From Phytoseiulus persimilis (taxonomy: Eukaryota; Arthropoda; Arachnida; Mesostigmata; Phytoseiidae): a stretch of DNA of 64,000 bases. The translations under genes and the position numbers were made by a program. Shown piece by piece: positions 1 to 64,000 of this stretch. Numbering within the stretch: position 1 is the stretch's first letter; each line of letters starts with the position of its first letter. The stretch lies in assembly GCA_037576195.1 (NCBI GenBank), contig CM075104.1:8624775-8688774 (forward strand). Direction: 5' to 3'. The notes below the pieces were generated by a model that saw only the letters and a program-made list of their open reading frames with translations, was not told the DNA's origin and did no database searches.

Positions 1-432
1 TCTAACTCATCATCTGGCAGAGCAAACTTGAAAACGATTTCTCAGCCCTCAACACAGTCATCGTCATTGCTCACGACGACCACTCGGAAACCAATGATCA
101 AAGTCATGACTTCAACAACTACCTCAACAACAACAACAGCCTCAAAAATAGCCAGCAAGCCTTCAACATCTGCTACGACTCAACAGTCCTCATCCGAGAG
201 TTCTTCTCTCACTACCACTGCCTCATCAATTGCTGATGAGAGCTTTGTACAGAAAATGGTAGCCTCTTCTACTGAGACAACCTCAGCAGAGGTCTCTTCA
301 GAATACTCAACGCCTCAACCGACCACTACCAGTGCTCCGCCACCTGAAGCTCTCCCCATGATCTTTCACATACCATCTAATAGGTATCAATGTGAAATCA
401 TTTCATTCAACGATTATGCAGATCCATCGTAG
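1..432 (+). CDS. C-terminal end of a Ser/Thr-rich (mucin-like) protein, partial
   Basis: The frame is open from the first base of the window and stops at a TAG at 430-432, so at least 143 residues are coded and the start lies outside. About the first 100 residues are mostly Ser and Thr with runs of Thr, typical of O-glycosylated stalks of secreted or membrane proteins. The last 30 residues are different: a short hydrophobic/aromatic stretch with a single Cys before the stop. No catalytic motif, membrane segment or splice evidence is visible. Low-complexity composition alone can keep a frame open, so this may be the last exon of a mucin-like gene, part of a transposon glycoprotein, or chance. 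No family is recognised. Confidence 0.3.
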   Translation, partial: SNSSSGRANLKTISQPSTQSSSLLTTTTRKPMIKVMTSTTTSTTTTASKIASKPSTSATTQQSSSESSSLTTTASSIADESFVQKMVASSTETTSAEVSSEYSTPQPTTTSAPPPEALPMIFHIPSNRYQCEIISFNDYADPS

Positions 433-1085
433 ATCGGACCTGTGTTCTTGTAAAGCGAATGACCAGACTTAATCATCATCTATCTGTTCTCCCATACAAG
501 AACGATGACCATGTTTTGGATGAGGTGTGTTAATTATTCCAAGGGTTTCAAAGCTCCCTTGTTCGTTGTTTCGCGCGCTCTGTAAATTTCCTCGGGAGAA
601 GTCCCACACACGTAGCGCGCCTCGCATTGTGTAGATCTTCGAGCGCGCTCCTCCGGCGCGGGGACCGCCATCTTAAGATAAGTTGAGAAAGTGTAACAAA
701 CCGGCCCCACTTGTGTGCGAAAGTCTGCTCCGACGTCGTCCCTTCCGAGTCATGCCCGTGCTCCATTCTCCGGAAAAAGACGACACGGCGTCAGGTAGTT
801 CCAAATGCGTCTAAAATTAACAAGGTGCATTCAAAGATTCCACAAGTTTGTGATGGTCATCGTAACTTCATTGCGTGAAAAGTAAATTTTCAATTCGAAC
901 AATGAGAAGATTATTCATTCTACTATGGGTCAAATATTGATAACAGTTGTACTGTAAGGAGATTCAGGGCTTGGTTGCTCTCTTGAATCTGGCCGCTGTT
1001 CTGTTCCAAGCTGCTGATACGCACGTCGGCGTAGAGCTTGAATTGTGCAGGCGAACAAGCTGCACAAATTCAAAGAACCGCCTGA
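433..1085. other. Gene-free stretch upstream of the BEL pol
   Basis: I see no coding frame with recognisable content, no BEL 5' LTR and no match to the sequence after the BEL pol. The BEL element therefore appears to have lost its LTR, gag and protease on this side. Confidence 0.5.
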
Positions 1086-1200
1086 TCTCCTCATCCGGAG
1101 GACATTTCGTTTCTCTGGGACACGGAAGTCATGGGTATCGAGCCATACTTCAAGGAGAACGACGAAGCACCGGATGAGGAGATCAGGCGGTTCTTTGAAT
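1068..1200. repeat. Perfect 31-bp inverted repeat at the broken 5' end of BEL pol
   Basis: Arms 1068-1098 and 1170-1200 are exact reverse complements with a 71-bp spacer. The right arm is normal pol coding sequence; the left arm is the same coding sequence turned around. This looks like a short inverted duplication made when the element was truncated. Confidence 0.9.
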
Positions 1201-4200
1201 CAACGACGACGAGAGACCCAGACGGGCGGTACGTCATTCAGCTGCCGTTCAAGCCAAACATTCATACTTTGGGAGACAATCGGGATCTCACGGAGCGGCG
1301 TCTGGGGAGTTTCCTCGCTCAAGCAAGGAAAAACCCACAGCTGCTCGAAGCGGTGGATGCAGAAATGCAAGATTTGCTCGAGCAGGAGTTCATAGAACTC
1401 ACGGATCCTCCCACGCCCGGAGAGCAGTCTCATTATTTGCCATTACTAGCAGTAATCAAGAAGCAGGCGACGGCCACTTCGAAGATGAAAGTCAGAGTAG
1501 TGAACGACGCCAGTGCGCGGTCACGAAATGCGGCAGGCCTGAATGATGTATTGTTCCAGGGTGAAAATCTCATTAGGGAGTTGATTGCGGTGGTGTTACT
1601 GTTTCGGCAGTTGCCAATAGCCATAACGGCAGATATAGAAAGGGCATATCTACAGTTCAAAATCACGCCGGAACATAGGAAGTTTTTGAGGTTTCTGTGG
1701 CCGTTAGGAATCAGCAAGAACCCGAGGGCCAAGTTTCGAGAAATGCGATCGTGTCGGTTGTCATTCGGCTTGATCTCGGCACCATTCCAACACTGCGCGG
1801 GGATCCGATTGCATTTAGAGCACGAGATCGCGCGGAGACCGGAGCATCGAACACTCCTGGGATTCGTAAAGAAATATTTCTACGTCGACGATCTGCTGGC
1901 AGGCGCGGAAAATGTCCAACAGGGACAAAAAGTGGTCGAAGTTCTGAATGAGTCGTTTGCTGTGGGTTGTTTTCCGCTCAAGAAGTGGTCAACGAATTCA
2001 GCGGAACTCGGGGAATTCATCACAGCAAAATATCCGGATGCGACCGTCACTTTCCAAGATGAGAATTTCAAATTTCTGGGCGTCCGATGGAATCAAAGAG
2101 CGGATTCGCTGCATATTGACGCGACTAGGACAATCGAGTTTTTCAAGGCGGGTTCTCCATCGAAGAGAGCTTTGCTGAAGGGCGCGAGTCAAGTTTTCGA
2201 TCCAATCGGTCTTGTCGCGCCAATAATGCTAGGATTCAAGAGGCTGCTCCAGAAGTACTGGCAGAAAAAAGTAGACTGGGACGCACCGCTAGACGAGGCA
2301 GATAAGGCGGAATATTTGGAAACCACGGGTCGCTTAATGCACGTGAAAGAGGTCCGCGTCGAGCGGAATTTCGGGAAGATGGTTGGGCAGACGTGCGCCA
2401 GCGCGCAAGAACTGCATGTATTTTGCGATGCCAGTTTGTTGGGTTATGGTTGCGTAGCATATGCGAGAGATATCGGCGAGCCGGGTAACGTGAAGGTAGC
2501 TTTCATAATGGCGAAGGGCAGAGTAGCACCGTTGAAGGGGGAATGGTCCATCCATAGACTGGAGCTGTTGGGTGCCATTGTTGCCACGAGGATCGCGAAG
2601 AAAATTGGCGAGGCGGTGAACGTTCCCTTTGTATCGGTGAATTTCTGGTGCGACAACGCATGTGTCCTAGCTTGGATTAGAGATCGACCGGAGCGGTGGA
2701 AGAGCTTTGTGGAGAACCGCATCAGAGAAATCCAGAGTAGTTCGGAAGCACGGCAATGGAGATACGTCAGAACAGCGGACAACCCGGCAGATCTTGTTTC
2801 GAGATTCTCAGCGCTAGATACGGCGGAACTCAGAAAGTTCTGGTTGTCGGGACCGAGTTGGTTGGGAACTGTGGGTATGCCTCGGAGTCATTCCTTAAAC
2901 CCAGACGAGCTAGAACGGGAGGTCGCGAGCGAGAAAAGGTCGCAGTGTTTCGTTGGAGCAGCCACGGCGAGCGTAGGAATGCTGAATATACCGTTGGGCT
3001 CTTCTTGGGCGAAGTCGATGAGAGTTTTGGCGTACATCTTTCGATGGAGACGGTATAAGAGGGTTCTCAAACCACAGTGGCTACAGACAGTCACGGCGCC
3101 TGAATGGCAAGCTACGGAACGGGAGGTGTTCAAACGGGTGCAACAGCAGCATTTCGGGGCAGAACTCAGCCAGGGGCTCAAGGAGCTGTCGAAAAAGAGC
3201 GAAATTTCCCAGTTCAGTCCATTCCTGGATGCGGACGGGCTCATCAGGTGTCGGTCGAGGTTGAGTAATCTCAAAGATGTCACGTTCGACATCAAGAATC
3301 CAGTGATTCTCCCAGGAGAGAACGAGGTGGTAGCGGCATACATTCGCTGGACGCATGAGCAACTATGTCTGCACGCCGGCGCGGTGCAAGGGATTCTACA
3401 GCGGTTAAGGAGGAGGTTTCTCGTGTTAAGAGCACGTCGGGCCGCTAGCAAGGCGCTGGTGGCGTGTCGCACATGCAATCGTTTCAAGGCGCGACCAGCG
3501 GCCGAAGAGATGCCGGACTTGCCTGGGTTCAGAGTGGCCACTGCGCCAGCGTTTCATACGACAGGTGTCGACGCGGCGGGACCACTCACGGTCAGGAATT
3601 CGGCGGGGAGAAAGGTTCCGGCGTACGCAATGATTTTCGTATGTCCAGTAGCGCGGGCAGTGAGGATAGAACTGGTCGAGAATTTATCCACGTATGAATT
3701 CCTGATGGCCATGCGGCGGTTCTACAACAGGAACCCTACGGTTAAGGCTTTTTATTCGGACAACGCCGCTGCGTTCCGACGGGCGGCGAAAGAAGTGAAA
3801 GCCATGTTCGATTTGTCGAGAGCGGCGGAAACGCAGAGTTTCCTAGCAAAAAATTCGCTCAGTTGGTTTCACTCGACGGAGAGGGCGCCGTGGAGGAATG
3901 GTTTCACGGAAAGGCTAATAGGAACGATCAAACGCCCGTTGAGGAAGATTCTGGGGAGAAACATTCCCACGTTTAGGGAACTAGAGACGATTCTCACGGA
4001 CATCGAGAAGATAGTGAACGACAGGCCGTTAATGTGCGTCAGCACGAATCCCGATGAGCTGCTACCGTTGAGACCGTCAGATTTGCTATACGGGAATCAG
4101 GTGCAGCCAGCGCTGCCAGATCTAACGAACGTGATAAACACGTCGGAGTTGGCCACACCAATCATATTATCGGAAAGATGGAAATATCAGCAGAACATCA

Positions 4201-4493
4201 TGAACGCGTTTTGGGCAAGATACCGGAAAGAGTACTTGGTTCAGCTGAAGTCCAATTTAGCAAGGCTACCGGTAGAAAGTAGATCATTGAGGGAGGGCGA
4301 TATAGTTCTCCTAGACGACCCAGCGGCATCGCGAGCGTATTGGCCCATGGCTCGCGTGCATTCTGTTTGCCGCGGGGAGGGAGGCTCAGACGGACGCGTC
4401 AGAACCGTGATCGTACGACTACCTACGGGAAAATTCCTTAAAAGACCCATCCAGTTACTCTACAAGATAGATGTGGCGCCAGCCGTAAACTAG
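1086..4493 (+). CDS. pol: BEL/Pao retrotransposon polyprotein (RT, RNase H, integrase), 5'-truncated
   Basis: The frame is open from 1086 (first ATG 1131, 1120 residues) without any stop. Counting from that ATG: RT with ADIERAYLQF (about 167) and the catalytic FYVDD (about 250); RNase H with FCDAS (about 430) and WCDNACVLAWI (about 505); a zinc-binding integrase N-terminus with HEQLCLHAG and CRTCNRF (about 740-785); integrase catalytic core with GVDAAGPL (about 812), YSDNAA (about 875) and the Glu in GFTERLIG (about 928); and the C-terminal DUF5641-type domain of Pao integrases. BEL/Pao polyproteins normally begin with gag and an aspartic protease; both are missing, and the frame starts inside an inverted repeat. 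The rest is undamaged, so truncation was recent or the domain is under constraint. The stop lies 49 bp from the end of an opposing gene. Confidence 0.95.
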   Translation, partial: SPHPEDISFLWDTEVMGIEPYFKENDEAPDEEIRRFFESTTTRDPDGRYVIQLPFKPNIHTLGDNRDLTERRLGSFLAQARKNPQLLEAVDAEMQDLLEQEFIELTDPPTPGEQSHYLPLLAVIKKQATATSKMKVRVVNDASARSRNAAGLNDVLFQGENLIRELIAVVLLFRQLPIAITADIERAYLQFKITPEHRKFLRFLWPLGISKNPRAKFREMRSCRLSFGLISAPFQHCAGIRLHLEHEIARRPEHRTLLGFVKKYFYVDDLLAGAENVQQGQKVVEVLNESFAVGCFPLKKWSTNSAELGEFITAKYPDATVTFQDENFKFLGVRWNQRADSLHIDATRTIEFFKAGSPSKRALLKGASQVFDPIGLVAPIMLGFKRLLQKYWQKKVDWDAPLDEADKAEYLETTGRLMHVKEVRVERNFGKMVGQTCASAQELHVFCDASLLGYGCVAYARDIGEPGNVKVAFIMAKGRVAPLKGEWSIHRLELLGAIVATRIAKKIGEAVNVPFVSVNFWCDNACVLAWIRDRPERWKSFVENRIREIQSSSEARQWRYVRTADNPADLVSRFSALDTAELRKFWLSGPSWLGTVGMPRSHSLNPDELEREVASEKRSQCFVGAATASVGMLNIPLGSSWAKSMRVLAYIFRWRRYKRVLKPQWLQTVTAPEWQATEREVFKRVQQQHFGAELSQGLKELSKKSEISQFSPFLDADGLIRCRSRLSNLKDVTFDIKNPVILPGENEVVAAYIRWTHEQLCLHAGAVQGILQRLRRRFLVLRARRAASKALVACRTCNRFKARPAAEEMPDLPGFRVATAPAFHTTGVDAAGPLTVRNSAGRKVPAYAMIFVCPVARAVRIELVENLSTYEFLMAMRRFYNRNPTVKAFYSDNAAAFRRAAKEVKAMFDLSRAAETQSFLAKNSLSWFHSTERAPWRNGFTERLIGTIKRPLRKILGRNIPTFRELETILTDIEKIVNDRPLMCVSTNPDELLPLRPSDLLYGNQVQPALPDLTNVINTSELATPIILSERWKYQQNIMNAFWARYRKEYLVQLKSNLARLPVESRSLREGDIVLLDDPAASRAYWPMARVHSVCRGEGGSDGRVRTVIVRLPTGKFLKRPIQLLYKIDVAPAVN

Positions 4494-4526
4494 AGAACAG
4501 GAGTCGGGCGTGTTTCGGTGACACAG

Positions 4527-4532
4527 TTTATT
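4527..4532 (-). terminator. AATAAA polyadenylation signal of the antisense gene
   Basis: The plus strand reads TTTATT, so the minus strand has a canonical AATAAA 9 nt after the TGA of the antisense gene. Cleavage 10-30 nt on would fall just before the opposing pol stop codon. Confidence 0.7.
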
Positions 4533-4541
4533 GCCGTGGGG

Positions 4542-5318
4542 TCACGGGTCAGGGGCCGCGCGGTACACACAGGAGCCGACAACTTCGGGCGGCGGTTCGA
4601 GATCGCACCACTCGGCCACCTCGCGGGCCAGCCGGGCGGCCGTCGCTGCCGCAGTGGCGGCGGCGCGACGGCTTTCCGGGCTGGGGACCGGGAGGGGGGC
4701 CGGAAGGGCGTGGGGAATCGGCGGCTGGGGACGGCGGGCTGGAGGTGCGGCGGCAACCGGTGCTGGGGGGCGTGAGGTGCGGGTCACCTGCGGTGGCGGC
4801 GGTTTGGTAGGTGGCGCGGGGGTCGCTGGCGGCTGCGGTGGCGGCAGGTTGGCTGGTCGTGCAGGGGTCATTGGCGGCTGCGGTGACGGCAGATCGGCAG
4901 GCTGCGGCGGGGTCACTGGGGGTGGCGGTGGCGCGTTGGCGGGTTGCTGGGGGGTCACCGGCGGCGGTGGCGGCGCGTTGGTGGGCGGCGTGGGAGTCAC
5001 GGGAGGCGGTGGCGGGGCCCGGAGTGGCAGGAGCCAGCCGGCGTCAATGAGGGCAGTGGCCATACGGGATAGGGCGCGGGGACAGCCGGCACGCCGGCAG
5101 CCTTCCGCGCTGGCGGCAAGGGTGCGCAGCGTGGCCGGACTGGCCGCTGCCAAGTAACGATCCAGGCGCTGGCCTCTGGCGGCGTCGGGCAGCGCTTCAA
5201 AGCCGGGGCAAGTTACGCGCCAGAGGAGGTCGAGAAACCCCCGTGGGGTACACGCATACTCTAAATGCATGCCGCGCCGACCAATGCGCTCGTGCACATG
5301 TGTAAAGGGTTCCGACAT
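4542..5318 (-). CDS. Antisense accessory gene of the BEL element: proline-rich 258-residue protein
   Basis: This frame runs opposite to pol and has a complete set of gene signals: TATA box, initiator-like TSS, a non-coding first exon, an 81-bp intron with consensus sites, an ATG 7 nt after the acceptor, TGA, then AATAAA. Residues 1-100 are Leu/Ala/Arg-rich with four Cys and look globular. Residues 103-200 are imperfect repeats of about 14 residues of the type APPPPPVTPxxP, resembling SH3/WW ligands. The last 45 residues are Ala/Arg-rich with an acidic EWCDLEPPPE segment. There is no signal peptide or membrane segment. The GC content is far higher than that of pol. I recognise no family. By position it would be an antisense gene of the retrotransposon; a captured host gene is the alternative. 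The Gly-rich plus-strand frame over it is its shadow. Confidence 0.72.
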   Translation of the reverse strand: MSEPFTHVHERIGRRGMHLEYACTPRGFLDLLWRVTCPGFEALPDAARGQRLDRYLAAASPATLRTLAASAEGCRRAGCPRALSRMATALIDAGWLLPLRAPPPPPVTPTPPTNAPPPPPVTPQQPANAPPPPPVTPPQPADLPSPQPPMTPARPANLPPPQPPATPAPPTKPPPPQVTRTSRPPAPVAAAPPARRPQPPIPHALPAPLPVPSPESRRAAATAAATAARLAREVAEWCDLEPPPEVVGSCVYRAAPDP

Positions 5319-5325
5319 GGTAGGA

Positions 5326-5406
5326 CTGAAAGGGAGGATAATAGGAGGACATGGCCGAGGGGGAAAATGGTAGGTCTGGTGTGGGGAAATATGGGCGGAA
5401 ACTTAC
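5326..5406 (-). other. 81-bp intron in the 5' UTR of the antisense gene
   Basis: On the minus strand the donor is ATCG|GTAAGT at 5406, and the acceptor is a pyrimidine tract ending CCTCCCTTTCAG at 5326, immediately before the ATG at 5318. The upstream exon (about 5470-5407) has no ATG, so the intron is in the leader. Confidence 0.7.
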
Positions 5407-5460
5407 CGATCGTTGAATGGACGGTGGAAAACAAGAATCTCACGACGCAGCCAGAGTTGA

Positions 5461-5500
5461 CGAGTTGTGAGGAGTGGAGATCACAATGGCGGGTTTTATA
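5461..5500 (-). promoter_or_regulatory. TATA box and initiator of the antisense gene
   Basis: TATAAAAC on the minus strand (5500-5493) is followed 30 nt later by TCACAAC near 5470, a good position for an arthropod initiator. On the plus strand a G-rich tract (5511-5524), possibly the BEL polypurine tract, lies just beyond. Confidence 0.65.
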
Positions 5501-5506
5501 GTCCAG

Positions 5507-6140
5507 GGCACTGGGGGGGTGGAGTAAAAGTCACCGCCAGTGCGGCCCGGGGTGTGATTCGTCCATAATCCTCCAATCAAGTTCCTTGGTCTTTGCATAA
5601 GAAGATATCGGGATTACGGTGTCAAATGGCATGGCAGACTTTCGTCGGAGTCTCAAATGTGTAGTTCAAGTGTGCTCGAAGTATCATGTAGCGCGAGATC
5701 CTCCGGTTGTTGGAGACGAACTGTTCCAGTCTCGCGGAAGCAATGTAAAATTACGTACGACAAGCGTGAAAATGAATTGTCCAATGATAATCAGAACCGG
5801 AGCCCGGTTCGGCGGGAGTGTCACGAAAGGTGGTCGGACCCCAGAGTCTCGACACTTTCGTGGAAGCGATTCCGGCAGTTCGGCCGTAGGCCACCACGGG
5901 GCGCCGCAAGCGCACCGGTTGGAAACACGGAATCGCTCCATTTCACCTAGAATTCTGAGAGTGTAGCGCCAGGGCGCTACCTGCATCTTTGTTTCTAGGT
6001 AGAGGGCCAGTCAGCAGGACGGCTAATCGATATTTGAATGCTAATAAAATATGGTCAAGTCGCTCCCAGGGTGCACGGCGGTTAGCTGCGTTGCAGCGCC
6101 GCAGGGTGGAACGTTGCACGTTTAGTATGAATCTCTCCGT
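5507..6140. other. No gene seen; probable remains of BEL 3' end and H 3' end
   Basis: An AATAAA at 6043-6048 on the plus strand could end BEL transcripts. No LTR pair can be shown because the BEL 5' side is missing. The missing 3' LTR of Copia H should also have lain here, but nothing matches its 5' LTR. Confidence 0.4.
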
Positions 6141-6257
6141 TCACGGGAACGGATCTCGAGAGCCAGCGCTCTCAATACGTGCAATTTCCACAGGCCACCT
6201 GGGACGGCTGCGGCCGGTACGAACCATCCAAAGCGACTCGTCAATACTCAGGTTGGA

Positions 6258-6647
6258 GACTGCAGGTTTTGCATCATACATCACATAGGATAGTACAAGC
6301 ACAGTCAATATGCCTGCATACAGCTGAATGAAATTTAGTCCATTCGTTGGAGTCGGAACTGGCTGCGGCGGTTTGTTGTGGGTAAAGTTGTAATAGTCTA
6401 TCCAAATGTCTGATCCACCCTGAACATTTCCGTCTGGATGCATACACACAACTTTAGGTGACGCCAATTCTTTACAGGCATCGTTCAAGTCAATGCAATC
6501 TACCCGGAAAATTTCTGGATTACGCTCGTGTAGTGTGCATGGTTATTTTAGTCGGATGCAGATGGACGTGCAATCTTCAGCGCATTCGATGTACGCGGCG
6601 ACCTTGGTCGCCATCATGATTGTGATCATGAACATCTTCAGTTGCAT
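6258..6647 (-). pseudogene. Copia H small membrane protein (six-cysteine, env-like), one stop
   Basis: The ATG at 6647 overlaps the end of pol (stop at 6577) by 71 nt in another frame. A hydrophobic N-terminus (residues 5-18) fits a signal peptide. Cys at 26, 30, 37, 51, 58 and 68 are followed by Pro 71 and Trp 82. Near residues 110-128 there is a membrane segment with a hydrophobic IQLYAGILTVLVLSYVM core, then a short tail. One in-frame TAA is codon 35, inside the cysteine region, so this copy is broken. The same cysteine spacing occurs in the Copia A and B proteins. The role is unknown; position and topology resemble retroviral-type envelope genes, but no fusion-peptide-like or cleavage motif is visible. 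Confidence 0.7.
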
Positions 6648-7018
6648 CTTTTCTATAACCGGCAAGATTTCGTAAGCGGACGAATTGAGTTTCTGCTAAG
6701 GCTTCAGTTCCCAAATCAGAGATATTTAACTCTGGAGGGCAATGGATTATCTTGAAATCTCCATTTTCAATCTTTTCTCTTAACCAGAATTCACGAGTCT
6801 CAATGTCTTGGGAACGCCGTGTTACCTGGTTCTTGGTGAGAAGACTGGATACAGGCGGTGTTGTCCACTCGTAGTGTCGGCGTGATTGGATACCCAATCT
6901 CTCGGAGCAGCCTCGCTAGCCATAAGCATGACTTTCCCATTTCGCTGCAGGCCAAGATTTCACTCTCCATAGAAGAGAGGGAAACACAGCTCTGGCGTCT
7001 GGAAGACCAGATCACGCC
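6577..7018 (-). pseudogene. pol: Copia H RNase H, C-terminal part
   Basis: This segment resumes the RNase H frame directly after the 9-bp target duplication with the Copia motif WSSRRQSCVSLSSMESE, then the VDNTACIQ active-site region and the terminal REKIENGDFKIIHCP segment. A frameshift near 6805 separates the last two parts. The pol end overlaps the start of the membrane-protein frame, an arrangement shared with Copia A and B. Confidence 0.85.
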
Positions 7019-9148
7019 GGGTATAGGAAATCTGTACCCAATCGAGTCGGATGGATGCATTTTTAAAGGGACCTCCGACCGCTGAGCTGGCGGCGCGTTC
7101 GCTGCTCCGTGTTTACATCCGCGAGATCGTGCTCACATCTGTGGCGGAGAATTGAGAACACGGAGAAGCAGGCGCAAAAAAACCTCTGAGAAAGCGACTG
7201 AACTGAGCAGAAATTATCGAACTCTGAGTTAATCGTGCTGACTGACATGAAGTATCGTAGTCACCAAGCACTGAACGACTAGCGGATGACTCGAATGGAG
7301 ACTACGAATGTCAGATCGAAGGAGATCCATGTACTCATATCAATACGATACGGCGTAATCATCAATACGTTTCGGATGAGCTGAGGAAGTGTGTGCAGAG
7401 AATATGAACCACAGTTCTCGGATCGCGAGGGTATGGGCGGGCCATGTGATACTCTAGAAGCAGTGGCGGATTCAACGGGTGGCGAAAGGGAAAATGCTTC
7501 TGTCTACTAGTCGGGGCACCCCTCCTGGAAGGAGAGATGAGTTAGGGGACCTATGGTCTCAAAAAGCGACCTGGAACTCTATTGCCCGTGACCCACGGTC
7601 CCTCGAATCTCCAGCTAGCTGAATATGTCTCACCGGTGCCTTCAAGCGGTCTGGAGACGGAAGAATTATAATGAAGGCCAAAAAGTGGAGCCTTTCAAAT
7701 GAGCCTCCTGAAAAGTGGCGGATTCAAGGAAAGAAGCCCAGTCAGCAATTTTTTCGAGAGGGGGGGGGCACCTCTGTGATGCTCGACGCATGATATTGGA
7801 ATGGAGAGTCAGCCATGAATATTCAGTGGATTTCACGCAAATTTCATTTCGAGAGCCGCGCTCCTGGGTTTAGCTATTGTATCTGAAGCCGTGCCTGGCT
7901 TTCTGCTCGGCAAATGTTTCAATCGCATTGTCCAAATTCAAGGAGTTGGCAACCTGTCGCTTCATATAGAGTATACGGAAATTGTTGAGCGTGGTATCCG
8001 CTGAGGTGGTCCCACGATATTCCCTCACAATTCTCAAAAAGCTCATGACGTGCTCCGCGCTCGCCGGCCCCACGGACAGGGTCTGGAATGGACGGCACAA
8101 GCTGTCACAGGACCATTATGTTGTTGTTATGCACAAAGTCCAGGTAGCTGAGCGGCATATCCTTCCAGAAATCACTGTGGTCGTGCTCGAGGTACATCTC
8201 TTTGAAACTGATCAACTCATAGTTCAAATCTGTCGCGAAAAACTCGGGAGGGATACGTTCTCATCAACACTACCACGCTGCGTTGCGGCTAACTCTATGT
8301 TACTCAACGTCTCGGGCACCAAGAGCCCGAACACGAAATCTATTTCTCGGGAACCCTTTTCGCGCACTTCCAGTGCTTGACTGTCTTTTTCAGCGACAAA
8401 TTCTGTATGCCCCCCCTCCCTGGTAATACTCGAGTATGACACTCGACAGAAAACCCAGGTCTGGTTTTGCACCATAAACGCAAGTCTCGCTGGCTCCCTC
8501 GCAGAGTAGAGAACAGATTCAGGTGAAATAAATTTTCACTCCTTCCAATCAGCTGGAGACTGGAGGGACCGTGGCTCACGGGCAATAGAGTTTCAGGTCG
8601 CCTTTCGAGACCATAGGTCCCCTAACTCATCTCTCCTTCCAGGAGGGGTGCCCCGACTAGTAGACAGAAGCATTTTCCCTTTCGCCACCCGTTGAATCCG
8701 CCACTGCTTCTAGAGTATCACATGGCCCGCCCATACCCTCGCGATCCGAGAACTGTGGTTCATATTCTCTGCACACACTTCCTCAGCTCATCCGAAACGT
8801 AACGATGATTACGCCGTATCGTATTGATATGAGTACATGGATCTCCTTCGATCTGACATTCGTAGTCTCCATTCGAGTCATCCGCTAGTCGTTCAGTGCT
8901 TGGTGACTACGATACTTCATGTCAGTCAGCACGATTAACTCAGAGTTCGATAATTTCTGCTCAGTTCAGTCGCTTTCTCAGAGGTTTTTTTGCGCCTGCT
9001 TCTCCGTGTTCTCAATTCTCCGCCACAGATGTGAGCACGATCTCGCGGATGTAAACACGGAGCAGCGAACGCGCCGCCAGCTCAGCGGTCGGAGGTCCCT
9101 TTAAAAATGCATCCATCCGACTCGATTGGGTACAGATTTCCTATACCC
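7019..9148. mobile_element. Mutator-like (9-bp TSD) element with about 600-bp terminal inverted repeats
   Basis: The element is bounded by GATCACGCC at 7010-7018 and 9149-9157. Its ends are inverted copies beginning GGGTATAGGAAATC; the arms run to about 7617 and from about 8551. A 9-bp duplication and long TIRs are typical of Mutator-like elements. The 930-bp middle carries only coding remnants, so it is non-autonomous. It sits inside the RNase H of Copia H, and the host frame is restored when it and one duplication copy are removed. Confidence 0.88.
7878..8475 (-). pseudogene. Coding remnant inside the long-TIR element
   Basis: Three consecutive minus-strand pieces read as protein with frameshifts or stops between them (a TGA near 8104). 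The last about 75 residues contain SAEHVMSFLRIVREYRG followed by TTLNNFRILYMKRQ, which faintly resembles the C-terminal region of P-element/THAP9-type transposases (a DHLE..F..IR..G pattern). No catalytic residues can be assigned. It could be the transposase remnant or a captured host exon. Confidence 0.4.
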
Positions 9149-9157
9149 GATCACGCC

Positions 9158-9661
9158 TGCTCCGCCGACCATAATGAAAGATCCGCTTCTTCTTGTGGAT
9201 CGACATCTGTTCCAGTCAGCATCGCAATACGCATTGATACCGTCTGAGATGTCTCCGGTATACATAGGTCCTAAGTTTTTGGTGCCTGAGAGATATCTCA
9301 ATACTCGAAGGCCAATTTCCCAAAGATGCCTGGTTGGCGCTGCTAAATAGCGCGACCGGAACCCAACCGAATAACTGATGTCTCCGCGGCAAGCCACCGA
9401 GGCGAACATCAATCCCCCTTTTAATTATCGGTACTTCAAGTTTAGATCAATCTTTCCTTCAAATGCAGTTTTTGATGTTGCATCAATGGGGGTGGCAATT
9501 GCCTTACAGTTCTGCATTTGGAACCTTTCAAGGAGCTCATTATTATACCGAGCTTGGTTGATCCTGATTGTCCCTCTGTCTGGGGAAACAATAATCCTCA
9601 ATCCCAAAAGAAACTCCAATTGTTTGGATGTCATCTCAAAGGTTTTCTCAAGTTCTTTTAT
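9158..9661 (-). pseudogene. pol: Copia H RT C-terminus and RNase H N-terminus
   Basis: The frame continues from the RT broken at 17909. It carries the LEFLLGLRI thumb-region motif, then FASVACRGDISYSVG and the RNase H start YCDADWNRCRSTRRS. One in-frame stop (TAA near 9425) lies between RT and RNase H. Both ends are defined by target-site duplications of later insertions (GATCT at 9662-9666 and GATCACGCC at 9149-9157). Confidence 0.85.
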
Positions 9662-9666
9662 GATCT

Positions 9667-10030
9667 TGTCAGAGAGGAAATTCGTCTTCAGTGGCACACT
9701 AGCTAGAAGGCTCCGTGCACAGGCAGATTCACCTCACGGACACTGATACGGTAGCAAGGAGAAGACAGTACGGCGTATAGATGAACAGTAGTTTATTCGG
9801 GTGTGGAGTATGGTTATATGGGATGTGATTGGGAGAGTGAAAGTTGTTGAGTTGAGTCTTCGGGGAGTACTTCGAGGGTGTTAGTAATTACGGCACTAAG
9901 CCGGGGTTCTAAGGTTTTCTGATGAAAGGATTGATTACTTTGGCGCCTTGAGTGGCGTGGGTTCTAGTACGAACCGAGTCTGCTGAATCTAGATTCGGAT
10001 GCATCCGCTTTCGCGTGTTGCATCTCAACA
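9667..10030 (-). repeat. 3' LTR of Copia A
   Basis: On the minus strand it begins TGTTGAGATGCAACACG and ends TCTCTGACA (TG...CA). It holds an AATAAA (plus strand TTTATT near 9791) and a TATA-like CATATAACC. It is matched at 17540-17903. Confidence 0.95.
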
Positions 10031-10522
10031 GCCCCTCTGATTCTGGAGACGCAGGGAGTACTATGAACAATTCGTAGTTACCTATGACCTAATTAAATGA
10101 TGAATTTATCGAGACCAGAGGGAGTGTTCCATATCTTGTTTAGGCTTTAACATTTGAGGGTCTTGGTTGTTCTAGAGTTGATCTCTGAGAGCAGTCGTAA
10201 GTGGTACCTGTGTGTTCTCGTTGTAACGTGCCCGAAGACGTTGGGTCTTGTTTGTTATTGTTCTTGTTGAGGTTCTTGTTGTTGCAGGTGGCGTTGTTCT
10301 TGAGTCGTTGGGTCTGCATCGACACGTTCGGCGCAGAGGCTTACAGGTCTCTCCCCCGTGCGCCGAAGCGTAGGCGCTTTGGGAGCCAATGGGAGAATTG
10401 AATGGAGCGGTTGGAGCCAAAATGGGAAGAGGGTAGATTATTGTGTTTGTTGGGGTCGAAGGTCTTAAACGGTGTCACTTTGTTCGCCAGGGAGAAAGAA
10501 AATAGTCAAGCATTCCGAGACG
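10031..10522. other. Copia A 3' non-coding region with polypurine tract
   Basis: Directly before the LTR the minus strand reads AGAGGGGC, a usual plus-strand primer. The rest, with a purine/GTT-rich stretch, would hold the promoter and leader of the opposing gene; a TCACTT initiator-like site is near 10475, but no good TATA box is seen. Confidence 0.5.
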
Positions 10523-11344
10523 ATGTCGCAATCCGAAGGAAAATATTCGGAAATGTTGGTCGGCCAAACGAGCCTCAGTGAGAGGGCGCTCCGTTACGCA
10601 AAGAGGGAGCGACGGCAGGACGACGAGCCGATGGGAGACTCTGAGTTAGAATCCCCCGTCGAGTCCGTCAGTGAAGGTTTCGCCGAGATGCCACAATCGC
10701 CTGAGAACATCGGAGCTGATGAAGAGGAGCACACGGTGACGGAGGCTCCTGTGGGAGCGGCACGGCAATCGACTGTTGGCTTGGTGGCCAATATTGGGTC
10801 CGTGGTGGCAGCGACGCCCCCTCTGAGGGTTCGATTTTCGATCGACTCTCAGGGGCAGATGGAAATGGAGGGCTCCCTGTCGAGCCTGACTGACCGTCGA
10901 GCACGGAATCCATTCGTGTCGTTAAATCTGGAGTCTTCGACTTGCCGATCATCCGGGAGGTCGATCAGATCCCTGAAGTTGGGTTATTGGTTCTTCGGCG
11001 CGTTGCTGGTCCTGGTCGGGTCAGGATTCGCGATCGAAGTCGCAATCGACTTCGGGGGGACTGGTGTGAATCCGACCGAGAGAATCACCACGGTTGCACC
11101 TGAGATGTCAACGGTGCCGAGCGATAATTTGTGGCCGCCGTCGATACCTGGTGGCAACCGCCAGCGGATGATGCTCCGCGGCCTTGATTGTGAGCTTGAC
11201 ATCCAACATATACTCTGCCGATCTCGCGTAAGGGGAATTTGTGTTTTGTTGAAGGAGAGGCGACGACCCTTAGTTGAGGTTGTTCCCTCTGATCCGATAC
11301 AGAGCGAGGGGTGCAGGGGGTACTTAAGTTACATCGAAGTTTGA
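10523..11344 (+). CDS. Copia A antisense gene: single-pass membrane protein, 273 residues
   Basis: The ATG at 10523 opens an intact frame on the strand opposite to gag-pol; an upstream GTG at 10472 is in frame but a weaker start. Residues 1-150 are Ser/Glu-rich, low in hydrophobics, and end in a basic cluster. Residues 153-172 are a membrane segment (YWFFGALLVLVGSGFAI). The remaining 100 residues carry Cys 223, 232, 240 and 264, spaced C-x8-C-x7-C-x23-C, with an LVEVV between the last two. Basic residues before the membrane segment and no signal peptide predict type II topology, C-terminus outside. The Copia B antisense gene has the same plan and the same cysteine spacing. It is convergent with the six-cysteine gene, 175 bp apart. 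No known family is recognised. Confidence 0.72.
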   Translation: MSQSEGKYSEMLVGQTSLSERALRYAKRERRQDDEPMGDSELESPVESVSEGFAEMPQSPENIGADEEEHTVTEAPVGAARQSTVGLVANIGSVVAATPPLRVRFSIDSQGQMEMEGSLSSLTDRRARNPFVSLNLESSTCRSSGRSIRSLKLGYWFFGALLVLVGSGFAIEVAIDFGGTGVNPTERITTVAPEMSTVPSDNLWPPSIPGGNRQRMMLRGLDCELDIQHILCRSRVRGICVLLKERRRPLVEVVPSDPIQSEGCRGYLSYIEV

Positions 11345-11519
11345 GGTGTACAACAGAGAAATTTCATTGTGAAGTAGAAGATTTTGTGTTTTTTTTTTTA
11401 AATAACGTTCCTATCATAAACAAGAGCTGGCCTAACTACGCGCCATTCAAAAAAAATGTCTCATCGTTGGGTTGGTGTGTCAAATCTCTCTCTATTCTTG
11501 TGTGGTACGCTGGGAGATT

Positions 11520-11999
11520 TTATTCTCGGTCTACTCTGTGGAGCGAGTTATCTGGGGAGTTGTAGGGTGGAATAGGTTGGTACGATTGCATACGGGCGTA
11601 GCTCCGTTTGTAGGTATAAAAGACACTGAAGAGGGCTATCAATAGGATGCAGTTGAGAATGATTGAAGCATAAGGTATGGTCTTATTGGTAGTGATATGA
11701 TCTGGTTGGGGCATTGGTCGAGTTTCTTTGTATTTCTTCCAAAGGGATTCTCCTCCCAGAGGGGGGAAATCGGGCATCAAGCACACGATGTCAGGAGAAG
11801 AACTCTGGATGCAGTTTAGGGAAGACATTGAGCATTGAGTAATGAATTGTGCGGGTTCGACTTCTCGAATGGTGCAACAGTCGGATAAATTTTTACAGGA
11901 TCCGCAATCTTCGTAGTCGAAGTAGTAGAATGAGCCGAAGACGGGTGTTTGGAGGACGGCAACGGAAATGGCAGTGATTAGGAAAGTTGTGAATGCCAT
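11520..11999 (-). CDS. Copia A small membrane protein (six-cysteine, env-like), intact, 159 residues
   Basis: The ATG at 11999 lies inside the end of pol (22-nt overlap, different frame). Residues 1-22 form a signal peptide. The ectodomain has Cys 32, 35, 42, 56, 63 and 73 (plus 41), then Pro 76, Trp 87 and an NKT glycosylation sequon at 105. Residues 109-130 are a membrane segment, followed by a basic stop-transfer and a 29-residue tail containing YQPI, a possible Yxx-hydrophobic sorting signal. This predicts a type I membrane protein. The spacing C-x2-3-C-x6-C-x12-13-C-x6-C-x9-C-x2-P-x10-W is shared with the Copia B and H proteins although other residues differ widely, so it is a conserved gene. 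It is much shorter than retroviral envelope proteins; the function is unknown. Confidence 0.85.
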   Translation of the reverse strand: MAFTTFLITAISVAVLQTPVFGSFYYFDYEDCGSCKNLSDCCTIREVEPAQFITQCSMSSLNCIQSSSPDIVCLMPDFPPLGGESLWKKYKETRPMPQPDHITTNKTIPYASIILNCILLIALFSVFYTYKRSYARMQSYQPIPPYNSPDNSLHRVDRE

Positions 12000-14900
12000 C
12001 TCCGCAGTCCTATAAGTGCGAGAAGTTTTTGGAAAGCTGGGCGGGGCAAAGGTTCTGTTAGAAGATCAGCTAGCTGTTTGTACGTCGTCACGTAAGCGTA
12101 GCTGATTTGATTCTTTCGATGTGTTTCTCGAATGAATTTATATCTGACATCAATGTGTTTTGTCCTTAGATGGAATTCGGGATTGAGCGTGAGCCTGATC
12201 GCTGAGATATTATCTATGTAAATTTTCGGTCGGAGGGGAAGCTTGAGTTCTTTGAAGAGAGCGCTAAGCCATAGGGCGTCTTTTGCGCCTTCAGTCGCAC
12301 TGATAAATTCGCTCTCGGTTGTTGAAAGGGAGATGCTCTTCTGTTGTCGGCTTGACCACAAGATGGGACCGCCGTTTAATTTTGTGATGGAGCCACTCAC
12401 AGATCGACGCGTTTCTTCGCAGGATGCGTAATCGGCATCCGTGTAGATCTCAAAGGTATCCTGGAGTTTATCGAACGAGCCTCTGGAGTAAACAATGGAA
12501 AGATCTGGGGAGTCCTGCAAGTAGCGGAGGACTTTTAGAGCAGCGTTCCAATGCTCTTCTGTGTGGTTGTCGAGAAATCTTGGTAGGTAGGAAACTATAT
12601 ATGAAATGTCCGGGCGGGTACATAAGGACAAATACATGAGCGAACCTAGTAAGCACCGATATGGGCGAGTTGAATTTGAGTCTTTGTTACGTTCGAGAGA
12701 ATAGATCGAATTATCTGCTGGGGTTGCGATTGGCCTTGCGTGTTCCATTTGGAAACGCTTAAGAATTGACAGAGCATAGTCTTTTTGGTTTAACCACACG
12801 TTATGGAACTTATCGATATGGATGTGTATACCTAGGAAAGTGTTCAACAGTGATGTTTTTATCTTGAACGATTTAGAAATTTGCGCAAGAAGATCGCCGA
12901 GAATGTTTTGATTTATTGACATAACTAAGACGTCGTCTACATAGGCTACGAGTAGTGTCAGAGCTGAACCAGGGCCATGTCTGAAGAACAGACACGGGTC
13001 AGCTTGACTTTGAACAAGGTCAAGATTTGTGAGTACTTGTCGTAGTTTGGTATGGAAGCTTCTTGGTCCTTGTTTGATGCCGTAGAGGCTTTTATGTAAT
13101 CTGCAAACCTTGTTGGTTCCGTCGGAGAAGCCGACTGGTTGGTTGCAGTAGAGCTCTTCGTTGAGCTCTGCATGAAGGAAAGCTACCGATATGTCGAACT
13201 ATCTCGGAAAAAGTTTCTTTGCTGCACAAAGGGAGAGTAGACAACGCAGGGTGTCCCAGCGAGCTACAGGGGCGAATATTTCCCCGTAATCGGTTCCGGG
13301 TTTCTGTTGAAACCCGCGAGCCACGAGGCGTGCTCGGAATTTGTCAGCATCATTTTCCTTGTGAGGACGGTAGCGAAAAACCCATCGGACGGAGATTGGT
13401 TTCTTATGTTTTGGCCCATCAACTAGGGACCAAACTTGGTGAGCTTTGATCGATTCCATTTCTGTTTTCATTGCTCTCTGCCACTCTTTGGCAAAAGGTG
13501 ATTGCATCGCTTCTTGGTAGGTTGCAGGCGAAAATATTTCGTTTAATTCGGTTTAGTATCTTATTGGCCGTTCAATCTCGGTCCTTTTTCTTAACTTCAT
13601 TGTCGTTATAGGCCAGTTTTCTTCTTTGTCAGTTGATTCATCCTCTGAGTCCTGTGAGACCAAACAGGGAGAATCGGGCCGCGGCTCTTCAGAATTGATA
13701 CTTTCATTGTCTTCTATGTCTGAGCCGTCATTTTCTTGCGGCGTTTCTTTATCATACGTTTCTTGTAACGTTTCAGGCCTTTTCGTAAAGTCACTGCTTG
13801 TGAGTTTCGTTCCTTTTCTTATTATTCGCCTTGCCGATATAAACTTCACGTCCTTAGAAATCCAGAGCTTGCGTGTTTTATGAATGAATACGCGAAAACC
13901 GTCTAAGCGCTCTGTATAGCCTAACATTGTACCGAAAAGAGCTCTGTGGCGCCATTTCGAAGTCTTTGGTCTATGATCGTAGACGTAGCAGGGAGAACCG
14001 AAAGGGTGGAGATTCGATAGGTTTGGTGGGCAGCCATAGATTGTTTCGAAAGCGGATTTCCCGGTCAAGGGACTGATGTTTGTCGAATTGAGGAGATAAG
14101 AAGCACAAACGCAGGCTTCGCCCCAGAACGCAAATTCGAGATTGGCGGAAATGAGCATGGTACGAGCGAGTTTCTGTATGGTCTGATTGTTTCTCTCCGC
14201 TAAGCCGTTAGATTCATGAGCCGTTGGTGGCGTGACGATATGCTCTGCGCCTATACCATCGAGAGCTTTCTTTAATGTTGAGTTGCAAAATTCCCTTCCA
14301 CCACCAGTTAGTAATGATTTGATATCGGTACCGGTTTGGTTTTTGAACCATTTCAAATATTTGATGATGAGCTCCGGAGCTTCACTCTTTTCCTTTAGTA
14401 AGTGGAGACGATTGAATCGGGATGTTTGTTCGTGTAGGTTCATAAAATATCGGTGACCTCCCAAGGAGGGCCGAAAAGGACCACAAAGGTCAGTATGAAG
14501 CAGTTGGCCTAGTCAGGTTGGCCTCATCGTTACAGGTTTAGAATGGTAACTTGTCCTATTCATTTTTCCTTTGATGCATGATTCGCATTCCTCGTTGTCT
14601 GGTTTGAACCGAATGTTATTCTTTCTGAGTAGCTTCTGTATTGCGTTTTTGTTGATATGACCGAATGCCCCATGGGCTTCTTGGAGAGACGGGTGGCTGT
14701 TAATAAGGAAGATGAATACTTGTGGACTATTGAGTGGAAGGATTGGTGTAGCGTTAAGTACATAGAGACCATGTTCCAGGTGCGCGTGTATCGTATATGA
14801 ATTTTCGGATATGGTGAACGAAGTCCGGTTTGCCATGACAGTCCAGCTGTCGCTGAGCAATGCGGAAATTGATACCAAGTTCCGACGGAGACCGGGCGCA

Positions 14901-15024
14901 TAAAAGGCGTGATCAAGGCAAATGATGGCCTGGTCCGGGGTCGTATGAGTTTCGAGCAGAATCGTGCCTGTACCGATTGCTCGAAGTGTTTCCGATCCGC
15001 CCACCCTGATTATGAGTGGAGTTT
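11978..15024 (-). pseudogene. pol: Copia A pol (protease end, integrase, RT, RNase H)
   Basis: One frame runs the whole length, broken only by in-frame stops at 14513, 13553 and 13199. In order: the end of protease and the GAG-pre-integrase zinc region (HINK and CESCIKGK); integrase core with TGGGREF and the Glu of HESNGLAERNNQ; an acidic linker; RT with WVFRYR, FDIS and catalytic AYVDDVLV (about 12945); RNase H with YTDADYA, LSTTESEFI and IDNISAI; and the C-terminal LIGLRRW. The first integrase Asp region appears changed (TGGGREF for the usual D). Gag and the protease active site (ILDSGSS) lie in another frame, so a frameshift just after the active site (15025) is needed. Confidence 0.92.
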
Positions 15025-17271
15025 CTATAATAGTTCTTCATAGTTGAAGAATGGCTGTAATGAATTACAAAAATGGTTTGAGCTTCCGGAGTCTAGGATC
15101 CATTTTTCTGATTGATCAATGTCGTTTGAGGTGGATGCCATGAACAGTTCAGCTTCGAAGAGGGTTGTTTGCCCCGCTTCGATTTGAGTGAGGTGTGCGC
15201 GCGGGGTTTGATTTCGGTGATTGCCGCGTCCGCTAAAGCCTGAGCCTCGATAATTGTTGTGGCCGCGTGGGTCGGTTGCACCTCGTGAGGGTGTTTGCAT
15301 GGGTTGGGATTGGTATTGATTGTTTTGATATTGGTTCGGGCGGGGAGCGTTGAATCGATTAGAATTGAATGAATTTGTTCGTGGGTAGTTATGGTATCTC
15401 TGGTTGTTGTTGTTGAAGGAAGGGCGAAAGGAATTGAAATGGCTGTGTTGATTCATGGGACGCGGTCTTGGGTTGTAGAAACGAGGATTAGAGTTGAAAA
15501 ATCGGGGGTTTGACTGGAAAGATCGAGCGTTGGGAAAAGTTTGAAGTTGTGAGTAGTAAACGGCATGGTTATTATGAGTATTGATGCGCGCACTTTGAGC
15601 TTCCGATAGGAGTCTTGTCTGCTCGCTTGCAATCATTGCATACAGATTAGTTATGTTTCGCTGCTCTACGGGTTGGGTCCCCCATGTTTGTTTGAGAAAT
15701 ACCCAGCTCTGAGGTAGTGCCTGGAGGAGGCAGGGTACGAGAATTGTATCATTAGTTTTCGCTCCGGCATTGATTGCCTCAGCCACAAGCTGTCGGAAAC
15801 GAAGAACGTTCTGGGATGGGGTTTTTACTGAATCGAATTTGAACGTAAAAATGTTTTTCATGGCGGTTTGTTGTCGGAGACCAGTCACGTTCTCAAATTC
15901 TTCTGTGATTGCCACGTACAGGGTGGTCATCGTAAGTCGGGAATTTTCTCACTCTCTCTTCTTTTGCTCATAAATCGGTGAAAAATTGTCCGATTCTGGA
16001 ATTTTTTTTTGCGTTCGATAGCTGGAAGGATGGCGCATCTTTATCATCAATTTCGTGAATCGGTAGAAAATTGAATTTCGCGAATCGGCTCAAAGATTGC
16101 AATTATTATTTTTTAACTTTTCTCAAAAAAACAGTCGACAAACTTCTGAAGTCGACCGATCGAATTCGAAAGTGCCAAGGTCGACGCAGGATAGGATGCT
16201 GCTCAAACGCCCGGCAACTCCAGGTTTCTAGCTCAGGATCTGTGAGAAGGACGAAAGATCGTTTCAACCTTGACCTCAAGATCGACCTCCTGACAAGATC
16301 GCGTTCTCTCTGCATTTTGGCCCGTAACTCCTCAGGGAAGCCGAATTCGGAAAATTTTCCGGATGCAAAAAGTTCTTAGAATGGTCCAAACTACCTGACA
16401 AAGAAGTTTACGGGTCGATCCGACAACTTTTTCAAAAAAATTGAAAATCGGGATCTCCGGCGGGAAAAAAAAAGTTGTCGGATCGACCCGTAAACTTCTT
16501 TGTCGGGTAGTTTGGACCAGTCTAAGAACTTTTTGCCCTCGGAAAATTTTCCGAATTCGGCTTCCCTGAGGAGTTACGGGCCAAAATGTAAAGAGGACGC
16601 GATCTTGTCAGGAGGTCGATCTTGAGGTCAAGGTTGAAACGATCTTTCGTCCTTCCCACAGATCCTGAGCTAGAAATCTAGAGTTGCCGGGCGTTTGAGC
16701 AGCATCCTATCCTGCGTCGACCTTTACACTTTCGAATTCGATCGGTCGACTTCAGAAGTTTGTCGACTGTTTTTTTGAGAAAAGTTGAAAAAAAATAATT
16801 GCAATCTTTGAGCCGATTTGCGAAATTCAATTTTCTACCGATTCACGAAGTTCGAGGGGGAAAGATGCGCCATCCTTCCAGCTATCGAACGCAAAAAAAA
16901 ATTCCAGAATCGGACAATTTCTCACCGATTTATGAGCGAAAGAAGAGAGAGTAAGAAAATTCCCGACTTACGATGACCACCCTGTATGCGCTTGCGGCAG
17001 AAACCTTGGATATTGAATCGTTAAATTTCAACTGGATGAGCGAAATATTAATCGAATTGAGTAAAATGCTTCGCGCAAGATTGTTAGCATTTTTGTAATC
17101 TGGGTCGGTTATGGGCAGAGTGCCGTGAGCAGCCTCGAAGCATTTATCTTCGGCGAGAAGTAATATGTCTATGACGGTTTTCCGGGCCGAATAATTTTTG
17201 CCGGCAATGTCCAGTTTAACCGCCGTTAGGTTGGAAAGTTTCGCGGCGCTCGTGGAGGCACTGTCAGCCAT
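15025..17271 (-). pseudogene. gag: Copia A gag, split by a mariner-type element
   Basis: The ATG at 17271 starts a Copia gag whose frame is interrupted at 16985 and resumes at 15918 when the insertion and one TA are removed. The N-terminal half has the UBN2-type helical gag pattern. The C-terminal third is a basic region rich in Asn, Arg, Phe and Gln instead of a CCHC knuckle, as in the Copia B gag. The frame ends with the protease active site ILDSGSSNHF shortly before the stop at 15025. A 15-bp perfect hairpin abuts the start codon. Confidence 0.88.
15919..16984. mobile_element. Palindromic Tc1/mariner-type foldback element
   Basis: Ends are CAGGGTGGTCATCGTAAG and its complement, flanked by TA (15917-15918, 16985-16986), the Tc1/mariner target. 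The arms are about 510 bp each, almost identical, and meet over a spacer of about 30-40 bp near 16450. There is no transposase. A transcript would fold into one very long hairpin. Confidence 0.9.
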
Positions 17272-17305
17272 CACAGCACGCCGTGGATCCCCACGGCGTG
17301 CTGTG
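17272..17305 (-). repeat. Perfect 15-bp hairpin touching the gag start codon of Copia A
   Basis: Arms 17272-17286 and 17291-17305 are exact complements with a 4-nt loop. In the minus-strand RNA the last base of the stem is followed directly by the gag AUG. It could be a dimerisation/packaging element or a brake on initiation. Confidence 0.75.
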
Positions 17306-17526
17306 TGTGTCTCGTGGCTGTTCCACCTCAAAATTAACTGGTGAAGGTGTATCAAAGTCTACTTGATCGGGTACAAGGATGATGAAAGAATCACTTTCGG
17401 CTGGTGATATCATGAGAAATTTGATGACTCCGCGACGGTGGTAGGGATAAAAAAAAATGACTGCTCACCGCGTACTATCCTGTTAAACTTACCGAAGGAC
17501 CGCAGGCGCTGCACGGGACAAGCAAA

Positions 17527-17539
17527 GGCGCTGATAACG
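17527..17539 (-). promoter_or_regulatory. Primer binding site of Copia A
   Basis: Immediately after the 5' LTR the minus strand reads CGTTATCAGCGCC. Copia B has CGTTATCAGCCAC at the same place (26714) and H has CGTTATCAAGCAC two bases from its LTR. The complement looks like a tRNA anticodon arm cut after the loop (CU-GAU-AA-CG), as in the internal half-tRNA priming of Drosophila copia. Confidence 0.6.
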
Positions 17540-17903
17540 TGTCAGAGAGGAAATTCGTCTTCAGTGGCACACTAGCTAGAAGGCTCCGTGCACAGGCAGA
17601 TTCACCTCACGGACACTGATACGGTAGCAAGGAGAAGACAGTACGGCGTATAAATGAACAGTAGTTTATTCGGGTGTGGAGTATGGTTATATGGGATGTG
17701 ATTGGGAGAGTGAAAGTTGTTGAGTTGAGTCTTCGGGGAGTACTTCGAGGGTGTTAGTAATTACGGCACCAAGCCGGGGTTCTAAGGTTTTCTGATGAAA
17801 GGATTGATTACTTTGGCGCCTTGAGTGGCGTGGGTTCTAGTACGAACCGAGTCTGCTGAATCTAGATTCGGATGCATCCGCTTTCGCGTGTTGCATCTCA
17901 ACA
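17540..17903 (-). repeat. 5' LTR of Copia A
   Basis: 364 bp, the partner of 9667-10030, with the same termini. The flanking GATCT matches the one at 9662-9666. Confidence 0.95.
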
Positions 17904-17908
17904 GATCT

Positions 17909-19562
17909 ATCTGTTCAACTCCTCGCTCTTTGAAGCTATAAGGCAATCGTCTACATAGACAAGAACAAATGCTCTTTTGGGGATATTTGAGAAGTACAGG
18001 CATGGATCTTGTGAACTTTGAGTGAGTTTGACTGCTGTCAGTTTAAGCAAGGTGTCACTCAACTTTTTGTTAAAACATCTTGAGGCATGTGCAGTTCCAT
18101 AGCACACCTTCTTTGGCTAACAAATCCTCTTGGTTCCATCTCCGAACCCGTCCGGTTGTCGCATATAGAGCTTGCGACCCAACGGAGCTGTCAGCAAAGC
18201 TGTACAGACATCAGCCTGAACCAAGAAAAGCCTCTCACTTGCTGAGATTGACAATATAGTTCTAATTGTCTCAAAACTCGCTGTGGGGCTGAATAGACTT
18301 CCAAATTCAATTCCGGGTAGCTGTTGACGCCCTCGGACAACAAGCCGAGCTTTCCTTTTTATAAGTTTCCCATTTTCATCTTCCTTCAAGGGAAACACCC
18401 ATCTGTTTGACAGTACATGCTGTCCCGGAGCAGGGTCTATTAATCTGTAGACCTCATTTGTTCTGAATGATTCAAGCCCTAATGCCATTGCAGCATACCA
18501 TTCGTTTTTGAATCTAGAGCGATTCACATCATTCAGGATCAATGGCACGCTTGCCTCTTGCTCCATACAACCATTCATTATGGATCGAGAACCAGAGGAA
18601 GCAGCATTGGCTGCACCTGCTTGATATCAATCTGACTTTCTCCTCATTCTCTTACTAGTTCTACTTCCCTCGGTTTGTCCTTCCGTCGCTGCCGGTACTC
18701 TATTTGTTGAACTGCGCAGTCCGTATTCTCGGGCAGGCGGGCTCGTGATGACCGATTCCTGTTCGGGAGCTATATCCAGCTCTTTGTCCACGAGGCGTTC
18801 GCTATCCGTTGTGACTCCAGCACCTTCTTCATCATTGGTGGGGTCAGTTGGTTGTTGCTCCTCTTCATCTTCTGTTGGTTCTTCTGTGGTTGCTGATGTG
18901 TCTTCTTTCGATGGTATCGGAGGAAATGTGTTCTTATCATCTTGCAGTGGTGCTGGTTCCTCCACTACGATGTCTGGGATACGATGCACTTTAAAGGTTC
19001 CCTTTTCTAAGACGCGATGACTGAGTCCATCATCATCTATTCCTACGATAATACCAGTAATGGCTCTCTTATCCACTTTGCCCTTTGTTGGATTGATGTT
19101 GTAGAACCAACGACTAGTACCGAAACGACGTACTCGTCCCAGGTATGGTTTATGACCAGAGATGATTCCGAAAGGTGTCATCTCTTCTGGTGATGTGATT
19201 TTGGTGGTGTTGAGACAAAACGTGCCGGATGGAACGGCCTCCGTCCAAGCTGCCTTGCTTAGGTCACTATCGATGATCATAGTTCTCGCAAGATCGAGAA
19301 GAGATCGATTGAGTCTCTCAGAAACCGCATTACGCATCGGAGTCCGTGGTGCCGAATAGGACCAGTCACAACCCGTTGAAAGAAGGTAGGTTCGCAACTT
19401 CTTATTCTCCCGGAATCCTGATCCTCTATCTGAATGCAGGTGGCATACCTGCTGTCCGGTTCTTAATTTAAACCACTTTGTGAAATTCACGATTCGATCA
19501 TTGACCTCTGTTTTATCACGGATGAAGTGCGTTTTTCTAAAACGACTCTTGTCATCAGTCAA
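17909..19562 (-). pseudogene. pol: Copia H integrase and RT (up to YVDD)
   Basis: Integrase core with HLHSDRGSGF and the catalytic Glu region AVSERLNRSLLDLARTM, then a long acidic/Ser-Thr linker. RT has RWVFPLKEDENG, RLVVRGRQQ and the active site LVYVDDCLIAS. Stops lie between integrase and RT and near 18110, and a TAG lies five codons before the Copia A insertion point. The frame continues at 9661 when Copia A is removed. Confidence 0.9.
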
Positions 19563-19617
19563 TGTGACGAGAGCAGTATGTCTACCGTAAGAGGGAACGC
19601 TTACAAAGCATGTGTCG

Positions 19618-20586
19618 CTATGTATCCACCCGAGACGAGGGCAAATCTAGCTTGTGGGTTTCGATCGGAACGTGCTCTATGCATCTTTCCTCCGATGCAA
19701 CTGTCACAACTGACAAAATCGGGGATAACCTCATAGCCTTCACTTTGAGCCAACCAACGTTGATATGAGCGAAACTTCGGTGCATTTCCATGAGCCTGAT
19801 CTCCTTCGGGCTCTCGACCTGATGTCCTTCAGGGATATCTTCGGCATACAACACGTATAATCCGTTTTCACGAGTTGCGTGAACATTGACTTTTCCTTGA
19901 GTCAATATGATAGATTTGCGGCAGACCTGAATCTTGAAGTTGTCATCTGCGAGCTTGGAGACAGAGATCAGATTTCTCGTTAGCTTGGGAACATATAAGA
20001 CTTCCTTCAGTTGGATGGTGTGACGTTGGTTATTGTGCACAAATGTCACACAGACTGTTCCGAAGCCAGGAGCGCTCAGGGTTCGGGATCCTCCCAATCT
20101 GATTTGACGAGCTCGATGATATGGAGTGTAGTCTATCATATGATCTTTTGTGTTACTCATATGGAAGTTTGTTCCGCTATCAATGATGTACTCATTTTCT
20201 ATTGTCATCATGTGAGTCTCGACGGTACCGGCTTCGCAGTTCAAGGCTTCTGTGATGTGAGCACGGCCATAGTTTGCACTGGCCTGGGTTTGCTGCCTGC
20301 GGTTTGGTGGACGCTTTCCTGTCCTTTTTGCTGACGACGACTGATGAGGACTACCAGAACCAGCTTGTGATTGAGTGCTGGGGTAATATTGGTTCTTGCC
20401 TTGATGAGGTCTGTTGTAGCAGTTCTTCTTGGGAGCAGTACACTGAGATTTGATGTGTCCCTGACGACCACAGTTGTGACATGTTGTTGCAGTAACTGTG
20501 CGACTGACGTTTGTCCTTCTCTGGATTGTACTCTTGCGTCTATGTCCTTTGTTTGACACACGCATTCGGGAATACAGAGCTGTCAC
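19618..20586 (-). pseudogene. gag-pol: Copia H gag C-terminus, protease and pre-integrase domain
   Basis: Contains a CCHC zinc knuckle (CHNCGRQGHIKSQC), a basic Gln-rich linker, the protease active site YIIDSGTNFHMSN, then VLYVPKLTRNLISVSKL, typical of Copia proteases. A frameshift near 19750 separates it from integrase. Unlike H, Copia A and B lack a zinc knuckle in gag. Confidence 0.9.
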
Positions 20587-21382
20587 TTCGTTTGTGTCGA
20601 ACTTGCCTCTCCTGAGTGCTTCGCTTTCAACTGCCAGTTTGAGGTGGGCAAATGATCTTCCTGAGTCCTCTCTGGCAGTGAATGCCTGTTTGAATGGTTC
20701 TCAGTTTGACGGAAGTGATTCGAGAAGAATAGTGATCTTAAGGTCATCTGGAGTTTGAACACCAAGAGCCTCAATATGAGTGGTTATCTGATTGAAGCGG
20801 GAGAGGTTCTCTGATGCTGTTTTGTTCTGCTGGTACTTGTATCCCATGAGTTTTGACAGAGCCAACTTTCGTAAGCCCACCATTGTATAATGAGAACTTT
20901 CCAGTTATTAGTCTCCACATTTCTGGAGCGTCAATCGTTATTGAGTTGTGAGCGAAGAGGGACACCGCGAGTGATGACTGCAGGGATGCAAAGAGTGTGC
21001 AACGTGCCGCTCGATTTCCAGCAATGTATCTCTCCACCTGCTTCTTTCCCGCTGGTTTGTTCGGATCACCTGGAAGTGGTGGTAGCAGATTGCCCAAGGT
21101 GACGTCGAGTGCGTAAGGGTCCGCATCCAGAGCTGCTGATATGAGCACCTGCCACTCCTTATAGTTACTTCCATCTCACCTGAGCACCACGCCGATGCGA
21201 TTACGAAGACGTGGCCCCATGTTCAGATCATCTCCAATGCGGTCGTCGCTTTGCATGAGATTCATACCGCTTGTTTCGCCGATTCTAATAACCGATGAGC
21301 CTGGTCTTGGGTCGCCTAAATCACTGTGGCCGTGGGAGCTTGCGGAATCTTCAAGTGTGGCCGGATTCTCTGCGGGATCCAT
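20587..21382 (-). pseudogene. gag: Copia H gag N-terminal part
   Basis: Starts at the ATG at 21382 with about 67 residues of Asp/Ser/Arg-rich leader, an in-frame TGA near 21176, then gag (SNYKEWQ, LGNLLPPLPGD) and, after frameshifts near 20880 and 20770, a LMGYKYQQNKTASENLSRF helix region. It lies about 140 bp after the 5' LTR. Confidence 0.8.
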
Positions 21383-21521
21383 GGAACTTGTTGTGTATGC
21401 ACCGGAATGTCACTTTTTGATCACTTCAATAGTCACAATCAAGTCTACACAGAGTCACACACTCATACACCGCACTATCTGATCAAGAGTGTTCGCAGAT
21501 TCAATCGTGCTTGATAACGAA

Positions 21522-22037
21522 TGTTGGATATTCGGACTCTCTAGCTAGTTGGCGAACAGTCTCAATCTGAAAATGGGTTGAAGATCACGGCACAAAATAA
21601 ACAGACAGAGTTTCGGTTAGAAACATCAAGCTTCTCAGAGCTGGGCTTTATTAGCTCTGGTATATATACCCAGGGGAAAGTACTGTAACAGGTGGTAAGC
21701 AGATCTGATACATTATTTAGCAATATTGCGGGTATCTGGAACCCGTCAGTGTGATTACGGTCAGAGGTGGAGATGAACACGAAGTTCACCTCTGACACTT
21801 CGCAGTATTGCATCCGCATGTCTTGACACAGATCCGAAGGCGACCCAGCTTCGGATCTGCTTACCACCTGTTACAGTACTTCCCCCCGGGGATATATACC
21901 AGAGCTAATGAAGCCCAGCTCTGAGGAGCTAGACGTTTCTAACCGAAACTCCGTCTGTTCATTTTGTGCCGTGATCTTCAACCAATTTTCAGATTGAGAC
22001 TGTTCGCCGACTAGCTAGTGAGCCCAAATATCCAACA
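21522..22037 (-). repeat. Probable 5' LTR of Copia H, with two inverted halves
   Basis: 516 bp beginning TGTTGGATATTTGG and ending ATATCCAACA on the minus strand, the usual Copia LTR ends, followed by the same primer-site motif as Copia A and B. The two outer about 200-bp portions are inverted copies of each other, each with a TATATA box; the 3' half also has AATAAA. The internal inversion is odd for an LTR, so an independent foldback element is the alternative. Confidence 0.65.
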
Positions 22038-22054
22038 CAGACACAAGACAAACA

Positions 22055-22470
22055 CTTGGCAGGCCGCCTCGAAGGACAGCAAACGTCGATGCTCGAGTAC
22101 CACGTCCATGGGAAGCCTCCGAGGATTATTTTCCGCCTCTGTAAGCCAGTCGCTTCTTACGGTCCGGAATCCAGGACCGTGACCATTCAATTCAGGCGAG
22201 TGATTGTGAACTCCCCGTACTCGAATGGCCTGGCCGGTGTTCGTTATCAGAGCGGCGACTCCGCAACCTGATGGCACCAATTTGCATCTCGAATGGACAA
22301 GCCAATTCGGACCACGCCGCCTTACATGGAAAATGAAGGCGGAAGAAGCTTGCATGTTGTTTACCCGGTGTGTCGTACCTTCCCCTCCGATCGCACCAGA
22401 CCGCAGCTTGCCCGTGACGCAAGCTTGGTATGTGCTCGAAGACGTTCGGTGCAAAGTTGGCCATTTTCTT
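22055..22470 (-). pseudogene. N-terminal fragment of a second Mutator-like transposase
   Basis: About 130 residues align by eye with residues 65-170 of the transposase at 37122: FxFHxxRR, a Cys, then VHNHSPELNGHG against IHNHLPDAEGYG, and VVLEHRRLL against VILEHRRKLL. This is the WRKY/FLYWCH-like zinc-binding region. The fragment is cut off at the H LTR, which presumably inserted into it. Confidence 0.7.
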
Positions 22471-22539
22471 CTCGAAATGAATGAATTCAAGATGTTCGGA
22501 AAATATTGTAAAACAAGTCCGAAGCTCCTCACCAATAGG

Positions 22540-23763
22540 GATGAAGTACGTACGGAAAAATATGAATCTCCTGACTAGAACGGACGAGAATTCCTACCCA
22601 AAAAGGGTGTGAAATGACTAGATCCAGAACCTGATGACTAGAACGGATCGAGATAGCTCCCAACAAAATGGTGGGAGTTGAATATTCTCGACTTAGTGAC
22701 TAGAGACGAGGAAAATACTCTAGTGAGTTGAGAGACTAGCTCGGAACGGAGATGGAAATGGGAGAGAGGAGAGAAGGAGATGAATTACAGTTCAATAGGA
22801 CAGAGTAACAAACTATCTAACGATTCGATCTACGTTTCCAAGGGGAGTCGGATAACTCTTCCAAGCTCCCCTTACCTACGGGTGTCTGAGTTCCGCGGCT
22901 TGCGGAGCCGAAAGACTGCCCGTCGTTCCTCAGGAGCCGGAAAAGTTTTCCGAGCTCCTCTACCTCTGGGAGCTTGGTTTTCGCGACTTGCCAAGCACAA
23001 AAGGCTTACCCTGCTGTCGCACACTCTACCTTGAGTGTGACAACCCACTTTCACCGGAAAAGGACCCCGAAAATCAAGCCTACTTACGAAACCGTAGAAC
23101 GCGGCAGCACTCTCGGACCACTTCTCCTCGATTGGGAAGCTATGCGAGGGCAAAAAAACCGTTGCTTGGAGCTGCCCCTCACCCTCTAAAGTCTAAATAG
23201 AGAAGGGAAACCACATTACTGGCATTAAAATTGACACTATTGGCCTGAGGCGAGACTTTTTGAGTCGAAATGATTCCTAAGCAGCGTGTGAGTGGCGTCG
23301 GATTTGTTGGTCTGAGAAGAGAATGTTCATCTCGTAAGGAAACATATGCGACGCATTGCGACTGTTCATCAGACGATCGGACGCAAGCAGCGGCATCACC
23401 GCAGCGTCATGGCCTGCTATCCGTGCCTGACATTGAGCCTTGTAATGTCAATGGCTTGTCCAGGGATATTCTGCAAGTTCTTGAGACAACCGCTCGGATT
23501 GGTCCGAAGCCTGGACACATTGATCTGAAGAATCATCGACGGGAATGGTGTACACGCTGCCAGATACGGTTCTTTGCCACAAGGGTCTTCCACGAGACAC
23601 TTCCTTTGTTTCGGCTTCCCGTTTCGCCCGTTACTCGGGGAGGTTATCGCAGTCGTCGCTGAATGTTCTTTCTCTGTTGGGTTGGGCTTCACTTCGTTGT
23701 TATCAGGTAGTCTAGATATGTAGGATGTAATCTAGGTGATCGACACTCGGCTTTCATCTAAAG
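22540..23763. other. No gene recognised
   Basis: Short frames only. Three short repeats containing GACTAGA/TGACTAG occur around 22570-22740, and 22850-22990 has two similar GAG/CTC-rich segments. A plus-strand frame at 23270-23662 and the opposite frame show no recognisable motif. Confidence 0.4.
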
Positions 23764-23858
23764 GGGGATGATGCATTATTCAGCAATATTGCGGGTCTTC
23801 AACCCATTTTCAGATTGAGACTGTTCGCCGACTAGCTAGTGAGCCCAAATATCCAACA
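23764..23858 (-). repeat. Solo fragment of the Copia H LTR family
   Basis: The right 70 bp match the right end of 21522-22037 (GAGACTGTTCGCCGACTAGCTAG...ATATCCAACA) and the left part matches its central GCATTATTCAGCAATATTGCGGGT, with everything between deleted. It supports a mobile unit with these ends. Confidence 0.75.
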
Positions 23859-23865
23859 GTTTTCT

Positions 23866-23972
23866 GTGAATTCCTCAAGGCAACCCAGGTCGAACGAAAT
23901 GGCCGCCCCCGAACGAGTGTCCGCCGCTTTTTTCTGCGAACGAGCTCCTCGATTGTTCCGACGGGTTGGACC
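23866..23972. repeat. About 105-bp dispersed repeat, second copy at 52307-52413
   Basis: Both copies read GGAATTCCTCAAGG(C)...GAACGAAATGGCCGCCCCCGAACGAG... with a few differences. It is probably part of a longer interspersed repeat. No coding content is seen. Confidence 0.8.
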
Positions 23973-24302
23973 AAGGTCCCATGCTGGGGAAGGGGCTCAC
24001 TCGGAAGCTATGCGTGTGAGCAATAGGCCTTACGCCAGATTACGAACAGCCGATGTCACCACTCCGAGAACCCGAACCGACTGAGCCACTTCACTACTCT
24101 GCAAATGGCGCACTCGCTGAATTTCCCGATATCCGACCGCGAGAGGATGTTGTTCACGTGCACTTTCATCTCAGCGGGTGGTATTTGGAAGAAGAATCAC
24201 TCGAAGCGTCTCGATGTGCATTTTCTAGATTGAGCCTGGCTCAATGTCCTGTCGTTCACCTGACGTACCAACTCCTCGCCATCAAAGCTGACATTTTTGA
24301 CG

Positions 24303-24678
24303 ATGGATCATATCTTCAGTAGCGTTACGGGCGAGGGCAAGCGGAGGTGCGGACAAGTCCGGGCACCACCCGACCGAGCAGCACCGGGACCCGTTTCCAG
24401 CCTCCAACTGGAGCTGTCGAAGTTCAAGAAGTATAATATCGACATGTCACACATCATCGTTTCCCTCCGCCCGCCCTCTGACCGTCGTTATAAGTTTGGC
24501 AAGGTGCGCCAAGTCATATCTTCGCCCCAGTTTGATTCAGTTGCGACTCTCAAACCTGACGGCCCCGTCGATCGAGCACGATTTCTCGAAGGGGATCGAT
24601 ATTGGCGACGAGATCAATGAATTCGCCATCATGGGCGCCCGCAAGATTCGGTTCGTGAGCTCGGATCCGTCCGGATGA
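24303..24678 (+). pseudogene. Uncharacterised small frame with one frameshift
   Basis: From an ATG at 24303 the frame runs to about 24570, where reading must move by one base to stay in protein-like sequence, ending at a stop near 24676. The conceptual product is about 120 residues: an Arg/Lys-rich middle with SLQLELSKFKKYNIDMSHII and an acidic C-terminus with EINEFAIMGARKIRF. There is no membrane segment or known motif. It lies between repeats and may be a transposon-derived or host-derived fragment. Confidence 0.3.
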
Positions 24679-24808
24679 TAAATATCCCGGATCGAATCGG
24701 TACATTGGATGTTTTCATTCATGTATTCTCAGCTGATGTTTTCTGACTCGGTGGGAGAGAGGGGCGGGCGCTATTTCCGTTGACCGCCTTGGGCACCAGA
24801 CACCCTCG

Positions 24809-26108
24809 CTACTCCACTGCGCCCACCCCTGTACGGGACGGCGCAGTTTGATCGAAAGTAAACCAGGCATGCAGCAGGCTGATTCGAGGGAGAGGGATGT
24901 GGAAGACGGTGCCGTACCCCAGAGAGAGATGACCCGCGCGATTCAAACCGCGCGGGCCAAGATCGCTGACAGGATGCGCGAAAAAACGGAGGCATTTGTA
25001 TGCATGATCAGTCCGTTTATGTCTTACACAGACAGCAGTACTACAGGGCCGAGAACAGGTACTTCCGATCTTACAACGCATGGGACGCCCAACTTGCCCA
25101 GAAAATGAAAGGTCGGCGAAACAGCTTGAGCACTTCTTCCAGCGTTTCTGCAGAGAACCGTTATCGTAATTGGGAGAACCGTTGGAACCAGTCAGTGTGA
25201 GATAGCTGAACCTAGGCTTGATCTTTCGGCTGAACTGACTTTGCTGTGATGGCATTCTAGGCGACATATCAGCCCTAGCTCTACCCATTCCGTAGCTGGG
25301 AACGGGGATGGAGTGAGTTCTAAACACGGACGGCGATAACTTCCGTAGTTGAAACTGTTCAGATTCCAGAAAGTCCCGAAGTTCTTCCAAACTACAATCT
25401 CTATTCTCTTCGTCCTGCCAAGCTACTGCGTCATAAAATCTTCGCCTGCGATCATACGGCAGTGCTTTCATAATAAATCTGGTGGCGAAAGGAGACAGAC
25501 CTTCATGGTTGTATCCCAGTGCGATGAGTGACTGAATGTTCTGAGTGACGTCCGTCACGAATCTCACGAAATTCCCGTCGTCGTTGAGATTCCCTCTGCT
25601 GCAAGCTTCGACCACGTTGTCAACCAGACGGTATTCTGCTGCCGCGGTTTGCACGAAGAGCTTGTAGACCGTGTCCCTAACTATCTCATACTTGTCACTT
25701 TTCGGCTCCAGACTTGCGATGCAGCTGGCCACGTCCCTACCGGTGGTCTCCCTCAGCAGATGAAACTTCTCGAGAGGATCTATGTCGATGGAGTGTACGA
25801 GGTAGACGGAACGCATTCTGCCAGTTCCCAAATTCGACTGGATCTCCGTCGAACTTCGGGACCCTCCTGATCACCTCGTCCCATGCCGTGCGCAGAAGCG
25901 TGGTCGTGCTCGGAGCCTCCGGCAGTCTCGTGCCCGAAACCTGCGGATCGATGAGCGAACTCTGGTGTTGGATCGACATCGAGTTGCCTCGCGATCTCTC
26001 CTCTCTCGGCTCTCTATCCTCTGGCCGTAATACTACTCTAGTAGCGCTTCTGGAACGCTGGGAACTCTGAGCTCCAGAGCGGCGCACTGGAGCTTGCCGG
26101 AACTCCAC
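24809..26108 (-). pseudogene. gag: BEL/Pao gag fragment (second BEL element)
   Basis: The N-terminal VPKFDGDPVEFGNWQNAF and, after a frameshift near 25800, IDPLEKFHLLRETTGRDVASCI and PYDRRRRFYDAV match the DUF1759-type gag core of BEL/Pao elements. Behind it lies a Cys-rich stretch (CSSCF...CSRPCSTAVCVRH) where a gag nucleic-acid-binding finger is expected, then degraded sequence. No protease or pol follows. The Copia B 5' LTR lies about 150 bp upstream. Confidence 0.82.
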
Positions 26109-26254
26109 GGTCTCCGGAGAGACCTTGGAAGATACGGCAACAGTATCGGCCCACGGGCCGAAGCCTTCATCGACTTCTCATAGGAGGATAGACTTCATCC
26201 TTCATGAAAGCCTTGGTGCCTCTTCCAGTTTGACTGCCCTAGAGTTGCGATTCT

Positions 26255-26713
26255 TGTTGGAGATCAGAATCTGGAGCCTGTCGGGCTCAGATCTCGCACG
26301 CGTCTGAGAGCATGACACACTCAGATGACTCACAGTACTCCCAAGTCACGACGTCTGGGAATTGCAAAGAAATCGGGGCTCCAACCCCGACAGCAGATGT
26401 AAGGGACTGATACAGACAGTCCACATAAAACCAAGAGCACGGAGTCGGGTTTACAACCCCTCCGACCTACGAACTGGACCATCTGTCAAATTATGTTAAG
26501 ATGTGACTCATCTAGTGTCTGGACTCTAGACCAATCATGGGAGAGCTACGCTCCCCTTCTGGGTGGAGGACCCTCTTTCTCGAATAAACCTCACTGTGGT
26601 ACAGAGCTTTCTACTCTACACGTCTCTTGCGTTGTCACTCTTGTTGTCAACTGAGCTAGTTTTCCACACCTTCGAACCTCTACCTTCAAACCCTACGACT
26701 TCCAGTCCTATCA
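26255..26713 (+). repeat. 5' LTR of Copia B
   Basis: Begins TGTTGGAGATCAG and ends CCTATCA; about 90% or more like 41303-41764. It keeps the AATAAA polyadenylation signal near 26580, but where the 3' copy has a TATATAAG box this copy reads GGGTGGAGGA, so the promoter is probably dead. Confidence 0.9.
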
Positions 26714-26929
26714 CGTTATCAGCCACGTCTTCGCTACGTGACGACGCAGCGTGACTTCGCGATCGACTACTGTCGGGTAAGCTGACCTCCACCTACTCAC
26801 TTAGCTACAGCTCAGCTAATACAGTTGCAGTCAGGTTCATTTCTTCGGCCCATGCGAAGTGCTCCAGAGACCGAAGCTTCGTTTAATCTTGACGATAGCG
26901 AGCTCCTAGAGTCTCCTGAGGAGAGAGTG

Positions 26930-27805
26930 ATGGCTGACTCCTCTTCCGCAAGCGGATCTGGTTCGAAATCCAATCATGCATGCAGCATCACATTGGCTGA
27001 TGATGGCAGAAACTGGCTCGCGTGGTCTTCACTGGTCACCGTGGTCCTGCAAAACAGCGGTGACGCCTACAAAGTTGTTTCTGGCGAACTTGTCAGAACA
27101 GCGACCGGCTATCAAGCTGCGAACGCTATGGCCAAAACAATCATCCTTAACTCAATCTCCCCCGTTCTGATAGCCACGTACTTCAGCATTTCTATCCAAG
27201 ATCTCAATGCGAAATATCTCTATGAGGCACTAGAGAAGCGTTTAGCTCAAACAAGCGGTATTGCTCAAGACATAGCTCTTAGCTCGTTCTATAACTTCCG
27301 CTACAATTCGTGGAGATCTACGACGAAGAATGTCGATGATTTCCAACAAATTATGCAGCGCATCGCGCTTGCTGGCACGAAGGTGGACGAGAAACAGGCA
27401 TGCCAGCGTCTCTTGCAGAGCTTGCCCTCGTCCTGGGAAGGTCTTCGTTTGTTCTGGAGTGTTAAAACCGGAACCGATCAGACTCTTTCCAACCTTTACG
27501 TCCCTCTCCGTGAAGAAGCAATGCGACGTGAAAACTCCTCCCAGGCGGATCCGACCGCCTTGTTCTCTCGCCTCTCTATTCGCTCAAATAGACGACCCAA
27601 CCCCAACAATCGTCCTCAATACGACAATCGTCGTAATCAGAACTCGTCTTACCGACCTCAATCACGTCCTTCGAATAATTTCCAACGCACTTCCCGCTTC
27701 AATTCTAACTCGTACAACTCCAACTCCAATGCTCGCTACCAGAACTCAAATCAAAACCGAAGAGTCGACTCCAATCCAACTCAAGCTCCACCCGCTAATG
27801 CTTAG
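26930..27805 (+). CDS. gag: Copia B gag
   Basis: The ATG at 26930 (MADSSSASGSG) parallels the Copia A gag start (MADSASTSAA). Core residues include NSISPVLI, LYEALEKRL and KQACQRLLQSLPSSWEGL, the UBN2-type Copia gag pattern. The C-terminal 90 residues are Asn/Arg/Tyr/Gln-rich without a CCHC knuckle, as in Copia A. The TAG at 27803 is in frame with the following protease, so it is either a mutation or a readthrough stop; given the state of pol I favour mutation. Confidence 0.88.
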   Translation: MADSSSASGSGSKSNHACSITLADDGRNWLAWSSLVTVVLQNSGDAYKVVSGELVRTATGYQAANAMAKTIILNSISPVLIATYFSISIQDLNAKYLYEALEKRLAQTSGIAQDIALSSFYNFRYNSWRSTTKNVDDFQQIMQRIALAGTKVDEKQACQRLLQSLPSSWEGLRLFWSVKTGTDQTLSNLYVPLREEAMRRENSSQADPTALFSRLSIRSNRRPNPNNRPQYDNRRNQNSSYRPQSRPSNNFQRTSRFNSNSYNSNSNARYQNSNQNRRVDSNPTQAPPANA

Positions 27806-29747
27806 CGATCAAGCCAACCTTCTAAACCTCGTGTTTCGACCCAACCCCTACGCTCACGCCAGCCACCTCTGAATCAGAGGCGCACTTCTCGCCCAACAGC
27901 CTGTAATGCTGAGACAATCGATCCCTTCGGATCTGATGTCGAGGTTCACATTGCCTCTGCTGCGCACAACAATCCTGACTGTTCGGTATGGTTAATCGAC
28001 TCTGGGGCAACCCACAATATTTGCAATGATTTGGATCTTTTCCGGAATTATCTCGCACACTCTTATCCCCGTACTGTGGAAGTCGGTGGTCACCAACAAC
28101 TTCGAGCGTTTGGTGAAGGCGAGATCTTGCTTGTTGTGGACGGCTCCAATGGGGAAACTCTTTTAAATCTCCATGAGGTTCTCTATGTGCCCGAAAAGAG
28201 GCGAATCCTCGTGTCAATGGCCCGTCTGATGAATGACGATTGGTCAATTACTGCCACTTAGACCACCCTTCGCTTGAACCGAGACTTGGCTACTCTCAGG
28301 GTTCGAGTGAACGACGGCCTTCATGCCCTCCGAGCTACAGCTGTGACGGTTCCCATGTCTGCCGAATGCTTGCTTTCTTCGTCACAATCAGTCACTCTCC
28401 AGAGTGCTCATGAAACACTTGGTCACGCTAATAAACGCCAAGTTCAGCAATTTTTAGCTCGAGAGGGGATTCCCTTCAAGAGGGACCAGATCACCTGCAC
28501 TGCCTGTATTGAAGGAATCGGGCGACGTGTCGCTCGAAACCCGATTCAGCTGCACCACGGTCCCTGGGATACATTTCCACCGATCTGTGTGGTCCAATGT
28601 CAACTCCTGGTCTCAAAGGAGAACGTTACTTTATGAATATGAGAGACACCATGTCTCGTTTCACTCGAATCTTCCTGCTCAAAACCAAAGATCAAGCTCC
28701 CGCTCTCATCTAGCAATTCCTCATTGGTTTCACACTCAGACCGGTACTCGAGTCAAGCAACTCTTCTGTGACCACGGCCTAGAATTCAATAATGCTCAAG
28801 TCAAAGCTTCTCCAGCTTCAATCGGCGCAAAGCTCGTCATGAGCCATGTTGCCTCTTCTCCCCAGAACGGCCGCGCTGAACGTCAAAATCAAAGTATCAT
28901 TAAACACGCTAGAACCATGCTCCTCGATTCAAAACTTCCAAAATCCTTGCGGCCAGGAGCTTGCAGATGCGTCGTTTTCATTCTCAATATCGTAGACGTT
29001 GACAAGTCTCCGTACGAAACAATCTACAAAGTGAAACCAAAAATCTCTCATCTACGCCCTTTCGGCCCCCCCTGCTTCATCTACAACGAAGGAGAAACTG
29101 ACAAATGGACACACCGCGGCATCCCCGCGTTTCTGATCGGTTACACCGACCGTGTTGACGGCTTTCGTGTGTATCTCCCAGGTTCTCCTCCCTCAATTAA
29201 GGAAAACAAAGACGTCAGGTTCTTGGGGAAGGCACCAAAGAGTGCAGCGCATGTCCCCGGTTTGGGAACCGCCGATGGAGCCACTGATTTTATGGACGCG
29301 CATGATTCCTCCGATTGCGATAGCATCGTTGAGGACCGGCATCCTGACGAGGAGCCCTTTCCGCCTGGAGCGTTTGACTCGGCTGACGAGAGTGATTCTG
29401 CACCTACGCGCTCGATCACGATACTCCCAATGGAGCCCATGAAAATGAACCTTCGACGCCGTACGAACATTCGTAAGCCAAAGCGCTACGAAAAAGAGGT
29501 GCAGCTAGCAGCGCCCTCTTCACCTGAGCCACAGACTCTTGCACAGGCACTTGCGAGCCCAGAAGCAGAGTACTGGAAAGAAGCAATGTCTGAGGAAATG
29601 GCCGCACTTAGAGCTCATGGTGTATGGACATTGGTCGACCCACCACAGAACAAGAAACCCGTAACTTGTCGCTGGGTCTTCCGCAGGAAAACCAATGCTG
29701 AAAACGGAATAGACCGTTACCGTGCACGTCTCGTTGTCCGCGGTTAG
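27806..29747 (+). pseudogene. pol: Copia B protease and integrase
   Basis: Protease active site WLIDSGATHNICND and VLYVPEKRRILVSMARL. The GAG-pre-integrase zinc region ends CTACIEG. Integrase has FCDHGLEFNN and the Glu of NGRAERQNQ, then GYTDRVDGFRVYLPG and an acidic linker. At least two frame changes (near 28600 and 28710) and in-frame stops (28261, 29745) break it. The last 80 residues are the beginning of RT. Confidence 0.9.
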
Positions 29748-31901
29748 AATCAAATTCCCGGTCAATAATTTCAGGAGCTATTTAGCCCTGTTGCCAGGCT
29801 GGACACTGTCCACGTTTTGCTTGCCACTAGTGCATCAATGCGTTTAAAACTTCGTCAATTTGTCGTAACTACCGCCTCCCTCTATGGCGATCTCCAGGAA
29901 CAAATTTGGATGACCCAACCCCCCGGATGGTCAGATGACACCGGCAGGGTATGCCTGTTGCACAAGAGTCTATACGGGCTCAAACAAGCTTCGCGGTGCT
30001 GAAATCAGAAATTGGCAGATGTTCTACGGAATCTCAACTTCACTCAAAGCCAAGCCGATCACTGCCTATTCTACTGGCACAGCTCGAATGGCGAACTCCT
30101 AATGCTAGCAGTGTACGTCAATGATGGGCTAATCGCATCGACGCATGAACACTTGATGACAGATACACTTGCCAAACTGGGAAAATCATTCAAACCTGAG
30201 ACTTCTCATCTGAGTCTCTTCCTTGGCATTCAGATTCATATCGATTCCGATCACAATATCTGGCTGAACCAGTACAAGTACATCAAAAACATCCTGAAAA
30301 GGTTCAATCTTGAGGATTGTCGTCCCGTCTCAATTCCCGCAGACTCGGGAATACACAGATACTTGCGAGCCCAGAAGCAGAGTACTGGAAAAAAGCAATG
30401 GCTGAGGAAATGGCCGCACTTAGAGCTCATGAAGTTTGGACATTGGTCGACCCACCACAGAACAAGAAACCCGTACCTTGTCGCTGGGTCTTCCGCAGGA
30501 AAACCAATGCTGAAAACGAAATAGACCGTTACCGTGCACGTCTCGTTGTTCGCGGTTATAATCAAATTCCCGATCAAGAATTTCAGGAGCTATTTAGCCC
30601 TGTTGCCAGGCTGGACACTGTCCGCGTTTTGCTTGCCACGAGTGCATCAATGCGTCTAAAACTTCGCCAATTTGACGTAACTACCGCCTTCCTCTATGGC
30701 GATCTCCAGGAACAAATCTGGATGACTCAACCCCCCGGATGGTCCGATGACACCGCCAGGGTATGCCTGTTGCACGAAAGTCTATACGGGCTCAAACAAG
30801 CTCCGCGATGCTGGAATCAAAAATTGCCAGATGTTCTACGGAATCTCAACTTCGCTCAAAGCCAAGCCGATCACTGCCTATTCTACTGGCACGGCTCGAA
30901 TAGCGAACTCCTAATGCTAGCAGTGTACGTCGATGATGGGCTGATCGCATCGACGCATGAACACTTGATTACAGATACACTTGCCACACTGAGAAAATCA
31001 TTCAAACTCAAGACTTCTCCTCTGAGTCTTCTCCTTGGCATTCAGATTCATATCGATTCCGATCACAATATCTGGCCAAACCAGTACAAGTACATCGAAA
31101 ACATCCTTGAAAAAGTTCAATCTTGAGGATTGTCGTCCCGTCTCAATTCCCGCAGACTCGGGAATATACGACATTGAGCCTACAACTGAAACTCGCGCAG
31201 AAGATCGACCTTATCGCCAACTTCTTGGCGCTCTCATTTTCTTATCTTTCTGTACGCGACCAGATGTCTGTTTCTCTGTGGGTTTCCTAGCTCGCTTCCT
31301 CGAGAATTATTCGGACCAACACTTGCAGGCAGCACTCAAGATCCTGCGTTACTTGCAGGCGACACCCAACCTGTCGATTGTTTACTCCGGAAGCTCGTCC
31401 ACTCCGCTAGCTGAAACGCTCAAACTCTATTCGGACGCCGATTTCGCTGCTCGTGAACAGACCCGACGCTCGGTAAGTGGCTCACTTGTCACACTTGCCG
31501 GCGGTCCAGTCCTGTGGTCTTCCCAACAGCAACGATCAGTCTCACTATCCTCAACCGAGAGCGAGCTCATAGCGGTCACTGACTGCTCAAAGTCTGCTCT
31601 CTGGCTTCGAACACTCTTCCAAGAATTACGAATCACTATTCGTCCAGTGATCTAGGTGGACAAGATTGGAGCGATAAAGCTCATAGAGAATCCTGTATTC
31701 CACAAGCGTACAAAACACATTTCCACGAGATTCTTCTTCAGTCGTCAACTACACGAACGTTAACAAGTCAAATATCGATATATTCCGACGACAGAGAATC
31801 TCAATGACGGTCTGACGAAACCACTTCACAAACCAATCTTTGAGCGTCTCCGTACACTGATCGGTTTGCGACCATGGCCGCTACCACAATCTTGTTCATA
31901 G
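29520..31901 (+). pseudogene. pol: Copia B reverse transcriptase (two copies) and RNase H
   Basis: The first RT copy has lost function: its active site reads AVYVNDGLIAS (N for the first catalytic D) and it carries stops. The second copy has AVYVDDGLIAS, DVTTAFLYGDL and a frameshift near 31120. RNase H follows with YSDADFAAREQTRRS and LSSTESELI, then a stop near 31655, and pol resumes to LIGLRPW with its stop at 31899. The pol end overlaps the start of the six-cysteine gene by 28 nt. Confidence 0.92.
29549..31172 (+). repeat. Tandem duplication (812-bp period) of the RT domain
   Basis: ACTTGCGAGCCCAGAAGC recurs at 29549 and 30361, and the two units stay nearly identical to the GACTCGGGAATA at their ends. 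812 is not a multiple of three, so the second RT is out of frame with the first. Confidence 0.95.
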
Positions 31902-32490
31902 TGTTCACGCTCTACGTTCTCTCTGTCCAATCCGCGTCTCCGAACTATTTTCGCTTCTAAGACTGCGATGACGCCTGTGTTTCATTAAACATCCGCTGTA
32001 CAATTAGCAAGAAGCCAACCGGTTTCCAATGCGCCTGTACACGTTCAGCATCGGCATGCTACAATGAAGCATCCGAGTCCGTGGTCTGTCTGAGGCCTCT
32101 TCTTCCTGCTGTGGATGGCAACCAAATTTGGAGAGAATTCCGGGATCAACTCTATCCCGTTCTTCCCCCTGTCATCATTGACAACAGGTTTCTGCACTAT
32201 GCTTTCGCAAGCGCGGGCGGTATACTCGCATTGGCCGTCTTTCTGGGAATCATGGTCCTCTGCATGATCTAGGATAAGCGTAGAGACTATCATTCATTTG
32301 CGAACCCATCGCCAAACCCAGCAGTTGATGGGGCCTACATCCCAACCACGGAGCTCGACCTCAACCCTAGATCTAATTTATCCGATGCACTTCATTCCTA
32401 TTTTACCCATTCGGTCCTACCATGCAACTTAGGTAGCACAAACAACTCGGAATGCTCAAGTCAATTCTTCAATAGCCCACAAACGGTGTG
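31874..32490 (+). pseudogene. Copia B small membrane protein (six-cysteine, env-like), two stops
   Basis: The ATG at 31874 lies in the pol end in another frame. Residues 1-21 form a signal peptide. Cys 31, 35, 42, 55, 62 and 72 (plus 53), Pro 75 and Trp 86 match the Copia A and H proteins position for position. A membrane segment (GGILALAVFLGIMVLCM) precedes a TAG at codon 133; the frame then stays open for a basic, Pro/Asn-rich cytoplasmic-tail-like stretch. A TAA at codon 29 lies before the first Cys. Both stops look like decay. Confidence 0.75.
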
Positions 32491-32493
32491 CAA

Positions 32494-34036
32494 CCGGGAG
32501 CTCGAAAACCCGGCAGCTCGAAAAAAATCCAGGGAGCTCGAAAACCCGGCATCTGGAAAACTCTTTCCCCCTAATCGGGTTCGATTTGAAAACAACGAAC
32601 CTTCTGGGTAGAGAGTGGAGAAGCTGATACGAGAAAAGAGTATCACGAGGTTTCCGCGATTGGTCTCACACATATTTCCCAGTGCGACCCAGGGATATCA
32701 AGATGCAATCGGTATCCATATCCGCTCAGATGTCCCTTCCAGTATGTTCGCCGTCCTATTCGAGAACTCGAAGGCTCTGCATAGAAGGTTCGTTGGAATC
32801 GGGTGTGCGTCAAATGCGCCGGAACGGTCCAGGTTGGATGCAGTGCGGCGCCATTTTTAAAGGGCCTGCACTGGTCCACAGTGGATGCATTGAGGCGCGA
32901 TTCGAGACAGAACGTAGGGTGCTGCGCCGCAGCCCGTTTCGCTGGCTAGCCTTATGGGTCGTGATATGATTCGTGAGGGGAAACTAGGGAGGAGTTGAGC
33001 GGAAAGATTCTGGTTGAGATCCTCTGGTAGGCGTCAGGAGCAACCGCCGAGATAGCACGGCACGGAGAGAATGGATTCAGGGAAAGTGTGGATTGGGGAA
33101 AGCGATGTAGAATGTGAATCGCTCGTATCTGATTGTCACTTCCTTTTCAGTCATTTCTGATACTAGGTTCGAACAGATAACGGTCATGGATAAGTTTTGG
33201 GACTTGCTTCGCTTTTCAGGATGACGGAAACAGGCGTCTCAGGTCGGGGTGGCCATGGGATATCGGTTCCGCTGAGCGGCCTAAGCGCCGGAATGCTGAG
33301 TTCACTTTCGGAGGACTTTTGAGTTGTTGCCAATGAATGGAGATTCTCCATGATATCTGAGATCTGGCTGGGTCATATTCCCAGTTGAGATGGAGAAGTG
33401 AATACGAGCGTGTGGCATTGTACCATACGGCCGCATCAGAATTTCCAATAAACTGCAGAGATCTCGCAGACATTGCTCGATCGAATATCTTCCTGAATGT
33501 TGGCGAAAGTCACCTCAGCGATGACTCAGAGGTACCACGATGAGCACGGAATAGTGCTCTACCCGTGATCGTGAATCCCCCCGACTTTCGTACGAGCAGC
33601 AGGATTATATTCTAGTTAAGATCAGTTTCCAGTAACGCTCAGGCATGAGGGAGTTCTGCTGTTATTCTCAGCGCTAGAACTATATAAGCCCCAGCCTCGA
33701 ACTGAGCCCCATGGTATCCTTAGAAACCTTGAGTTGATGAGACTTAGCGTACAATCGGCAAACTGGGAAGACAACCTCAATTCAACGAGGAAAACAATCT
33801 TAAGAGTACCTTGCAGAGGCGCCCTCGAAAACCTGAGGAACAGCCCATCTCATATCTTGCCGCTCATCTCCTCCCGGGATGACGTTTCTCCTCACGAAGC
33901 ATATCACTACATCACGACCCATATGGCCTGCCAGCGAAACGGGCTGCGGTGGGAGAGGGTTTTCGAGCTCCCGGGCTTTCGAGCTCCCGGGATTTTTTTC
34001 CGAGCTCCTGGGTTTTCGAGCTCCCGGCCTGTGACC
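32494..34036. repeat. Foldback repeat with GGGAGCTCGAAAACCCGG iterons
   Basis: Each end has about 75 bp made of three or four imperfect copies of GGGAGCTCGAAAACCC, in opposite orientation at 32494-32562 and 33958-34036. Further inverted homology (32936-32980 with 33895-33950) shows the arms are longer, the left one being interrupted by about 370 bp. No matching target duplication is found. A TATATAAG at 33681 and a frame at 33737-34261 lie within; neither is convincing alone. Confidence 0.7.
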
Positions 34037-34305
34037 CTCCAAACCGCCGTGAATCTGCGACGTATCCGAAAGAGGCACCTAGCTGTGCTGTACTGGTTCA
34101 TACGCATCTTTTCTCTCTCAGTTTCTCAGAGCACTTCTTCGGCCTCCATTCACTTCTTCCACTTCTCCCGCATGATTCCCCTTCGGCATGGCATCATATC
34201 ACGTATTAACCTGATCGTGATTTTCCTTGGTTCCTTGGACGCAGTTCGCCCCGACCGCTAGCATCCCATAGCTTGGTTTCCCTCCAATCCCTACTACCCT
34301 GCACT

Positions 34306-34983
34306 ATGCCCAAACAGTCACCGTTCTGGATTCACGTACTGGAACTTCGAGATTTGCATCGTGTTCCACGCGATATTGCTCAGAAGGCGTCAGACCGCCT
34401 TTGGCCCCAAATGGATGGACAATCCCGATTCTACTACAGACAGGCAGTCGCGCCTGAATTCAACGAAAAAGCGAAACTGCTCCACACCGCAGCACGCCGC
34501 GCTAAACTAACGGCCCCTGCACTCGGGTCGGCAGAATATGCCGAAACACTAATCGTGGACTGCGCCACGAATCAAAAGAAGATTTCGGATCTAGAATGCA
34601 CTGTCGAATGCCTGCGACAAAAATTGCAAAGCTCCTCAGAAGAAATTGCCTCAGAACCTGCGCCTGAGAACACTCGGCCTGCGTCGGAGGGCCACCTAAA
34701 TGAAACTCCAGACTATCTAGACGAAGAGGTCTACAGCCCGTCAATCCCGACTAGTGCGGATGTCCCTGTCGTATCAGAAGAAGCTCGTCAACTTGAGCTC
34801 GCTGAGACAGAGATCCGCATGCTCAAGCAAAAGATCCACGATCTACGCGCTGAATCAGAGGCTAAACAGCGCCTCTATGATCGAGACAGAGGAAACTGGC
34901 ATGACGGACGCGCATTCTATCAAAAGAAAATTGCTCGCCTCGAACACGAATGCATGCCAGGTGCCTTCGATGATAAACAATAG
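34306..34983 (+). CDS. HMG-box-like plus coiled-coil protein of Copia B, 225 residues
   Basis: From the ATG at 34306, residues 1-60 (PFWIHVLE...IAQKASDRLWPQMD...FYYRQAV...EKAK) have the spacing of aromatic and basic residues seen in HMG boxes, including the divergent ones of Maelstrom-type proteins; the match is by eye and weak. Residues 85-115 and 150-215 have heptad repeats predicting two coiled coils. The frame is intact. A pyrimidine-rich tract ending TTGGACGCAG at about 34250 could be a splice acceptor, so an upstream exon may exist. It ends 105 bp from the end of the opposing gene. It could be an accessory gene of Copia B or a captured host gene; Copia A has no counterpart. Confidence 0.5.
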   Translation: MPKQSPFWIHVLELRDLHRVPRDIAQKASDRLWPQMDGQSRFYYRQAVAPEFNEKAKLLHTAARRAKLTAPALGSAEYAETLIVDCATNQKKISDLECTVECLRQKLQSSSEEIASEPAPENTRPASEGHLNETPDYLDEEVYSPSIPTSADVPVVSEEARQLELAETEIRMLKQKIHDLRAESEAKQRLYDRDRGNWHDGRAFYQKKIARLEHECMPGAFDDKQ

Positions 34984-37121
34984 CCATATCAAAATCCTAA
35001 GTTACTAAAATGTATGCACGGACGTTTTTATCCCGAGTCGACGAACACACCAGAGATTCAGGCTTGAATTTTTTTTCCGTTTTCCGTTTATTCACGATCA
35101 CTCTCGAAAAACAGTTCATAACTATCACAAAGTGGCATAGGACTGCCGACCCCTCTGCGAGCGACAACCTCGCGTAGCTTGTCGCTGCGACCTTTGCGTA
35201 ATACCACGCAGCGTTGCTGCAGAGGGGTACAGCACACTAACCGGTGCTCGACAACACGACAGACGAAATCCACCAGGGATATCCGAACGTCTGCTGGGCC
35301 ATCCTGGCCCCCACCTGTCTGGATGGCGGGCATCTCCTCCGGGCTCTGGCTCCCGATCGCCCACCACTCCGTGCTGGTGTGCGTGCGCTCCGCCAGCACG
35401 GCAAACCTTCGCTTAATGTCGGTATTACGGATAACCTCCCGTGTGAGGGACGGTCGAATAATGGAAGACAAAAGGAGGGGGTTCGAGAGTAATCTCGGCT
35501 TCGGTGGTCCGCTCCTCTTCTCCTCTTGTCGGCTCCGTGCCGGAACTAACCGCTGCAGACGGAGGTGACGACGACTGTGTTGTTTTCCCGGTCGAGCGCG
35601 CTTAGCAGCGCACTCGACGCGGGTTCTGGTGTGAGGAGGGAAGGAGACGTCGCGACGTCCGCCGGAGGCTTTATTGGCATCTTTTCTCTACCTATTCGTG
35701 TCCGATTGGTAACAGTCGGAGCTTCCGGATCGCTGTTCCGTGACGCCCCGCCGCTCCCCTGTCGCCGAATATCCTGCAAAACCCATCAATGGTCACATAA
35801 GGGACACAGGTCGGTCCGCGCTCCTATGGGCGTCAAATCGCTGCCAGAACATACTACTCAATATAACTTACCAGCCACGACCCCGAGCACCATCAACAAC
35901 ACGACAAGCCCGGCAGCCGCGAGCGCTCGGGTTCGCCCACACTGGCACTTCCCCAAGAGCGGCTCGAACACGCTAGCCCCGCTGCTGTTGTCACTCGGCT
36001 GAACCGAGCCGCTCCGATCAGTGCGCGCTCGGGGCCTCTCGAAACTGTCCACGGATCTTCCTGTTGAACTCGTCCGAGAAAGCCAGGGCTCCCCGCTACG
36101 ATGCTCTGGCGAGCCAAACACGATGCCTTCACGACCAAGCCTCTCTGCTCGCGCCGAGATGGTCCTCCTCCAGTCAAGATCCGACAGCTCACTTGCTGGG
36201 GAGGCGGCAACAAGGCCCCAATGTTTACAGTCTTTTCAGGCGGATGGATGCATTCGCTCACGCTCCCCGTGAGCGGGCGGTGCTAGATGCCTGCGAAATC
36301 AGTGGGAGGAGCCCGCCGTCTCAGCGGAGCGTTCGATCGGCTGCCAGCTGACTTGCGGCAGCTCTTCAAGCGCGATCATGTAATTGAATCAAGCATTGAA
36401 TTGAGTCATCCGAAGAACACATTCTCCTGCGGCATTCGAAACGGCTAGACTAATACTTGGAGACATAATAAACCCGGGAATATCTGATTTCCCTCAGGTC
36501 AGGAGAGGGAAGATCAGGTTTCACGGAATTCTCGATTCTCAATAATTGGGGCTGTATGCATCCGCAGTGACGATGAGCCATCTACAGATAGGGGGTTCCA
36601 TGGCGCTCTACCGAACGGGAATCGCAGGTCAACCAAGAAAAGCAGAGGAGCAGTCGCAGCCAGACACCGATCGTTGGACTTCGGTCTGACCTGGCTGTGG
36701 AGATTCGCCATGAAGTTCTCTGAAGATGGTGCTTGGTAACTTTAAAGGCGAATTCGGGGATGTCAGCTGGTTTGGGGAAACTCTTCAATCAACGATTGAT
36801 CCGAATTTCGTCTTTTCGCACTTTTTCCTTGTCCGCTGACGATCCCTCATGCACTGAGGGCACAGCTTGATCGGGAGCCGATCCGCACCTATGGGGGGAA
36901 CCGCCTGTGACGCGGATCGAGCTTCGATTGATGAGAAGAACAGTCTGAAGGGAACTCTGGAGAATGGAACGGCGTGTAAACAGGCATTTGAACGTCCCAC
37001 GACGTCGGTGTCTCTGAAGTGTGTGAATAAACGTCAGTTCATAACCTCTGAGGGAACTTATATCGCACATTTCGCAAGGGAAGGTCGACCGGGTAAAACC
37101 ATGTCATAGCGAATCAGCGTT

Positions 37122-38630
37122 GTGCAAGGTCTTACTGTACTTTATCGCGAAGATCGCCGAATTCCAAATCAGAGGTTTAGTTTCCCGTTTGCGCTCACGC
37201 TTGGTTCCATCCATCGAAGATCTTTGCTCGACATAGCCAACGCAAACAGCTTCAAAAAAGTCCCGAGTCTCCGTTTCGGACTCGGCGACTCCTGGTGCCA
37301 CGAAGCAGGTCTCTGTAACTTCGATGGCCAGCATGGTACGTCCGCTTTCTTCTTCCACCTGAAGCGACGGGACGCTGATGGACGGTTCAATGATCTGAGG
37401 TGTAAATCTTATAAAGACTCAACAGGCAAATGTCGAGTGATACCGAGGATCACACCGACTGGCGAGATCCTCAAGGTTTCGGACATTCACAACCATTTGC
37501 CGGACGCCGAAGGCTATGGAGTGGAGTTCCGGGAGGCGAGGAGAGACATGATCACGGATATTAGAGAAAATCCCCGTAAACGTCCCGTGAAGGTCATACT
37601 CGAACACCGCCGAAAACTCCTAATCGATCCTGCTTCACAAATTGTACGCGTGAAGCAGGCTCGAACCCTCCGTCTTCATGCGAGCAAGATGCGATCAAGC
37701 ATGGTGAAGTCTCAGCGCGAGTTGCACGTCAAAATTTCCTCAGATGACATCCCTGGGTTCACTTCGAATAGAGACCACCAGCGTATCCTGAGCTTCTATA
37801 GCCCCGAGTTCGAAACTGTTGTTCTGACAACAGCGACCCTACTCAGGCTCTCCGATGAAGCAGCTGTTATTCACGCAGATGCCACCCATAAAACCGTACC
37901 CCGGAAGATCTGTGGGCAACTGTTCACCATTCATGGGAACTGGAACCAGTATGTGGGCATGGTCGCCTGCGCTTTCATGAATAAGGCGAACTTCGAAGCT
38001 TATCAGTGGGTCTTCCAGTGCTTGAAGCAGAACTCGCCAGGGCCATTCAACATTCCAGCCTACATGGTAGACTGGGATGACGCAATTCGCAAGGCTGTCC
38101 GCCGCGAATTCCCCGAAGCGAAACTCTATGGATGCTTGTTCCATTATTCTCAAAGTCTGGTGTGAAAAGCCAGCAGCCCTGCAGTGGGCTTGGCGAACGA
38201 TATCCGCCGTCCAGGGGAAATTCTCTCTACCTTCCTTGCCTTCACTGTTCTGCCTCTGCTGCCCGCACCCTTGATTCAAGGTGCGTTCCACTACTTCGCG
38301 AATCAAGCTCAGGATTTGAACGTCGGCTTCACTCCATTCCTCAATTACGTTTCCTCGTATTGGCTCCATCAAATCGGCCCAGAGGATCGTTCTGTATATA
38401 GGATGCGTAAGCGAACGAATAACGTCGTCGAATCTAACAATGCGAATCTTCTACGCGAAGCTGGTGTCCATGGCCCTTGCTGGGATCTCGTCTCGGTCCT
38501 CGTGAACGCCGCTCAGGATGTTCCCGTCAATCATGCGATCCACCAGCGCGGGGAACCGCACATTCTATCCCGACCGAGCAGAGTCACGAGAGCCAACGAT
38601 GACAGAATCCAAGCGTCTTGGAATCTCTAA
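37122..38630 (+). pseudogene. MULE transposase
   Basis: An N-terminal FLYWCH/WRKY-like zinc domain (FFFHLKRR, two Cys, then DIHNH) is followed by a basic linker (KVILEHRRKLL) and the MULE catalytic core. Putative acidic residues are in VIHADATHKT, in MVDWDDAIRKA followed by the C-x2-H motif GCLFH, and the Glu of NNVVESNNA. A TGA at 38163 lies within about 50 bp that reads better in another frame, indicating two compensating indels, so the gene is broken. The true start is uncertain; the frame is open upstream to about 37107. A homologous fragment is at 22055-22470. Confidence 0.88.
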
Positions 38631-39764
38631 GACGATGGAGAAATCGACGACATGCAATTCATTAACCGAGTTAAATATAGAGTGGGCAAGAGGAATATCT
38701 TGCCGAATCTCACTGGCCCTGATCCGATGGATCCAGGCTTGCTGGCATGGCCAAGTGATGCGGCGTCCCAGAACGCGCACACCTCGGACTCGACAGAGTC
38801 GGAATCAGTCGAGAGCGCCTTTTTCCTCAGGAGACTCCTGGACGACGACTCCGACTCGGAAACCTGACTCTCACATCCCGAAGAAAGCCCGGACTCGTAG
38901 GAGCTGATAGCAGGATGAACTTGTGCTAGACTGACCGATTGGTTCGATTGGTCTTGAAATCTGACAGAGCTTCATTGTGCCATGGTTCATATCATATATT
39001 CTCGTAGACTGCTATCACATAATATGAACGCGTAAACTCTGATGACATCATAAACACTCGTAAACGGAATGAGACCGGCCCGACCGAATGTCGAGCATGA
39101 TTCCGATCCGATTTCCATTCCGATTCGAGAAGTTTTCTTTCCTGTCTGTTACCTCGTGGGACTCGTTGTTCTCGCACGCAGGAACATTGCTATCCTCCTA
39201 CTGCATTTTCCGTTCGGATTTCTCTTCACTTTCCTATGATAAAACCTGCTGCTTCGGCCCGGAATGCTTCGAAAAAGCAGATTCTAGCAGTGGGTGGAAC
39301 GGAAAACGGCCGATCCCTTCCAGATGGAAATCACGGTATCGGGATGTGAGGGTCCATCAATCGAAGCGACTCAGAATGAATCCATGGGTATTCCAGGATA
39401 TGCAAAAAGCATTGCCTTCGACGGGTTCACGTCCAAGTTGAAAACACTGATCAGTCGACATCACTTGAGCGCCAAGATTCGCGATACCTAGGCTCGGCAA
39501 CTTTCTTTCTGGCTGCCGTCCGTCTAGCTCTCTCGAATCCTGTAGAAAAAGCGCTTTCCTCGGATGATTTCATTTTACGCGTGATTCAATCCCAACATCG
39601 CGCAGCACCGGCTGTTAGCTCATCGAAAGCTCCGCTAAGGCGAAGGGCTCTTCCCCCATATCTCCCGGCATCTAGCACCGCCCGCTCACGGAGAGCGTGA
39701 AAGAATGCAGCCATCCGCCTGAACGGACTGTAAACATTGGGGCCCTATTACCGGTGCACGGCAA

Positions 39765-40384
39765 TAAGACCGGATTCAAAATGGCGATCCTCCGCTAGGT
39801 TAGCGGGACCCGGGATAGGGTAACTCATGCAATGCGATTCCCTCGGCTCAATGAACTCTTTGAAAGCTTCTCTGAAATCAATGCCTACACACTATACGAA
39901 CATGGTTCTGCGAGCCAAAAATATCTCAGAGAAACTAGGGTCCTCAGATCTCACGCAGTTCAGTGCTCGAAGTTTCTCCTCTCTGAGCGATTCTGTCAAT
40001 CTCGCTGCCTAATTTCGGGGAAGCAATGACCTATTCTGTCAATCGATCGCCGATTCGAACATCCCCTGCAGTCGTGCCACCACAGTGTCTAGTATGGACA
40101 GTCGGGCTCGACTCAGAACGCGATAGCGCTGTTGTGCAATCTACCATTCATTCCATTCGCAGACAGCTTTTCCGAGCATTGGTCTCCTGAATATTTCATT
40201 CATAGATCTCCGCGAGATTCTTCCATTACTGAGACTCGGGTTAAGAGCACTCGGCCGCGTTCCTGCGCGATAGGTTTCCAGAACCCTCAATATTCGAGAA
40301 TTCGCGCTTCTAAGGTCTGCTCGCCGTCCGAATCGTCGGCAAACCGCCATTTTGAATCCGGTCTTATTACCTAGAGCCCTATTA
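39765..40384. repeat. Nested inverted-end segment at the right end of the MULE
   Basis: AATAAGACCGGATTCAAAATGGCG at the left end is repeated inverted at the right end (40345-40375), and GCCCTATTACC occurs just outside both ends. It looks like a small non-autonomous relative inserted in, or duplicated from, the MULE terminus. Confidence 0.7.
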
Positions 40385-41302
40385 CCTACACCCACTTGCT
40401 GTCGGGCCGGATCGTCTGCTCTCGGGATCCTCCGCCGGTACCGTGCTCCAGTATGAACCCATACTGCTGGCCTCGTAGGGCGCTCCTGATCCTTGTCCGG
40501 TTTCCTGCCTTTCCTGCCTTGTCCTTGTGGCCGCCCGTCGCGATGCACTGCTCGGGTTGACTCTCCTTGGCTCTCGGTTGTCTTCGGATGTCGCTGCTCG
40601 AAGCTGGGGGTCGACTCTGCGTGGAGATCTTGCCGCTGGCTGCACCTCGAGCTGTCTTCCGGACCGCAGGTTCATTTGAGGGCTCAAAACAAACTGTACT
40701 CCGAACCGATTCCGCACGCCTTTTTATCCTATCCGCCTAGGGCGAAATCAACCGACTATTCCCTCGTTCTCGCAACTTGGATCAACGACTCTCAGCAACC
40801 AAACTAGAATTATTGAGTGAAAACTTCGAAAACTCTACGGATTTTCATCTTTATTGCAAGAAATCATTACTACCCAGTGAGAGGGGAAAATGGTACAAAT
40901 CTTGAGACTCATGGATCATGATTTCCAGGTCAAATCACCAAGAAAAAGGTCATATTTCACATGGCACTTCCTCAACTTTTATTTAAATGCCCTCCAACTG
41001 GCTCCACCCATAGTTCACTCTCCAGAGAAACTACGTCGAACTTCCGAACTGCGCATGCAGTCTCGATGGAAAACGAGCGGTTGTAGCGTCTACCGACTAC
41101 CGCGAATATTTGGATTCACGAACAATCCAAACTGAAATAATCACTGTAAAGGAATCACTCGACTTTCTCAAGAAAATTTGAACTCGACCGATTCCTCAAT
41201 CTTCATAGCCAGAGGGGATATTCATTGTTTAATCGCATTACGGAACTATCCTGCGAATACTTTTTCAGCTGCGAGATCTTCGGACTCGACAGCCTGAGGG
41301 GA

Positions 41303-41764
41303 TGTTGGAGATCAGAATCTGAAGCCTGTCGGGCTCAGATCTCGCACGCGTCTGAGAACATGACACATTCAGATGACTCATAGTACTCCCAGATTATGAC
41401 GTCTGGGAAATGCAACGAAATCGGGGTTCCAACCCCGACAGCAGATGTAAGGGACTGATACAGACAGTCCACATAAAACCAAGAGTACGGAGTCGAACTT
41501 GCAACCCCTCCGACCCACAAACTAGACCATCCGTCAACTTGTGTTAAGATGTGACTCATCTAGTGTCTGGACTCTGGACCAATCATGGGAGAGCTACGCT
41601 CCCCTTCTGGTTATATAAGGACCTTCTTTTTCGAATAAACCTCACTGTGGTACAGAGCCTTCTACTCTACACGTCTCTTGCGTTGTCACTCCTGTTGTCA
41701 ACTGAGCTAGTGTTCCACACCTTCGAACCTCTACCTTCAAACCCCACGACTTCCAGTCCTATCA
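41303..41764 (+). repeat. 3' LTR of Copia B
   Basis: 462 bp, TGTTGGAGAT...CCTATCA, preceded by the polypurine tract TGAGGGGA. It retains TATATAAG at 41612-41619 and AATAAA near 41634. Confidence 0.92.
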
Positions 41765-41923
41765 ATTTTGAATCCTCTCATTCCCAATTCGCCCTTGTGA
41801 CCCACCACGAGCCTCAGTTCCTAGAACTTGGAAGATTTTAACGTTTCCGTTTCGAACTCCACCCTGAATCGGAGAATTTAGGGTAATGAGACGTCGAAAG
41901 ATTGATCCGGGATGGTGCGATGC

Positions 41924-42375
41924 TTTATTGAATATTTCATACAGACTGCCCATCAATACATCGGGCCGTTGACGCCCGGGTGAAGGAAAGTGCAATGCGC
42001 GCCTAGTCGACAGTGCCCAGCTTCAAAAAACCTGCACAAGGACCTTGGCGCGCGGCGAAAAGGTCTGCCTCCTGTCTTCCGCCCATGATGCTGTCGGGGA
42101 GCCATCAACGTGAAATGAGGCGGCACCAACAGCGAGCCCTGGACCTGATGATTCCCCGAGCTGGGACCCCAAAACGGAGGAACCAGACCATCGGGAGGCG
42201 GGCTTGGCGGTGCTTCGACACGGCTCTGCGCGGCAAGATATTCTTCAGTGAAATACTCCGGGATCCACTTCTGCGGAGCCATCTGCGCGTGCGAACTCCA
42301 ATCAACGGTTGGAAGAACTGCTCCACCGCTCCAGGTCTTCCCCAGCGAAGCGCCGGCAGACCATCCGCAAAAATA
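41924..42375 (-). CDS. Last exon or remnant of a CCCH zinc-finger protein
   Basis: The frame is open from the LINE boundary (42375) to a stop at 41953, with an ATG at 42282; AATAAA lies 24 nt after the stop (41929-41924). The Pro-rich middle is followed near the C-terminus by a single CCCH finger, C-x7-C-x5-C-x3-H (CRFFEAGHCRLGAHCTFLH), of the RNA-binding type. Upstream coding sequence has been cut off by the LINE. The context (between Copia B and the LINE) does not show to which unit it belonged: host gene, or accessory gene of the element into which Copia B inserted. Confidence 0.5.
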
Positions 42376-42728
42376 TTGAGGATTGGATTGGATTTATTTG
42401 ATCTTTCATATACATCATATGAACCCTTTTTATTGCAGGGTGAGTTGAATTGTAGTCACAGATCTTGTCTCTCCCAGTTTATTAGGGTGGTTTTCGTCCT
42501 CCGTAGGACTGCCTGAGTTGTGTTCGGCGAGAGTCCGATGCGGTAGGGGAATTCCTATGGGGAGAATGAGTCTTCCTCGCATCCCAGGATCACGTGTCTG
42601 TCCGTTTCGGTTCTGCCGCATTTTGGGCATTTGATGTCGATGGAAGAGTCACGGTTCCGGTGCTTTTTTAGGATGGTTAACATCCCTGCTCTCGTTAGAG
42701 CTAAAAGCTGGCTTCCGCGCGTGTTGTC

Positions 42729-45073
42729 TTATAGCCTCTGTTGGAGACCTCTGGACTCCTTGTGCTGCTGATAACACGCCAATGTGGATTTGGACTGCAT
42801 GGCTTGTTTCCATGTAGAGTCCAGTTTATCTTGCACCTTTTTTCTAAGGTCTTTGCGGAATGCGTTCCACATTGGCTGTCCTGATGTATTTCTGGCTATT
42901 CCGAAGTCGCCCAGGTCAAATTGTGTTCTCAGTTTTCTGAGTCTCTCTGTCGCTTTGAATCTGGTGTTTGTTGTTTCGGTAGCCTGGAGGAAAAGTTTCG
43001 GCCATCTGTGTGGGTCCATTTGTTTTACTCTCTGGAAGTACATCAGTTTACTTGTGGTCTCCCCGGCGTCGAACGAGCTCCAGCCTTGTTCACCCTCCGT
43101 GAATTCGTTGGCCATGGTGGAGTGTGGTATGCCAAGGGCCCACCGTCCCGCCTCTCTTTGCCTGACCTCGATGTGGTTTCTTAGTCTCTTCGGCATGGTT
43201 ATCACTGAGTTGCAATATGTGAGTTGAGGGACTGCTGTGGCTTTCCAGAGAATTTTTGTCACTTCAAATCTATTGAAGCTCCAAAGGGTTCTCGAGTTGA
43301 ATCTCTGGCTAGCTAGGTTGGCTTTGGTGAACATATTCTCCCAGTGTTTGGCGAGATAGTCTTTCTCTGCCGTTAGATCGAGCCCCAAATACTTGTAGGA
43401 TTCCACCATTGGTATTGAATTTCCTTGTATTTTGAGGTCCCAACCATCGATATGGTCGTCGCGTGGTCGAGAGAATATCATCACGCCGCTCTTTTGAGGG
43501 TTGAATTTGATGGACATTTTGTCCCCGAAATTCGTTGTTACCTCGAGGAGTCTTTCCATATCTGTTGAGTTATCCGCCATTAAGATAATGTCATCAGCGA
43601 ATAACAATCCCGGGATTCTGAGGGGCTTGTTGCCCCCTTCTTTCCAGTACAAGGTCTATTCCAGTCGGAACTCTGAATCCGATCCCTGTGGCAAGCAGTT
43701 CGCGTTCCAGGTTCGCTATGTATAGACAGAAGAGAGGTACGGAGAGCGGACAGCCCTGTCGAAGCCCAATTGGTATGGATACTTCATCGGAGGCTTGTTC
43801 CGCATGTTTGAGGGTCACCTGTGTGTCCTCGTACATGCATTTGAGGAGTTCGAGCAGCGGTGTGTTCATTCCTCTCTCTCCTAGTGTTTGCCAGAGCTTC
43901 TCCCGATCGACTCGGTCGTAGGCTTTCGTGGCATCCAGGAAGACGCAATATAGTCCCTTCTTCTGGGATCTTGCGATCTCGATGGCCGCAGTGAGCATGA
44001 GGATATTATCATCTCCCCTGCGATCTCTCCTAAACCCATTTTGCATTCCTGATAGCTGTCCACTGTCTTCCGTCCATTCTTGTATGTGTTTCCCCAGAAT
44101 TTTGGTGAAAACCCTGTACAGGACGTCCGACACTGTAATGGGTCTGTATGTTGTGAGCTTTCCCTTGGTAGAGTTTGGTTTTTCTATCAAGGATACTCTT
44201 CCTTTCCTCCATTACCCAGGGAGTTCGTGTCTCCCTTCTAGGATCGCGTTGAAGGTGTTTGATATGTATTCATATCCAACCTCGTCTAGCGCTTTGAGGA
44301 CTTTGGCAGGTATTTTGTCTGGGCCAGTGGCGGAGGAGGCTGACATTGCCGTGAACGTCGCCTTTATCATCTCCCCCGTCATGGTCAGATCTACCGGTTG
44401 CCTGGTTTGAGGGGAGGGGGATGCATTTCCTTGTGATTGCTCCCTAGCGCCTAGCAGGCTTTTTGCTACTTGAGCGAGATAAGACGCGATCTCAGGTGTT
44501 TGAATGATGTTGTCACTCTCGTCAATCAGCTGGGCTCTGCTTGGCGGTTTCCTTTCCCCTCTTTTGATGTGGTCCCAGAAAGCTTCGGATCTTGCTTGTT
44601 TAGGTGCACCCATGATTCGATCGTAAACTTTGTGATCTTCAATTTCGAGCAAGCGTGTTACTTCGTTCCGAACATCATCTTGTGCCTGTCGGTATCGTGT
44701 TTCCGCTTCTCTGTCGTCGAGGTTGTTCCTCCTCGCTCTTCTCCATTCCCGATTTCGTTCTTTCCTGAGTCTCGTTAATTTCGATAGCTCTGGTGAGAAC
44801 AATTTCTTTCTCGGGTTTAGTGTTCTGTGCCATTGCATCCTGAAGGGTGTTTAACAGGTCCTTATAGCTGGGGAGCCTTTTCGGCTCGCCTTCGGCTGCC
44901 AGGATTACTGTCACCGCCTCAGCAGCTTTTTTAGGTCTCAGAGTACGCACTCGCACCTTCTTGGGTGAACCTTTACCTTTCTGTTTCCCCACTTGTATGG
45001 TTATCAGGTTGTGGTCACTCCAGTTGAGGATTTCTTTTTTCTCGTCTATGTGCATGTTCTCCACTTCTTTGAA
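42729..45073 (-). pseudogene. LINE ORF2: end of endonuclease, reverse transcriptase
   Basis: Begins with the endonuclease end (NWSDHNLI, catalytic SDH), a Lys-rich linker, then RT with TYRPITVSDVLYRVF, FLDATKAYDRVDREKLW, GLRQGCPLS and catalytic LLFADDIILMA, followed by the thumb and a C-terminal region. Frameshifts lie near 44830, 44200 and 43620, so it is not functional. A cysteine-rich terminal finger is not evident. Confidence 0.9.
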
Positions 45074-45146
45074 GGCTAGAGCAGAGGTCGTCAAACTTTT
45101 CCGACATCGACACCCCAGGGTGTCGAGGGGTGTCGCAGCCGGAGAG

Positions 45147-46645
45147 ATTCCTATCTGACCATTACTTTCGAAGTCTGGAGGGGTGATTCCGAGACCTATC
45201 TGACCATTACTTTCGAAGTCTGGAGGGGTGATTCCGAGACCAATCTGAGCATTACTTTCGAAGTCTGGAGCGGTGATTCCGGGACCAATCTGGCCAGTAC
45301 TTTCCAACTCTGGAGGGGTGATTCCGAGACCAATCTGAGCATTACTTTCGAAGTCTGGAGGGGTGATTCCGAGACCAATCTGAGCATTACTTTCGAAGTC
45401 TGGAGGAGTGATTCCGAGACCAATCTGAGCATTACTTTCGAAGTCTGGAGGGGTGATTCCGAGACCTATCTGACCATCACTTTCCAACTCTGGAGGGATG
45501 ATTCCGAAGCCAATCTGAGCATTACTTTCGAAGTCTGGAGCGGTGATTCCGGGACCAATCCGGCCATGACTTTCCAACTGTGGAGGGGTGATTCCGAGAC
45601 CTATCTGACCATTACTTTCGAAGTCTGGAGGGGTGATTCCGAGACCAATCTGAGCATTACTTTCGAAGTCTGAAGCGGTGATTCCGGGACCAATCTGGCC
45701 AGTACTTTCCAACTCTGGAGGGGTGATTCTGAGACCAATCTGAGCATTACTTTCGAAGTCTGGAGCGGTGATTCCGGGACCAATCTGGCCAGTACTTTCC
45801 AACTCTGGAGGGGTGATTCCGAGACCAATCTGAGCATTACTTTCGAAGTCTGGAGGGGTGATTCCGAGACCAATCTGAGCATTACTTTCGAAGTCTGGAG
45901 GGGTGATTCCGAGACCAATCTGAGCATTACTTTCGAAGTCTGGAGGGGTGATTCCGAGACCTATCTGACCATCACTGTCCAACTCTGGAGGGATGATTCC
46001 GAGGCCAATCTGAGCATTACTTTCGAAGTCTGGAGCGGTGATTCCGGGACCAATCCGGCCATGACTTTCCAACTGTGGAGGGGTGATTCCGAGACCTATC
46101 AGACCATCACTTTCCAACTCTGGAGGGGTGATTCCGAGACCAATCTGGCCATTACTTTCCAACTCTGGAGGGATGATTCCGAGGCCAATCTGAGCATTAC
46201 TTTCGAAGTCTGGAGGGGTGATTCCGAGACCAATCTGAGCATTACTTTCGAAGTCTGGAGGGGTGATTCCGAGACCAATCTGAGCATTACTTTCGAAGTC
46301 TGGAGGGGTGATTCCGAGACCTATCTGACCATCACTTTCCAACTCTGGAGGGATGATTCCGAGGCCAATCTGAGCATAACTTTCGAAGTCTGGAGCGGTG
46401 ATTCCGGGACCAATCCGGCCATGACTTTCCAACTGTGGAGGGGTGATTCCGAGACCTATCTGACCATCACTTTCCAACTCTGGAGGGGTGATTCCGAGAC
46501 CAATCTGACCATCACTTTCCAACTCTGGAGGGATGATTCCGAGGCCAATCCGAGCATTACTTTCGAAGTCTGGAGGGGTGATTCCGAGACCTATCTGACC
46601 ATCACTTTCCAACTCTGGAGGGGTGATTCCGAGATCAATCTAACT
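45147..46645 (+). repeat. Satellite array 1, 45-bp monomer (about 33 copies)
   Basis: The monomer is of the form GATTCCGAGACCAATCTGAG + CATTACTTTCGAAGTCTGGAGGGGT. Variants (TTCGAAGT, TTCCAACT; GAGACC, GGGACC, GAGGCC) alternate in blocks of about five to seven. The length is a multiple of three and lacks stops in several frames, so it generates long open frames on both strands. Confidence 0.95.
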
Positions 46646-46749
46646 CTACGGATTTTTATTACTTTTGAAATTTGTTCCATGTCTTGTCTCTTCCTACGAA
46701 GTTATAGCATAGCAGTGTCGCGATAGAGAGCCCGAAGTAACGAATGAGA

Positions 46750-47126
46750 TCCTGTCACTGATGCCGTCGAATCTGTTGCATGGAGAACAAACGAGACCGG
46801 CGCTGCCGGAGTACGGGGGAACTCTAGAATCCGCGGAATTGATGAATCCAACAATCTTGACCGCAAGATGGGTGCATCAGAACGACATCATGTCGGCGTT
46901 CTGGAAACGGTACAGGCGGGAGTGTTTGATGCAACTACGATCGAACTTGGCGACAAGCCCAATCAAGAGTAGATCGCTGGAAGTGGGGATGGCCCGGGTG
47001 CGATATTTTTATAGCGGGCAGAGATCCGATGGTCGGAAGAGAGCATGCATCGTAAAACTCACGAATGGGAAGACTCTGAGAAAGCCTATTCAACTGCTGT
47101 ACAAGCTAGAAATATCTGAGTACTGA
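46750..47126 (+). pseudogene. pol: Captured end of a BEL/Pao pol (DUF5641 region)
   Basis: About 120 residues align by eye with the C-terminus of the pol at 1086-4493: PSNLLHGEQTRPALP against PSDLLYGNQVQPALP, MSAFWKRYRRECLMQLRSNLA against its equivalent, and KPIQLLYKLE at the end. It carries a small internal deletion. It starts abruptly near the end of satellite array 1. Confidence 0.88.
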
Positions 47127-47158
47127 GAATCGTAGTCCGGAGGGGCTGTCTCATGCTC

Positions 47159-47470
47159 TCAGTAGGAGGCTGGGTAGCCGATTGGGGCGGTTCGTGGCAG
47201 CCACACGTGGGTCAGAACGTTTCTGATTCGCGGAGTTTTCCAAAAATTGGAGAGCACTCCGAACATGAGAGCCCCGCATAAGCAGCCGATCCGATTTCCA
47301 ACTCCGGTGCAATAGAATGTGGCATTCCTCGAGAGCATGTTCTTCTTCTCTGACGGCGCGAAAATCTGACACTCGTCGGAAGTGTAGGGAAAGAAGTAAA
47401 ATGTTACCGAGATCGACAGAATCAAGATGTTAGGTAAAGCTATAAGAACGTCAAGACTGCTACGACAAAA
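47159..47470 (-). CDS. Possible antisense membrane ORF next to the captured BEL pol end
   Basis: The frame is open from about 47480, where a TCGTAGCAG could be a splice acceptor, to a stop at 47159; there is no good ATG. It starts with a hydrophobic segment (LIALPNILILSISVTFYFF), then has Cys residues, an NAT glycosylation sequon and a C-x8-C-L-C cluster. Its position (33 bp after the BEL stop, opposite strand) matches that of the antisense gene of the first BEL element, but the protein differs. It may be the last exon of an antisense gene, or chance. Confidence 0.33.
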   Translation of the reverse strand, partial: FCRSSLDVLIALPNILILSISVTFYFFPYTSDECQIFAPSEKKNMLSRNATFYCTGVGNRIGCLCGALMFGVLSNFWKTPRIRNVLTHVWLPRTAPIGYPASY

Positions 47471-47984
47471 TGATTATCACGTGCATTGAAGTGTATCCAG
47501 AACCGCCAGCGATTCGGCGGGAGTGTTAACAACTGTGCCAATGCAACCAGTCGAATTGGAAATTCCGTTAGTCGTCAGGCCGGGCAGAGTTCAGACAGAG
47601 CCCGCCAGAGGGCGGCTGCTGCCGACTCCAAGTTTAGGCAGAGCTGCGGCGTCTAGGACAGACTTCCGAAGCTAGGTAGCGGTGCTTCAAATGTCTACGA
47701 GTTCCATTCGGAATACGAATCAAGCGAACGGAATCAATGAAGGAAGGGACCGGAGCGAAGCCTCGAACCGGAAGCTGATGCCATGAAGTCGTCTGCATGG
47801 CGGCACGAGGAGTAAACAGTACATGTATTCAGTTGCAACTCGGCTCTCAATCCGGAAGGACGAGAGTCGCAAGTGTTAGGCTTGCAAAGTTCTGAAAAAT
47901 CAGTTTCGGCGTTCTGGGGCGGCTGCGGCCCGTATGCCAACGTTTCGTGCTTCACTTAATTCCCTGGGCTGGATTTTTGACAGG

Positions 47985-48993
47985 AATCATCCCCCCAGTT
48001 TCGGAAAATCATGGTCAGATTGATCTCGGAATCACCCCTCCAGAGTTGGGAAGTAATGCCCAGATTGGTCTCGGAATCACCCCTCCAGAGTTGGGAAGTA
48101 ATGCTCAGATTGGTCTCAGAATCACCCCTCCAGACTTCGAAAGTAATGCTCAGATTGGTCTCGGAATCACCCCTCCAGAGTTGGGAAGTAATGCCCAGAT
48201 TGGTCTAGGAATCACCCCTCCAGAGTTGGGAAGTGATGCTCAGATTGGTCTCGGAATCACCCCTCCAGAGTTGGGAAGTAATGCCCAGATTGGTCTCGGA
48301 ATCACCCCTCCAGAGTTGGGAAGTAATGCTCAGATTGGTCTCGGAATCACCCCTCCAGACTTGGAAAGTAATGCTCAGATTGGTCTCGGAATCACCCCTC
48401 CAGAGTTGGGAAGTAATGCTCAGATTGGTCTCAGAATCACCCCTCCAGACTTGGAAAGTAATGCTCAGATTGGTCTCGGAATCACCCCTCCAGAGTTGGG
48501 AAGTAATGCTCAGATTGGTCTCGGAATCACCCCTCCAGACTTGGAAAGTAATGCTCAGATTGGTCTCGGAATCACCCCTCCAGAGTTGGGAAGTAATGCT
48601 CAGATTGGTCTCGAAATCACCCCTCCAGACTTGGAAAGTAATGCTCAGATTGGTCTCGGAATCACCCCTCCAGAGTTGGGAAGTAATGCTCAGATTGGTC
48701 TCGGAATCACCCCTCCAGAGTTGGGAAGTAATGCTCAGATTGGTCTCGGAATCACCCCTCCAGAGTTGGGAAGTAATGCTCAGATTGGTCTCGGAATCAC
48801 CCCTCCAGAGTTGGGAAGTAATGCTCAGATTGGTCTCGGAATCACCCCTCCAGACTTGGAAAGTAATGCTCAGATTGGTCTCGGAATCACCCCTCCAGAG
48901 TTGGGAAGTAATGCTCAGATTGGTCTCGGAATCACCCCTCCAGAGTTGGGAAGTAATGCTCAGATTGGTCTCGGAATCACCCCTCCAGACTTC
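47985..48993 (-). repeat. Satellite array 2, same 45-bp monomer, opposite orientation (about 22 copies)
   Basis: Monomers read CAGATTGGTCTCGGAATCAC + CCCTCCAGAGTTGGGAAGTAATGCT on the plus strand, the complement of array 1. Two monomer types (AGAGTTGGG and AGACTTGGA) alternate in a partly regular higher-order pattern. They are more uniform than array 1. Confidence 0.95.
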
Positions 48994-49127
48994 TGCCCCC
49001 CTGGCACCCAGCGACAGACCGCGACACCCCGCGACACACTCGGCACCCTCGACACCCCGCGACACCCTTGGCACCCTCGGCACCCTGGTGTGTCGCGACA
49101 CACAGTTTGACGACCTCTGGGCTAGAG

Positions 49128-49739
49128 AATTACACAACACATAGTCGATTGTTGAGGCAATTCCTCCCTGTATTCGGGTGATTTTGCCGCGACATTTTTT
49201 GTTAGGTTTAGAATAGTTAGGTTGTTTTCGTTGGCAAGTTCCCTGAGGAGTCTACCAAGCCCGTCCATTCTCCCGTCTAGTTCTGGTAGGTGGGCGTTCA
49301 TGTCGCCTCCCACCAGAGTTCTGCTGTTCTCCGTTTTTCGGCGCTGAATAATTTCGCAAATCGCGTTGACTTGTTCCTTATTCACCTGGAGGTGGGCTAT
49401 AGCCCCGTAGACCGACACAATGATCCATGGTTGATCATTGATATCAATCCCAATAGCAATGAAATCGTTGCCTTTTTCTATCCAGCGCGGTTCACCCAGG
49501 TCGGACCGGACAAGTATTCCGGTTCCGCCCGATGATTTTGCGCCTGAGAGACCGATTCGATTGCTTCCGTGGAATGAGTAACCCTCTATTTGTGGTGGTT
49601 CCTCTAGATTCATTAGGCTTGTTTCAGACAGGGGGAGCACGTCGTATGTTGCTGTTCTCCTCCCGTGAATTCCTAGTAAATCTCTTGCAATGCTTTTCCA
49701 TTTTGTGACACTTCCCCCCCCCCTGCATATTGAAAACAC
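49128..49739 (-). pseudogene. LINE ORF2 endonuclease domain
   Basis: An APE-type endonuclease with LSETSLM (catalytic Glu), GGTGILVRSDL, VSVYGAI, LVGGDMNAHLPELDGR and NLTILNL; its last motif (SDH) is at 45040, beyond the hAT insertion. The frame begins just after a C-rich tract near 49720, where a frameshift or ORF boundary lies. Confidence 0.88.
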
Positions 49740-49806
49740 CGAGTCTTAAGCCAGTAAAATAATTTTTTATTAGGCTGACTCTGCGTTTCATGGGGGGTAC
49801 GTTTTG

Positions 49807-51138
49807 TCAGTCCTTCTTCTTCAGGGCGTTTTCGAAGGAGGCCGCCCAATCGGTTCCTCCCGTCGTCCTCTCCGGCCGTGGGGTTGGTGTGGAGGATCGA
49901 GGCCTAGTTGGCTCCCTCCCCCCTTGGGAGTTGGTTGGACGATTGCCCGAGCTCCGGTCGTCTCTGCGCGGACCAGTTGGTCTTTGCTTTTTGTTGTCGC
50001 TGTGGCCTAGATCCACCGACCTGTCACCCGTGTTCCTCTTCGTCCCAGTTTCTCGTCGAAAGTCTGGTGCGGAGTGTGGCGGGTGTGGTGGTCTGTAGGG
50101 CCTTTCGGAGCTTGGCCCTGCGCGATCTTCGGGACGGCCTAGTCGGCTTCGTCCCGATTACCCGGCGCTTGTCGTTTGCAGGGGACTTTTATCGGAGGTT
50201 TTCACCTCCTTGTCCTTCGCTTTTGACTCGCTCGTGGTCTTTTTTTGTCGCAGCATGGCCGATATTCCCGCCAGCAATTGTTCGATGTCAGCGTCCACTA
50301 TCGACAGGTGTTTCGCGATCTCTCGCCCCAGTCTAATGAACGCCTCCGCTCGGCCGCTTGTTGACCACCCCTTGTCGTCATTGTACATGGGGTTTCTTGA
50401 GATATATCTTAGGTCGATAATCTCTGTTGTGGGAAGCTTCTGGATGAGCTCCTCCATGAACATGGATTGTTCAAAGTCTTTCGTATCCACATTGGGAGTT
50501 ACGAAAATGACTCTGCCCACATTCTGGTTCGCTCGTAGATTTCCGAGGGCCTTCACTGCCTCATTGACAGCTGTTTGCTTGTCATATGCTTCGGCGAGTA
50601 TGGCCCGCAGTCCTCCCCACGCGAGAACCGTCAGTTGGTTCTGCATGTCGAGTTTTCCGATATCGACGGCTGCTCTTTGGCATAGCCGCTGAATCGTGTC
50701 AACCGCATGTTGTCTCCATCTGAGGCCTCTGTGGTTTTTGAAGAGCTTGGCGAAGCTCAGTTCTGACGGGATGAGGTCAAAGCAGTGTTTGTCCATCATC
50801 ATCAGCACCATCGGGCCCGTATAGAGTAAACGAGGTTCTGCGGTTCTGAACTCCACCGGGGTCTTCAAGATCGCTACTCTCAACTGTTTATCAAGCTCAT
50901 TGGCCTGGGTCTGCAGTGTCAGTATGACGGCTTTGTTGCTTGCAATCTCGCCGTCCCGAACTTCTATTTCGTTGTTCTGCCACTCCACAAATGCGGCAGT
51001 GGTAGCTCTCTCAGCGTAAAAAGCTCGTCGCTCATTTAGCAAGCAGCTGAGACATAGTAGTGGTACTAGTGAGACCGTAGCTCGGATATGGATTGAGGTA
51101 GCGACGTTCAGATATGGGCTGCGCGGCAACTGGTCCAA
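49807..51138 (-). pseudogene. LINE ORF1
   Basis: One frame of about 440 residues with a single in-frame TAA at 50158. Residues 40-90 have a coiled-coil character (EWQNNEIEVRDGEIASNKAVI). The middle (GRVIFVTPNVDTKDFE, STSGRAEAFIRLGREIAKHLSI) is a folded domain I do not recognise. The last 120 residues are basic, Arg/Pro/Ser-rich, suited to nucleic-acid binding. Its place before the endonuclease in the same orientation supports an ORF1 role. The start is uncertain: no good ATG is seen, and the N-terminus may continue from the frame at 51258 by a frameshift. Confidence 0.6.
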
Positions 51139-51257
51139 GTAACGTATTCGTCGTCAGAATATTTACCTGGTGTTGTCGAATCCCACACGTGATCGCCGGT
51201 TGGATCGCTAGGCCTAACCGTTTCGACACTCAGTTATACCCTGGTATTCCTTCGTGT

Positions 51258-51948
51258 TTACTTGGTTTCGGCGCTGGGATGTGGTGCACTGGTTGTCCGA
51301 GATCGCGTCACTATATGAATCACGTCACGAACTGCACTTTGGGGTTTTTTAACACTGAATTCCTCTGAGCCCGACAGAATCCAGCCTCCTCGTCGTCTTA
51401 GCAGACGACAAGGAGCTGACGGGATCTGCAAGTTATCCCGGGGTGTATGGAGAGCTTGAACTGGGGAATTCGAGAGAGTGTCCGGCGAAGCTCCTCCAGC
51501 TGATCCTTCCTCAGTGGAGTATTCAGGAACTGATGGTCCTTTTGCGGCTCCAAGGACCAGCGACAGTCGATATTCCATCTCGAGACTTTCACGAGGCGGC
51601 TCTGGCACCTCCAATGCAGATGCTGGTTTTGTCGAGAGCCTGGGTATTCGGTACCCCCGGGGTTGAGCGGACCCAGTGGCAATCGGAGCCACGTAAACGG
51701 CCATCTTTCTGCTCTCTCTGGAGTCGATCGGATTTTCCCTGGCCAATACTCCACCAAATCCGTTGTGCTGAGCTCGGTTCTTCGGTTGTCGAGCGGCGCC
51801 AAATCCTTTCGGCTCTCTTCTCTCGGTTTTCGCCGGGCGATTTTCCGTTCCGCGTTGTGTATCAGGAATCGGTCGCTTCATTGGGATGAGTTTACATCTG
51901 GGCTCACCCAGGGAAGGAGAACTTGTCGCGCTCATTTCCCCACGTTTC
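51258..51948 (-). CDS. Uncharacterised Ser/Pro/Arg-rich ORF upstream of LINE ORF1
   Basis: From the ATG at 51948 the frame gives about 230 residues rich in Pro, Arg, Ser and Glu, with no hydrophobic segment and no known motif. It sits directly upstream of ORF1 on the same strand, in another frame. It may be the true N-terminal part of ORF1 displaced by a frameshift, a separate 5' LINE frame, or unrelated. Confidence 0.4.
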
Positions 51949-52934
51949 ATTGTTAAAGCGTGAATCACGTTCGGAGACTCCTGAACTGATTGATAACTGA
52001 GAACGCAGTTCCGAGATGCTCTCGCGACGCGGGTCGACAGAGAAGTGTGCTTCAGCAAGCGCTGCCTTCCTTTTGAGAACCGATCGAGGCGGAGAGACCA
52101 GTGTTCTCAGGTGAGGGGCTGTGACCAGTGATCACCCGAATGCCTCATACGGATTCCAAGTACTCACAGCGGATATGCTCTCCGAGACCGCAGCATGCGA
52201 TACCACAAGGTAGCCAAGAGTGCCGAGTTCATGTTTATATCACCGCAAATGGATGCTCTCGGAATGGAATTCGCTACTGAGCGCGCTCGAAGTCTGGGTT
52301 TTCTGGGAATTCCTCAAGGCGACCCAGGTCGAACGAAATGGCCGCCCCCGAACGAGTATCCGTCGCTTTTTTCTGCGAACGAGCTTCTCGATTGTTCCGG
52401 CGGGTTGGAACCAGAGGTGTGCGCCGCGGGTACTTCCGACGGCGGCGGCGAAGGACTGGGAAACACACAGCGGCGACGCTCGCCGCGGCGAACAGTGGCG
52501 GACCGGAAGTGTCGCGGCGCGCCGGGAAATCCGGTCCCTGCATGACTGATTAATCGACTGATTGTCAACCATTCCTCGAAATGGATTGTCAACCATTCCT
52601 CAGAATTGATTTTCAACCATTCCTCGGAGCCGCTCGTCAACCATTCGTCAATCGTGTACATTTGGCCGTGTATGAGAAACCCTTCTCGCGGAGACGGGTG
52701 TTCTAAACTAGGTTCTTAACCCGTCCACTATTTTTCGACAATCACGCGCATATCGTCGAATTCTTCTGGCCGGCACGGACCATTCATGAGACCCCGTCTC
52801 CATGAACACATCGTTCAAACCTTCAGCTTAGAGCCTGACACTTCGAATTCATGGATATGTCTCATATGCCGACGTTCGTGGAGCGATCACTGAGAACTGA
52901 ATCTCTGTGGTTGGTTCCCGACTAGGGGTCGCAA
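51949..52934. other. No gene; contains dispersed repeat copy and a short tandem repeat
   Basis: 52307-52413 is the second copy of the repeat at 23866. Between 52564 and 52650 the motif TCAACCATTCCTC(A/G) recurs four times at about 24-bp spacing, each followed by a different GA-rich word. No coding signal is seen. Confidence 0.5.
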
Positions 52935-54712
52935 AAATCCACGAGTCCGAGACCAATCTTGCCATTACTTCCCAACTCTGGAGGAGTGATTCTGGGACCG
53001 ATCTGGCCATTACTTTCCAACTCTGGAAGGGTGATTCCGAGACCAATCTGAGCATTACTTCCCAACTCTGGAGGGGTGATTCCGAGACCAATCTGAGCAT
53101 TACTTTCCAGCTCTGGAGGGGTGGTTCCGGGACCAATCTGATCATTACTTTCCAACTCTGGAGGGGTGACTCCGAGACCAATCTGAGCATTACTTCCAAA
53201 CTCTGCAGGGTGGATTCCAGGACCAATCTGACCATTACTTTCCAACTCTGCAAGGGTGATTCCGGGACCGATCTGACCAATACTTTCCAACTTTGGAGGG
53301 GTGATGCCGGGACCAATCTGAGCATCACTTTCCAACTCTGGAAGGTTGATTCCGGGACAAATCTGAGCATTACTTTCCAACTCTGGAACGTTGATTCCGG
53401 GACAAATCTGAGCATTACTTTCCAAGTCTGGAGGGGTGATTCCGAGACCAATCTGACCATTACTTTCCAACTCTGGAGGGGTGATTCCGAGACCAATCTG
53501 AGCAATACTTTCCAACTCTGGAGGGGTGATTTCGAGACCGATCTGACCATTACTTCCCAACTCTGGAGGGGTGATCCCGGGACCAATCTGAGCATTACTT
53601 CCCAACTCTGGAGGGGTGATTCCGGGACCAATCTGAGCATTACTTCCCAACTCTGGAGGGGTGATTCCGAGACCAATCTTAGCGTCACTTTCCAACCCTG
53701 GAGGGCTGATTCCAGGATCAATCTGACCATTACTTTCTAAGTCTGGAGGGGTGATTCCGAGACCAATCTGACCATTACTTTCCAACTCTGCAGGGGTGAT
53801 TCCGGGAGCAATCTGACCATTACTTTCCAAGTCTTGAGGGGTGATTTCGAGACCAATCTGACCATTACTTCCCAACTCTGGAGGGGTGATCCCGGGACCA
53901 ATCTGAGCATTACTTCCCAACTCTGGAGGGGTGATTCCAGGACCAATCTGACCATTACTTCCCAACTCTGGAGGGGTGATTCCGAGACCAATCTTAGCGT
54001 CACTTTCCAACCCTGGAGGGCTGATTCCAGGACCAATCTGACCATCACTTTCCAACCCTGGAGGGCTGATTCCAGGACCAATCTGACCATTACTTTCCAA
54101 GTCTGGAGGGGTGATTTCGAGACCAATCTGACCATTACTTCCCAACTCTGGAGGGGTGATCCCGGGACCAATCTGAGCATTACTTCCCAACTCTGGAGGG
54201 GTGATTCCAGGACCAATCTGACCATTACTTTCCAAGTCTGGAGGGGTGATTCCGAGACCAATCTGACCATAACTTTCCAACTCTGGAGGGGTGACTCCGT
54301 GACCAATCTGAGCATTACTTTTCAAGTCTGGAGGGGTGATTCCGGGACCAATCTGAGCATTACTTTCTAAGTCTGGAGGGGTGATTCCGAGACCAATCTG
54401 AGCATTACTTTCCAACTCTGGAGGGGTGATTTCGAGACCAATCTCAGCGTCACTTTCCAACCCTGGAGGGCTGATTCTGAGACCAATCTGACCGTCACTT
54501 TCCAAGTCTGGAGGGGTGATTCCGGGACCAATCTGAGCATCACTTTCCAACTCTGGAAGGTTGATTCCGGGGCAAATCTGAGCATTACTTTCCAAGTCTG
54601 GAGGGGTGATTCCGAGACCACCCCTCCAAGTTTTGAGAAGTATGTTCAGATCGGTTCCGGAATCAGCTCTCCAGAATCGGAAGGGTATGGTCAGATCGGT
54701 CCCGGAATCTCC
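52935..54712 (+). repeat. Satellite array 3, 45-bp monomer (about 38 copies)
   Basis: Same monomer and orientation as array 1, more diverged. Before it, 52921-52944 reads CTAGGGGTCGCAAAAATCC, similar to the hAT end at 45082. The last about 95 bp (54617-54712) hold two diverged monomers in the opposite orientation. Confidence 0.93.
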
Positions 54713-54905
54713 TTCCACAAAGAGTGCGGACAAACTGACAGACTAAGCCGATCATGTACAGTAAGGATACTCAGATTCTCTCGTCTTGACTAAAGCGGGG
54801 ATAGGGGATCATCTCGTGCTATCTTTGGCCATTCGCTTTGTACGTAAACCGTTGCTTTGGTGATGATGTAATCTTTTTTACTTTCTTCTTGGATGTTGTC
54901 CTTGG

Positions 54906-56790
54906 TCACCGGAAGGCAAGCGATATCAGCTTCCATGCTTCCCCTCCCATTTTCGCCCTAACAATCAGTGCCAGGTCGTCAGCGTACGCTAACAGCTCAG
55001 CTCCCCTCGGCAGATCAATTCTAAGAACACCATCGTAAGCAAGATTTAACAGAGTTGGGCCCAGAATGGAACCCTGCGGCACCCCCGCCGTGACTTTGTA
55101 AGCCCCTCCCTCCGTAACTATTCCCCGGTCAATCAGGTATGCTGATATAATCGCCTGCGAATACCTCGAAAAGCCTCTCTCTCTCAAGGCTTGCAGAATC
55201 TACCCCCACTCAGACGAATTGAAGGCGTTTCTCACGTCCAGCAGAACCGAGAGAGCGAGCCCTCTTGTCTTCGAGCTCTTGCCCCTCCTTTGCTCTGGCG
55301 TCTTGGGCACCCATCCCACTGCGTCGACCTTGGATAGCCCCCTCCTTAACCCATACTGCTTCCCCGACAAAGCTCCCAGCTCCTCGATCTCCCCTTGAAT
55401 CCTTCCGACAATCACCTTCTCAAAGAGTTTCCCCATACTATTCAGGAGACAGATTGTCCTGTGTCCCCCACCAGCTTTCGGTATCAGAGCGAGCTTTGCC
55501 CGCTTCCGAAGCCCCGGGAAGACCTCTCTACTCAGTAGTTGATCGAAAACTGCCTCTACCTTTTTTGCCATCTCTTGGCCAGGAGTTTGACCACCACCGC
55601 AGGAACTCCGTCCGGTCCTGGCGCTTTGCCGTCTGCCAGTCCATCAGCGGCCCGAATAACTTCCTCGAGAGTTATCTCGCGAGTTAACTCTTTTTGCCCC
55701 CTCCCGTCATTCCTCCCATTGGTACAGTTCCTCCTTAAGGGGCGCCCCGGGAAGAGACCCTGAATCATTTCCCACAGTTTGTCCTTTGCTATTTCCGGTG
55801 CCTTGTTCTTGAGTTTCCCCATGACCACCTTTTGCGGCTTCCCCCACACATCCCTCTGCACTTCCCGAGTCAGTTCCTTCCAAGCTCTGTTTTTGCTCTT
55901 TTTGATCTCCGCCCTCAGTTCCGCCCTAGCCTCCCTATACGCTGCAGTCTGCGCCGCGAGCGTAGCCTACCCTCGTCCCCCTGTCGGAGCGTCCGACCCA
56001 GCTCGCCGTCATGCTGGCGGTTCTCTGTAGTTGAATGCACCGTCGGCGCGAGGTCGCCACTTCCTCGTTCCACCAGCAGTTCGGATGTATCCCTCTCGTG
56101 TGTTCTCTTTTCGGACCACCCTTCCTACATGCCCCGTGAGAATGCCCTCCAGTCCCTCAGCGCTAAAATCCTCTCCCCTTTTGCCCCTGCATCTCTCGTC
56201 GATGTACTCCCTCACTTTGGGGAAGTCCAGCCTCTCTGCATCCCACTTTCCTCCCCGCTTCACACGCGCTGGCTCAGTCTCGCCCCTTACTCTGAAGGCG
56301 ATATATGCTTGGCCGCTGAGCGACTCCTGGTCCGTCAGGACTCCCCATGCCGAGATGCTCCCCAACGCCCTCGAGTTCACTGCAGCTCAATCCCCCACGA
56401 ACCTCTCTCTCTCGTCGGTCATCCGGTTTTCCCATATGACACTTTTGGCGTTGAAGTCCCCCGTGACAATGATCTTAGCCGCCTTCTTGACCTCAATTCT
56501 GTCACCTGGATCCTGCATGAACTCCGCGAAGGCCTCCCGCCCCACATTCGGCGATATGTAACAGGAGAAGAAGACTCCCACCGCCTCCACGTCGATCCAT
56601 ATGAACCCCTCGCCCCTCCCTTTCAGCTTGTGTGACCCATTGGTCCACCCCGCAACGTCAATCGGTGCGTCACAAAACCAGTCTGCCCTGCCCCTGACGG
56701 AGGCATGTTTCGGCTCCGACGTAAAAGCAATGCTCACCCCTGTCTCCTGGCATACCCTCTCTAGCATGTCATGTGCCCTTCGACACCAAT
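54906..56790 (-). pseudogene. R1-like LINE: endonuclease and reverse transcriptase, broken
   Basis: The endonuclease starts at NWCRRAHDMLERV and has FTSEP, YISPNVG and VTGDFNAKSVIWE. RT pieces in several frames carry KAPGPDGVPAVVVKLL, ICLLNSMGKLFEKVI, SVLLDVRNAFNSSEW, AGVPQGSILGPTL and catalytic AYADDLALIV. The RT ends at 54906, so the 3' end is missing. Frameshifts or stops occur near 56385, 56010, 55860, 55560 and 55200. It is enclosed by arrays 3 and 4 of the satellite. Confidence 0.9.
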
Positions 56791-58185
56791 TGATGATTCC
56801 GAGACCAATCTGACCATACTCTCCGAAGTCTGAAGGGGGTGATTCTGGGACCAATCTGACAATACCTCTCCGAATCTGGAGGGTGATTCCGGCACCACTC
56901 TGAAAATACGTTTCAAAACCTGGAGGGGTGATTCCGGGACCATTCGGACCACACTCTTCCAAGTGAGGAGGGGTGATTCCGGGATCAATCTGACCATACT
57001 CTTCCAAGTCTGGAGGGGTGATTCCGGGGCCCATCTGACCATACTCTTCCAAGTCTTGAGGTGTGTTTTCGGGACCAATCTGACCATTACTCTCCAAGTC
57101 TGGAGGGGTGATTCCGGGACCAATCTGACCATTACTTCCCAAGTCCGGAGGGGTGATTCCGGGACCAATCTGAGCGTTACTTTCCAAATCTGGAGGGCTG
57201 ATTCCGGGACCAATCTGAGCATTACTTTCCAGCTCTGGAGGGGTGGTTCCGGGACCAATCTGATCATTACTTTCCAACTCTGGAGGGGTGACTCTGAGAC
57301 CAATCTGAGCATTACTTCCAAACTCTGCAGGGTTGATTCCAGGACCAATCTGACCGTTACTTTCCAACTCTGCAGGGGTGATTCCGAGAGCAATCTGACC
57401 ATTACTTTCCAACTCTGCAGGGGTGATTCCGGGACCGATCTGACCATTACTTTCCAACTTTGGAGGGGTGATGCCGGGACCAATCTGACCAATACTTCCC
57501 AACTCTGGAGGGGTGATTCCGGGACCAATCTGAGCATTACTTCCCAACTCTGGAGGGGTGATTCCGCGACCAATCTTAGCGTCACTTTCCAACTCTGGAG
57601 GGCTGATTCCAGGACCAATCTGACCATTACTTTTCAACTCTGCAGGGGTGATTCCGGGAGCAATCTGACCATTACTTTCCAACTCTGCAGGGGTGATTCC
57701 GGGACCAATCTGAGCATTACTTTCCAACTTCGGAGGGGTGATGCCGGGACCAATCTGACCATTACTTCCAAACTCCGGAAGGGTGATTCCGAGACCAATC
57801 TGACCATTACTTTCCAACTCTGGAGGGGTGATTCCGAGACCAATCTGAGCATTACTTTCCAACTCTGGAGGGGTGATTCCGAGACCAATCTGAGCGTCAC
57901 TTTCCAACCCTGGAGGGCTAATTCTGAGACCAATCTGACCATCACTTTCCAAGTCTGCAGGGGCGATTCCGGGACCAATCTGAGCATTACTTTCCAACTC
58001 TGGAAGGTTGATTCCGGGACAAATCTGAGCATTACTTTCCAAGTCTGGAGGGGTGATTCCGAGACCAATCTGACCATTACTTTCCAACTCTGGAGGGGTG
58101 ATTCCGGGACCAATCTGACCATTACTTTCCAACTCTGCAGGGGTGATTCCGGGATCAATCTGACCATTACTTTCCAACTTTGGAG
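56791..58185 (+). repeat. Satellite array 4, 45-bp monomer (about 31 copies)
   Basis: Same orientation as arrays 1 and 3. The first 200 bp are strongly diverged monomers with small indels; the rest keep the 45-bp register, with AACTCTGCAGG and AACTCTGGAGG variants. Confidence 0.93.
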
Positions 58186-58820
58186 GGGTTCAGGCTGCGC
58201 TTCGAAATTGAACTGAAGTAAATGTCGGCGTCACAGATCTCCAATTAGTAGTTGCAGCCACACCCACGTAGTTTCAATTCAAATATACGTCAACAGAATT
58301 GTTGTACGGGCCCTGTACGGCATCGAAATCACCGGTCCGCCCGTTATTGCGCGCAAATGCTGAGTGTGTTCAGCGTTTATTATGAAAATGCACAAAAATG
58401 AAGCGCTTCCGGAGCGCGGAATTAGAATGGACCTGGCAGCACTCCTTCCGCGAAATCTTATGCCCAATTCCCGGCATTCCTTGCCATCCTGGCCTTTGAC
58501 CTTGAACCGTGATTCAGCACTAATCACCAATCCACTTCACTCTCAAGGAATCCCACCGCTGCTGTGATCGTCTCTCGTTGGCTCTCAAGCCTGGACTCGT
58601 AGACGAAGGGATTACACGGCGGAGAATGAAATTCTGTAGAAGTCAACTTCGACCAAGCGCTCCAATGCAATAATTCTGAGCTAGGGCGTGGGAGAAGCGC
58701 ACACTCGATCTCCCTATTGAATAAGAGTCTAGAACGAATGGCGAATGTTGAATCCATCAGAGATCCACTCTTAATGTCACTAATCTAGATGCACGTTTGC
58801 CGGAGAGAGCGGCCTCCTCC
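58186..58820. other. No gene recognised
   Basis: Short frames without motifs only. The sequence resembles neither the satellite nor the LINEs. Confidence 0.4.
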
Positions 58821-58828
58821 TATATAAG
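58821..58828 (+). promoter_or_regulatory. TATATAAG box
   Basis: CTCCTATATAAGGA is a strong TATA box. A start 30 nt on (about 58851) would give a 14-nt leader to the ATG at 58865. Confidence 0.45.
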
Positions 58829-58864
58829 GAAGATCTCCAGAGCAGGAAGCGGTACGTGACAAAA

Positions 58865-59008
58865 ATGGAAGAAATCCTTGAACTCATCAGTGTTGCGATT
58901 TTGATTCTCATCTCGCTATCAGTTAAAGTTTTTCTGTGCGTGATAAGTTCACGTCGCGATGCGAAGGATTTCGTCAACATAAGTCACCGCGATCTGAGTA
59001 ACGTCTGA
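58865..59008 (+). CDS. Possible 47-residue single-pass membrane micropeptide
   Basis: The ATG at 58865 (ACAAAAATGG, a good context) opens 47 codons to a TGA at 59006. Residues 4-28 are strongly hydrophobic (SVAILILISLSV, then VFLCVIS), followed by a basic RR and a polar tail. It lies 36 bp after a TATA box. No polyadenylation signal is seen. It could be a small gene, the start of a longer spliced gene, or chance. Confidence 0.3.
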   Translation: MEEILELISVAILILISLSVKVFLCVISSRRDAKDFVNISHRDLSNV

Positions 59009-59796
59009 CAATGGGGCCTATTTCGGTCCTTTAAAGTGGACCGAGAACAGGTTAGATCGGTTCCGGAATCACCCCTCCACACTCAGCGTTCACTTGAATC
59101 GATTTTTCCGGAGAGGAAATGCGTTTCTGTGCGTGTGTCCCCATCCTAACACCGTGTGAGAGGGCTGGATCTCCGACGCGGGCTCAGATCACGAGGCGGG
59201 AAAAGTTCTCAGCCGCAGAGTCAAAGCCAGATTTTCAGTTTCCGCGCCCTCCGCAGCCATATTGGTCCCGGAATCACCCCTCCAGAGTTGGAAAATGACG
59301 CTCAGATTGGTGCCGGAATCACCCCTCCAGGCTTGGGAAGCAAGTCGCGCAAGGCGCCCTGGATGAAGTTTATTTGTGGATGAAAAAGAACTCCCTCTCC
59401 CTCGTCCCCGAGAAGACCGGAGCGGTCATGCTTCTGAGAAAAAAAAACAGGAACGGTTCATCCACGGGTTGAACCGGGGCGCAGAAATGCGAACAACTTA
59501 GCGTCAAGCCGCAATACAGACGAAATTCGTCGAGAAATGAACTGAATAGTACGGTGAATTGGTTTTGAAATAGCTACGATGAACAAGACGACGATTTTTG
59601 GGGGGGGGGTGTGTTCCACCCTCTCGAGAGTGGAAAATGCTCCAGCACATCGAGATCTTTCGGCGATGGTGGTAACATGTATCCTAAATTTATCGAGTGC
59701 TCCCGCCTAAAACTCCCCTCACTTTATTCTCGACAGTCTTATCTTCAGTGCTCCGGAACGTTGACGGGCGTCCATCGAATTGTCATGTAAAGGTTA
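59009..59796. other. No gene; isolated satellite monomers
   Basis: At 59045-59085 and 59260-59340 there are one and about two monomers of the 45-bp satellite in array-2 orientation (GGTCCCGGAATCACCCCTCC). A G9 run lies near 59600. Otherwise featureless. Confidence 0.6.
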
Positions 59797-59917
59797 GAGA
59801 TCGGTTAGAATAAGTCCCGGAAAGTGAATACGGGGTTATGATGACTGAAATAGCTCAGGAGATCGGTTAGAATTAGTCCAGGAAAGTGAATACCGGGTTA
59901 TGATGACTGAAATAGCT
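59797..59917. repeat. Two tandem copies of an about 62-bp sequence
   Basis: AGATCGGTTAGAATAAGTCC...GGGTTATGATGACTGAAATAGCT is repeated twice with few changes. The second copy is the coding end of the Helentron endonuclease (SYFSHHNPVFTF). Confidence 0.85.
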
Positions 59918-61050
59918 TATGTGTGTATCACAGGAGCAACCTCGGATGCCTCTTGAGGATATAATATCGATGCATGTGTGGCCACGCGTTGTCGATATCT
60001 CAGGATCGGTCAATAGTTCAAGATCAAACTGATTTCGCATGAATTCGAGAAAGTTTTTCTTTTTGAGGGGTCTTTCAGGTTCCAATTGAAATCACCGCAT
60101 AGAATGAGTAGATTTTTCTGGTTTTGTACTCCAGGGGACAGAACATGGTCATGTTTCAGTAGGAACTCTTTGATGAGTTCGAACGAAGTTCCCGGATTTA
60201 TATATACTGTCGCAATGACGGTTAGTTGGTTACGCAGAAGTATTTTACAGGCACGAATGTCACCATGATCTTTATCAATGAGATCTGGTGTAATTGTGGG
60301 AGTTGCTGCGTGGGTGCTCCTATCCGTTCGTAAATAGCAACTCCACCAGTTCTGTGTTGTCTCTTGTTTTGGGTCACGAGGTTGAAATTATCTAGCATGA
60401 TGACTTTGGAGTTATCATTCCGAGTTTCACTTAGACAGAATTTTTTTTCCAGAGGAAAAATTTTATTACCAGTGTCTGGTGGTATATGCATGTATGAGGA
60501 TGCTACCTCTGTGGATCATGTACATCTCAACCAATCAAATTCTTCATATCCGGTACATTCATATAAATGATATTGGGAACAAGGGTTTCCACATAAAGAG
60601 CAGAGACAATCCTCCGCTGGCTCGTGTCTGTTCTCCTTTGAGCAGATCACGTGGTGAAAACCATGAGCCGCACCTCTTGTTATCCGATGTCTGTTTCTAT
60701 ATCTGGGCCCTTTCCAGTTTTCGGTGGTCAACGCTGGGCCTTTGAGAATCTCAGGGTCCAATTCTGCTATCTTCTGGTACCATCGTTCAAGGTGTCGCTT
60801 GTCCGTCGGGGTCTGCGGAAGTTCGCATTTCCTCACCAGTTCTTGCGTTAGAAGGGGCGCATCTGCTATGATGTAAACCAGTCTATTCCGTGTTGTGCGT
60901 GAAGGCAAAGGGCAGATTTCAGGAAACTCGCGTTCAATTTCTCGAAGAGTTCCATCCGCTTAGACAGAAAATGGTGGATCTCATGTAGACTTTGACGCTT
61001 GTGACATCCAATGCGTGTACTGGCAAACTTTGGACGTTGAATGACATCAG
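59873..61050 (-). pseudogene. Helentron endonuclease domain, split by a LINE fragment
   Basis: MSFNVQSLPVHA starts the domain at about 61050. The catalytic LSET straddles the LINE insertion at 60959. TGGVAIYERI follows at about 60340, and the last part (TTRGHTCID, then SHHNPVF) reaches 59873. A gap with frame changes lies at 60090-60220 (DFNW-type motif degraded). Confidence 0.8.
60441..60958 (-). mobile_element. 5'-truncated LINE fragment (RT C-terminus, poly(A))
   Basis: An 11-bp target duplication CTTAGACAGAA (60430-60440 and 60959-60969) flanks it. It encodes about 145 residues of a LINE C-terminus ending in a cysteine finger (CSLCGNPCSQYHLYEC), followed by AATAAA and an A8 tail. Confidence 0.9.
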
Positions 61051-61079
61051 GATCGTGGTCGCAGAATCCATTCGTTCTA

Positions 61080-62040
61080 ATAGCAGATTATCTTGACTTT
61101 TGAATTGATGATCACTCAGACGTTGTAGTTCCGTTCGAAGTTGTACCATTTGAGGAGCGGTCGCTTGTTTGGAATGATGGAATTGAAATTTTTCGGGACA
61201 ATCATCGGGCGTTGTCAAGAATAAGCCTTCGACCGTTTTCACTCTCGACACAGCGACGTAAACCAACTGTTGTTGTAAATTTTTATGGTATTCAAATACG
61301 ATCTCGTCAAAGGTGCCACCTTGGGACTTGTGGGTTGTTATGGCACAGGCGAGACAGGTAGGGAAATTTGTTCGACGACATTTGATTATTTTTGAAACCT
61401 CGAAAGAAACGTTTTTTTTTGGAAAATAGGGGTCCAATTCTATTGTAACTCTTGTCTTGTTACCAATGAAGGTATATGTTTCGTTCTCGCGGTTTTCCCG
61501 ATTTGATCATTGTCTGTGAATTCTATCCATAGACAGTAAGGTTCGGTTGTAGAACAATGGCGATTCGTTACCTCGTCGGTTTCTACTGTTGTCTTCTCTC
61601 TAAAATCAACGTATCGCAACAAGCCGATGGCTCCATTAACGATGCCGTCGTCGATGTCTATATTACATGTCACCATGTATGGTTGATTCAGACATAGGGG
61701 TAAAGCATGGGGTAAATTTCCACTTTTTGTCAATTTCATTTGGTGAACTCTTGTTCGTGCACTCACTAGTTGGTCTTTTTTCCGATAACAAATGTAATGG
61801 TCAATGGCAGTCGAGTACCAGTCTTGTGATTCATTTTTGTGAAAGAGACGGATGGAACTCTTCACGTGGTTGTCACACCATTCCCTTTTTCGGAATCTTG
61901 ATTCGATCAAGGAGATTTCTTCTTGAGTGAGGGCGTCTCCATTACGAATTTTCGTGAGTAGTGTTGACAATATCAAGTCTTGTTGTCTCACAACCGTTTG
62001 GTAGTTTGTACGGGAGGTAGTTTGGGATCCATTATTCGAG
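61080..62040 (-). pseudogene. Helentron Pif1-like helicase, C-terminal half
   Basis: Visible motifs are LPLCLNQPYMVTCNID, GAIGLLRYVDF, ACAITTHKSQGGTFDEIV (motif V/VI region) and VYVAVSRVKTVEGLFL. No Walker A or B motif is present between this part and the upstream QTNREQR-type segment near 62050, where the normal sequence should be 150-200 residues longer. Confidence 0.85.
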
Positions 62041-62055
62041 CGATACAGTGTTTGA

Positions 62056-63993
62056 TCAGAGCTCTCTGTTCGTTTGCCGCATCAGATTGCAGTATTCTGA
62101 TGAGGATAATACGTTTGCTCGACATTTGACGATAGCGGTCATGGAGCTGGGAACTTTTATCTGGCGAATGTCATCATTCTGAGGTAAATTCAGAATATTT
62201 TCCTGATGAATGTAGCCTTCATTACAAGGTTCCTGGTATGTTTTATCCTCATCGTCTTTCCATAGATCACGATACTTTCCGAAAGTTTTCTCGAAATCGT
62301 CATAACAGTCGTCCTTCTTGCGGTGACTGTGTATCCTTTCTTCATGTAAGGTGTAGATGTTCAAAAATTTGTCATCATTTCAGGGGGTCGGTGACTTCAT
62401 TTCTGAATGGATGGAACAACAATACCATTGTTCGTTTGAAATTCATTTGGTCCTCTGGGGCGTAATATTTCCATCGGATGATCCGATTGAAACTTCTTTG
62501 ATGATATATTTGATTCCCCTCACTGTCTCTCTTTCCTCTTTTGATTATCATCTTCGCTGCGAAGTCTGCTAGATTGAGATCCGATAGACTCGACGATCGT
62601 GCTTCATATTTCTGTATTATATTCTTGGTCCAAACATCCGTTGAGTCAGTTGAAAGATTTTCTCCGTCCATTTTGGTGCGTGATTTGTGACATTTCACAC
62701 GTTTGTTCGGTACATCGGTCGGAATAAAAACGATTTCCCGGCTACTTGAACTCATTGGTTGACGGAGTAAATATCAAGCTGCTTCTCGTGCACTCATTTC
62801 CACCGCATCCAACATACGGATGCTCATTCGTTTCAGAAGGTCTGTATAATCTTGATCGGGATATTCTTCTTGTAATTCAGACAGGTGTCGTCGTAGATTG
62901 GTCACGCCGCGATTGCTCTTATTGTATTCTACTACATAGGAGGCGCAGCTGAATTCGTCAAGTATGAACTGTAAATCCATATTTGCCTTCAGTATGTTCG
63001 CTATCCATGGATTGAATGTGTTTGTCCATATGTCCTTAATATTTCTCTTGAACAGGACGGTGGGTTTTGATACGCAGGCTCGGATGATGTTCAAATATTC
63101 TTCGTGGGTACCCGTGTTTTCTTGGAGGAAGTCATCGATTGAGGCATACGCACGCTCTTCCAAGATTTTTTTCATTTGTTGACCTTTTTTATGTAAGGCC
63201 TTTCGTCTAGCGTCATGGGTAATATCATTTTTGTACCAAAACTCGGCCAAAACGGGTTATTGAACCGGCAAGTATCGGTGTTTTCCTTGGTTCCATCGGT
63301 TTGTTTATAAAACGTGAATGTGTGTTTATGCACTTGAAGGGGGGCATATTACTGGCTCTCTAGGTCATGAAGAATGTCCACGGAGCATTGATGGCCGATC
63401 AGATCCACAGTTTTCGGCATTCCTTGCTATGAGAGGGTTTCTTTGGGATCATTCATTAACCAAAGGAGGATATGAACATGTGGGCTCCCCCTGTGTTGGA
63501 ACTCCACACGTAGAAAGTGGTCCACCACCGCGTATTTTCCGAATGGGCTCTTATTTTTCGACCGGAGAAGTCCTATGATTGTGTGTATCATTTTCCAGAA
63601 GTAAATGCAACATGTCACAGAGTCATCATTGACGAGATTCGATCCATGAGTCGCAGAGAAGTCTCGCAGTGGGTCTTCACTGTCTTCGCTCTCTTTGGTC
63701 TTTATCTTGTTCAAAATATTAAGAAGATAAGGCCATCGTACCTCGTTTGCGCTCATCGTCAAGAAGAAAGTTGGTTTCCCCAATTGCCGTATCATGGCAA
63801 AACGATATTTCTTTCTCCAGTATTCAACTGAGTTGGGAATCGATTTCAAGAATGCAAAATTATTTCGCACACAGTATTCTAAGAACCTATCGTCTTCGAT
63901 CATTTCACGTGTGATTTTGTTCAGTTCTCCACTACATCGGTAATTGGCATGTAATGCACTTGAAACTCTTAGTCGCATGCTTTTGGCGGCCAC
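62056..63993 (-). pseudogene. Helentron Rep (HUH) region and linker
   Basis: 63993-63427 is the Helitron-like N-terminal/Rep domain: FFLTMSANEVRWPYLL and the HUH metal-binding motif RGSPHVHILLWL. 63250-62774 (FWYKNDITHD, then DLLKRMSIRMLDAVEMSAREAA) and 62755-62056 (MKYYAP-like WKYYAPEDQ, LNLPQNDDIRQIK) are the central region. Five frame changes are needed. The start is beyond the window. Confidence 0.85.
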
Positions 63994-64000
63994 GTAGAGA

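What the first reader, a model, noticed from the sequence alone, without database searches (positions are those of the whole stretch)
11520..11999. A six-cysteine membrane protein conserved in three diverged Copia elements
Copia A (11999-11520), B (31874-32272) and H (6647-6258) each have, overlapping the pol end, a frame with signal peptide, six Cys, one membrane segment and short tail. The spacing C-x2-3-C-x6-C-x12-13-C-x6-C-x9-C-x2-P-x10-W is the same in all three although most other residues differ. That is hard to get without selection on the protein. Ty1/copia elements of animals are not generally described with a third, envelope-like gene; plant Sireviruses are the known exception.
Basis: partly seen in the sequence, partly recalled or inferred. 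Interest (0 to 1): 0.95.

Follow-up and report, generated by a model that had tools for sequence, protein, structure and literature searches.

The report
Copia retrotransposons with two membrane genes
A group of Copia "jumping genes" in this genome carries a conserved small membrane protein gene after its usual genes, and facing it on the opposite strand a second membrane protein gene, which suggests that these elements, thought to stay inside one cell, may have tools for passing between cells.

Summary
The reported protein is real and far more widespread than stated. ORF3 (window 11520-11999, minus) starts inside the end of Copia pol. Four genome searches give at least 211 loci; the copies read form 11 families, and 104 of 150 scored Copia RT hits have an ORF3 downstream. 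Of 68 open copies read, 64 keep the six-cysteine spacing. All families share a cytosolic Y-x-x-hydrophobic motif; all but A share a C-terminal PY-x-x-T. Omega is 0.28-0.46 and significant in three of six families; in A, the family of the named copy, it is 0.94, so selection within A is not shown. ORF3 and pol distances agree (r 0.89). Window copies B and H are broken by stops.

The larger finding was not reported: the same elements carry a convergent antisense gene between ORF3 and the 3' LTR (window 10472-11344, plus), apparently a type II membrane protein, with a four-cysteine end in seven families. Of 177 antisense loci, 126 face an ORF3. In element A both genes lie between 99.5% identical LTRs.

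Env-like sense ORFs and antisense ORFs are known in plant elements; I found no report of either in animal Copia. Function (leaving or entering cells) is inferred; expression, structure and host identity are untested.

The parts
9667..17903 (-). Copia element A, LTR to LTR, with GATCT on both sides
   Evidence: blastn of the two ends, 365 aligned bases with 2 mismatches; target duplication read by eye from the bases printed; Copia-type gag, integrase-side SH3 and RT domains
9667..10030 (-). 3' LTR of element A
17540..17903 (-). 5' LTR of element A
15025..15930 (-). gag part of element A (weak Retrotran_gag_2 match, below the family's cutoff)
   Evidence: E 8.6e-6
12716..13438 (-). reverse transcriptase part of element A (one stop inside in this copy)
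   Evidence: RVT_2 hit G000:C4:8637490-8638212, E 2.7e-58
11978..12922 (-). end of pol of element A, overlapped by ORF3
11520..11999 (-). ORF3: type I-like membrane protein of 159 aa with six cysteines
10472..11344 (+). antisense gene of element A, type II-like membrane protein of 290 aa (first ATG of the frame at about 10523)
31874..32272 (+). ORF3 of copy B, broken by stops
35088..35687 (-). piece of the antisense gene of copy B with the four-cysteine domain
35858..36235 (-). piece with a membrane segment, probably the front of the antisense gene of copy B
   Evidence: assigned by position and orientation only
6258..6647 (-). ORF3 of copy H, one stop, tail missing
933..1199 (-). remnant of an H-like ORF3 (tail only)
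   Evidence: E 2e-6
1..875 (+). remnant of an H-like antisense gene facing the tail at 933-1199
   Evidence: pieces 396-530 (E 1.7e-14), 1-429 (7.5e-9) and 687-875 (0.0021)

Best explanation
Shown: Copia elements of this genome carry a conserved ORF3 overlapping the pol end, and an antisense gene whose 3' end faces that of ORF3. ORF3 looks like a type I membrane protein with a compact six-cysteine, probably disulphide-bonded outer domain and a cytosolic tail with a Y-x-x-hydrophobic motif. The antisense product looks like a type II membrane protein with a four-cysteine outer domain (in seven of the families), often on a Ser/Thr-rich stalk. Inferred: the two are a membrane module that lets the element's particles leave or enter cells, for example from soma to germline. 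ORF3 would be made from the element's sense RNA by re-initiation or a spliced message, enter the secretory pathway, reach the plasma membrane and recruit or transfer particles through its tail; the antisense product, made from a promoter in or near the 3' LTR, would act as attachment or shield protein. It would work like an envelope, or like the sORF2 cell-to-cell transfer protein of Drosophila MDG1 elements, built from unrelated parts.
For: ORF3 downstream of 104 of 150 scored RT hits, with 1 of 150 upstream; cysteine spacing in 64 of 68 open copies; 15 invariant columns over 11 families at 22-32% identity to the window protein; ORF3 and pol distances agree (Mantel r 0.89, p 0.0006); omega 0.42, 0.46 and 0.28 in B, C1 and C3; Y-x-x-[LIMVF] in 59 of 59 and PY-x-x-[TS] in 49 of 59 copies of 140 aa or more; antisense loci convergent with ORF3 in 126 of 177; antisense omega 0.40, 0.63 and 0.37 in A, C1 and H; both genes inside the LTRs of element A.
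Against: No expression, localisation or transfer data. No fusion peptide, furin site or sequence relative of a known fusogen was found, and no Pfam family over its cutoff matched. ORF3 omega is not distinguishable from 1 in A, C2 and H; antisense omega not in C2. 46 of 150 RT hits have no ORF3 hit and 51 of 177 antisense loci have no convergent ORF3 in reach. D-type antisense frames lack the cysteine motif. Two groups of copies share in-frame stops in the ORF3 match. P, sorting-motif and topology readings rest on recalled rules.
Confidence: 0.5

Rival explanations
1. ORF3 alone is a FAST/sORF2-like cell-to-cell fusion or transfer protein of a non-enveloped particle; the antisense gene is a separate, for example regulatory, function.
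For: Small single-pass protein with basic residues after the membrane segment; sORF2 is a precedent in LTR elements, in 7 of 22 Lepidopteran consensus sequences also downstream of pol (PMC11952523).
Against: ORF3 has a signal-peptide-like start, no MG-x-x-x-[ST] start in 11 of 11 representatives and about 85 residues with six cysteines outside the membrane; sORF2 proteins are 63-107 aa with about 30 residues outside. The antisense product looks like a membrane protein itself.
Confidence: 0.2
2. The two products are intracellular accessory proteins, for example channel, Golgi or superinfection-blocking proteins that help replication in the same cell, not transfer between cells.
For: Pseudoviridae are described as intracellular (PMC8515867); some plant antisense products are nuclear (PMC7264820); a tyrosine motif would also fit endosomal proteins (recalled).
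Against: Conserved cysteines and a Ser/Thr-rich stalk fit an outside-facing domain better; inference only.
Confidence: 0.2
3. The antisense frame is not a protein gene; the strand matters as regulatory RNA, or the frame is a side effect of composition.
For: Antisense transcripts with a regulatory role have been proposed for plant elements (PMC7264820).
Against: Third-position excess of differences and omega 0.40 in A and 0.37 in H; the same four-cysteine spacing in A, B, C1, C2, C3, H and I; frames of 517-564 codons without stop.
Confidence: 0.05
4. ORF3 and the antisense gene belong to another element or virus nested in Copia copies.
For: None found beyond the lack of relatives of known function.
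Against: Both lie inside the LTRs of element A; ORF3 descent follows pol; the ORF3 start overlaps pol with a frame offset typical of the pol clade.
Confidence: 0.02

Closest known systems
sORF2 of Drosophila MDG1-group LTR retrotransposons (PMC11952523; abstract, sections 8, 10 and 12 and passages read)
   Same: Small single-pass membrane protein of an LTR element, with a basic patch after the membrane segment, proposed to pass capsids between cells.
   Different: sORF2 belongs to Metaviridae, usually lies upstream of gag, has a myristoylation motif in most of the six MDG1 members and about 30 residues outside; ORF3 belongs to Copia, overlaps the pol end, has a signal-peptide-like start and a six-cysteine domain, and faces an antisense membrane gene. 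No sequence relation was tested.
Sirevirus env-like third ORF (PMC8515867, whole text read)
   Same: Copia element with a third ORF downstream of pol.
   Different: Sireviruses are described as restricted to plants; sequences were not compared here.
Plant and fungal antisense aORF-3R (Grande, RIRE2, Retand, PvRetro13, Boty; PMC7264820 section 5 and passages, PMC11963269 passages)
   Same: Conserved antisense gene between pol and 3' LTR.
   Different: Described products are nuclear or carry DNA-binding or chromosome-related domains (e.g. TRP28); here the product looks like a membrane protein and faces a sense membrane gene.
Chuvirus-derived glycoprotein captured by a Pao element of mosquitoes (PMC10084718, passages read)
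   Same: A membrane glycoprotein gene carried by an arthropod LTR element.
   Different: That paper reports no clear evidence of such capture by Copia or Gypsy elements; ORF3 is far smaller than a viral glycoprotein.
HIV-1 ASP and HTLV-1 HBZ (HTLV antisense promoter: passage in PMC7264820; ASP and HBZ themselves recalled)
   Same: Antisense genes of retroviruses; ASP is membrane-associated (recalled).
   Different: ASP overlaps env (recalled); here the antisense gene ends short of ORF3 without overlapping it.

Membership tests
Ty1/Copia (Pseudoviridae) | Copia-type RT (RVT_2) | tested here: met
   RVT_2 hit at window 12716-13438, E 2.7e-58
Ty1/Copia (Pseudoviridae) | gag, then integrase side, then RT, between LTRs | tested here: met
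   weak gag_2 match at 15025-15930, SH3_retrovirus in 13553-14464, RT at 12716-13438, LTRs at both ends
sORF2/FAST-like proteins | N-terminal myristoylation motif MG-x-x-x-[ST] | tested here: not met
   0 of 11 family representatives begin with MG
sORF2/FAST-like proteins | 63-107 aa with about 30 residues outside (sORF2-like set of PMC11952523) | tested here: not met
   159-177 aa in 11 representatives, 183-201 aa in P0002-P0005; FAST proteins proper reach 200 aa
sORF2/FAST-like proteins | one membrane segment followed by basic residues | tested here: met
   hydropathy, basic residues before the Y motif in 59 of 59 copies
sORF2/FAST-like proteins | cell-cell fusion or capsid transfer | not testable with these tools
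   needs experiments
Sirevirus | third ORF downstream of pol in a Copia element | tested here: met
Sirevirus | placement in the Sirevirus clade by RT | not tested
   no plant reference sequences were aligned
Retroviral or errantiviral Env | large SU/TM precursor with cleavage site and fusion peptide | tested here: not met
   ORF3 is 159-201 aa and matches no Pfam family over its cutoff; cleavage site and fusion peptide judged by reading only
aORF-3R (antisense ORF between pol and 3' LTR) | conserved antisense ORF between pol and 3' LTR | tested here: met
   element A; convergent in 126 of 177 loci, 3' LTR located in A only
aORF-3R (antisense ORF between pol and 3' LTR) | homology to known products (e.g. 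TRP28, PF04195) | tested here: not met
   no Pfam match over cutoff for the A, B, C2 and H pieces

The most novel reading that the evidence does not exclude
A whole group of Copia elements outside plants has become virus-like with a two-protein surface module: a sense type I cysteine protein and a convergent antisense type II protein on a mucin-like stalk, used to pass between cells or individuals. It would be a retroelement whose surface proteins are made from both strands.
Probability: 0.35. Interest if true: 0.93.

Novelty: new variant of a known kind. Interest (0 to 1): 0.8.

Why it matters
The ICTV profile describes Pseudoviridae particles as non-infectious and intracellular and names a third ORF only for plant Sireviruses (PMC8515867). 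A conserved pair of membrane genes, each with significant selection in three families, would make it testable whether Copia elements can pass between cells, and would join the sORF2 case in suggesting that leaving the cell is a recurrent strategy of retrotransposons. A convergent antisense gene for a membrane protein would also be an unusual arrangement for a retroelement.

Tried and rejected
ORF3 as a chance frame or pol read-through: rejected. ORF3 as a nested separate element: rejected for A by the LTR borders and in general by agreement with pol. Relatives elsewhere: P0001 alone found none; the 11-family alignment found P0002 (100% identical to three own-genome loci) and P0003; the D-type alignment added P0004 and P0005, with P0003 192-201 aa and 60-61% identical to P0004, from ENA contigs without context. 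Four scans of viral contigs and one of genome contigs gave no relative; one alignment was too diverse to scan. COX1 for host identity: no match. An RVT_1 search at a very strict cutoff gave nothing and its controls gave nothing. An odorant-receptor search gave nothing and its controls gave nothing. A profile of the antisense domain without A does not find A; A-C homology rests on cysteine spacing, position and hhalign (E 3e-4, score 27.9 against a maximum of 19.6 in 60 shuffles); B against C (E 0.013) and B against A (0.032) are weak, but the two weakest hits of the A query fall on B-type loci found separately. My notebook first called two groups of copies with shared stops 'dead ORF3'; the open-frame lengths show the stops may lie only near an end of the match, so that is unresolved. 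Searches for prior reports of a third or antisense ORF in animal Copia; none found in the listings, of which only the papers named here were opened.

Rows dropped before counts: for the ORF3 count, new rows were added by hand to the 150, and one search did not list all its matches; for the A-type antisense tally, 3 of the 32 rows were left out (two B-type rows counted under, one further fragment of a locus already in). 95 ORF3 regions were read, not all 211.

Full report
OBSERVATION. At 11999-11520 (minus) the window holds an open frame of 159 aa whose ATG lies inside the last codons of Copia pol, 22 nt overlapping, in another frame. The frames named at 31874-32272 and 6647-6258 show the same cysteine spacing but are broken by stops. 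B and H are 31% and 32% identical to A. A profile from four other families of the genome (D group) finds all three in the six-frame window (E 6.6e-17, 9.1e-11, 2.2e-8), so they are homologues, not look-alikes.

EXTENT. In the window's own genome (181 Mb, 127 contigs) a search with the 159-aa protein gave 150 scored places, the cap, from 170 candidates. With four queries I count 211 merged loci, a lower bound. Of 150 scored RVT_2 hits (of 443 candidates), 94 have an ORF3 match within 4 kb downstream on the same strand by the first query, usually about 720 bp away; as controls, 1 of 150 has one upstream and 5 of 150 have one on the opposite strand within 5 kb. With all four queries it is 104 of 150.

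ANATOMY OF ORF3. I read 95 ORF3 regions: 20 have a stop inside the match, 7 are open but under 140 aa, 68 are open and longer; 64 of the 68 keep C-x2/3-C-x6-C-x12..15-C-x5/6-C-x9-C. The 64 copies that passed the extraction filter (62 distinct) form 11 families at a 62% linkage cutoff. One representative each gives 15 invariant columns: the start Met, two Phe, the six Cys, G83, W87, P95, Y134 and P145-Y146 of the window protein. Hydropathy of one copy per family shows an N-terminal hydrophobic stretch and, except in one truncated copy, one membrane segment. All 59 copies of 140 aa or more have Y-x-x-[LIMVF] after basic residues in the tail; 49 of 59 have PY-x-x-[TS], with 0 of the 5 of family A. 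Reading the first as a tyrosine sorting signal rests on recalled knowledge.

POSITION AND DESCENT. Where the pol frame could be read to its end, ORF3 overlaps it by 13-74 nt; some copies have pol broken earlier, and one overlaps by 106 nt. The frame offset is 1 in families A, B, D1 and D4, and 2 in C1, C2, C3, H and I, apart from one H copy with a broken pol. The pol tree splits the families the same way, and the ORF3 tree is compatible with it where resolved (four of its 13 inner forks are open). Distances agree (Mantel r 0.89, p 0.0006, nine families; D2 and D3 left out for lack of pol, D4 and I with part of pol only; median identity ORF3 27%, pol 39%).

SELECTION. Within families pN/pS of ORF3 after the first 25 codons is 0.22-0.63 in the six larger families and 0.43 in D4; D1 gives 1.66 and D2 has no synonymous difference, two copies each. 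Codon-model omega is 0.42 (B, 20 copies), 0.46 (C1, 10) and 0.28 (C3, 4), each better than omega 1 (2dlnL 23.8, 9.9, 14.0); A 0.94 (5), C2 0.78 (5) and H 0.74 (4) are not distinguishable from 1. The pol end of the same families gives 0.34-0.75. So selection within families is shown for three of six and not for A, the family of the copy named in the finding. The copies were chosen as open and similar to the query, which may lower omega slightly.

THE ANTISENSE GENE. The 1500 nt after ORF3 of family A are 93-98% identical between the window and four other copies and hold an antisense open frame, window 10472-11344 plus. Of 13 other family A copies looked at, 8 have it open over 288-312 aa and 5 have it broken or only in part. 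It has a long hydrophilic N-terminus, a membrane segment near residue 174, and cysteines at 240, 249, 257 and 281. Families C1, C2, C3, H and I have an antisense frame ending 57-101 nt after the ORF3 end in most open copies, Ser/Thr-rich and ending in C-x8-C-x7-C-[IV] and a last Cys. B has the same motif further away (window 35088-35687 minus). The start of one C2 copy shows a short N-terminus, a signal-anchor-like segment and a region with 34% Ser+Thr. By the charge rule this orientation is type II (inference). Open frames reach 552-555 aa in C2 copies, 517-518 in H and I, 326 in C1 and 245 in C3; the longest, 564, has no ORF3 in reach. Antisense loci are convergent with an ORF3 in 65 of 77 (C type), 24 of 37 (B type, within 4.5 kb), 15 of 20 (A type) and 22 of 43 (D type, unmerged rows); in the first three none is divergent or on the same strand, in the last there is one other arrangement. 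Many of the D-type misses are two repeat arrays. A uniform chance estimate for one convergent neighbour within 1.5 kb is about 0.0009; it ignores the clustering of elements. Antisense omega is 0.40 in A (2dlnL 30.2, 8 copies; 0.41 and 15.3 with a slightly different set), 0.37 in H (6.4, 3 copies), 0.63 in C1 (7.3, 7 copies) and 0.61 in C2 (1.9, 4 copies, not significant); C3 had too few. D-type elements have their own antisense frame without the cysteine motif; its relation to the others is open.

ELEMENT BORDERS. Element A is bounded by LTRs at 9667-10030 and 17540-17903 (2 mismatches over 365 aligned bases) with GATCT on both sides, so gag, pol, ORF3 and the antisense gene lie in one recent insertion (the 5-bp duplication read by eye). 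Its gag-pol is interrupted by stops. Of up to three copies looked at per family, an AATAAA or ATTAAA lies within about 41 nt of the ORF3 end in all of A, C1, C2, C3 and I and in two of three of H, and in none of B and D1; it may end a short ORF3 message, which is weak evidence.

MECHANISM. Shown: two conserved, convergently placed genes for membrane-type proteins, each with significant selection in three families (ORF3 in B, C1, C3; antisense in A, C1, H). Inferred: secretion and surface exposure, an antisense promoter near the 3' LTR, and a role in passing particles between cells. I give this 0.5, with a FAST/sORF2-like solo role and an intracellular accessory role at 0.2 each.

COMPARISON AND NOVELTY. 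The ICTV profile (whole text read) allows three-ORF genomes, names only the plant genus Sirevirus for them, and says the particles remain intracellular. sORF2 of MDG1 elements is the nearest working analogue, but its survey covered Metaviridae and ORF3 fails two of its traits. Plant and fungal elements have antisense ORFs between pol and 3' LTR, with nuclear or DNA-binding products where described. A survey of captured chuvirus glycoproteins reports no clear capture by Copia (PMC10084718, passages). Ten paper searches found no report of a third ORF or antisense gene in animal Copia; most subscription papers and Repbase entries could not be searched, so this is a limited statement. Hence: new variant of a known kind.

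HOST. Not named. Four large contigs of 28-55 Mb, about 50% GC in the window and no odorant-receptor match (whose controls were silent too, so inconclusive) would suit a phytoseiid mite (recalled, not tested). ORF3 relatives P0003-P0005 come from ENA contigs of unnamed source.

Noticed in passing
window 34210-34983 (+): Downstream of copy B's ORF3 a further sense frame of 257 aa with coiled-coil-like Pfam matches below cutoff; at least one family B copy (L030) has a similar open frame of 335 aa.
   Followed up: partly
own genome C2:5595250-5604068 (+) and C2:5663062-5678721 (-): Two arrays of the D-type antisense frame in opposite orientation, with a period of about 1389 bp and open frames of 322 aa in many units, without ORF3 beside them.
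   Followed up: no
own genome, hits (e.g. C3:38476427-38476846 and C4:344753-345208): Two groups of about 16 and 13 ORF3 copies that share in-frame stops within the match; either shortened tails or broken ORF3 that still spread. Not read.
   Followed up: no
window 45153-46641, 47983-48989, 52946-54620, 56794-58189: Four arrays of a 45-bp repeat that stay open in several frames on both strands.
   Followed up: no
own genome C1-C4: ORF3 loci are clustered, e.g. 22 of the 150 rows in the first 2 Mb of C4 and 10 at C1 42-44 Mb, as in TE-rich islands.
   Followed up: no
window 1131-4493 (+): A 1120-aa open frame that reads like a BEL/Pao pol (by eye, not tested), next to the H-like Copia remnant at 1-1199.
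   Followed up: no
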